Notes: generated from the sequence alone by a model not told the origin. Counted from the stretch's first letter, positions 1 through 33,256 are shown. The stretch: 33,256 nt of DNA from Alphaproteobacteria bacterium (GCA_020049895.1 JAGVLE010000028.1:1-33256); one strand, 5' to 3'. Made by a program: numbers and translations.

Positions 1-108
1 AAAGTCCTCAATGGCTTTTTCAACATAATAGGCCACAGGCCGGTGCGTTTCTTTTGAAAGAAAATCCAGCCGTTTCTGTGTTTTTTCACGCAATGAGAGA
101 GTCAACAT
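1..108 (-). CDS. Ribbon-helix-helix antitoxin, N-terminal part
   Basis: This 36-codon partial frame runs off the left edge. It starts at the ATG at 108-106, preceded by a good ribosome site (AAGGAAG). The visible protein begins MLTLSLREKTQKRLDFL and continues into a THRPVAYYVEKAIEDF-like helix. A short beta strand followed by two helices is the pattern of CopG/RelB/DinJ-type antitoxins, which dimerise through the strand to bind operator DNA. A toxin gene would be expected just beyond the edge. It diverges from traH, so the region 109-189 should hold promoters for both. The family assignment rests on the pattern of residues only. Confidence 0.6.
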   Translation of the reverse strand, partial: MLTLSLREKTQKRLDFLSKETHRPVAYYVEKAIEDF

Positions 109-189
109 GTGAGCATCTTCCTTTTGTTCATCTTAACGTTAACTATACAGAAAAATACGCAAAATGTCAAATACAGGAGCATTCTTTTT

Positions 190-1620
190 ATGGATAGAAG
201 AAAGAAAAGAGAGAGAAAATGCTTACGTTTTTGTAGTCTTATAGTAAAATGTACTGTTGTTTTTTTACTTTCAAATTCAACTGAAGCTCACGCCGGTATG
301 CATGAAAGTTTGGAGAACGCTTTTCAAAAGTTAGGTGCCTCAAACAACGTGACAGGCCCTGGTGCCAGCTACAATGATCAGGTGGGAGGGTTTTATACGG
401 CCGGCAGTGTGTTTTCCAGAAGTAAGACCGTGAATGCCAACCTCATGTCACTGAAAATGCCCCATTATCGTTCAGGATGTGGCGGAATTGATCTCTTTAT
501 GGGAGGACTCAGTTTTATCAACGCCCAGGAATTCCTCCACCTTCTTCGGAACATCGGCAGCAACGCCTCAGGCTATGCCTTTAATCTGGCCCTTGCCACC
601 ATTACCCCTCAAATCAAAAGTGTGTTGGATGATCTCTCTGCCAAAGTCCAGCAGATGACCAATCATAGCATTACCTCTTGTGAGGCTGCAGCCACGCTTG
701 TAGGAGGGGTCTGGCCGCAATCGGATGCCTCCTCCCAGCTTTTGTGCAATGCCATGAGCAAAGATCTTAGCCTTGCCACAGACTGGGCCCAAAGCCGTCA
801 ACGATGTGGAGCGGGGGGACAAAGAGAATCTACTAATGCTCAAAAATCTAATCTCTCTGGGTATAAGGACGTTTTAGGAGATGAGTTTAATCTTGCTTGG
901 AAAGCTCTCAAGAAAAATGCCTTCTTAAGCTCTGACAGCCGCCTTGCCGAATTCTTTATGACAATCTCGGGGACCATTATCTCTCGCAAAAACAGCTCCG
1001 GAAATTTGGAGATGAGAGAATTCTCTTGCAAAAGCAGCGATGGGGATCTCATCTCAGCTCTTCTCACAGGAGGACAACCTGTCCAGGTCTATCGCTGTGA
1101 TTCGATTGGGGAAGACGAATGCTTAAACCCAAGTGTATCTTCTGAGAGCCTTCCTCGAGAAAGGTCCTTGTCTTATAAGGTAGATATTCTCGTCAATGGC
1201 ATTCATCAAAACCTCCTCCAAGACAAGCCCTTGACGTCTGAACAACAAGCTTTTGTGAACTCAACGATGATCCCAATTTTAAGGATCATGGCTGTTGAGA
1301 TGGCTTTTAAGGCTGGAGGCAGCCCTCTCTCCATGAGCACTTATAAGGATGCCATTGCTCATGATATTCTCCTTCAATACTTGGATGATGTGATGGATCT
1401 GGTGTGGAGCAGCACCACCCATCTGAAGCAAGTGCAACTCAATGATAAGATGATTGAATCCTTCAGGCGTGGGATCTTGTCTGCCAGAAAAGATCTCTTT
1501 GCCAAACGGACAGCGTTATTTCAGCAGATTAGTCTCACTTTAGAAGCTATTGAGCACACTCAACAAGTTGAACGCAAACTGCAAAATCAGTTCATCTCCA
1601 GCACACGAGGTAAGGAATGA
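190..1620 (+). CDS. traH: F-type conjugative pilus assembly protein TraH
   Basis: A 476-residue protein of the TraH family, a periplasmic/outer-membrane component needed for F-type pilus assembly. The N-terminus is strongly basic (MDRRKKRERK), then has a hydrophobic stretch ending in AHA at about residue 35, a plausible signal-peptide cleavage site. The typical TraH signatures follow: a TGPGASYNDQVGGFYTAGS-like glycine-rich segment, then RSGCGGIDLFMGGLSFINA and NIGSNASGYAFNLALATITP. Several conserved cysteines (in SCEAA, LLCNAM, QRCGAGG) fit the disulfide-rich family. The frame is open from 109, but the ATG at 190 is chosen because AGGAG lies 10 bases upstream and the signal peptide follows. 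The stop overlaps the traG start (ATGA), so the two are probably translationally coupled. Confidence 0.93.
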   Translation: MDRRKKRERKCLRFCSLIVKCTVVFLLSNSTEAHAGMHESLENAFQKLGASNNVTGPGASYNDQVGGFYTAGSVFSRSKTVNANLMSLKMPHYRSGCGGIDLFMGGLSFINAQEFLHLLRNIGSNASGYAFNLALATITPQIKSVLDDLSAKVQQMTNHSITSCEAAATLVGGVWPQSDASSQLLCNAMSKDLSLATDWAQSRQRCGAGGQRESTNAQKSNLSGYKDVLGDEFNLAWKALKKNAFLSSDSRLAEFFMTISGTIISRKNSSGNLEMREFSCKSSDGDLISALLTGGQPVQVYRCDSIGEDECLNPSVSSESLPRERSLSYKVDILVNGIHQNLLQDKPLTSEQQAFVNSTMIPILRIMAVEMAFKAGGSPLSMSTYKDAIAHDILLQYLDDVMDLVWSSTTHLKQVQLNDKMIESFRRGILSARKDLFAKRTALFQQISLTLEAIEHTQQVERKLQNQFISSTRGKE

Positions 1621-4415
1621 ATTACGTCATTACAACATATGGCGGCGGGGAACTCTTCTTTCTGGTCTTTAATGGCATTGCATCTCTCTTTAACGAAGCG
1701 AATGGAGGCATTCTGGGTCCCCTTATTCATTTAGGGGTTTTGATTGGATCTGTTTATGTAACGGTCTTAATGCTCTTCCGAAATCAACTTGTTGAAGGGA
1801 TTCGTTGGTTGCTCTGGGTGATTGTGGTCACAAACCTGTTGTTCCTGCCAAAGACACGGATCCATATCTATGATCCTCTCAACAACACCCATCGAGATGT
1901 AGCCAATGTTCCTCTTACCTTAGGCCTTTTTGCAAGTCTTACAAGCCAGATTGGACAGAACATTACGGAGCAATTGGAAGCAGTCTTTAGCCTTCCAGAC
2001 TACATGCCTTATCATAAAACAGGGACGGTATTTGCATCTTCTCTCATGAGCCAACTGGGAAAGTTCCGGATTGTGGATCCTGTCTTTAAAGGCAACATGG
2101 AGCGGTTCGTCAATCAGTGTGTGGTCTATGATGCCATGATTGGACACAAGTATACCCTCAAAGATCTTCAAAATAGTCTAAACATTTGGGAATTGGTGAT
2201 GCAGAACGCTTCTTCTGTGTTGGGATTTTTGTATAAAGAAGGCGGGACTCCTGGAACCACCCTCTCCTGCCGAGAAGGAGCCAAAAAACTCAACACCTTA
2301 TGGTCTGCAGAGATTCAGAGAGCGACAGCCCTTTATGGAACCCGAGTTCAATTGCGCGACCTCAATGAATCTGCCTTTAACACAGAACTCTTAGGCAGTG
2401 CCCGGTTATTATTGGGCGCAACAGCATGGGCGGATTCTGCGCAAAACCTTCTACGACAAGAAATGATGATTCACGCCATTGAAGACGGAGCAAATAACAA
2501 ACTCTCAGAATTGGGAAGTGCCTCCTCTTATGCTGCTACAAAGGCGCTCCTTCAACAGAGGTCTGCTTATGCCATTGCGGGAGAGATTGCTGCTCGTACG
2601 CTTCCCTTATTCAAGAATGTCATTGAAGCTCTGAGCTACGCGCTCTTTATCTTTATTGTTGTTCTGGCCTTGATGCCGAACGGCCATCGGGTTCTCTTAA
2701 CGTATGGGGGCATTCTTGTCTGGACGCAACTCTGGGCTCCTTTGTATGCGGTTTTGAATTTGATTATGACCCTCTATGGGAGATCTGAGACCTTAGCGCA
2801 AGGTGCTCAACAAGGTCTTACCCTTTTAAACTCAAGCGCTATTATCAATGCGAATGCCGACATGAAAACTCTTGCTGCATGGCTGTCTGTCAGTATTCCG
2901 TTTATCTCTTATGGAATCCTCCGGCAAGGGGCTGCCGCCTTTGTAGGACTTGCGCAACATTTAGGCTCGGCAATGCAATCAGCTGCAAGTGGGGCTGCGG
3001 CTGAAACTGTTTCTGGGAATATCAGCTTAGGCAATGTGAGCATGGGAACGACAGCTTATCAAAACACCTCTGCCTTTCAGCATGCGACCAGCCCTGGGTA
3101 CAGTGACGCTGAATTCAAGATGATGAGTGGGACGGGAGTTGAACAAGCGACTTTTGCAGACGGAACACAAGCCTTTAGTGATATAGCTCTCTCTCGCCTC
3201 AGCGTTCAAATCATGGGTACAGAAAATACCAGCTTTGCTCAACAAGAAAGTCTCAATCAAGCCCGCAGTGTAGCCCAGTCCAAAAGCCTAGCATCAAGTG
3301 AGGCGATGGAATCGACCATTCAGCACTCAACAACACTTTTAGAACATATGGGAAAAACCCAGCACGTCAGCACAGATCAAAGTTCAACCCTCACATCTTC
3401 AGAATCCCAAAGCCTGCAGAACTTTAAGACCTATGTGGAAGATATTCGCCAAAGTACGGGGCTCACGGAAAGCCAAGCGGTTGAAGCTGCCATTGCAGCC
3501 CATGCAGGACCTAACATGGCAATGGGAGGGTTTGGAGTGAGTGGACGGTTTTCAAGTGGAGCGAACCGTCAGCAAGCCGTTGATTCTGCCCATAGCATAT
3601 CAGCTCAAACGGGTTACCATGAGAGTCTCGATAAGGTTCTTTCGGCAGCGCAACATCTTTCTGAAGGATCTCAAGATACTAAAGGAAGCGATTTAGCCAA
3701 CTCTGCTCTGACAAGCCTTAACAAAGCCAAAAGCTTGCGAGAAGAGTTTAATGTGGCCCAAAGCCAGGTTGACACACTCTCTCAAGAACTGTCTCAAAGC
3801 AAAAGCAAGGGATTCAGCATTACAAAAGATTTGACTCAAGACGTCCTAGACTTTATTGCAACGCAGCCCATCAATCCAGGACCTCAAGGAAGTGGAGGAG
3901 CGATAGGGTATGAGGGAGCCCGTAAAATCCTTGAAAGTACAAACGAAGAGAGATCCTTTTACCTGCATCAGTTCCAGGAACAGAATCCTCAGTATTCTCT
4001 GAAAGGTGTAGATGGACAGGAATTTAACAAGGCTGCTCATTTATTTGATACATCAAAAATGATGCAAGATGTGGAAGCTTATCATATGGATCAAAAATCA
4101 GACCTTCTACAAAAAGCTAATAAATACAATCTTGATTTCACACACCCTCTTCCCCACGGGCATTCTTATGACCCTCTTACCAGCAAAGGGCTTCTTCAAA
4201 CAGGAATAGACACTAAAATCTCTCAAGAACGAGACATCCTTGGAAAGAAAGAGAAAGCTTTAGAAAGCGCTCACGCAAATTCTCAAGACAAAAACATGAC
4301 AGCTGCCGTTCTCAAAAATGCAGGAACGTCTCTTGCTAAGGGAACAAAACAACTAGAAAAATCCTTATCTTCCGATAAAGAAGCCTCAATCTTTGTCCCA
4401 CCTCTAACGCCATAA
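1617..4415 (+). CDS. traG: F-type conjugal transfer protein TraG
   Basis: A 932-residue TraG-like inner-membrane protein for pilus assembly and mating-pair stabilisation. The N-terminal third matches the TraG_N pattern, with membrane segments near residues 25-75 and about 335-430 (ALFIFIVVLALMPNGHRVLL, then a WTQLWAPLYAVLNLI segment). The C-terminal half is a long, soluble Gln/Ser/Ala-rich region with coiled-coil character, as expected for the periplasmic part that in F stabilises mating pairs and takes part in entry exclusion. It overlaps traH by four bases and is followed 20 bases later by traD, giving the standard order traH-traG-traD, with traS and traT absent. Length is close to F TraG (about 940). 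Confidence 0.93.
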   Translation: MNYVITTYGGGELFFLVFNGIASLFNEANGGILGPLIHLGVLIGSVYVTVLMLFRNQLVEGIRWLLWVIVVTNLLFLPKTRIHIYDPLNNTHRDVANVPLTLGLFASLTSQIGQNITEQLEAVFSLPDYMPYHKTGTVFASSLMSQLGKFRIVDPVFKGNMERFVNQCVVYDAMIGHKYTLKDLQNSLNIWELVMQNASSVLGFLYKEGGTPGTTLSCREGAKKLNTLWSAEIQRATALYGTRVQLRDLNESAFNTELLGSARLLLGATAWADSAQNLLRQEMMIHAIEDGANNKLSELGSASSYAATKALLQQRSAYAIAGEIAARTLPLFKNVIEALSYALFIFIVVLALMPNGHRVLLTYGGILVWTQLWAPLYAVLNLIMTLYGRSETLAQGAQQGLTLLNSSAIINANADMKTLAAWLSVSIPFISYGILRQGAAAFVGLAQHLGSAMQSAASGAAAETVSGNISLGNVSMGTTAYQNTSAFQHATSPGYSDAEFKMMSGTGVEQATFADGTQAFSDIALSRLSVQIMGTENTSFAQQESLNQARSVAQSKSLASSEAMESTIQHSTTLLEHMGKTQHVSTDQSSTLTSSESQSLQNFKTYVEDIRQSTGLTESQAVEAAIAAHAGPNMAMGGFGVSGRFSSGANRQQAVDSAHSISAQTGYHESLDKVLSAAQHLSEGSQDTKGSDLANSALTSLNKAKSLREEFNVAQSQVDTLSQELSQSKSKGFSITKDLTQDVLDFIATQPINPGPQGSGGAIGYEGARKILESTNEERSFYLHQFQEQNPQYSLKGVDGQEFNKAAHLFDTSKMMQDVEAYHMDQKSDLLQKANKYNLDFTHPLPHGHSYDPLTSKGLLQTGIDTKISQERDILGKKEKALESAHANSQDKNMTAAVLKNAGTSLAKGTKQLEKSLSSDKEASIFVPPLTP

Positions 4416-4435
4416 TGCGGGCAGGAACGTTATAG

Positions 4436-6094
4436 ATGCCTTTCTTAAAAACAATCACCCAAGGTGGCCAGGTTCATCTTCACCAGATTCGAATGCTCAA
4501 GCAAGTGCTGATGGCAGGGGTTTTCTTTTCCCTCTTTGTGTCTGGAGCCATCTTTATCTGGAAATGTTCCATCATCCCAAAGGCTGCATGGAAAATAGCT
4601 TATGAAGCTCAAGTTGCAAAAGTCGTTCTGGCGATGTCTCCCTCCCCATTTCCTGCACGAGGAAAATACATCAATCATCTCCAAAATCCGTTGCGAAAGA
4701 TTATTCTTAAGCGGATGGAAAATACAGTGAAGCATGCAGGGATTGAGAGCACTTATTGGGGAATGGCCTGTTTTTTTAGCATTATGATGGCTTGGTATGC
4801 CTTAGGATATGTGCAAAAGCAAAAACAGCACCAGCGTGGGAATACAATGGTGTCTTGGAAGCAGCTGCGATTCATTCTTAAGAGGCGCCGCGAGGCTTCA
4901 GACCTTAAACTCAGGAAGCTTCCCCTTGTAAAAGACAAAGAAACCTCCCACATCCTGATTACAGGCACTACAGGATCTGGAAAAACCAATACCTTCCATC
5001 ATCTTCTTCCCCAAATCCGCGCCCGTAATGACAGAGCCATTATCATTGATCTCACAGGGGATTATGTGTCTCAGTATTATGATCCAACAACGGATGTCCT
5101 GCTAAACCCTTTGGATCAACGCTCACACTCCTGGCATCCCTGGGCGGATTGCCTTGTAGAATCTCACTATGACGTTTTAGCCAATGCCCTGATTCAACCG
5201 AAAGGTCATAGCTATAGTGACCCCTTTTGGGATAATGCCAGTCGAGCCGTCTTAAAGGCAGGGTTGCGAAAGTTCGCGCAAGCAGGGTATCAGGATGTGG
5301 ACGATCTCTATCACTTTTTTATGACAGCAACGGATCAGCAGTTTTGCCAGTTCTTTAAAGGAACAGAAGCGGCTACCTACGCATCTTTACACAACGATAA
5401 GACAACCAGCTCAATCCGGAGTGTTCTGAATTCCCATATTGAAGGCCTCGCACATTTAAAAACAGCAGAAAATCCATCTGACGCTTTCTCCTTACGCCAA
5501 TGGGTGGATCAAACAGAATCGAAAGGATGGCTTTTTATCACAGCGAAAGCCGATCAACGCAAAACACTCATCCCTTTGATTTCCATGTGGATTGAGATCC
5601 TGACGAATGCCTTAATGACTCTTCCTCCAGATCATAAACTACGACTATGGTTTGTAATCGATGAATTGCCAGCCTTGCAAAGACTTCCATCCCTGCAGTA
5701 CGGATTAGCAGAAGCGCGTAAATATGGAGGATGCTTCTTGGTTGGATTTCAGAGCAAGCCTCAACTGGAAGAGATCTACGGCCGCAATGGCGCAGAAGCC
5801 ATGTTGGACCTCTTCAACACAAAGATTTTCTTCCGGTGTACCGAACCCTCTACGCAAGTGTGGATTTCAAAAGTGCTCGGGGAGAGGGAAGAAAAAGAGC
5901 CTACAGAAAATATCTCCTACGGCGCCCATAGCATGCGAGATGGGGTCTCGTTAAGCTTGCATGCTCATCAAACACCGCTTGTGTTGCCAACAGAATTGGC
6001 TTTGTTGCGGGATTTAGAATGTTACCTCAAATATCCTGGGAAGTATCCATGTGCGAAGATGAGGATGAGATACCAGGCTTCATCTTTGAGGTAA
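4436..6094 (+). CDS. traD: Type IV coupling protein TraD (VirD4 family ATPase)
   Basis: A 552-residue coupling ATPase that links the relaxosome to the type IV secretion channel at the inner membrane. Two membrane segments lie near residues 22-45 and 103-122. A Walker A motif (GTTGSGKT) is at about 177-184, and a Walker B-like segment (LWFVIDELPAL) at about 404, followed by the arginine-rich AEARKYGGCFLVGFQSKPQL stretch typical of TraD/TraG-type couplers. It is much shorter than F TraD (717) and lacks the acidic C-terminal tail that in F contacts TraM. That is sensible here because the relaxase is Ti-type rather than F TraI. Its last 68 bases overlap the convergent gene ending at 6027. Confidence 0.93.
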   Translation: MPFLKTITQGGQVHLHQIRMLKQVLMAGVFFSLFVSGAIFIWKCSIIPKAAWKIAYEAQVAKVVLAMSPSPFPARGKYINHLQNPLRKIILKRMENTVKHAGIESTYWGMACFFSIMMAWYALGYVQKQKQHQRGNTMVSWKQLRFILKRRREASDLKLRKLPLVKDKETSHILITGTTGSGKTNTFHHLLPQIRARNDRAIIIDLTGDYVSQYYDPTTDVLLNPLDQRSHSWHPWADCLVESHYDVLANALIQPKGHSYSDPFWDNASRAVLKAGLRKFAQAGYQDVDDLYHFFMTATDQQFCQFFKGTEAATYASLHNDKTTSSIRSVLNSHIEGLAHLKTAENPSDAFSLRQWVDQTESKGWLFITAKADQRKTLIPLISMWIEILTNALMTLPPDHKLRLWFVIDELPALQRLPSLQYGLAEARKYGGCFLVGFQSKPQLEEIYGRNGAEAMLDLFNTKIFFRCTEPSTQVWISKVLGEREEKEPTENISYGAHSMRDGVSLSLHAHQTPLVLPTELALLRDLECYLKYPGKYPCAKMRMRYQASSLR

Positions 6095-6689
6095 GATATT
6101 CACAAAATTCTTTAAAAGAATCTTCTATATCGTGAATTTTCGGTAGCCTGTAATATTTGATTTTTTCACCATATGATTCTGGAACCTGCCATATCTCATG
6201 GACGTGAATGCCAGGAAGCTCGCCCCATTTTGATTTTACACGGCCATCTCTTGTTACAAGCCCAGCATGAGTACAGTGTCTTTCCTTGTCACAATATATA
6301 ATAAGTGCATTTTCGTGCGCTGAGTCTTCTTCTAAAATTTTTTTGCTCAGCAACCAGGTAAGAAACCAAGGACTCGCTTGGTAAGGACAGGTTTTATTTT
6401 TCTTTAAGCGAACAGGAGTATGACTATCTGAATAAGATTTAGCTATTGCTTCATAGCTGATAGAATTATCAAGACCTAAAGCCCAAGAGATACAATTGGC
6501 TGGCTTGTCATAAGGTTCAGGATCTGACTGTAGTATCTCTGAAATTTTTTGTGACGTTTCTTTATCAACTCTCCGCTTTTCTTCCAAACTGCGGCACCTT
6601 TTTTGTTCTTGTGCAGAGAGCATGTTTGTTAAGGATTTTCTTGTTTTTGTTTGTTCTTCTGTACAATTTATCTGCATTCCAATCCCCAT
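6027..6689 (-). CDS. Putative papain-like/NlpC-P60-like cargo protein
   Basis: A 220-residue protein without a signal peptide. The first 60 residues are charged and helical. Then come NCISWALGL with a Cys near residue 66, CTHAGLV with a His near 141, and a run containing SKWGELPGIHVHEIWQVPESYG ending KIKYYR. A Cys in an NC..WALG context, a His in HAG and the SKWG..P.HE..VP.YG ending recall small papain-fold/NlpC-like domains that occur as stand-alone proteins and as toxin tips. This is motif reading only; the catalytic role is inferred. The C-terminus is serine-rich (GISSSSSHMD) and is encoded antisense to the end of traD, which suggests that the natural stop was lost when the gene landed here. 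A second possible start is Met5 (6677). Confidence 0.55.
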   Translation of the reverse strand: MGIGMQINCTEEQTKTRKSLTNMLSAQEQKRCRSLEEKRRVDKETSQKISEILQSDPEPYDKPANCISWALGLDNSISYEAIAKSYSDSHTPVRLKKNKTCPYQASPWFLTWLLSKKILEEDSAHENALIIYCDKERHCTHAGLVTRDGRVKSKWGELPGIHVHEIWQVPESYGEKIKYYRLPKIHDIEDSFKEFCEYLTSKMKPGISSSSSHMDTSQDI

Positions 6690-6758
6690 TCATCTTTTTT
6701 TAATTTCAAAAAATTCGTATGTACTGCTTCCCATCCTGCCATTCTGGATGATAGAGCC

Positions 6759-7196
6759 TCATCTTTTTTCTTCTTCTATTAATGGTTTAATCCATTGATG
6801 TAATGAACTTAATGTTGGAAAAATAGGAAATTTATTATCTTTTTGAGGGTTTTGTTGCAATGTTGCCTCTTCCCAATGTTCACATGAACGTCTCGGATGG
6901 GTAAATAAATACGAATCCCATATTGTTTCGGCGGTGTGAAACTGACTAGATGCAAATTGTTTCCATGTCTCTCTTAATTCTCTTTCTTCTTTTATATCAA
7001 TCACTTCAATGCGAGAAAAAGCATTGGAAGTATTTCCTTTCCATGCTTTTTCCATAATTTCTTTCGCCTGTACATCGGATATGGGGGCACTATAGCCAAA
7101 AATTGTTAGTAAATAACCATTATCTAAGGATCTTTCAAAAGTTTTCCATTGATTGCGGATAAAATCCTCATTGTGGTAATTTTTGTTTTTCTTTAT
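6759..7196 (-). pseudogene. C-terminal remnant of a SIR2-like/defence-type protein
   Basis: An open frame of about 145 codons with no ordinary start in its first third; the first ATG is at 7055, yet clearly protein-like sequence continues upstream (NYHNEDFIRNQWKTFERSL, then LTIFGYSAPISDVQAKEIM). Later it reads FSRIEVIDIKEERELRETW and FTHPRRSCEHWEE. The FGYSAP..D and HPRRSCE..W features are ones I associate with the C-terminal half of large proteins often annotated as hypothetical or SIR2-like; this is recollection, not a search. The frame is stopped by TAA at 7197-7199 and overlaps the 3' end of the neighbouring protease gene in another frame. The N-terminal portion is therefore probably deleted and the gene broken. 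Confidence 0.55.
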
Positions 7197-7887
7197 TTAA
7201 TACACAAGAATAACTATCGAAGTGACCAAAATCTATTCCCAGTATTTTCATGAAGGGAAATTCGTTGTTTATTACGATGCTGGTATTTCCAGGCCTAGGA
7301 GTTCCTGGCAAGGCATATACAATTGCTAGTGAACCGCTGTATCCGTTTCGTGACCTCATTTCGACAACAAAAGCCTCCATGTCTAAGCCGCTTGGATGCT
7401 TTACTGGCTCTCTCGGCATTATCGAAATATGCCCGAATCTTATTGAAGGAAGGTTTTGCTCCTTACCACTATGTAGGGAAAATCTTCCAATCAAACATAC
7501 GTCGTCTCCACACCCAATATTATTTTGCGTTATAAATTCTTCAGTAAGAAATTTTTCTAGAGTGAGAGCTTTTACCTTATGATTCTCTGTGATATCTATT
7601 GGAACAACTGCTACATCATCAAGATCTGTATGCCGTACGAGATCTTGGGCGGCAATTGGAATCACTTTGTATTTCTCATTATTATTAATTCTCGCAAAAG
7701 AACATTTGTTTAATACATGAAAACAACTAACAAGATAAAAATGATGTAAGTTTGAATTGTTTGTATGCGAAATTTTTACTAAAAAACCACATCCCCCCTC
7801 TGTATGATTCTCTCCAGCTTGTGCAGCCTCTTCAGTCGGATATAAAAAAATGATTGAATCACAAAACTCATCGGGAATTCGGGGCAT
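7168..7887 (-). CDS. Trypsin-like serine peptidase domain protein
   Basis: A 239-residue protein with the order of a chymotrypsin-fold protease triad: His in YLVSCFHVLNK (near residue 57), Asp in TDLDDVAVVPI (near 93), and Ser in GYSGSLAIV (near 187), the last close to the G.SGS/GNSGG nucleophile motif. There is no signal peptide, so it should act inside the cell. ATG 7887 has AAGGAAA 7 bases upstream. Cytosolic trypsin-like domains of this size are common in bacterial defence and other conflict islands, and it lies next to a broken SIR2-like gene. The substrate is unknown. The 3' end overlaps the remnant at 6759-7196 by 29 bases. Confidence 0.65.
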   Translation of the reverse strand: MPRIPDEFCDSIIFLYPTEEAAQAGENHTEGGCGFLVKISHTNNSNLHHFYLVSCFHVLNKCSFARINNNEKYKVIPIAAQDLVRHTDLDDVAVVPIDITENHKVKALTLEKFLTEEFITQNNIGCGDDVCLIGRFSLHSGKEQNLPSIRFGHISIMPREPVKHPSGLDMEAFVVEMRSRNGYSGSLAIVYALPGTPRPGNTSIVINNEFPFMKILGIDFGHFDSYSCVLNKEKQKLPQ

Positions 7888-7946
7888 TGTATTTCCTTTA
7901 GAAGATTCCGATTATATACAATCTAACGGATGAGACAAGAATGGCT

Positions 7947-8100
7947 TTACAAGTCTACATCCTTCTCTTTTTCATGAATTTGTTCTAGCTGGTTTAAGTG
8001 CTTCTCGGCTTCCTTCATAAGCCGCGGATCATGCTCTTGAAGAGTCTGGAAGGTTGTCATATTTTTCTCCAAAATGGGTATGGAGTTGTTGTTTCCAAAG
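7947..8100 (-). pseudogene. Relic of a TraA relaxase C-terminus
   Basis: The minus-strand frame ending at 7947 reads LFGNNNSIPILEKNMTTFQ, then LQEHDPRLMKEAEKHL and ends KEKDVDL. The C-terminus of the complete relaxase at 17600 contains FVGNNNLAEI, LEKHTDIFQELKEHNQQLVK and ends GRGLDF. The shared order LEK-x3-FQ-x-L-x-EH-x3-L-x-KE is too long to be chance in my judgement. No relaxase body precedes it, so it is a leftover 3' end, probably of a second related element or of a duplication of this one. Confidence 0.6.
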
Positions 8101-8180
8101 AGAACGTTGCTTCCCGCTTCCAACTGTTTTGAAAAAATGTTTCGTAAAGGAATAAAAAAACATACCGTAATAAACACGGA

Positions 8181-8209
8181 TTGTTTGTAAAAATAGCCTG
8201 TGATATCAA
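8181..8209 (+). promoter_or_regulatory. Candidate promoter for lasso precursor 1
   Basis: TTGTTT and TATCAA are separated by 17 bases, about 40 bases before the start of precursor 1. Each is only a partial match to the sigma-70 boxes. A near-palindromic TTGATCAGAAGTGGTCAATA at about 8216-8235 follows and could be an operator. Weak evidence. Confidence 0.25.
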
Positions 8210-8251
8210 TAGAGATTGATCAGAAGTGGTCAATAAAGAAAGGAGAAAACA

Positions 8252-8410
8252 ATGAAAAAAATTCAAAGCAACCCCATGAAACATAAAAAATCAAAACCTC
8301 CTGTTAATTTAGGAAGTGCGATTGAAGCAAAAGCATCCTCCTTAACTCAAGGAATGCGAATTGGAGCAAAATCTGAAGGGTATCCCTTAAATTATTATCC
8401 AGGGAAATAA
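8252..8410 (+). CDS. Lasso peptide precursor 1 (Glu9 ring)
   Basis: A 52-residue gene with a strong ribosome site (AAAGGAG) 6-7 bases before ATG. The leader is basic (MKKIQSNPMKHKKSK) and ends ASSLTQ. The predicted core is GMRIGAKSEGYPLNYYPGK: Gly1, and Glu9 as the acceptor for the isopeptide ring, leaving a ten-residue tail with bulky Tyr/Leu residues that could act as plugs. Thr at -2 of the leader is the feature recognised by lasso B proteases. Its SLTQG junction is identical to that of precursor 2 beside the B and C genes, 3.3 kb away. It has its own terminator and is separated from B/C by an AAA+ ATPase gene. The ring size would be nine, against eight for the other five. Confidence 0.85.
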   Translation: MKKIQSNPMKHKKSKPPVNLGSAIEAKASSLTQGMRIGAKSEGYPLNYYPGK

Positions 8411-8422
8411 ATAGGTTAGTCT

Positions 8423-8475
8423 AGAGTATCTATTGGAACCCACTACAAAAAATCTTTCCAATAGATACTCTTTTT
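8423..8475 (+). terminator. Intrinsic terminator after lasso precursor 1
   Basis: A perfect 15-bp inverted repeat (AGAGTATCTATTGGA with TCCAATAGATACTCT) encloses a 19-base loop and is followed by five T residues. It lies 12 bases after the stop of precursor 1, so this precursor is probably made as its own short, abundant transcript. Confidence 0.85.
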
Positions 8476-8547
8476 AGAAAATCAGAATACCTACTCTTCT
8501 AAGATTCTCCAGTACGGTCAGAATAATCGATTCATCCAGGAACTAAG

Positions 8548-11052
8548 ATGTTAAAAAAACTATTGTTTTATAAATTTCTAACATTTGTCTGCTTGTCTGG
8601 TTCTTTATTTTCTGCTTTTGCAGGAAAAGATGCGCCGCAAAATCCTTATGCTGTCTTTGATGAACGTATATATGACCAATCCATTCTCTTTGCTAGGCGC
8701 CCTAATTTTGAATGCCTCAATGATAGGAGTTACCAACAAGCTGTCCTGCGCTACTTTACACACAAAAAAATACGCTTATTGGAAGACGATCTCTTTAGCG
8801 TTTATGATAAAGAACTAGAATATCTAAGTTATTTATCAGAAAAATATAAACCTACTCTTGCTTCAAAGGCTCTAAAAGGTGGGGGGCAGCTCTTGGCTGC
8901 TGCAGCGGGATTAAGTGTTTTAGCAATACCAGGAGTAGGAGAAGAAATCGCGGCAATGCGGATTTTTATGGCGACAGCTGCTGGTGTAAGTACTGCTGCA
9001 GCGAGTATGAGTTTAGCTCATGAGTTTTTGCAGCCTGATGGAAATTTTGATATCGATAAATTAGAAACGGCTATTCAGCAAAAAAAATCTTCTCTGATAT
9101 TAAATATCAACAAAGAATCTGGGATTTCTGATCTTGAAATAGAATATATCCTCAAAAAGCCATTTATAGACAATCGAGAGTTACAAAAAAACGTAGAAGC
9201 TATTTTTATTGCCATGCGTAAAGAAGGAGGAATTCCCTCAGAATTTCATAGAGAGTACATTGGTAATTTTTTAAAGCTACCTTTAAGAAAAAAACAAATA
9301 TCCATTGATTCTGCTTTGTTAGAGCTAGCAGGCAAAAACCCCACTCATTTTAATGCTTTGGCAGCGTCTCAACGGAGTGCAGCTGAAGAACTTCTGAACT
9401 ATGAAGAGGAAGTAAAAGTTGAAATGACACGTTTGCTGCTCCAGATAAAATATTCTTCTTATTCTAATTCTACTTCTCAACGGAAATTTTATTATTTTTT
9501 TGGAGAACCTGGCATTGGAAAAACAACAGCCGCAAAAAACATTGCCCAATTTCTACAACTTCCTCTTTTGACGCAAAGTATACGGACAGGAGCCGATCTA
9601 TCTGAAACAGCCCTGGAAGGGCAAGACTGGCTGTTGCCAGGGGCAAACACAGGGTTTCTTGCGCGCACGTTATGTACAAAGATAGACGAAGGTGAACAAC
9701 GCACAGACAAACCTACAATTACTATGCCTTTCCAAGAAGTTACACGCTATGGCTTGTCTTCAACACTCTCGGTGGAGGTGCCTGATACTATTCCTTCCAA
9801 TACGTATTGGAATGCTGTTCTCTTAATTAATGATTTTGACAGAATTTTAATGGATCCCAGCACAACAACACAGACGATTTCCTTCTTTTTGGATTACCTC
9901 GATCCCTGCAAAGAGAGCTTCTATAGCCCTTACTTTAAAGCACGTATCCCCATAAAAGATTTAATTATCGTTGTAACAGCGAATTATCCTATTCCTTCAC
10001 TTACATCAGAAGATCTAGAAAATTTAAAGAGGAACGTAGACATTCATACCCCAGAGCATTCAGCCTTAAAATATAGAATGCAATTTCAAGCCCTAAAAGA
10101 CAGGCTGGTTGAAATTCACTTTGCAACACTTGGTAATGCCGGGAAAAATATTTCCTTAAAGAAGTTTCTAGAAGAAATGTGTGAAAAATATCATCTGACT
10201 CTTACTGAACAAAGAAAAACAGCCATTTTAACCCCTGCTATACAACTTGCGTCCGTTCGAGATGCTAAAAAGCACATTGAAAAAGAGGTCTTAGATGAAA
10301 AAAGTAGTAACCTGTCAGATACAACATCTCTTTCTCAGCCAACAACTAGACCTCAGTTTACTATCTCTGAGGCCGCTAGAGCATCTCTTGCATCTTATTC
10401 TTATCTTACTCTTCCTCATCTAGATGAAGTTGATCTTCAGAAGCAAGTAAAAAACCTAGAAAAAACAAATGAATATATAAAGCTTTTTCTCTCTCCTTCT
10501 CAGGAAAAACAACATGAGGCTCTTAAAAAGCTTTTTGGAGAGAGAGGCAGCATTATCAATCCATATGCCAATATTCGAACCTTATGGAAAACAGCGTGGG
10601 AGAGAAAGAAAGTATTTAAAGAAGAAGCTGGAGGAATTCAAGCGCTTGCCAATAGGCTTAAGTATTTTGATGCCCCTCAGTCAAAAGGAAAAATCATCCG
10701 CTTTCATATTCAAGCAGCACAAGTCTTATTACATGCTCTCTTAAAACGTGCAGAAGATGCAGATCCATTTGTCTGGCAGGCGCTCATTACAAATGACCAG
10801 CGTATGGCTAACCTCCGCTTATTTTTAACCCATCTAACCCATTTAAGTAACTTGCAAACTGGATTAGATCAACTTACCCAATCAACCATACGATTTACTC
10901 AAGGCATTCAAGAATTTTTAGCGGAAAGCAACAGGATAATTAACAGTGACAAACAAAGACTAGAAGACTTAATGCGCAATCCCGCAGCAAATAATGGTGA
11001 CAATGTTGAAATGGGAGAGCTCAATCCTCTTATGGGGGAAGACAATGCCTGA
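8548..11052 (+). CDS. Exported AAA+ ATPase-like protein
   Basis: An 834-residue protein with a clear signal peptide (KKLLFYKFLTFVCLSGSLFS, then AFA|GK near residue 26). A hydrophobic Ala/Gly-rich stretch at about 110-155 could be membrane-inserted. An AAA+ core follows: FFGEPGIGKTT (Walker A, about 317-327), AVLLINDFDRIL (Walker B-like, about 422-433, with Asn-Asp where Asp-Glu is usual) and LIIVVTANYPIP (sensor 1, about 470-481). The C-terminal 300 residues are helical and charged. ATPases have no ATP in a periplasm; export would make sense for a bacterium living in host cytoplasm, or if the domain faces inward. Whether it relates to the lasso peptides or is independent cargo is unknown. It ends at a strong terminator. 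Confidence 0.75.
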   Translation: MLKKLLFYKFLTFVCLSGSLFSAFAGKDAPQNPYAVFDERIYDQSILFARRPNFECLNDRSYQQAVLRYFTHKKIRLLEDDLFSVYDKELEYLSYLSEKYKPTLASKALKGGGQLLAAAAGLSVLAIPGVGEEIAAMRIFMATAAGVSTAAASMSLAHEFLQPDGNFDIDKLETAIQQKKSSLILNINKESGISDLEIEYILKKPFIDNRELQKNVEAIFIAMRKEGGIPSEFHREYIGNFLKLPLRKKQISIDSALLELAGKNPTHFNALAASQRSAAEELLNYEEEVKVEMTRLLLQIKYSSYSNSTSQRKFYYFFGEPGIGKTTAAKNIAQFLQLPLLTQSIRTGADLSETALEGQDWLLPGANTGFLARTLCTKIDEGEQRTDKPTITMPFQEVTRYGLSSTLSVEVPDTIPSNTYWNAVLLINDFDRILMDPSTTTQTISFFLDYLDPCKESFYSPYFKARIPIKDLIIVVTANYPIPSLTSEDLENLKRNVDIHTPEHSALKYRMQFQALKDRLVEIHFATLGNAGKNISLKKFLEEMCEKYHLTLTEQRKTAILTPAIQLASVRDAKKHIEKEVLDEKSSNLSDTTSLSQPTTRPQFTISEAARASLASYSYLTLPHLDEVDLQKQVKNLEKTNEYIKLFLSPSQEKQHEALKKLFGERGSIINPYANIRTLWKTAWERKKVFKEEAGGIQALANRLKYFDAPQSKGKIIRFHIQAAQVLLHALLKRAEDADPFVWQALITNDQRMANLRLFLTHLTHLSNLQTGLDQLTQSTIRFTQGIQEFLAESNRIINSDKQRLEDLMRNPAANNGDNVEMGELNPLMGEDNA

Positions 11053-11059
11053 TACTATA

Positions 11060-11085
11060 AGCTATGAAGATTCATAGCTCTTTTT
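11060..11085 (+). terminator. Intrinsic terminator after the AAA+ gene
   Basis: A perfect 9-bp stem (AGCTATGAA with TTCATAGCT) with a two-base GA centre (the stem tip must open to form the loop) is followed by C and five T residues, 8 bases after the stop codon. Confidence 0.85.
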
Positions 11086-11277
11086 CTAACAACAAACTGT
11101 GTATGCGTTCATCAGAAAGGAAAACTTTATCAGAAAGGTTGCATGATTTATTTCTCTAGAAACCGATTTTGAAAAAGCGTAGAGTAATAAAATATTGCGC
11201 GTGAACTTTGCACAGAAGAGAGCTTTGTATTTTTTTAAAATTTTGATCATTTCCATGAAAGAAAGAGAACATTTATT

Positions 11278-11553
11278 GTGAATAAAATTTTTCAAGCACT
11301 CCTCTGTCTCACTCTTTTAACTCTGTTCGGATTTCAAGAAGCAAAGGGCATGGAAGAGAAAGACGATAAAAAAGGTGGTGTCATGCAGATTCTTAGCAAG
11401 ATGGGGAAGGCATTAGGTGAGTTTAGAGCAGAAAGTGCTACTGTATTGGGAGTGACCCTTAAAAGAAAATCAGAATCTTCTTCCGTAGCTGCGTCTTCGG
11501 ACAATCCCTCGGCAATTGAATTTGGAAAGAACGCAAAACATACCTTAATATAG
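11278..11553 (+). CDS. Small secreted protein of unknown function
   Basis: A 91-residue protein starting at GTG (11278). The N-terminus is a plausible signal peptide (KIFQALLCLTLLTLFGFQ, ending near EAKG at residue 24). The mature part is short, charged and Ser-rich (KRKSESSSVAASS) without recognisable domains. It lies between the AAA+ gene and precursor 2. It does not show a lasso core, because no Gly with an acidic residue 7-9 positions later follows a Thr-x junction. A weak GAAAGAGAA sequence about 12 bases upstream could be the ribosome site. Function not recognised. Confidence 0.5.
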   Translation: MNKIFQALLCLTLLTLFGFQEAKGMEEKDDKKGGVMQILSKMGKALGEFRAESATVLGVTLKRKSESSSVAASSDNPSAIEFGKNAKHTLI

Positions 11554-11690
11554 GAACTGCTATTGTTGGAGGTTGTTATGTGTGTGGTGAACTTATAAAA
11601 TGTTATTGTGGGTGCAGATAGAGAATATTGTAAAAATCTGTAATTTTGGTGTGTTGAGGTTGAAAATTTTCTAACAAAAAAGGAAAAAGC

Positions 11691-11873
11691 ATGCGTAAAA
11701 ATATATTTAAAAAAGCATTTTTTGTGAATAAAAACACCATCTTTACAAAAAACACCTCGGTAAAAGAAATATTCACAAAAGGATATAGGTTATCTGAAAA
11801 GGCGCACAGCTTAACGCAAGGAAGCGGAGGGAGGGGCTACGAAGATTATAGTGCGGCCATTCGCTTTAAATAG
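11691..11873 (+). CDS. Lasso peptide precursor 2
   Basis: A 60-residue precursor immediately before the B gene (5 bases between stop and start). The leader is basic and ends KAHSLTQ. The predicted core is GSGGRGYEDYSAAIRFK: Gly1, Glu8 as ring acceptor (Asp9 is an alternative), and a nine-residue tail ending with Arg, Phe and Lys. Thr at -2 is present. The ribosome site is AAAAAAGGAAAAAGC before ATG. The order A-B-C is that of proteobacterial lasso operons, making this the cognate precursor of the cluster. Confidence 0.92.
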   Translation: MRKNIFKKAFFVNKNTIFTKNTSVKEIFTKGYRLSEKAHSLTQGSGGRGYEDYSAAIRFK

Positions 11874-11878
11874 CCCAT

Positions 11879-12583
11879 ATGCCCTATCATTTAACAGACC
11901 ATATTTATATCACGCAATTTCAGGATGAGCTTATCCTTCTGGATTTAAAGCAAGATAAATATACGGTCTGCTTTAAAGAATTTGCGGATTTAGTATTACA
12001 ACTTTTGGAAGGAAAGGTGACAGATCCTTCAGAAGATACAGCTATTCAAACTCTCCTCGATGATCGAATCGTGGAAGAGAAAGAAAATATATACCCCTTC
12101 TACATTGATAAGAAGAGTACATCTGAAGGTGTGGCAAACGTAGATTGGCGTTTGCCTCTGGAAAACGTGCGTGTTCCTTTTGATTTAGAAGTTGTAAAGG
12201 CTTTTTTAGTCCTTCTCAAAGTCAATTTTTATATTAAATTTCGAGGATTCTATTCCGGGATTCAATCCATAAAGAATGCGTATAACCCTACAAACTCATA
12301 CACTCTCCCAACACAAAAAGAGTTGCGAAAACTTGCTAACATCGTTAACAAAGCCTGTTTGATTTATCCTACACGAACCAAATGCTTGGAATGGGCTATG
12401 ACGTTTGTGTTGTTAGCCTTAAAACGGAAATGGAAATGCAATCTTGAAATTGGTGTTCAAAATTATCCTTTTATGGCTCATGCATGGATTGAATGTAATG
12501 GTCACGTGGTGATGGATGAAGATGTGTTACGAGACGAGCTTGCGATTATTCTCAGTGAACCCTTTAGAAAAATAAAAGCATGA
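11879..12583 (+). CDS. Lasso peptide B protein: RRE fused to transglutaminase-like leader peptidase
   Basis: A 234-residue protein that binds the precursor leader and cuts it off. Residues 1-65 have the PqqD-like RiPP recognition element pattern (YITQFQDELILLDLKQDKYTV then a helix FADLVLQLLEG). Residues about 105-225 match the transglutaminase-like lasso protease: Cys169 in TRTKCLEWA, His201 in FMAHAWIE and Asp213 in VVMDED form the expected Cys-His-Asp triad. Fused B proteins are usual in Proteobacteria, while Gram-positive clusters split B1 and B2. The start follows the precursor stop by 5 bases with no strong ribosome site, suggesting coupled translation. Its stop overlaps the C gene start (ATGA). 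Confidence 0.92.
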   Translation: MPYHLTDHIYITQFQDELILLDLKQDKYTVCFKEFADLVLQLLEGKVTDPSEDTAIQTLLDDRIVEEKENIYPFYIDKKSTSEGVANVDWRLPLENVRVPFDLEVVKAFLVLLKVNFYIKFRGFYSGIQSIKNAYNPTNSYTLPTQKELRKLANIVNKACLIYPTRTKCLEWAMTFVLLALKRKWKCNLEIGVQNYPFMAHAWIECNGHVVMDEDVLRDELAIILSEPFRKIKA

Positions 12584-14358
12584 TTTACGCTGGTCTCATT
12601 CACTTTAACGACACACCTAGCATTGCTGACAAGCTATGTCCCGTCCTCACGGACTATAGTGAAACACCTCCGGTTTTTCTTCAAAAAAAATCTATGGCTT
12701 TTTGCTATGCGAAATTATCTGATCTGCAAGACAAGGATGAGGTTTTGGAAAATGAAACGTCTCTTATGCTTGGACGTGTTTTTGACAACACCACCGCAAC
12801 GTCTTTGCGGAAAAAAGATTTTGAGAATTTATCTTTTACATCTCCAAAAGAGATCTTTAAATCCTTATGGGGAAAATATGTCTATATTCGTTCTGTAACA
12901 GGTTACTTTGAAATAATTGTCGATCCGACAGGACAGCTTCCTTTTTTTTACTATGTTTTCCCAAATGGGAATGTCCTGTTCGCTTCAGACATAGAAATTA
13001 TTTTTAAAATCTTAGAGCGCACACCCCAGTATAATTGGAGTTATTTATGTTCTTATCTTGTTTATGGAAATAGTTCTGCGATACAGACTCCTTTTGAAGA
13101 AATTTATGAGCTTCCTCCAGCCTGCTCTTTAAAGATCACAAAGAATGACAGAGTAACGGAGCCCTTCTGGAACCCTTTGGACGCTTGTTCTTCCACTTCT
13201 CCAGAAAACACAAATGCTGTTAATGTATTGCAATCCGTACTCAAGCCCTGGATTGAGCCCTATACAAACATCTGTGTGAGCCTTTCTGGGGGGCTTGATT
13301 CTTCTTCCCTTGTCTATTGTCTTAAGGACATCCTAAAAAAAGATCAAAAACTCATTGCTGTGAATTATTTTCATTCTAAAGTTAAATCAAGTAATGAGCT
13401 TGTTCATGCACGAAAGGTTTGCCAAGAAACAGGAATAGACCTCATTGAAGCTGATGCCTCTTCGTGCCTTCCTTTTGATTCTTCTACCCACAAAAGGTCA
13501 TTGCTTCCCAACAAACCTTATCCTGGGTTGATGAGCCTCAAGTGGATAGAAACCGTCTCTGAGTGTCTTCCTTCTGATAAAGCCTGTACGTTCCTGAGTG
13601 GCCATGGAAGCGATCATATTTTTATGCGTCCTCCTGCAAAACAAACGATCTCAGACTACATTATTGATAAAGGGTTCCGAGGAGTTCCTTTGAAAGACAT
13701 AACCGCCTTTTACAGAGACTCTTTGTTTCCTATCTTAAAAGAGAATATCACAGCTTTAGGAGGGTATATCTTGGGATGGCGTCGTGATAAACGGCATCCT
13801 AAAAATGTGAGCGATGAGCGTCCTGACTGGATAAAAAAAGAGCTAGGAGAGAAAGCGTCTGTTAATTTTATCCACCCCATCTATAGGACATTGCTACCTA
13901 AAATCCTTCCTGGGAAATATGCTCAAATAGATGCCTTCTACGAAGGTCTCGCGTCTATCCACATGGAAGCAAATCCGATCCTTCCTACCTATTATCCATA
14001 TCTTTATAAACCAGTTGTAGATTTTGCCTTCTCATTTCCAACATATGATCTCTTTAAGGAAGGACATGATCGTTATCCCCTTCGCAAGTCTGTTAGTGAT
14101 CACTTCAATACTCAGACGGTATGGAGACGCGACAAAAGCCAAACAACAGGCATTCTGCAATTAGGAATGAAAAAGAATCTGGATTTCATTTTGACTCTTT
14201 GTGGAGAAGGAAAATTTGTAAAACAAGGCCTTATTGATAAGGAGGGGATGCAAGAAACCATCAACCTGATCAGTAATGGAGATATAAACTATATGTGGCC
14301 ATTTACACATCTTGCATCCGCTGAGCTTTTTCTGGATGCTTGGAAAAAGAAGTTTTAA
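12580..14358 (+). CDS. Lasso peptide C protein: asparagine-synthetase-like macrocyclase
   Basis: A 592-residue homologue of class B asparagine synthetase that would activate the Glu side chain of the core with ATP and close the isopeptide ring on Gly1. The N-terminal domain begins MIYAGLIHF and lacks the Cys2 nucleophile of glutamine amidotransferases, as in the known cyclase McjC. The synthetase domain carries the pyrophosphate-loop SGGLDSS at 236-242, and FLSGHGSDHIF near 338-348. TYYPYLYKPVVDFAF and VWRRDKSQTTG near the end are typical of the family. It overlaps the B gene by four bases. It must handle six different cores if all precursors are served by this one enzyme. Confidence 0.92.
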   Translation: MIYAGLIHFNDTPSIADKLCPVLTDYSETPPVFLQKKSMAFCYAKLSDLQDKDEVLENETSLMLGRVFDNTTATSLRKKDFENLSFTSPKEIFKSLWGKYVYIRSVTGYFEIIVDPTGQLPFFYYVFPNGNVLFASDIEIIFKILERTPQYNWSYLCSYLVYGNSSAIQTPFEEIYELPPACSLKITKNDRVTEPFWNPLDACSSTSPENTNAVNVLQSVLKPWIEPYTNICVSLSGGLDSSSLVYCLKDILKKDQKLIAVNYFHSKVKSSNELVHARKVCQETGIDLIEADASSCLPFDSSTHKRSLLPNKPYPGLMSLKWIETVSECLPSDKACTFLSGHGSDHIFMRPPAKQTISDYIIDKGFRGVPLKDITAFYRDSLFPILKENITALGGYILGWRRDKRHPKNVSDERPDWIKKELGEKASVNFIHPIYRTLLPKILPGKYAQIDAFYEGLASIHMEANPILPTYYPYLYKPVVDFAFSFPTYDLFKEGHDRYPLRKSVSDHFNTQTVWRRDKSQTTGILQLGMKKNLDFILTLCGEGKFVKQGLIDKEGMQETINLISNGDINYMWPFTHLASAELFLDAWKKKF

Positions 14359-14363
14359 TTTGC

Positions 14364-14497
14364 ATGGCTATACAAGAAAACAGAGCCTTGCCGACACTAA
14401 CAGTAGGAGACAAGTATTCCATCTGAAACGCTATGGCAAGATTACCGGCCTTATCTGCTCTGTATCCGATGAGGCTAATATCAACAAAAAAGGATAA
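14364..14497 (+). pseudogene. Possible frameshifted small gene between cyclase and precursor 3
   Basis: From ATG 14364 a frame reads MAIQENRALPTLTVGDKYSI and stops. In the neighbouring frame, starting where the first ends, the DNA reads LKRYGKITGLICSVSDEANI and then NKKG, stop at 14497. Joined by a single-base shift near 14422 this gives a roughly 45-residue protein with a GD.YSI..RYG.ITG..CSVSD pattern, like a small beta-barrel. It might also be chance. No function is proposed. Confidence 0.25.
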
Positions 14498-14502
14498 ATG
14501 TT

Positions 14503-14673
14503 ATGGTTAAAAAATTTCTTCAGAAGTCATCGATGTTTGGCCTAAAGTCTAAAGCTAAACAAAGAAAAAAATCTTCGACATTTCAATCCATGAGTAATAA
14601 AGCAAGCCGTCTGACGCGCGGGTGGAGCGGACGGAATTCCGAAGGAGCATGCATAACAGATCGTTATGAGTAA
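14503..14673 (+). CDS. Lasso peptide precursor 3
   Basis: A 56-residue precursor with a basic leader (MVKKFLQKSSMFGLKSKAKQ) ending NKASRLTR. The predicted core is GWSGRNSEGACITDRYE: Gly1, Glu8 as ring acceptor, Thr at -2, and a tail holding one Cys, an Arg-Tyr pair and a C-terminal Glu. AAAAGGAT lies shortly upstream of ATG 14503. The leader closely resembles that of precursor 5 (M.KFLQKS..F.LK.K.KQ..KKS), so the two are recent duplicates whose cores have diverged. It starts 144 bases after the cyclase gene, on the same strand. Confidence 0.9.
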   Translation: MVKKFLQKSSMFGLKSKAKQRKKSSTFQSMSNKASRLTRGWSGRNSEGACITDRYE

Positions 14674-14722
14674 CTGTACGCACCTAATTGGTAAAGACAG
14701 GCTGTAATAATTGTTGGGCAGG

Positions 14723-14744
14723 CTGAAGGGCTTGCCCACTTCAT
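14723..14744 (+). other. Weak hairpin between precursors 3 and 4
   Basis: GGGCAGGC followed by GGCTTGCCC can fold into an imperfect GC-rich hairpin. There is no T tract. It could stabilise or attenuate the precursor 3 transcript. Confidence 0.3.
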
Positions 14745-14792
14745 CTACTCTCTATGTGACTAAAATAATATTAATAGGAAAGGAAAAATATT

Positions 14793-14981
14793 ATGTATAA
14801 AAAACTTCTTCAGGCATCAACTAGACTGTTTTCTCTAGAACTGCATAAACCATCTCAAAACACAGAGAAGTCGCTAGGAAAAGTTGAGTTTAAAGCTTCT
14901 TGGATGACTTGTGGAGGACGGGGTTGTAATTCAGAAAGTTTTATGACATTGCCGACTTATCAACCTTCAAAACCAAGATAG
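14793..14981 (+). CDS. Lasso peptide precursor 4
   Basis: A 62-residue precursor with AGGAAAGGA before the ATG. The leader (MYKKLLQASTRLFSLELHKP onward) ends ASWMTC, with Thr at -2 and an unusual Cys at -1. The predicted 22-residue core runs from Gly41 to Arg62 and begins GGRGCNSESFMT: Gly1 and Glu8 ring acceptor, Cys5 inside the ring, and a tail rich in Pro, Tyr and Lys ending KPR. Cys at -1 and Cys5 make it the most unusual of the six. The leader differs from 3 and 5 but keeps the short basic start. Confidence 0.87.
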   Translation: MYKKLLQASTRLFSLELHKPSQNTEKSLGKVEFKASWMTCGGRGCNSESFMTLPTYQPSKPR

Positions 14982-15013
14982 TGAGAAGATTGGTCTGAGT
15001 AAATCCTAGAGTG

Positions 15014-15040
15014 GGATTCTCCCCATCCAAGAGAGAATCC
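15014..15040 (+). other. Hairpin between precursors 4 and 5
   Basis: A perfect 8-bp stem (GGATTCTC with GAGAATCC) with an 11-base loop lies 33 bases after precursor 4. The flanking TTCTCCT is only partly T-rich, so this may be a transcript-processing or attenuation hairpin rather than a full terminator. Confidence 0.4.
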
Positions 15041-15126
15041 TTCTCCTGCAACGTCTTGCTAAAGAAACAATTCACCTCATTTAATCTCTATCTGATGGGG
15101 ATGACATTAAAAAGAAAGGAAAAACT

Positions 15127-15303
15127 ATGAAAAAATTTCTTCAGAAATCAGTATTATTTGACTTAAAATTCAAACCTAAACAGAATAAGAAATCTCGGAT
15201 AGGCTACTTTATGCAGGACAAGCGAAACACGGCAAGTCGCATAACCCGTGGAGGTGGGGGGAGATGGTATGAAGGTATCCCGCCTTCCCCGTGCCGTGAC
15301 TAA
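15127..15303 (+). CDS. Lasso peptide precursor 5
   Basis: A 58-residue precursor, with AGAAAGGAAAA before ATG 15127. The leader (MKKFLQKSVLFDLKFKPKQN onward) ends NTASRITR. The predicted core is GGGGRWYEGIPPSPCRD: Gly1, Glu8 ring acceptor, Thr at -2, Trp6-Tyr7 in the ring, and a proline-rich tail ending Cys-Arg-Asp. It is the last plus-strand gene before the convergent ABC exporter. The four leading glycines allow some doubt about the exact first residue, but Glu8 fits only if the first Gly after TR is residue 1. Confidence 0.9.
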   Translation: MKKFLQKSVLFDLKFKPKQNKKSRIGYFMQDKRNTASRITRGGGGRWYEGIPPSPCRD

Positions 15304-15374
15304 TGAGTACATCTAGGTACTGCAGGAACTCGTATGCAAATCTCTTGGTATTGTGATGGGACCCCTTGTGATAT

Positions 15375-15409
15375 GTGATTGCTCCACGAGGCTTGCCTCG
15401 TGGCATCAC
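15375..15409. terminator. Strong hairpin between convergent precursor 5 and ABC exporter genes
   Basis: A perfect 9-bp stem (CCACGAGGC with GCCTCGTGG) sits inside outer GTGAT/ATCAC arms. It lies between two converging transcripts and is symmetric, so it could act on both. There is no clear T tract on either side, so intrinsic termination is uncertain. Confidence 0.45.
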
Positions 15410-15497
15410 AGTCAACTTACAGGCCTCGGACAAGCTGCGCGTATCATTATGATATAAGCGATAAAAGCACTAGTGCGTAAATGGTCCAGGGGTGCAT

Positions 15498-17207
15498 TCA
15501 TTGCAATATTCCTGCATGATGCTTAATCTCTATCACCTGATCCACCTTATTTTTAGGAAAAGGGCGATGAGTAATAATGATTTTTGTCATATGCGGGAGG
15601 AATTTTTCAATATTTCCTTCAATCACGTTCTCTGTATCCTTGTCTAAGGAAGAGGTACTTTCATCAAAAATACACACTTGTGGTTTTTTTAGGAAAATCC
15701 GTGCAATTGAAAGCCGTTGTTTTTCTCCCCCTGACAGTTTTAACCCTCGGTTCCCAACTGTTGTCTCAAGACCTTGAGGGAGTTTATTGATAAACTCCAA
15801 AAGATGAGCCTGCTTTAAAGCCTCATTAATTTCTTGAGGGGTTGCCTCAGGATACACAAAAGTGAGGTTGTTTCTGATGGTGTCATTCAATAAATAAGTT
15901 TCTTGAGGAACCCAGCCGATTGCCTTTGGGAGTGATTCTAGAGATATCTGCTTTAAGTTGATGTCATTAATAAAAATGTTTCCTTCTATAGGATCAAATA
16001 GTCTGAGAAGAAGCTTTGCTATGGTCGATTTCCCTGCTCCTGTAGGACCTATAATGACTGCTGTTTGTCCAGCCTCAAGCGCGAAAGAAACTTCTTTCAA
16101 AATAAATCTATCTTTATATTTAAAGGAGACATTTTCAAATCTAATAGAAGAAACTGTCTTTGGTAAATGAAGAGGATGAGAGGCCTCAATAAGTTCTGGA
16201 GGTGTAAGGAGCACATCAATCACTCCCTTCATATCAAGGATCGTTTTTTTGATGTCTTGAAAGACTTGCCCTAAGATGGCAATGGGCATCACGAATTGTA
16301 AGATATACCCGTTGAAAAGGATGAAGTCTCCAGCAGTAAGAGATCCTTGCAATACGCCTTGACCCACAAGATACATAAACACAGAAAGACCTATCCCTAA
16401 AATCACAGATTGTCCTATGTAGGAAAGGGCGATATTGCGCATAAACTTAACTTCTGTGGTTTCTCGCTTTTTTAATTCTGTTGTGCAGGTTGAGATGGCC
16501 ACGTCAGCTTTTCCAAAAACCTTCACCGCCTCATAGTTTGACAACCAATCTGCAATGATTCCATCTGCATCTTTATCAGCCTCATTAGCCTGCTCGCGCG
16601 CTTTTAGAGCTACTCTCAAGGCGATAAGAGTATACACAAAGAAAACTCCAAAAATGACTACCATTAAAAGGCTGTAAACAAAGGGATAAAGAGAAGAAAT
16701 AAGAATAATGACAAATAAGAATTCCAGGAGGATGGGGAGAACGTGAAAAAATAGATCTAGTACAATGCGAGGGACGTTCTGTTGAGCTCTTCGGATAATA
16801 TTTGTAAGAGCACCTGGCTGTTGATTCACAAAGTAATTCAACGAAAGGCCAAAAACATGAGAGAGAATTTTTGACCCTAATACACGGGTAAGGCGCTGCT
16901 CAATTTTATAAATCAATATGGTGCGTACGTGAACAGAGATTTGGCTCATCATCCAAATAAAACCATAGCTGATAAGGATAACGGTCACTAACAAAGGATT
17001 AGAAAGAGAGAAAGAGTCGACAATCTTTTTCAAGAAAAGCGGTAAGGCTAGGTTCGATAAGACTCCTACGACTAACACAACCAAAGAGAGCCAGAAGCTT
17101 AAAGTGAGTTTTTTATCGGCAAACGTTGTAACAAGGATGTCTTTAATGCATTTCCAATACTGCTTATAATTAACATTCTCCATCACAATGGCTTTTGCTA
17201 TTAGCAT
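15498..17207 (-). CDS. ABC exporter (half transporter), probable lasso D protein
   Basis: A 569-residue half transporter: about six membrane segments in residues 30-320, then a nucleotide-binding domain with IIGPTGAGKST (Walker A), LSGGEKQRLSIAR (signature) and VCIFDESTSSLD (Walker B). McjD-like exporters of this design pump out lasso peptides and give self-immunity. By sequence it also resembles Atm1-type exporters, so the assignment rests on its place: it directly follows a lasso precursor gene on the same strand and faces the B/C operon. No strong ribosome site precedes ATG 17207; Met9 (17183) is an alternative. In an intracellular bacterium the product would go to the envelope or the host cytosol. 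Confidence 0.8.
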   Translation of the reverse strand: MLIAKAIVMENVNYKQYWKCIKDILVTTFADKKLTLSFWLSLVVLVVGVLSNLALPLFLKKIVDSFSLSNPLLVTVILISYGFIWMMSQISVHVRTILIYKIEQRLTRVLGSKILSHVFGLSLNYFVNQQPGALTNIIRRAQQNVPRIVLDLFFHVLPILLEFLFVIILISSLYPFVYSLLMVVIFGVFFVYTLIALRVALKAREQANEADKDADGIIADWLSNYEAVKVFGKADVAISTCTTELKKRETTEVKFMRNIALSYIGQSVILGIGLSVFMYLVGQGVLQGSLTAGDFILFNGYILQFVMPIAILGQVFQDIKKTILDMKGVIDVLLTPPELIEASHPLHLPKTVSSIRFENVSFKYKDRFILKEVSFALEAGQTAVIIGPTGAGKSTIAKLLLRLFDPIEGNIFINDINLKQISLESLPKAIGWVPQETYLLNDTIRNNLTFVYPEATPQEINEALKQAHLLEFINKLPQGLETTVGNRGLKLSGGEKQRLSIARIFLKKPQVCIFDESTSSLDKDTENVIEGNIEKFLPHMTKIIITHRPFPKNKVDQVIEIKHHAGILQ

Positions 17208-17295
17208 CTAAAAAATCCGAGAGGGTTTCTGTGTATCCGTTGTTTATACTCCCCTCCCCCTTCGTTCATCTTCTTTGCCTTTTCACATAGCCAAG

Positions 17296-17322
17296 GGCAG
17301 AAATTTTTGAGGTTTCTACCCC
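17296..17322 (-). other. Hairpin between precursor 6 and the ABC exporter
   Basis: On the minus strand GGGTAGAAA and TTTCTGCCC form a 9-pair stem with one wobble, around a 9-base loop. A hairpin placed between precursor and processing/export genes often sets the high precursor-to-enzyme ratio in such operons. That function is inferred. Confidence 0.4.
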
Positions 17323-17330
17323 TGAATGAC

Positions 17331-17510
17331 CTACGGCATCCTTTTAGTAAACCTAGTGGGATCCTCAGTTGTTCCTCCCACAATGCCTCGTGTAAGAATT
17401 GAAGCACGCCCAGATAGGGCTGCTAGGGATTGATAGTTTTGGCTCATCGACTTGTCAACTTTTTTGTAAAGGCCTGTCCAGCTTAATGTTTTAAGAAGTG
17501 TTTTTTGCAT
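17331..17510 (-). CDS. Lasso peptide precursor 6, linked to the exporter
   Basis: A 59-residue gene on the minus strand with AGAGGA 4-9 bases before its ATG. The leader begins MQKTLLKTLSWTGLYKKVDK and ends GRASILTR. The predicted core is GIVGGTTEDPTRFTKRMP: Gly1, Glu8 as ring acceptor (Asp9 alternative), Thr at -2, and a nine-residue tail with Arg-Phe and Lys-Arg pairs. The LTRG junction is the same as in precursor 3 and nearly that of 5 (ITRG). It is transcribed towards the ABC exporter, 123 bases upstream of it, and away from traA, which ends at 17600. It supports both the exporter's role and a multi-product cluster. Confidence 0.88.
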   Translation of the reverse strand: MQKTLLKTLSWTGLYKKVDKSMSQNYQSLAALSGRASILTRGIVGGTTEDPTRFTKRMP

Positions 17511-17599
17511 TTTATCCTCTTTTATCGTTAGCCTGAAGTGAAGATTTTCTTCTATCTCACAGTAACATTATTACATCCTATAATGAATATTTGCAAATT

Positions 17600-20500
17600 T
17601 TAAAAATCTAAACCCCTCCCTGTCTCATGAATATATTCTACCCCCCGTTCTTCTTGTTTAAAACGCTGTTCAATCTCCTTAACCAACTGTTGATTATGCT
17701 CCTTAAGTTCCTGGAAAATGTCCGTATGTTTTTCCAAGATGGTCATGTAATGATGCAGTTCATCTTTGGCCTTATGGGCAAGACGGGTACCGGCATATGT
17801 CGTAATCGTATGGAGTTTGCTTTGAATGTAGTCTGTGATCTCCGCAAGATTGTTATTGCCCACGAAATCAAAGGTAGGTGGTGCAAGATCTCGTTGGAGC
17901 CCTGTTGATTGACTCTGGATGCTTCCTTGTCTTTTAGATTCGTCCCGCCAGAGGGAAGGACGTTTATTGTTGGTAAGGTTTCTTTCCTCTTGCTGAAATT
18001 GATGTAGCTCGTGAGGTAATGGGGTCTTTGAGGATGTATCCCGCCAAAATCCTTTATACCCTTTCTGAGTTTTCTGTAGTTCTGGAGGTGAAAATTCATT
18101 TGCACAAATATCTCTCCAAAACCCTTTGTACCCCTTCTGTGGTAAGATTTTTTCTGCCCGTTTTTCTTCTCGAATGCTGTGGGATAATATCGGAAGTTCC
18201 GTAACCCTCGAATTCCCCATGAACTGATCCACTACGTGCTGGAAAGCTTTCTTTGAAACGGCGCCCATAGCGTGAAGCTCATCAGAAAGCCGTCCAAACA
18301 ATTTATTGAGAAGTTTTTCATCTTCCACCATCCTCTCCATAAGTGTGGAGGCATCCATGTAATCGGTTGCTGCAAGTTTTTCTCCTGATCTGGAGAGCAT
18401 TTCAGGAAGGATTTCAGGTTTTTTAAAATCCAATGAACTTCCATACACTTGAACATCGTCTCTATGTCGAGTCATGGCCACATAGGTCAGATTTTTGGTC
18501 ATGTTTGGAGAAGCTAAGACATAAGACTTGTCAATAGTTGTGCCTTGAGATTTATGAATCGTCACTGCCCAGCCATGGTCAAAGAATGGATATAATTTTG
18601 GTGCAAAAGATACGTCCCTACCCTCCTCCAGACGCACCTGTATCTTCTGTTGGTTAAGATTGAGGATTGTTCCTATCGTTCCATTTTTAACTCCTAATCC
18701 ATAATTGTTGCGGATAAAAACAATCCGATCACCTTTAGAAAAGTGTTTGTCTTCAGAGATTGTCTTCTGTTCACCAAAATCATCTTCTGTCTGTTTCTTG
18801 ATTGTGTAGAGGAATTCTTGCTTTTCAAGATAATTTGAGGCTTTTAGAAGGAAACGAGCCTCCTTATTAAGGTCGCTGACGTCACGATTGGTAAAGGTGA
18901 GCATCAAAGTGGATTTCTGGGAATTAGACTTAAACTCTGAATGCCAAGCTTTTAGAAGAGCCTGTTTAGTATCATGGCGTTGATCATAGATTCCCTGTTC
19001 GGGAGAGGAAATATTCTCCTGGATAATATGCACATGTCCTTTGTCCATATATCGTTGAACGGCTTCTTGGGTCTGTTGTTTTCCAAACAAAACCGTAGCC
19101 TCCCGCTGCCAAGTTTCTTGTTGACGAACAACAGTGGTCAGCTCTCTCTTCCCAATACGGTCTGTCAACAATCGAAAGGCAGGGCCCGCTTCCACAGGCT
19201 GAAGTTGCGCTCCATCCCCCATGACCACCAGTTTGGTCCCTAGCTGTTGTACAGCTGTAAGAAGCTTGGAAAAGCGCTCCAAATCCACCATTCCAGCTTC
19301 ATCTACTATAAGGACGCTTTTGGCATTATAGCGATAGCGACCTGATTCAAATTCCTTCAAGAATTTGTGGATGGTCATGGATATAATCTCAGATTGGGCT
19401 AAATTTTGAGCTGCCTTGCCCGTTGGCGCTAGGCCATAGACCTTGTAATCATTGGCTGCCCAGATATTCTTACATGTCTTCAAAAGAGTTGTCTTTCCTG
19501 ACCCTGCAATGCCAAACACACAAGCAAGCTGCTCTGGCCCTACCATATGGTTGAGCGCTGTCAGTTGTTCGTCAGAAAATCTGTTTTTTAACTCCTCATC
19601 TACAAAGTGAGATTGATGGGATTTTTTAGAAGCAAGCGTTTCTGCAAGCTCCACAAGATTAAGCTCGGCTTTTAGCAAACTTTTCGTTGTATAAATGGCG
19701 TTATCGTCTTTTTTCAACGTCACAAGTTCAGAAGAATTCCGTAGTCGTGCTTCCATCCTCTGAAAAAGAGGAAGCTCATCAATATAACGATGAAGCACCT
19801 TCTGTACATCGGCCCACATAAAGGTAGCATGGTGCTTGCTGACAATATCGAGCACCACCTCAGGGCGCCTTAAAATCCGGTAAATATTTCGAAATTGAAT
19901 ATTCTGAAAGGCTTGTTGTTTTTCTGTAAAAGGACCAGTATTTCCTTCAATTGCCTTGAGCCGTTTCTCCTGCTCAATCACATTTTTCCCGCGTTTGGGT
20001 TGGGGCTCCATCTCAATGCCCCGCTCATAGTAAGAACGATGATCAATCTGAACATCATGCCCATGCAGTTTAAGATGAAAATTAGAATAGGAAGCCCACT
20101 GCTCTCGTAATTCCGACAAGAGCTCTTTTTTATTCCAGTTTCTCTCCTTTTTTACACTTAAGCCTATTTCCGTGAGCGTGCGCGTTAAGGCTAAAACATG
20201 GCAATGGGGTTTGTAGTCTCCTGTTGTTTGATCCACATCAAAATGAAAATTCAACTGTGACGCCATTCCGCGACCACACAGCTGTTCTTCAACAAATTCT
20301 CTGGCAAGAGCTATATTCTGTTCATCCGTCAATTCTCGATGGAGGGCAAGTTCAAATTCTCGCCAGACACGGGCATTGATTTTTGTTTCAGAAGCTTCTG
20401 CAATCATGCATAAAGCCTGAACCCCAATTTCTCGATTCTGGGCCATGACTTGTTGAATCTCAACACTCCAGGCCGGAGCATTTTTTGGCAAGAGAAGCTC

Positions 20501-20647
20501 GATATGCTCAACAGCCTTATGCGTGTAATTAAAGACTTCCCCCGTTCTCATATCTTCAAGCTTACAGCCTGCACGATAGGCAACAGCGCCAACCGTATTT
20601 CTGGTACTACGGGATAGAGATTTCGTGGTGAAGTGGTACAAGGCCAT
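17600..20647 (-). CDS. traA: Ti-type conjugative relaxase-helicase TraA (MobQ family)
   Basis: A 1015-residue relaxase that nicks oriT and unwinds the transferred strand. It begins MALYHFTTKSLSRS..., the standard TraA/MobA start, followed by AVAYRAG. Metal-binding histidines are in FHFD and KPHCHVLAL (about 145-152). The helicase has GIAGSGKTT (about 378-386), LIVDEAGM (about 446), MGDGAQLQPVEAG, and TIHKSQGTT (about 697) with TYVAMTRHRDD. I chose the ATG at 20647, with GAGGAG upstream, over an upstream TTG (20791), because the extra 48 codons are not protein-like and cover the candidate oriT. The C-terminal region holds repeated KGYKGFWRD segments. It diverges from traC/traD as in Ti plasmids. 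Confidence 0.93.
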   Translation of the reverse strand: MALYHFTTKSLSRSTRNTVGAVAYRAGCKLEDMRTGEVFNYTHKAVEHIELLLPKNAPAWSVEIQQVMAQNREIGVQALCMIAEASETKINARVWREFELALHRELTDEQNIALAREFVEEQLCGRGMASQLNFHFDVDQTTGDYKPHCHVLALTRTLTEIGLSVKKERNWNKKELLSELREQWASYSNFHLKLHGHDVQIDHRSYYERGIEMEPQPKRGKNVIEQEKRLKAIEGNTGPFTEKQQAFQNIQFRNIYRILRRPEVVLDIVSKHHATFMWADVQKVLHRYIDELPLFQRMEARLRNSSELVTLKKDDNAIYTTKSLLKAELNLVELAETLASKKSHQSHFVDEELKNRFSDEQLTALNHMVGPEQLACVFGIAGSGKTTLLKTCKNIWAANDYKVYGLAPTGKAAQNLAQSEIISMTIHKFLKEFESGRYRYNAKSVLIVDEAGMVDLERFSKLLTAVQQLGTKLVVMGDGAQLQPVEAGPAFRLLTDRIGKRELTTVVRQQETWQREATVLFGKQQTQEAVQRYMDKGHVHIIQENISSPEQGIYDQRHDTKQALLKAWHSEFKSNSQKSTLMLTFTNRDVSDLNKEARFLLKASNYLEKQEFLYTIKKQTEDDFGEQKTISEDKHFSKGDRIVFIRNNYGLGVKNGTIGTILNLNQQKIQVRLEEGRDVSFAPKLYPFFDHGWAVTIHKSQGTTIDKSYVLASPNMTKNLTYVAMTRHRDDVQVYGSSLDFKKPEILPEMLSRSGEKLAATDYMDASTLMERMVEDEKLLNKLFGRLSDELHAMGAVSKKAFQHVVDQFMGNSRVTELPILSHSIREEKRAEKILPQKGYKGFWRDICANEFSPPELQKTQKGYKGFWRDTSSKTPLPHELHQFQQEERNLTNNKRPSLWRDESKRQGSIQSQSTGLQRDLAPPTFDFVGNNNLAEITDYIQSKLHTITTYAGTRLAHKAKDELHHYMTILEKHTDIFQELKEHNQQLVKEIEQRFKQEERGVEYIHETGRGLDF

Positions 20648-20721
20648 TTCGAGAGGGTTCTCCTCAAGTTGAAATTCATCAGGACCTCTCGTTTTATCTG
20701 GGGTGCTTGCACCAAAGCGCT

Positions 20722-20752
20722 CAAAGGTTTCACCTTTGTGTAAGCGCGCTTC
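20722..20752 (+). other. Candidate origin of transfer (oriT) with nick-like motif
   Basis: A perfect 7-bp inverted repeat CAAAGGT-TTC-ACCTTTG (20722-20738) is followed at once by TGTAAGCGCGCTTC (20739-20752). MobQ-family origins carry a hairpin followed by a nick core like TAAGTGCGCCCT; here TAAGCGCGC matches eight of the first nine positions. It lies between the divergent traA and traC genes, where Ti plasmids have oriT. The match is by eye from remembered consensus. Confidence 0.45.
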
Positions 20753-20881
20753 GAAAACTTTTACAAAGTTCACGAAGACAGGTTTATTCAATTTAACACG
20801 TTATTTATATTCAGGGTTGTTTGTCTTTGTTGTGTGTTGTTTGTCACGTTAACTTCTCAGTTAAAATAATAAAAAAAATGA

Positions 20882-20911
20882 TATAATGAACATACAAAAA
20901 AACACAGGAGG
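20882..20911 (+). promoter_or_regulatory. -10 box and ribosome site for traC/traD
   Basis: A perfect TATAAT lies at 20882-20887; the -35 region is only AT-rich. AGGAGG at 20906-20911, four bases before ATG 20916, decides the traC start. Confidence 0.45.
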
Positions 20912-20915
20912 TCTT

Positions 20916-21200
20916 ATGACAAATAAACTTTCTCAGATTGAGGGAAGAATAGAAGTCTTAAAGAAAAAACGAGAAAAAATACAAATTCAGCAGGCACTTT
21001 CTTTTACAAAGGAAGCCCAAAAGATTTTAAAAGAAGACTTCTCCACAGAAGCAGCGCTCTTAACTCTTTCTGAATCCTGGAATAAGGCGTCGGAACAACA
21101 AAGAAAAGAATGGCAGAAACGTGCTCCTCACTTTCGTCTTTCAGATCAACCTTCTAGCAAAAAGAATCAACTTACTGCAGAAGCAGATCTTGAAGTTTGA
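20916..21200 (+). CDS. traC: Ti-type conjugal transfer protein TraC-like
   Basis: A 94-residue, highly charged helical protein (MTNKLSQIEGRIEVLKKKRE...) with the heptad-like start of Ti plasmid TraC-type relaxosome accessory proteins. These are small and lie first in the operon divergent from traA. The assignment depends on position and composition more than on a motif. The start is fixed by a strong AGGAGG; an upstream in-frame ATG at 20886 overlaps the -10 box and is rejected. The next gene begins 19 bases after its stop. Confidence 0.6.
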   Translation: MTNKLSQIEGRIEVLKKKREKIQIQQALSFTKEAQKILKEDFSTEAALLTLSESWNKASEQQRKEWQKRAPHFRLSDQPSSKKNQLTAEADLEV

Positions 21201-21219
21201 GTCGAAGAAGTACCGAAAC

Positions 21220-21435
21220 ATGCATCATCTAGGAACAACGTCTTCATCTCTACGAAAGGCAAGAACAAGGACCTTAATCCAGTTGGGAGGGCTCGTTGAG
21301 AAAGCAGGACTTCTCGAAACTTTTGAAATTTCTCTTGGATTGGATCTTCAGAAGGACCCTGAGATAAAAGAACAGGTGGCAGCTTTATTTAAAGAGTTTT
21401 TGATATTGAATGAATGGCACAATCAAAAGATGTGA
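21220..21435 (+). CDS. traD: Ti-type conjugal transfer protein TraD (small)
   Basis: A 71-residue protein beginning MHHLGTTSSSLRKARTRTLI then QLGGLVEKAGLLE. The basic stretch followed by (I/L)(Q/E)LGGLV.KAGL is the signature of the small TraD of Ti-type transfer systems, unrelated to the coupling protein also called TraD. It probably works with TraC at the relaxosome. The frame is open further upstream into traC, but the ATG at 21220 gives the normal family start. It completes the traA <- -> traC-traD arrangement seen in Ti plasmids and in Rickettsiales elements. Confidence 0.82.
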   Translation: MHHLGTTSSSLRKARTRTLIQLGGLVEKAGLLETFEISLGLDLQKDPEIKEQVAALFKEFLILNEWHNQKM

Positions 21436-21532
21436 TTTTACCCATTTGGGTACAACAAAGATGGGAGTCTTTAGGGAGAGGAAGCTCATAGAGTAAAGAG
21501 GCATGTTGGAACATTCATGTATGTTTTTAAGG

Positions 21533-22771
21533 CTACCAAAAACGGTAAAAGTTTCCTAACGCCATTACATATTGCCCCCCCTGTAGTTTCCATCCATTCG
21601 TATCTTTCTTTAAAATGTAATGATTTCCTGCGTCAGACAAACAGATTTCACTAAATATATGGTTTGAGTGTTGTTGCAAAAATAGGATAAATTCTTTTTC
21701 TAGAGCGGACGAAAACAGATAAACGTGATACACTCTATGCCAGAAAAAAGGAGAATTTTTATCAATTTGTTGATCAAAAAAGCACTCTGAAACCTTCGTA
21801 AGTAGGTCTTCAAGCGAGTGTGCGTCAATTTGATTTTTTTTAATTTTGGTAATTGTGTGTTGTTCAGATAGTCTATCATGGGCAAAAAGACTGATGCCCA
21901 ATATATACTTATTGCCATTTAGGGAGCTTATCTTGCGTTTATCATATTTTGTAAATTTTCCTTCGCATTGCTCTTTAAGGTCAGAGATTTGTTGATCTAG
22001 ATTATACTTCCATGGAGTAATGCCTACACTTCCAAGAAAGTTTTTTTCAACAATGCAAGATTTAAGCATATCTTCATTAGCCGTAATATCCATGGCTAAA
22101 GTTGGATTGACACTAATATCAACATCTCCATTTGAAATAGAGAGTAATTTTTGATACTGGCTGCAAAGAGTATTTGAGAGCTCTTCTATAGCCAGAATTT
22201 CGTAGGTTTTTGTTCCATTAAGGGCGTTTATAAAATTAGTCAAAAGTTCTTTTTTCCGTTCAAAAAATATCCTTTGATATAATGAGCTTGTCCCCAAAAG
22301 GTCTTCTGTATCGTTTTGTGCTAATTGAAAACGCTGTGGGTTACCATAGAGTAAAAACCATAGCTGTAGAGATTCACGCAATGCTCCGCTGGCGATAGTA
22401 TTTAGGGCTAGATAAGTACAACTTTGAAGAGATTCGTAGCCCGCACCTAGTTTAGTTTTGAGCAACGGCTTAACGGTTTTAGCAATAAATCTCTGGAAAC
22501 CGTTTTCCTGCAAACCAACTACTTCAATGATGTAGTGTTCTGTTTCTCCTGCAAATTTAACAAGAAAATCAGGGGAAGGTTCATTATTAGAGCCCTTGCA
22601 CTCATAGGTTATCTCAAATTTCTTTTTTTCTTTCTTATGAATAAAAAACCAATGTCTTAAAACATAAAATTCTGCTCGTTGTTTGGTAGAAAGTGTAATG
22701 TTTTCTAGATATCTATCTAAATCAGACAAAGAATTATAATGTTGTGGATGCTTTGGAAGTGAGGTCGTCAT
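21533..22771 (-). CDS. Unknown protein paired with YhcG nuclease; possible PD-(D/E)XK-like N-terminus
   Basis: A 412-residue soluble protein that starts two bases after the stop of the yhcG-type gene, so the two are one operon. No known family is recognised. Near residues 65-85 it has SPDFLVKFAGETEHYIIEVVG, where a Pro-Asp is followed 15 residues later by Glu-x-Val, resembling part of a PD-(D/E)XK nuclease core, though the usual Lys after the Glu is replaced by Val. The rest is helical with scattered aromatic residues and ends NFYRFW. The pairing suggests a phage- or plasmid-conflict module carried by the element; this is inference. Confidence 0.5.
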   Translation of the reverse strand: MTTSLPKHPQHYNSLSDLDRYLENITLSTKQRAEFYVLRHWFFIHKKEKKKFEITYECKGSNNEPSPDFLVKFAGETEHYIIEVVGLQENGFQRFIAKTVKPLLKTKLGAGYESLQSCTYLALNTIASGALRESLQLWFLLYGNPQRFQLAQNDTEDLLGTSSLYQRIFFERKKELLTNFINALNGTKTYEILAIEELSNTLCSQYQKLLSISNGDVDISVNPTLAMDITANEDMLKSCIVEKNFLGSVGITPWKYNLDQQISDLKEQCEGKFTKYDKRKISSLNGNKYILGISLFAHDRLSEQHTITKIKKNQIDAHSLEDLLTKVSECFFDQQIDKNSPFFWHRVYHVYLFSSALEKEFILFLQQHSNHIFSEICLSDAGNHYILKKDTNGWKLQGGQYVMALGNFYRFW

Positions 22772-22773
22772 TT

Positions 22774-23850
22774 CTATTTCCCGTTCCCTTCCAACCTAGC
22801 TTTTGCATAAGCAATAGCTTTATGAAGTTTTTGTTCAAAAATCTCTGGAGCGGGAAGCTGAGTCATGAACTCTGCCACATGAATCCCATTTTGCGCTAAT
22901 TCAAGAAGCTCGACTTGTTCTTGATTCTTGTCACTACAGAGAACAATACCTAAAGGCATTTCTTCCCCTAGTTTCTTTTCGTATTTATCAAGCCACCTTA
23001 AATACAATTCCATTTGCCCTTTGTCTGCTGCTTTAAATTTTCCCAGCTTAAGCTCAATCGCTATAAGGCAGCGAAGCGCTCTATTGTAGAAAAGAAGGTC
23101 TAAATAATAGTCTTCATTGCCGATGGAGATTCTCTTTTGCCGAGAAAGAAAACTAAAGTCTGAGCCAAGCTCTAGGATAAACTTTTCAATTTCCCTTAAA
23201 ATTGCACTCTCGAGGTCTTTTTCACTATAGGCGTCTGTTAATTCCAAAAAATCCAAAAGATAAGGATCTTTCAAAATAAGAGTGGGTGTGAGAACGTCAT
23301 CTTTGCGTAGCGTTTCAAGCTCTCGTCGAGCCACTTCTTCTGGCTCTTTTGCAATGGCTGTTCTTTCATAAAGCATGCCATCTATTTTTTCTCGAAGCTT
23401 TCGAACACTCCATTGTTCAATGCGGCACATTTCCGCATAAAAATTACGTTTTAAATCTGGCCTTAAGGTAAGTACCTCAACAAAATGGCTCCATGTCAAT
23501 TGTTGCGACAGTGTCGCGACAATCTTAATTTCGGGAAACGACTTATAAAACTGAAGCATCCGAGCAATGGATGATTTTGTAAATCCTTTTCCATACTCTT
23601 CTGTCAAATGTTGTGACAGCGTCGCAACTATCTTTTCTCCATAATCAGCTCTCTTGTTCCTTAGGATTTCTTCTTGGATGCGTTCTCCTATTTTCCAATA
23701 CATCAGTACTAGCTCAGCATTAGCAGAAGAAATAACCCTATTTTTGGTACTTTCAATGAGTCTTTTTAGATCAACTATCAGGGAAGAATTGACAGGAAAT
23801 CCTTCAACAGCACCTATTATTAAGGATGTGTTTTCATCAGATTTCGACAT
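22774..23850 (-). CDS. yhcG: YhcG/DUF1016-type PDDEXK nuclease-domain protein
   Basis: A 358-residue protein of the YhcG (DUF1016) family. The N-terminal helical domain (SANAELVLMYWKIGERIQEE, SSIARMLQFYKSFPEI, LTWSHFVEVL, FYAEMCRIEQWSVRKLREKI) is characteristic. The C-terminal nuclease-like domain has DYYLDLLFYN followed by CLIAIELKLGKF, giving the D...ExK triad of PD-(D/E)XK enzymes. Then comes MELYLRWLDKYEK and GIVLCSDK. Such proteins are frequent on mobile elements and near restriction genes; their biological role is not settled. It is the first gene of a two-gene operon with the 412-residue unknown protein. Confidence 0.88.
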   Translation of the reverse strand: MSKSDENTSLIIGAVEGFPVNSSLIVDLKRLIESTKNRVISSANAELVLMYWKIGERIQEEILRNKRADYGEKIVATLSQHLTEEYGKGFTKSSIARMLQFYKSFPEIKIVATLSQQLTWSHFVEVLTLRPDLKRNFYAEMCRIEQWSVRKLREKIDGMLYERTAIAKEPEEVARRELETLRKDDVLTPTLILKDPYLLDFLELTDAYSEKDLESAILREIEKFILELGSDFSFLSRQKRISIGNEDYYLDLLFYNRALRCLIAIELKLGKFKAADKGQMELYLRWLDKYEKKLGEEMPLGIVLCSDKNQEQVELLELAQNGIHVAEFMTQLPAPEIFEQKLHKAIAYAKARLEGNGK

Positions 23851-23950
23851 ATTTAAGCTCCATAAAAAATTACCTCAAGTTACTGCTAATAACTAGCAGA
23901 TTTAGATCGAATGAACCTCTGAGAGTTTCTTTTCATTTATAATAAAATCT

Positions 23951-24127
23951 CTAAAAACGAATCGCCAACAAGGTGAATAATATTAAAAGAAAGGCTCCAA
24001 TAAAAATTCCAAACCATTCGGTGATGGCCTTTCCCCACAGCCACATTTTTATAGGACGCTTATATTCTCCTTTAACGTTGGAAAGGATTTCCATGAATTC
24101 TTCTAAGGATTCTTTTTTCTTAGTCAT
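23951..24127 (-). CDS. Small single-pass membrane protein next to the integrase
   Basis: A 58-residue gene, 29 bases after the integrase stop on the same strand, with AGGAAAAAAA before ATG 24127. The first 34 residues are charged (MTKKKESLEEFMEILSNVKG), with KMWLWGKAITEW leading into a membrane helix of about 20 residues (FGIFIGAFLLILFTLLA) at the C-terminus ending IRF. It may be cotranscribed with the integrase. Function unknown; tail-anchored proteins of this size on ICEs may act in regulation, exclusion or as toxins. Confidence 0.6.
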   Translation of the reverse strand: MTKKKESLEEFMEILSNVKGEYKRPIKMWLWGKAITEWFGIFIGAFLLILFTLLAIRF

Positions 24128-24156
24128 TTTTTTTCCTATTTTTTGGAATAATCTTT

Positions 24157-25323
24157 CTAAGCCTCTTTCTTTGTAAGTGTCGTCACCTTGGCTCCAAATA
24201 GCTCTGTAGCATGCCTTAAGGGTGCATCGGCTAAATGAGCATAACGTTGTGTGGTAGAAGCTTGTGTATGGCCTAAGAGTTTTCCTACAATACTTAAACT
24301 TAATCCACTGGAAACGAGATGAGAAGCATGAGTGTGGCGGAGGTCATGGAGATGAACATCTACGAGGCCTGCTCGTTTACTAATGGTGGCCCATGCCTTT
24401 TTTATGTCTGTTAAAGGCCTTCCTGAAACCTTTCCGGGGAAAAGATAGGTGTCTTGAGCTGTTTCCTGCATCTCTTGTAAAATGTTTAAAGCAGCCAGTG
24501 ATAAAGGAAGATGTTCCATCTTTTTTTGTTTTGTAGAATGCGCTGGTTTAGTCCACACGCCTTTTTCAAGATCAAATTGATCCCAAGTGGCTCCTAAGAC
24601 TTCATTTCTCCGAGACCCCGTGAGAAGGAGAAGTCGAATAGCATTTGCAACATCTTGGTTATGATAGATATCCAAGACAACATAAAGCTGTTGAACCTCC
24701 TGATCACTGAGCCACCGTGTTCGCTTGTGTTCTTGATATTTTATCACTCCTTCCACTGGATTAGAGCTAATCCATTTCCATTGAAGGGCAAGACCAAACA
24801 TTTTGTTTAGCAAGGCGCGTGCACGATTAGCTATATAAGGTGTTCCCTGAAGTCCATGATGAAGGAGTTGGACATCACGCATGGTAACCTCTTCTACTTT
24901 TTTTGATTCCCATTGTTTGAGGATAATTTTATCCAACATACGCTCATCTTCTTTATAGCTTTTGGGACGTTTGTTGATTTTGGCGTGAAACTCTAGGTAA
25001 TCATTGGCTAGCTTCGCCATGGTTGGCTTAGTTTTAAGATTTTGCTTTTCTTTTGAAGGGTCCATTCCTTTAGCAACTTCGCCTAAAAGCTTTTTGGCCT
25101 CTTCACGAGCAAGGTCTGCCGTAATAAGTCCATGAACTCCTATTTTCTTGCGACGTGTATGGCTGAATTCATTCCGATATTGAACAAAATAAGTTCTACG
25201 CCCAGTTGGAAAAATCCGAACTCCAAAACCTTTGAGTTCCAAGTCCCACAATAATATTTCCCCCTTCTGAGGAGGAAGGACGCTTTCAATGATTCTCTTA
25301 GTCAGTCTTTTAGCCGTCTGCAT
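24157..25323 (-). CDS. int: Tyrosine integrase, P4 type
   Basis: A 388-residue site-specific recombinase. It starts with the P4-type N-terminal domain (LTKRIIESVLPPQKGEILLW, LKGFGVRIFPTGRRTYFVQY) that binds arm-type sites. A SAM-like core-binding domain follows, then the catalytic domain with Arg in LLLTGSRRNEVLG (about 231), HLHDLRHTHASHL (about 325-328), LLGHTQAST (about 350) and RYAHL, whose Tyr (about 360) is the nucleophile. It lies 200 bases from the tRNA-Lys 3' half and points inward, which fits integration at a tRNA gene. P4-type integrases commonly use tRNA 3' ends. The short tail after the catalytic Tyr (ATELFGAKVTTLT) resembles that of the relic at 25874. Confidence 0.95.
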   Translation of the reverse strand: MQTAKRLTKRIIESVLPPQKGEILLWDLELKGFGVRIFPTGRRTYFVQYRNEFSHTRRKKIGVHGLITADLAREEAKKLLGEVAKGMDPSKEKQNLKTKPTMAKLANDYLEFHAKINKRPKSYKEDERMLDKIILKQWESKKVEEVTMRDVQLLHHGLQGTPYIANRARALLNKMFGLALQWKWISSNPVEGVIKYQEHKRTRWLSDQEVQQLYVVLDIYHNQDVANAIRLLLLTGSRRNEVLGATWDQFDLEKGVWTKPAHSTKQKKMEHLPLSLAALNILQEMQETAQDTYLFPGKVSGRPLTDIKKAWATISKRAGLVDVHLHDLRHTHASHLVSSGLSLSIVGKLLGHTQASTTQRYAHLADAPLRHATELFGAKVTTLTKKEA

Positions 25324-25387
25324 TTCCTATCCTATATGCTACGATAGTTTCTAAATTGAAATTATGTTTCCCAACTTTCCTTATCTT

Positions 25388-25495
25388 AATTCGGAAGCAA
25401 TTCGGAAGCAACAGGCAAAAACTCAGACCAACATTAACCAACAAAGACCAACAACGGAAACGATCTAACTAGCTGAAATATAAACAAATATAAAC
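25388..25495. repeat. Tandem direct repeats, probable integrase arm-type sites
   Basis: Between the integrase gene and the tRNA half lie three sets of short direct repeats: AATTCGGAAGC at 25388 and 25399, AGACCAACA at 25425 and 25445, and AAATATAAAC at 25476 and 25486. Repeats near the core site are how P4-type integrases recognise attachment DNA with their N-terminal domain. A GTGCTAC pair also lies beyond the tRNA half, near 25623-25640. Confidence 0.6.
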
Positions 25496-25522
25496 GTAGA
25501 TCAACAGAGACAAACATATAGA

Positions 25523-25575
25523 GAACTTGACTTTTAATCAGAGGGTCGATGGTTCGAATCCATCAGTGCCCACCA
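25523..25575 (+). other. Attachment site: 3' half of a tRNA-Lys (TTT) gene
   Basis: The stretch reads as the anticodon arm, T arm and acceptor end of tRNA-Lys: ACTTGACTTTTAATCAGAG (loop CTTTTAA, anticodon TTT), a perfect T arm GATGG-TTCGAAT-CCATC, then AGTGCCC-A-CCA ending at 25575. No GGGCACT 5' acceptor strand, D arm or other 5' half lies upstream, so it is not a functional gene. The anticodon stem mismatches at its base (C against A), as expected if the two sides come from different tRNA copies after recombination. Read as the attR-type end, with the intact tRNA-Lys at the far left end of the element. Confidence 0.8.
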
Positions 25576-25693
25576 ACGAAACACTAGGGTTTTTAGAGCC
25601 CATTCTTTTGTCGAATAATTTTGGTGCTACTCTCGTGCTACCTTTTGAGCTTTTTAAGCTAGATATGCATAAAGACAAACAAGGAAGTTCAAC

Positions 25694-25834
25694 ATGAAGC
25701 ACAGAACGTATGGAATAATATTCTTTTTATTATTCGCAGCCTTTGGAATCCCGCAGACTTGTTTCTCCATTCTAGCCATAGATGTGGATGAATTCAGTTT
25801 TCCGAGTACCGCGAAAAGAACACACTCCTTTTGA
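25694..25834 (+). pseudogene. Truncated copy of the secreted nuclease-like protein gene
   Basis: ATG 25694 begins MKHRTYGIIFFLLFAAFGIP and continues QTCFSILAIDVDEFSFPSTA-KR, closely matching the first 45 residues of the complete gene at 27884 at both protein and DNA level. Similarity ends abruptly at about 25819, after which the frame stops (TGA at 25832). Only the signal peptide and the first part of the mature protein remain. It lies about 120 bases after the attachment site and abuts the integrase relic, so the break was probably caused by an earlier insertion or deletion. Confidence 0.85.
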
Positions 25835-25873
25835 AAACCTCCTACTTTCCTTTCAAATGTCTCCGCAGCTTTT

Positions 25874-26029
25874 CTAACGGCCGTTCTCCAAAGGAACTTC
25901 TTCAGCAATTGCTTCTCTAACCGTGTTTCCAAAAAGGGAAGCAGCGTGACGCAAGGGCTCATCAGAAAGGTGAGCATCTCATTGAGTTGTGGAAGCTTGC
26001 GTATGGCCAAAAATTACTAAAATGTGCAA
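25874..26029 (-). pseudogene. Relic of a tyrosine integrase C-terminus
   Basis: The minus strand reads ILVIFGHTQASTTQ, stop, DAHLSDEPLRHAASLFGNTV then REAIAEEVPLENGR, stop at 25874. This matches the end of the intact integrase (KLLGHTQASTTQRYAHLADA, LRHATELFG). The Arg-Tyr of the active site is replaced by a TGA codon plus a changed base, so the catalytic Tyr is lost. No integrase body lies upstream. It shows that another, related element was integrated at or near this site before. Confidence 0.85.
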
Positions 26030-26189
26030 TGAATACAAGATGCTCCTTCTCTGTTCACACACGATCTGCCTACAGCTCTTAATTTTTTTCTAACAATTTA
26101 GATACTGACGTGCTTTAATCTTGAGGATGTTTTTATAGGTAATTGTTTACAAAAGAATTCTTGATCTAGAAACATTGGAAGGATATTTT

Positions 26190-27752
26190 ATGCCTAAAGT
26201 AATCTCCCGCACATTAACGACAAGCGTCAGCATCTTTTTGTTCCTCATCTCTTTTGCTCTTCATGCCGGCTTTCCTGACGATGAACTAGCTGTTCCAAAG
26301 ACAAAGACTAAACATTCTACGGCTTTAACTATAGCTGGATCAGATCCAAGTGGGGGCGCAGGACTTCAAGCTGATCTTAAAACCTTTTCAGCTCTACGCT
26401 GCTATGGAATGAGTGTTGTGACGGCTTTAACGGCTCAGAATACACAAGGTGTGCAAGCGATTCATCCCGCACTTCATAAAGGTTTTCTTACTGCCCAACT
26501 TGAGTCCATTTTCAGTGATATAGGTGTTAATGCCACAAAAATTGGAATGTTAGGCACAAAAGAGACTATTGAAGAAGTTATTCAGTTTTTAAGAGATCAT
26601 AATTTACAAAACATCGTCATTGACCCCGTTATGTTTTCAAAGACTGGGCACCTTCTTCTTCAAGAAGATGCAATAGAAACTCTTAGAAAGCTTCTTCCTT
26701 TTGCTTCAGTGCTAACCCCGAACGTTCATGAAGCCTCTAAACTATTAGGCCTCCCCCCCATTACAACGGAAGATGAAATGCTTCATGCAGCTCAGAGCTT
26801 ACTTGCTTTAGGACCAACGGCAGTGATAGTCAAAGGAGGACCTTGCTCTCCTGGAAATGATTGCTTAGTTATGCAAGGGAAAGAAATCCCTTTCTGGCTT
26901 CGTGGAACCCCCACTCATACCTCTAATCTTCATGGAACCGGTTGTTCTTTTTCTGCTGCGCTCACAAGTTATCTAGCAAGAGGGGACGATATTATTGTGG
27001 CGGCTCGTAATGCAAAGCAGTACATCACTCACGCTATTGAAGAAGGATCTCACTATACATTAGGAAAAGGATCCGTCGGTCCCGTTCATCATTTTTATCT
27101 TAGTTGGTCACAACCTCCTTTCTCTCAAAGAGTTTGGCTAGAAACGATGCCTTTATTTGCACGTATAAAGGAACACCCCTTTCTTAAAGGAATGGTAGAT
27201 AATTCCCTAGAAGATGAAAAATTTCGATTTTATGTACATCAGGACAGCTTTTTCCTTAAGCATAGAGCTGAAGCTTACTCCATCTTAGCGTCCAGAGCTT
27301 CCACAACCGATGTTCAAGACTATTTAAAAGAAAAAGCCGAGGTAACAAAGGCTGCGGCCCTTTTTATCTTTGAAAAGTATAGTATCCAGCCTGAAAGCGT
27401 TGAGGAAAGCCCTGCGAGTAAAAGATATGGTGAATTTCTTATTCAAATGGCACGTGAAGGAAGTTTTTATGAAGCACTTGCAAGCCATGCTCCTTGTTCC
27501 CTTATGTATCAAAAATTAGGAGAACATCTTCGGGACCATTCAGCTCAACCAAATAAATTTCAAGTGTGGATATCTACATATAGCAGCGCCCTCAGAAGGA
27601 AAAATGTTGAAGTTTTCTTAGACATCATTGACGATTTTTCTGAGACAGCAAAGTATGAAGACCAAGAGTTGATGAGAAAAGCGTTTTTTACAGCCGCACA
27701 GCTTGAGTTTGGATTTTGGGAGAGTGCCTTTAAGCTAGGACATGAAGAGTAA
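26190..27752 (+). CDS. ThiD-TenA fusion with an N-terminal signal peptide
   Basis: A 520-residue fusion. Residues about 43-295 are hydroxymethylpyrimidine (phosphate) kinase ThiD: LTIAGSDPSGGAGLQADLKT, VIDPVMFSKTG and LHGTGCSFSAA (about 248-258). Residues about 310-515 are TenA/thiaminase II: FYVHQDSFFLKH, HAPCSLMY (Cys436, the expected nucleophile) and LEFGFWESAF with the conserved Glu. Together they salvage pyrimidine from degraded thiamin and phosphorylate it. Unusually, residues 1-26 look like a signal peptide (RTLTTSVSIFLFLISFALHA). GGAAGGA before ATG 26190 fixes the start. Exported ThiD would need ATP outside the cell, which host cytoplasm could provide. No thi-box riboswitch was recognised upstream. 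Confidence 0.88.
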   Translation: MPKVISRTLTTSVSIFLFLISFALHAGFPDDELAVPKTKTKHSTALTIAGSDPSGGAGLQADLKTFSALRCYGMSVVTALTAQNTQGVQAIHPALHKGFLTAQLESIFSDIGVNATKIGMLGTKETIEEVIQFLRDHNLQNIVIDPVMFSKTGHLLLQEDAIETLRKLLPFASVLTPNVHEASKLLGLPPITTEDEMLHAAQSLLALGPTAVIVKGGPCSPGNDCLVMQGKEIPFWLRGTPTHTSNLHGTGCSFSAALTSYLARGDDIIVAARNAKQYITHAIEEGSHYTLGKGSVGPVHHFYLSWSQPPFSQRVWLETMPLFARIKEHPFLKGMVDNSLEDEKFRFYVHQDSFFLKHRAEAYSILASRASTTDVQDYLKEKAEVTKAAALFIFEKYSIQPESVEESPASKRYGEFLIQMAREGSFYEALASHAPCSLMYQKLGEHLRDHSAQPNKFQVWISTYSSALRRKNVEVFLDIIDDFSETAKYEDQELMRKAFFTAAQLEFGFWESAFKLGHEE

Positions 27753-27770
27753 TTCAGAAAAAAAGCACGA

Positions 27771-27812
27771 AAATACTCCACGGGACATGCTCCGCGGCGT
27801 GTTTGTATTTTT
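27771..27812 (+). terminator. Probable terminator after thiD-tenA
   Basis: AAAATAC and GTATTTT, with inner CACG/CGTG pairs, form an interrupted hairpin 18 bases after the stop, continuing into TTTTT. Confidence 0.45.
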
Positions 27813-27883
27813 AAACAAAATGTACCCTTCTACCAAAGAAGAAATCTTAACCTTTTAAAAGAATTAACAAGAGGCAAAAATTA

Positions 27884-29026
27884 ATGATGAAAATGCAACA
27901 TAGAACTTATGGAGCAATATTCTTTTTATTGCTCGTAGCCTTTGGAATTCCACAGCGTTGTCTTTCCATTTTGGCTATAGATGTGGATGAATTCAGTTTT
28001 CCCAGTACCGCGAAAAGAGGAATAAGGGTTATTCAATTTGATACTGACACGCAAAAATTTAAACAAATTGATTACTTGACTGTTTTGGCAACAGACCGCG
28101 CCTCTAATTCTCCGCTTTCTTACGAAGATATTCCTGGCCTTACGCTCTATACTTCTGGCAACGTTGAGGTAAAATCTACTTTTGATCTTACAAAATTCAT
28201 GTTGAGGACAAAGGGAGAAATTACACTCTCTGGAAATCTTACAAAGCCATTTCAGTGGAAAGCTATTGATTCTCACTCTGTTCTACAATCTGCATCACCA
28301 GCTTTATCGGGAGAAGCTATTCTAAAAAAGCTAAAAACGTTTGCTAAGCAAGCAGCTGCAGGAGGAGACTTCACCGTATCACTTTCGTCTATAAATCCTA
28401 AGGGAGATCTATCAGAGCCTGTTGCACAAACGTTTAAGAGCATTTCCCCCCAACAAAAAGAAAATAGCGATGAAAGAGGAAGGATAGGAGAAGTTTCGAC
28501 AATTCTTACCATGTTTGATTTTGGATACCTAGCTCTTGCTTCTAAGTATGAAGCTAATCATGGAAATGATGGTCTTTTTAAAACAAGAGATAATGGAGTG
28601 CTATTCTTGACAGAGTCTAAGTGTCGCACAGAAAAGAAATCTGCTTCAAAATATCTAGAAGAAGATTTATCTGAGAAAGAAATCTATAGGAAATTACAAA
28701 AAATGCATGAAAAAGGAGGAATTATTGCTGAAAGTGCAGAAGACGTAGAGCTCTTTATTCAAGATTCTCCTGAAGCAATTTTTAAATTTGCGCATAGAGT
28801 TAAAGATGATGGAAAATGCCAATGTGAGATTCAGGAGTTTTCCCTTGAGGAGTACAACAAATGCCTTCCTCCCGTTGACTTGACGTATGAAAGTGGAAAA
28901 GTAGAGTTAATGCAAGAAACATGTGAGAAATTAGAAGTTTCATCTCCAGAAAAATTGCGGATTTTTATGAAAGCCAATAACCTTACTGTTGACGACATTC
29001 AAATACTTCTTAAGGAAATTAGATAA
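27884..29026 (+). CDS. Secreted putative PD-(D/E)XK nuclease toxin
   Basis: A 380-residue protein with a signal peptide (AIFFLLLVAFGIPQRCLS, ending near ILA at residue 31). Residues about 45-190 are of unknown fold. The C-terminal domain reads GRIGEVSTILTMFDFGYLAL, then HGNDGLF (Asp229) and VLFLTESKCR (Glu244, Lys246). The order E...D...ExK is that of PD-(D/E)XK restriction-fold nucleases, often found as toxin domains. A Cys pair (KCQC) near 316 lies in the tail. The gene overlaps the lipoprotein gene by one base (TAATG). A truncated paralogue lies at 25694. A secreted nuclease acting on a host or competitor is possible, but the role is inferred. Confidence 0.6.
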   Translation: MMKMQHRTYGAIFFLLLVAFGIPQRCLSILAIDVDEFSFPSTAKRGIRVIQFDTDTQKFKQIDYLTVLATDRASNSPLSYEDIPGLTLYTSGNVEVKSTFDLTKFMLRTKGEITLSGNLTKPFQWKAIDSHSVLQSASPALSGEAILKKLKTFAKQAAAGGDFTVSLSSINPKGDLSEPVAQTFKSISPQQKENSDERGRIGEVSTILTMFDFGYLALASKYEANHGNDGLFKTRDNGVLFLTESKCRTEKKSASKYLEEDLSEKEIYRKLQKMHEKGGIIAESAEDVELFIQDSPEAIFKFAHRVKDDGKCQCEIQEFSLEEYNKCLPPVDLTYESGKVELMQETCEKLEVSSPEKLRIFMKANNLTVDDIQILLKEIR

Positions 29027-29670
29027 TGAGAAGGCATGCATTACTTTTTTTACTGCTTGTTTCCTGTACATTGTCGGGATGTGATGACACTACAAATGAA
29101 AAAATTCTAGCTGAGTTGAAAGAGATTAATCATAGGCAGAACCATCAGTACAGAATGCAACTTTGGTGGAGAAGCTATGACGATGAAATACAAGCGAAAA
29201 GCTCATTTAAAGAAAAACGAGACATCCTAGCCTGGCAAGAAAAAGAACGTCTTATAGATTTATTAAAGGAGAAAGTTCATCTTTTAGGCAACTTAAACGA
29301 ATTAAAGGAATTAAATAAGAAGGACTTTACAGGTACTCTTTCCATACAGCTTCGTGCCTATGTTTTAGATCGTACCGCTTCTTCATCTTTTTCTTCAACT
29401 CTTTTTAAGCTGTTTTTACGTATGCTGACATCCAGCAAGCATGACAGCGACATTGAAATCTTTAATCTCATTAATGATCGTATCTCTGCCTACAAACTTT
29501 CTATTATGGAACTTGAGTCCTACCCAAATTATTCTTCAATGGCTTTAGAAGAAACTGTAAAAAATCAATATAACATTGGACTTCTGCCAAAAAGCATCAA
29601 TAAATTTATTTCTGAGGAAATTAATAGGTTGGAGAGAGAAATTGAGTTAGCTGAAAAAGACCTAAAATAA
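29026..29670 (+). CDS. Lipoprotein coupled to the nuclease-like gene
   Basis: A 214-residue lipoprotein: signal peptide MRRHALLFLLLVSCTLSGCD with a lipobox LSGC (Cys19). The mature part is helical and charged, with probable coiled coil at 24-80 and at the C-terminus (EEINRLEREIELAEKDLK). The start codon shares a base with the stop of the previous gene, so the two are translationally coupled. A membrane-tethered partner would fit an immunity protein or accessory factor for the putative nuclease; this is inference only. No family recognised. Confidence 0.6.
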   Translation: MRRHALLFLLLVSCTLSGCDDTTNEKILAELKEINHRQNHQYRMQLWWRSYDDEIQAKSSFKEKRDILAWQEKERLIDLLKEKVHLLGNLNELKELNKKDFTGTLSIQLRAYVLDRTASSSFSSTLFKLFLRMLTSSKHDSDIEIFNLINDRISAYKLSIMELESYPNYSSMALEETVKNQYNIGLLPKSINKFISEEINRLEREIELAEKDLK

Positions 29671-29734
29671 AGAATCTTGGCTTGGGTCCTTAATGTTCTT
29701 TCTTTCAGGAGTAATCTAAGATCTTAATGAGCTC

Positions 29735-30178
29735 CTAACAATGATTAACTTGCTCTAACGCTTCCTTCAGCTTCTTATTCTCAATGTGAAGGATATTAAT
29801 CCCTCTCTTTTCAATTAGATTGGCAGACTCTATTCCATCCTCTACGCTCATCTCGCCCTTCCCTACCATCGTAAGGGTATCCTTCATGGCCTTATCAAAA
29901 TCTTCTAAATTCTTTATGTTAACCAAAGTCTTGGTCTCAATAAAACTGCGAGATCTCGCAACAGGGATGCAATCAAGGATAAGCTTAGCAGCAGCCATAT
30001 CTATGGCTACATCTTCTCCGAGAGCCCTTCTATAAATAAGCCTTAAGAGCTGAGAGAAATCTTCTTCTGAGATAGCCTTTCCTATCAATCTTGTTTTATC
30101 AAGGCCTTTTGGTCTTCCTTTCCCAAATGTATTCCCTTGAGTGAATTTTCCGGTTGGGGGATTTGTCCCTACTTCCAT
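29735..30178 (-). CDS. DUF5681-type protein
   Basis: A 147-residue protein whose N-terminus (FTQGNTFGKGRPKG) is the F..GN..GKGRPKG motif of DUF5681 proteins, which are common in prophages and mobile elements of alphaproteobacteria and are sometimes placed near terminase genes. The rest is helical and basic-acidic mixed, with RALGEDVAIDMAAAKLILDCI and a C-terminal coiled-coil-like KKLKEALEQV. It is convergent with the lipoprotein gene; a short AGGAG...CTCCT inverted repeat lies between them. No other phage gene is next to it. Confidence 0.65.
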   Translation of the reverse strand: MEVGTNPPTGKFTQGNTFGKGRPKGLDKTRLIGKAISEEDFSQLLRLIYRRALGEDVAIDMAAAKLILDCIPVARSRSFIETKTLVNIKNLEDFDKAMKDTLTMVGKGEMSVEDGIESANLIEKRGINILHIENKKLKEALEQVNHC

Positions 30179-30569
30179 ATCGGCTCCGTTAAAGTGCCGT
30201 TAAAAACGGTGAATGAGTATATTTTGATTTCTTTAAGCAAGATCCCTTCTTGTCGTTTAAGTGTGTATCTTCACAAGAAAAAACAGGAGAATCTCTTCGA
30301 GTAAGAATAAAGGTAATAGCCTCTGAAGTCAAGGAAATGCCTCAAAAAGACTGACTGTTCCGTTAAGGGCCTGTCGTTATGATTCAAAGGTATATGATGA
30401 CCTTTTCCCCTCATCATCCCAGTTTCGTAATTACTTCGAAACTCTATACACCCCACTTTCGGACGCACGAATTGTAAAGTTTTCTTGTTGACAAAAAATA
30501 ATATGAATAATAAATATAAAATAAATTACATTTAACAAAGTGTTTTTTGAAATTCTAGAGGGTATTATT
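30179..30569. other. Intergenic stretch without a supported gene
   Basis: No convincing gene. A 65-codon minus-strand frame (30271-30468) has no ribosome site or recognisable motif. The right end is very AT-rich and holds the promoter proposed at 30488. Confidence 0.5.
30488..30516 (+). promoter_or_regulatory. Candidate promoter for the 159-residue secreted protein
   Basis: A perfect TTGACA (30488-30493) is followed after 17 bases by TAAATA (30511-30516), with a better TATAAA at a longer spacing (30515-30520). It lies 54 bases before the gene at 30570. Confidence 0.45.
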
Positions 30570-31049
30570 ATGAAAAACTTACTTGCAGTTGCTGTGCTTG
30601 TTTTAGCTGGCTCTCTCTCATCAGCGATGGCTACGTCGTCATTCGATGTTGAGATTCCAGCTCATGGGAGCCACATTACGGTTACACGTCTCCCTATTGA
30701 TGAAGCTGGGGATGTCTCGCATCTTGGTTGGACTGGTCCAGATTGTATAGAATATAAACTGAGTCTCCCGCCCAGAGATTCTGCTCTGCCGCCTTTGCAC
30801 TTTAGAATTCTGGACGAAGATAAGCCTGGTGAGATTAAAATAGGAGCCTTGAAAGATTTATTCGTAAGTTATGAAGCTACTCCATCACCTGTTGCGGTGG
30901 CTACGTATGAATATACCTACGAAGGAATTGAAGATCCCGACTTTGATCTGGTATGTGTACTTCCAGCTGCATACCTGGAACACTATGATGTGCAGGTTGA
31001 TCCTGAAAACCCACGTTTACTTTGTTTTAGAAGCCGTCATCGTGGGTGA
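30570..31049 (+). CDS. Secreted protein of unknown function
   Basis: A 159-residue protein with a textbook signal peptide (MKNLLAVAVLVLAGSLSSAMA, cut before TSS at about 21). The mature part is acidic and rich in beta-strand-forming residues (FDVEIPAHGSHITVTRLPI, PPLHFRILDEDKPGEIKIG, YEYTYEGIEDPDFDLV) with three Cys and no recognised domain. ATG 30570 is preceded by AGAGGGT; an upstream in-frame ATG at 30540 would spoil the signal peptide. It is followed by transposase debris. Function not recognised. Confidence 0.6.
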   Translation: MKNLLAVAVLVLAGSLSSAMATSSFDVEIPAHGSHITVTRLPIDEAGDVSHLGWTGPDCIEYKLSLPPRDSALPPLHFRILDEDKPGEIKIGALKDLFVSYEATPSPVAVATYEYTYEGIEDPDFDLVCVLPAAYLEHYDVQVDPENPRLLCFRSRHRG

Positions 31050-31055
31050 GAAGTC

Positions 31056-31196
31056 CTATTTAAAAGTAGCATCGAATATTGAGAATACCTTTTCTAAAGC
31101 CTCCTGAAAAACTGGTCCCCGTTGGTCATGAATATTGGTTGCGTGCACTTTGACATGAAGAATCTTTTCTATCGTATCCGTCACGATATAGCACTT
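31056..31196 (-). pseudogene. Fragment of an IS5-like DDE transposase
   Basis: The minus strand reads KCYIVTDTIEKILHVKVHAT then NIHDQRGPVFQEALEKVF, closely following the (K/R)R.(I/L)V.DT.G..L.V.VHAANI.D..G segment of IS5-family transposases, which holds the second catalytic Asp. Only about 46 codons remain between a TGA upstream and a TAG at 31056. It is an insertion-sequence relic. Confidence 0.7.
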
Positions 31197-31572
31197 ACGT
31201 CACCTGCTCGAACCCATTCCTCCTTTATACGCTCCTGCATCATTTTTTCCCATACTACCCTTCTCTTCTGATCTCCGGAAAGGGGGAAAGCATGGAGGGC
31301 CTCAGACAAGATCGGCGAGTGAAGGGCTCCCCTCTAATACACCCAACAAGCTTTACATCATAACGTAATGTGTGTTAGCCCTTTTATTAAAACTCATATA
31401 AAATAGGTAATGGCTATATAATAACAGCCATGTAAAGAACCTGTTAGGTTTGTTTAGGGAAGTTTTGGCACATACTAACGTGTGCAAATAAGGCACAAAC
31501 TAAAAAGACTAAGATAAAAAAAGATTTTCGCGTTATTTGTTTCCTCGTATGGGCTGCATTGGGAGGAAGACT
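31197..31572. other. Intergenic stretch with an unidentified minus-strand coding fragment
   Basis: Between 31334 and about 31190 the minus strand has an open, protein-like stretch (HSPILSEALHAFPLSGDQKR, then WEKMMQERIKEEWVRAGDV) without a start, probably another gene relic joined to the transposase fragment. From 31335 to 31558 I see no gene. GGGAGGA at about 31560 is the ribosome site of the next gene. Confidence 0.4.
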
Positions 31573-33207
31573 ATGTTCAAGAAGATTTTATGCTGGATGC
31601 TGCTTTTGCAGCACGTTAATGCCTATGTGCTTCGGGCGGATATTACCCAGGGTTACTCAACCCATGATGAAATCTACCTCCATACTTCCCAGGGAAGAAA
31701 TGGTACTCTACGCCTGACCCTAGGGACAGCTACGGACAATGATGGGGAGCCCCAGAGGCTGCTTGATATTATTGATGTTCCTTCTTATCAAACTTTAAAT
31801 ACAGGTTTCAGCTCTGATTCCAATGAGCCATCTGTTTCCTTTAGGCACAAACCAACCTTTTTTGAAAGTGCTGGCATTAAGCGCCTCCCTGATCGCATAC
31901 ACTTTGTCCTCCAAGGATTAGACATCTCCATCAACAATGCGGGGGACATGATTGTACAAGGACGACAAACTGATTTTAGCAGAACCCTTTTTTTTAGCAG
32001 TGACCGTCTAATTACGTTAAACAGTCTCACAGCTGATGAATTACAAGTCACAGCCCCCTTAATCCTTCATGTTGGAAACTCTTCCATAAAAAGGTTGGTT
32101 CTTGAGGGATTACTCCCTACAGGCAATGAGACAGACGCTCCCTTTGTCAACGTAGGACAGCTTGAAGCCCAAGACTGTTTTTTGAGAAATCTTAAGGGCG
32201 GAAATGCAGGCACACTTAATGCTCTTCGGTTTTCACTCATGGGTAAATTGGACTCTATGGGCAGTCTTATAAGCGACGAATTAATTTTAGAACCAAACGC
32301 ATGCTTAAAATTCATGGATACCGCGAAGACAGATATTAAGGCTCTTTTTTTAAGTCCTGGCTGTCGATTTGAAAATTATAAAACATCTTCTCCCCTTACT
32401 ATGGATAGATTAGATGGATCAGGTGGAGTCCTTACAAATTATGGCTCAATGCTAATTGGTGAGGCAGTACCAGACCATGCTTTTGAATCTATTCTCAATC
32501 AGGGTCTTTTCCATATAGAGACTGGAGATCTAAACGCCCACCACCTTGAAAATTCCAATACATTGATGTTAGAGCAAGGAACACTGCCTGTGGGGGAAGG
32601 ACAAAATTCTGGAAAGCTGCAGGCCCCTTGCCTATCCGTTGACACGTTGTTCACAAATACCGGTGGGGTTAGCACCCAACGCCTAAAAGGGGCTGGAAAA
32701 TTTGAGAATAGAGGGGCTCTTGAGAGTACTCTCGAGGGAGAAAAAGCTGATCTTACACTTGATATTGAACAACTGATCAATGATTCCTCCATCAATGCCC
32801 GATCAATCACTGGATCAAACGGGTTAAGACTCTTTACAAACACCCAGGACGCACGCGTTGAGTCTTCCAAAAACTTAACTTTTTCCCCAAAAACTCGCGT
32901 TGTTAACGAAGGCCTCTTGGACGCTGACGAAATAACGTTGGAAGGCCCTATAACCCTCCAAAAAGGAGATATATCTGCTCGAACACTGCGCCTTATGGGG
33001 GATGATTTCACCAACCAAACCGAAGGCGATATGCAGATAGGAGCCCTTATCTTAGAGGGTGTAAAACACCTTATAAACAAAGGGATTCTTGCTATCTCAA
33101 CTCTTGTTCCAGGAACCAGCACCCTTCAGACCTTAGAGAATGCGAAAGGGGCTACTCTTGTCCTGCCCCCCTATAAATGGTCCAGGTTATGTCTCGTGAA
33201 GTGCTAA
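31573..33207 (+). CDS. Secreted repeat-rich, haemagglutinin-like protein, probably truncated
   Basis: A 544-residue frame from ATG 31573 (GGGAGGA upstream), with a signal peptide (FKKILCWMLLLQHVNAYV). The rest is built of irregular repeats of short strands with N/G/D turns: LTADELQVTAPLILHVGNSS, LFTNTGGVSTQRLKGAGKF, VVNEGLLDADEITLEGPITL, FTNQTEGDMQIGALILEG. This is the look of a right-handed beta-helix as in filamentous haemagglutinin-type adhesins. It ends abruptly at KWSRLCLVKC, which does not continue the repeat pattern, and DNA from about 33170 looks foreign. The protein is therefore probably cut by an insertion at its 3' end. Confidence 0.65.
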   Translation: MFKKILCWMLLLQHVNAYVLRADITQGYSTHDEIYLHTSQGRNGTLRLTLGTATDNDGEPQRLLDIIDVPSYQTLNTGFSSDSNEPSVSFRHKPTFFESAGIKRLPDRIHFVLQGLDISINNAGDMIVQGRQTDFSRTLFFSSDRLITLNSLTADELQVTAPLILHVGNSSIKRLVLEGLLPTGNETDAPFVNVGQLEAQDCFLRNLKGGNAGTLNALRFSLMGKLDSMGSLISDELILEPNACLKFMDTAKTDIKALFLSPGCRFENYKTSSPLTMDRLDGSGGVLTNYGSMLIGEAVPDHAFESILNQGLFHIETGDLNAHHLENSNTLMLEQGTLPVGEGQNSGKLQAPCLSVDTLFTNTGGVSTQRLKGAGKFENRGALESTLEGEKADLTLDIEQLINDSSINARSITGSNGLRLFTNTQDARVESSKNLTFSPKTRVVNEGLLDADEITLEGPITLQKGDISARTLRLMGDDFTNQTEGDMQIGALILEGVKHLINKGILAISTLVPGTSTLQTLENAKGATLVLPPYKWSRLCLVKC

Positions 33208-33256
33208 AGTATTAAGCACGCAATAAGTGAGGCTAAGATGGATCACTATAGAAAGA
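33168..33256 (+). mobile_element. Possible left end of an insertion sequence, partial
   Basis: From about 33168 the reading of the adhesin-like gene loses its repeat pattern. After its stop comes GCTAAG, then an ATG at 33238 giving MDHYRK before the window ends. Some IS30-type transposases start in a similar way (M..Y..L). Only six codons are visible, so this is a guess. Confidence 0.25.

What the first reader, a model, noticed from the sequence alone, without database searches (positions are those of the whole stretch)
8252..17510. Six-precursor lasso peptide locus served by one B and one C enzyme
Six small genes (8252, 11691, 14503, 14793, 15127 on plus; 17510 on minus) share a basic leader, Thr at -2, core Gly1 and Glu at 8 or 9, around a fused RRE-protease B protein and an Asn-synthetase-like cyclase. 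Most known clusters have one to three precursors. Core sequences are all different (for example GSGGRGYEDYSAAIRFK, GIVGGTTEDPTRFTKRMP), so this would be a small combinatorial family from one enzyme set.
Basis: partly seen in the sequence, partly recalled or inferred. Interest (0 to 1): 0.95.

Follow-up and report, generated by a model that had tools for sequence, protein, structure and literature searches.

The report
Six-precursor lasso peptide locus
A bacterium related to symbionts that live inside amoebae carries, on a mobile DNA element, one pair of enzymes and six different small genes that together should make six different knotted (lasso) peptides, which is twice the number in well-studied cases and a natural example of one toolkit making many products.

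Summary
All six small ORFs exist at the stated coordinates. A profile built only from precursors of other genomes recovers all six among 350 small window ORFs (57 to 13.5 bits; next ORF 4.2). The genome has no seventh. B is a fused RRE plus transglutaminase-like lasso protease: NCBIfam lasso B2, E 7e-26, and an AlphaFold model whose first 70 residues match leader-bound lasso B1 crystal structures best. C is a lasso-type asparagine-synthetase cyclase with an intact ATP motif but no glutaminase cysteine, although it scores below NCBI's curated cut-off. An ABC exporter completes the set.

The locus is cargo between tra genes of a conjugative element. Close homologs of the B/C set occur in Paracaedibacter, Odyssella and Holosporales-like MAGs and in two chlamydial-phylum genomes, with one to five precursors each. 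Leaders are conserved; cores differ as much within a locus as between loci.

Lasso clusters in amoeba symbionts, and clusters with two or three precursors, are already published. New here: six precursors for one B/C set, the leader-conserved, core-hypervariable pattern, signs of a mosaic locus, and a lasso-linked exported AAA+ protein. No product has been shown.

The parts
8252..8410 (+). lasso precursor A1; core GMRIGAKSEGYPLNYYPGK, predicted 9-residue ring (Glu9)
   Evidence: relatives-only whole-precursor HMM 15.4 bits, motif HMM 15.2 bits; genome profile E 6e-11
8548..11052 (+). large AAA+ ATPase with an N-terminal signal-like stretch; homologs mostly beside lasso clusters; role unknown
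   Evidence: Pfam AAA E 1e-6; family profile matches Lon AAA+ domains E 2e-13; neighbour of lasso D in L030, L031, L036
11691..11873 (+). lasso precursor A2; core GSGGRGYEDYSAAIRFK, ring Glu8; 5 bases upstream of B
   Evidence: relatives-only HMM 13.5 bits, motif HMM 15.6 bits; genome profile E 9e-16
11879..12583 (+). B: fused RRE (about 1-70) plus transglutaminase-like leader protease (about 100-230); Cys169, His201, Asp213 invariant in 15 relatives
   Evidence: NF033537 lasso_biosyn_B2 E 6.8e-26; Transglut_core3 E 7.6e-24; AlphaFold pLDDT 86, RRE best matches 6jx3, 5v1v, 5v1u
12580..14358 (+). C: asparagine-synthetase-like lasso cyclase; SLSGGLDSS and GHGSDHIF conserved, no Cys2 for a glutaminase
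   Evidence: NF033535 E 2.5e-23 (below cut-off), Asn_synthase E 1.9e-16
14503..14673 (+). lasso precursor A3; core GWSGRNSEGACITDRYE, ring Glu8
   Evidence: relatives-only HMM 57.1 bits; core 69% identical to one in L026 (GSGGRTSEGDITDRYD)
14793..14981 (+). lasso precursor A4; core GGRGCNSESFMTLPTYQPSKPR, ring Glu8; unusual Cys at -1
   Evidence: relatives-only whole-precursor HMM 28.4 bits but only 3.1 bits on the short motif; 5' end 87% identical to L026 precursors over 53 bases
15127..15303 (+). lasso precursor A5; core GGGGRWYEGIPPSPCRD, ring Glu8
   Evidence: relatives-only HMM 55.6 bits
15498..17207 (-). D: ABC exporter; inverted relative to all relatives; 79-80% identical to D of L026/L027 while C is 63%
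   Evidence: Pfam ABC_membrane and ABC_tran; tblastn synteny; pairwise identities
17331..17510 (-). lasso precursor A6; core GIVGGTTEDPTRFTKRMP, ring Glu8; upstream of D on the same strand
   Evidence: relatives-only HMM 23.8 bits, motif HMM 12.8 bits
109..6094 (+). conjugation genes traH, traG, traD on the left of the cargo
   Evidence: Pfam TraH E 1.7e-95, TraG_N E 8.5e-92, TrwB_AAD_bind E 7e-131
17600..20791 (-). TraA-type relaxase-helicase on the right of the cargo
   Evidence: Pfam MobA_MobL E 4e-44, AAA_30 E 3e-51
24157..25323 (-). tyrosine integrase of the element
   Evidence: Pfam Phage_integrase E 8e-30

Best explanation
This is a lasso peptide (RiPP) biosynthetic locus with six precursor genes and one set of maturation and export proteins, carried as cargo of a conjugative element in a Holosporales-like alphaproteobacterium. 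The RRE domain of B binds the leaders, the Cys-His-Asp domain of B cuts after the residue that follows Thr(-2), and C activates Glu8 or Glu9 with ATP and joins it to the new Gly1 amine, making six cores into threaded 8- or 9-residue-ring lassos; D exports them. The set of six arose by duplication of precursor genes with conserved 5' ends, leaders and maturation signals while the cores diverged, and probably by joining parts of two related clusters. Shown by computation: the gene set, families, catalytic residues, leader and core pattern, genomic context, distribution. Inferred: binding, cleavage, cyclisation, threading, export, and that all six are expressed and processed. The likely role, a panel of peptides against competing bacteria or for host interaction inside a protist, is a guess.
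For: Six precursors recovered by relatives-only profiles, no others in the genome. B: lasso B2 family E 7e-26, RRE fold closest to leader-bound lasso B1 structures, invariant C169/H201/D213. C: lasso cyclase family E 2.5e-23, SLSGGLDSS invariant, no Cys2. D exporter beside the set in all 14 loci where the neighbouring DNA is held. Precursors A2-B-C-A3-A4-A5 on one strand with gaps of -4 to 145 bases. In 31 of 31 within-locus paralog pairs the leader is more alike than the core, and core identity within a locus (25-64%) centres near the between-locus mean of 30%. A-6, T-2, G1 invariant in 33 precursors, E8 in 26 and E9 in 7. Element genes traH, traG, traD, relaxase, integrase flank it.
Against: C is far under the curated cut-off of the lasso cyclase model, so family membership by that test fails though it is the top match. 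None of the six leaders has the [Y/W]xxP motif that discrete lasso RREs bind (PMC13381572), so which leader part B's RRE binds is unknown. A4 has Cys at -1 and fails the short motif scan. A1 and A2 have leaders unlike A3-A6, so one B may not serve all equally. No transcript, peptide or activity data. Gene counts in relatives are lower bounds because many contigs are short.
Confidence: 0.86

Rival explanations
1. It is a lasso locus, but only some precursors are live substrates; the rest are decaying or orphan copies left by mosaic assembly of the locus from two clusters, so the true product number is two to four.
For: D is 80% identical to L026/L027 D while C is 63% and B 59-63%; DNA of the A3 and A4 5' regions is 80-87% identical to L026 precursors while B-C DNA is 68%; D is inverted only here. 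Leaders of A1 and A2 differ from A3-A6. A4 has an odd -1 Cys.
Against: All six keep open frames, a ribosome-binding-like stretch, A-6, T-2, G1 and E8/9; the core of A3 is 69% alike to one in another genome, a sign of selection. Decaying frames of this size would be expected to lose such residues.
Confidence: 0.25
2. The enzymes make linear or branched-cyclic (unthreaded) peptides rather than true lassos, since the fold of the product cannot be read from sequence.
For: C is divergent (about 23% identical to plasmid-borne relatives in Sphingopyxis), under the lasso model's cut-off; several cores have very Gly-rich rings and few bulky plugs.
Against: The B plus C plus D plus T(-2)/G1/E8 set is the defining lasso set and B matches lasso B proteins specifically.
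Confidence: 0.08
3. The six small ORFs are chance frames and only one or two are precursors.
For: Short ORFs are common: 350 of 25-140 aa in the window.
Against: Relatives-only profile separates all six (13.5 bits or more) from every other window ORF (4.2 or less) and shuffles stay under 11.4 on the motif.
Confidence: 0.01

Closest known systems
Lasso peptide cluster of the amoeba symbionts Amoebophilus asiaticus, Paracaedibacter symbiosus and Odyssella thessalonicensis (PMC8831229; first noted by Schmitz-Esser 2010 as cited there)
   Same: Homologous B, C and D; P. symbiosus (L030) and O. thessalonicensis (L033, L037) loci were re-found here at 48-58% C identity, with the same kind of precursor. 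In A. asiaticus the cluster was upregulated late in the infection cycle (paper).
   Different: I find one or two precursors in the two alphaproteobacterial ones and six here; D inverted here; here it is cargo of a tra element with a relaxase beside it. Number of precursors in A. asiaticus not tested.
Caulosegnins I-III (Caulobacter segnis), caulonodins, xanthomonins, astexins 2 and 3: characterised clusters with two or three precursors (PMC13352647, PMC7549694)
   Same: Several precursors with different cores matured by one enzyme set; rings of 8 or 9 residues in caulosegnins.
   Different: Two or three precursors rather than six; different hosts; precursors here lie on both strands and both sides of BCD.
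Lasso B1/RRE proteins with bound leader (PDB 6jx3, 5v1v, 5v1u)
   Same: RRE fold of the first 70 residues of B (Z 6.8 to 7.8, rmsd 2.6 to 3.3 A).
   Different: Those are separate B1 proteins; here RRE and protease are one chain, as in the fused E-B clusters described in PMC7549694.

Membership tests
lasso peptide biosynthetic cluster | B leader protease of the transglutaminase-like lasso B2 family with Cys-His-Asp | tested here: met
   NF033537 91.2 bits over cut-off 33; C169, H201, D213 invariant in 15 sequences
lasso peptide biosynthetic cluster | RRE domain for leader recognition, alone or fused to B | tested here: met
   AlphaFold model (pLDDT 86), residues 1-69 best matched by lasso B1 structures 6jx3, 5v1v, 5v1u at Z 7.8-6.8. 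Pfam's PqqD model was not hit.
lasso peptide biosynthetic cluster | C, asparagine-synthetase homolog with ATP site and without glutaminase Cys | tested here: met
   Asn_synthase E 1.9e-16; SLSGGLDSS kept; sequence starts MIYAG/MIYLG with no Cys2
lasso peptide biosynthetic cluster | C reaches the curated score of the NCBIfam lasso cyclase model | tested here: not met
   82.5 bits against a cut-off of 525, although it is the best-scoring family; the model is of type 'exception' and narrow
lasso peptide biosynthetic cluster | precursor with Thr at -2, Gly (or similar) at 1, Asp/Glu at 7-9 | tested here: met
   all six: T-2, G1, E8 or E9
lasso peptide biosynthetic cluster | [Y/W]xxP RRE-binding motif in leader (discrete-RRE clusters) | tested here: not met
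   no YxxP or WxxP in the six leaders, read; the motif is described for discrete RREs (PMC13381572), and B here is fused
lasso peptide biosynthetic cluster | threaded product, core mass minus one water | not testable with these tools
   needs expression and mass spectrometry; predicted masses
conjugative element cargo | flanked by transfer genes, relaxase and integrase | tested here: met
   traH, traG, traD at left; MobA/MobL relaxase-helicase and tyrosine integrase at right
conjugative element cargo | attachment sites and an intact transferable element | not tested
   left end lies outside the window; no tRNA in the window

The most novel reading that the evidence does not exclude
Lasso peptides of protist endosymbionts are a mobile, rapidly diversifying repertoire: precursor genes with conserved 5' ends and leaders are duplicated and reshuffled between conjugative-element-borne clusters while cores turn over, one promiscuous fused B and one C process them all, and an exported AAA+ protein found mainly beside these clusters takes part in the export, threading state or action of the peptides in the host cell.
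Probability: 0.25. Interest if true: 0.75.

Novelty: new variant of a known kind. Interest (0 to 1): 0.52.

Why it matters
Six natural precursors for one enzyme pair would be a ready-made test of how much core variety a lasso B/C pair accepts, which is the central question for using these enzymes to build peptide libraries. It also makes a question about amoeba symbionts testable: related clusters are expressed late in infection in Amoebophilus (PMC8831229) and nobody knows what the peptides do. Core turnover with fixed leaders on a mobile element would suggest an arms race with competitors or hosts.

Tried and rejected
Chance ORFs: rejected by relatives-only profiles and shuffles. A seventh precursor elsewhere in the genome: none. 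A second asparagine-synthase match on contig C33 is a weak 19.7-bit hit under the cut-off and carries no lasso genes in the 11 kb fetched. The LuxR-NB-ARC-TPR protein upstream of several related clusters as a dedicated regulator: weakened, because the family has many copies per genome in most of the genomes searched; the window has none beside it. Structure of the AAA+ protein: model too poor (pLDDT 49) to search with. Promoter scan: no more hits than shuffles. Sequence search of B in the PDB: no match, fold comparison needed. 16S search in the assembly: none held, so the organism is placed only by relatives. Plasmid collection: only distant C homologs at 20-29%. Papers giving the largest precursor number per lasso cluster: not found in the open library; so 'record' is not claimed.

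Full report
Observation. To test whether they are more than chance without training on them, I built profiles only from precursors of other genomes. A 15-residue motif profile finds five of the six at 12.8 to 17.5 bits, with a maximum of 11.4 in 14,000 shuffled ORFs; the sixth (14793, Cys at -1) scores 3.1. A whole-precursor profile finds all six, at 57.1, 55.6, 28.4, 23.8, 15.4 and 13.5 bits, with the next of the 350 window ORFs at 4.2. The precursor alignment A1 (33 sequences, the window's six included) finds just these six in the 1.18 Mb assembly. In a sample of 385 genomes of the class, only four genomes have any match, all carrying loci seen here.

Enzymes. B (11879-12583) matches NCBIfam lasso B2 well over its cut-off and Pfam Transglut_core3. 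In 15 relatives, Cys169, His201 and Asp213 are invariant, the spacing expected of the lasso leader protease triad (my knowledge of McjB). The N-terminal 100 residues hit no Pfam model, so I predicted the structure from 15 sequences (pLDDT 86). Its first 70 residues match the lasso B1 proteins 6jx3, 5v1v and 5v1u, all solved with bound leaders, as the three best chains at Z 7.8 to 6.8; the C-terminal part matches papain-like and transglutaminase-like folds at lower Z. The tool warns that Z under 8 can be a common arrangement, but the three top rows are all lasso B1 proteins and cover the domain. C (12580-14358) has the lasso cyclase as best NCBIfam match but far below the curated cut-off; the ATP motif SLSGGLDSS and GHGSDHIF are conserved and there is no Cys at position 2. 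D (15498-17207, minus) is an ABC exporter.

Relatives. One scan of bacterial genomes with C gave 14 loci at 48-62% identity: Paracaedibacter symbiosus, two loci in Odyssella thessalonicensis, Holosporales or Alphaproteobacteria MAGs, one Parachlamydiales MAG and one labelled Verrucomicrobia that falls in the same phylum as it in the genome collection. Only three of 234 genomes of that phylum have a related C, so transfer between phyla is likely (inference). B, C and D lie together in all loci where the neighbouring DNA is held. Precursor numbers per locus are 1 to 5 outside the window: L025 3, L026 3, L031 3, L030, L033 and L036 2, and L029 5 with two B/C sets. The window has six with one set. 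Counts elsewhere are lower bounds, as several contigs are short.

Anatomy of precursors. In 33 precursors A-6, T-2 and G1 never vary, S-5 is nearly fixed, and Gly4 is usual; the ring acid is always Glu, at 8 in 26 and at 9 in 7. Within a locus the leader is more alike than the core in 31 of 31 pairs; core identity within loci centres near the 30% found between loci, while leaders are 44-96% alike. Mean DNA identity follows the same pattern in every group. So the leader is held and the core turns over. A few cores are kept across genomes (A3 and one in L026, 69%; L037 and L038, 85%).

Origin of the six. D is 79-80% identical to D of L026 and L027, while C is 63% and B 59-63%; for most locus pairs C and D differ by under 10 points. 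The DNA just upstream of A3 and A4 and the start of their leaders is 76-87% identical to the three L026 precursors, against 68% for B-C. D with A6 is inverted here, whereas D follows C on the same strand in the relatives. The D tree puts the window with L026 (97/92), the C tree leaves it unresolved on a long branch. I read this as a locus joined from two related clusters, which would help explain the high precursor number. Faster evolution of B-C after a change of substrates is not excluded.

Context. TraH, TraG and TraD lie to the left and a MobA/MobL relaxase-helicase, a YhcG-type nuclease and a tyrosine integrase to the right, so the cluster is cargo of a conjugative element. L028 has a relaxase 60% identical to this one just beyond its lasso genes. 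G+C is 38.6% for the cluster, 43.3% to the left and 40.1% to the right.

AAA+ protein. The gene at 8548-11052, between A1 and A2, encodes an 834-aa protein with a signal-like N-terminus and an AAA+ domain closest to Lon in the PDB. Homologs are found in few genomes; five of eight copies lie within about 6 kb of lasso genes, directly after D in three loci. This association is too strong for chance if lasso loci cover about 1-2% of each genome (rough estimate, not a formal test). Its role is unknown.

Comparison with what is known. Lasso clusters in Amoebophilus, Paracaedibacter and Odyssella were reported, with late-infection upregulation in Amoebophilus (PMC8831229). Clusters with two or three precursors are well characterised (PMC7549694, PMC13352647), and that lasso clusters can encode several precursors with divergent cores is stated in PMC13381572. 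The 2025 Holosporales review does not mention lasso peptides. I found no paper reporting six precursors for one lasso enzyme pair, but the library is incomplete. The locus therefore is a lasso cluster by every feature tested except the narrow score of one C model and the YxxP motif of discrete RREs, and it is a variant in number, arrangement and setting rather than a new kind.

What is shown and what is not. Shown by computation: gene set, families, conserved residues, distribution, leader and core pattern, context. Not shown: expression, processing of each core, threading, export, activity and target.

Noticed in passing
window 8548-11052; homologs L078 12547-15516, L076 93-1103, L036 8686-10920, L075 2799-5546, L074 6148-8919, L077 6521-9982: Family of large AAA+ proteins with signal-like N-termini found mainly beside lasso clusters of these symbionts, Lon-like AAA+ domain by profile; function unknown.
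   Followed up: partly
L078 4148-7504, L076 6834-10175, L036 265-3585, L033 5031-8489, L037 888-4340, L074 2231-5614, L077 11792-15139: LuxR-HTH, NB-ARC, TPR proteins of about 1,100 aa lie divergently upstream of several related lasso clusters or next to the AAA+ gene; the family is greatly expanded (many copies in most of these genomes) but the window's genome has only one, on contig C4.
   Followed up: partly
L032 and L035: Closely related lasso B and C genes (53-62% identical) in two genomes of the chlamydial phylum, with a much more distant transporter (38%), suggesting transfer between phyla and exchange of the exporter.
   Followed up: partly
L042 (G009 contig 117), 10222-10755 minus: A lasso cluster with B truncated at its N-terminus and no recognisable precursor nearby: B match starts at residue 56, the RRE region is missing.
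   Followed up: no
window 11278-11553: Small protein with a signal-like N-terminus between the AAA+ gene and A2, no family match and no homolog at the related loci.
   Followed up: no
window 7168-7887 and 6027-6689, minus strand: A trypsin-like peptidase-domain protein (below Pfam's cut-off) and a DUF7689 protein share the cargo region between traD and the lasso genes.
   Followed up: no
window 22774-23850, minus strand: YhcG-type PDDEXK nuclease (DUF1016) beside the integrase of the conjugative element.
   Followed up: no
window 26175-27752: Fusion of a phosphomethylpyrimidine kinase with a TenA/PqqC-like domain, with no start of its own beyond an N-terminal hydrophobic stretch that looks like a signal peptide.
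   Followed up: no
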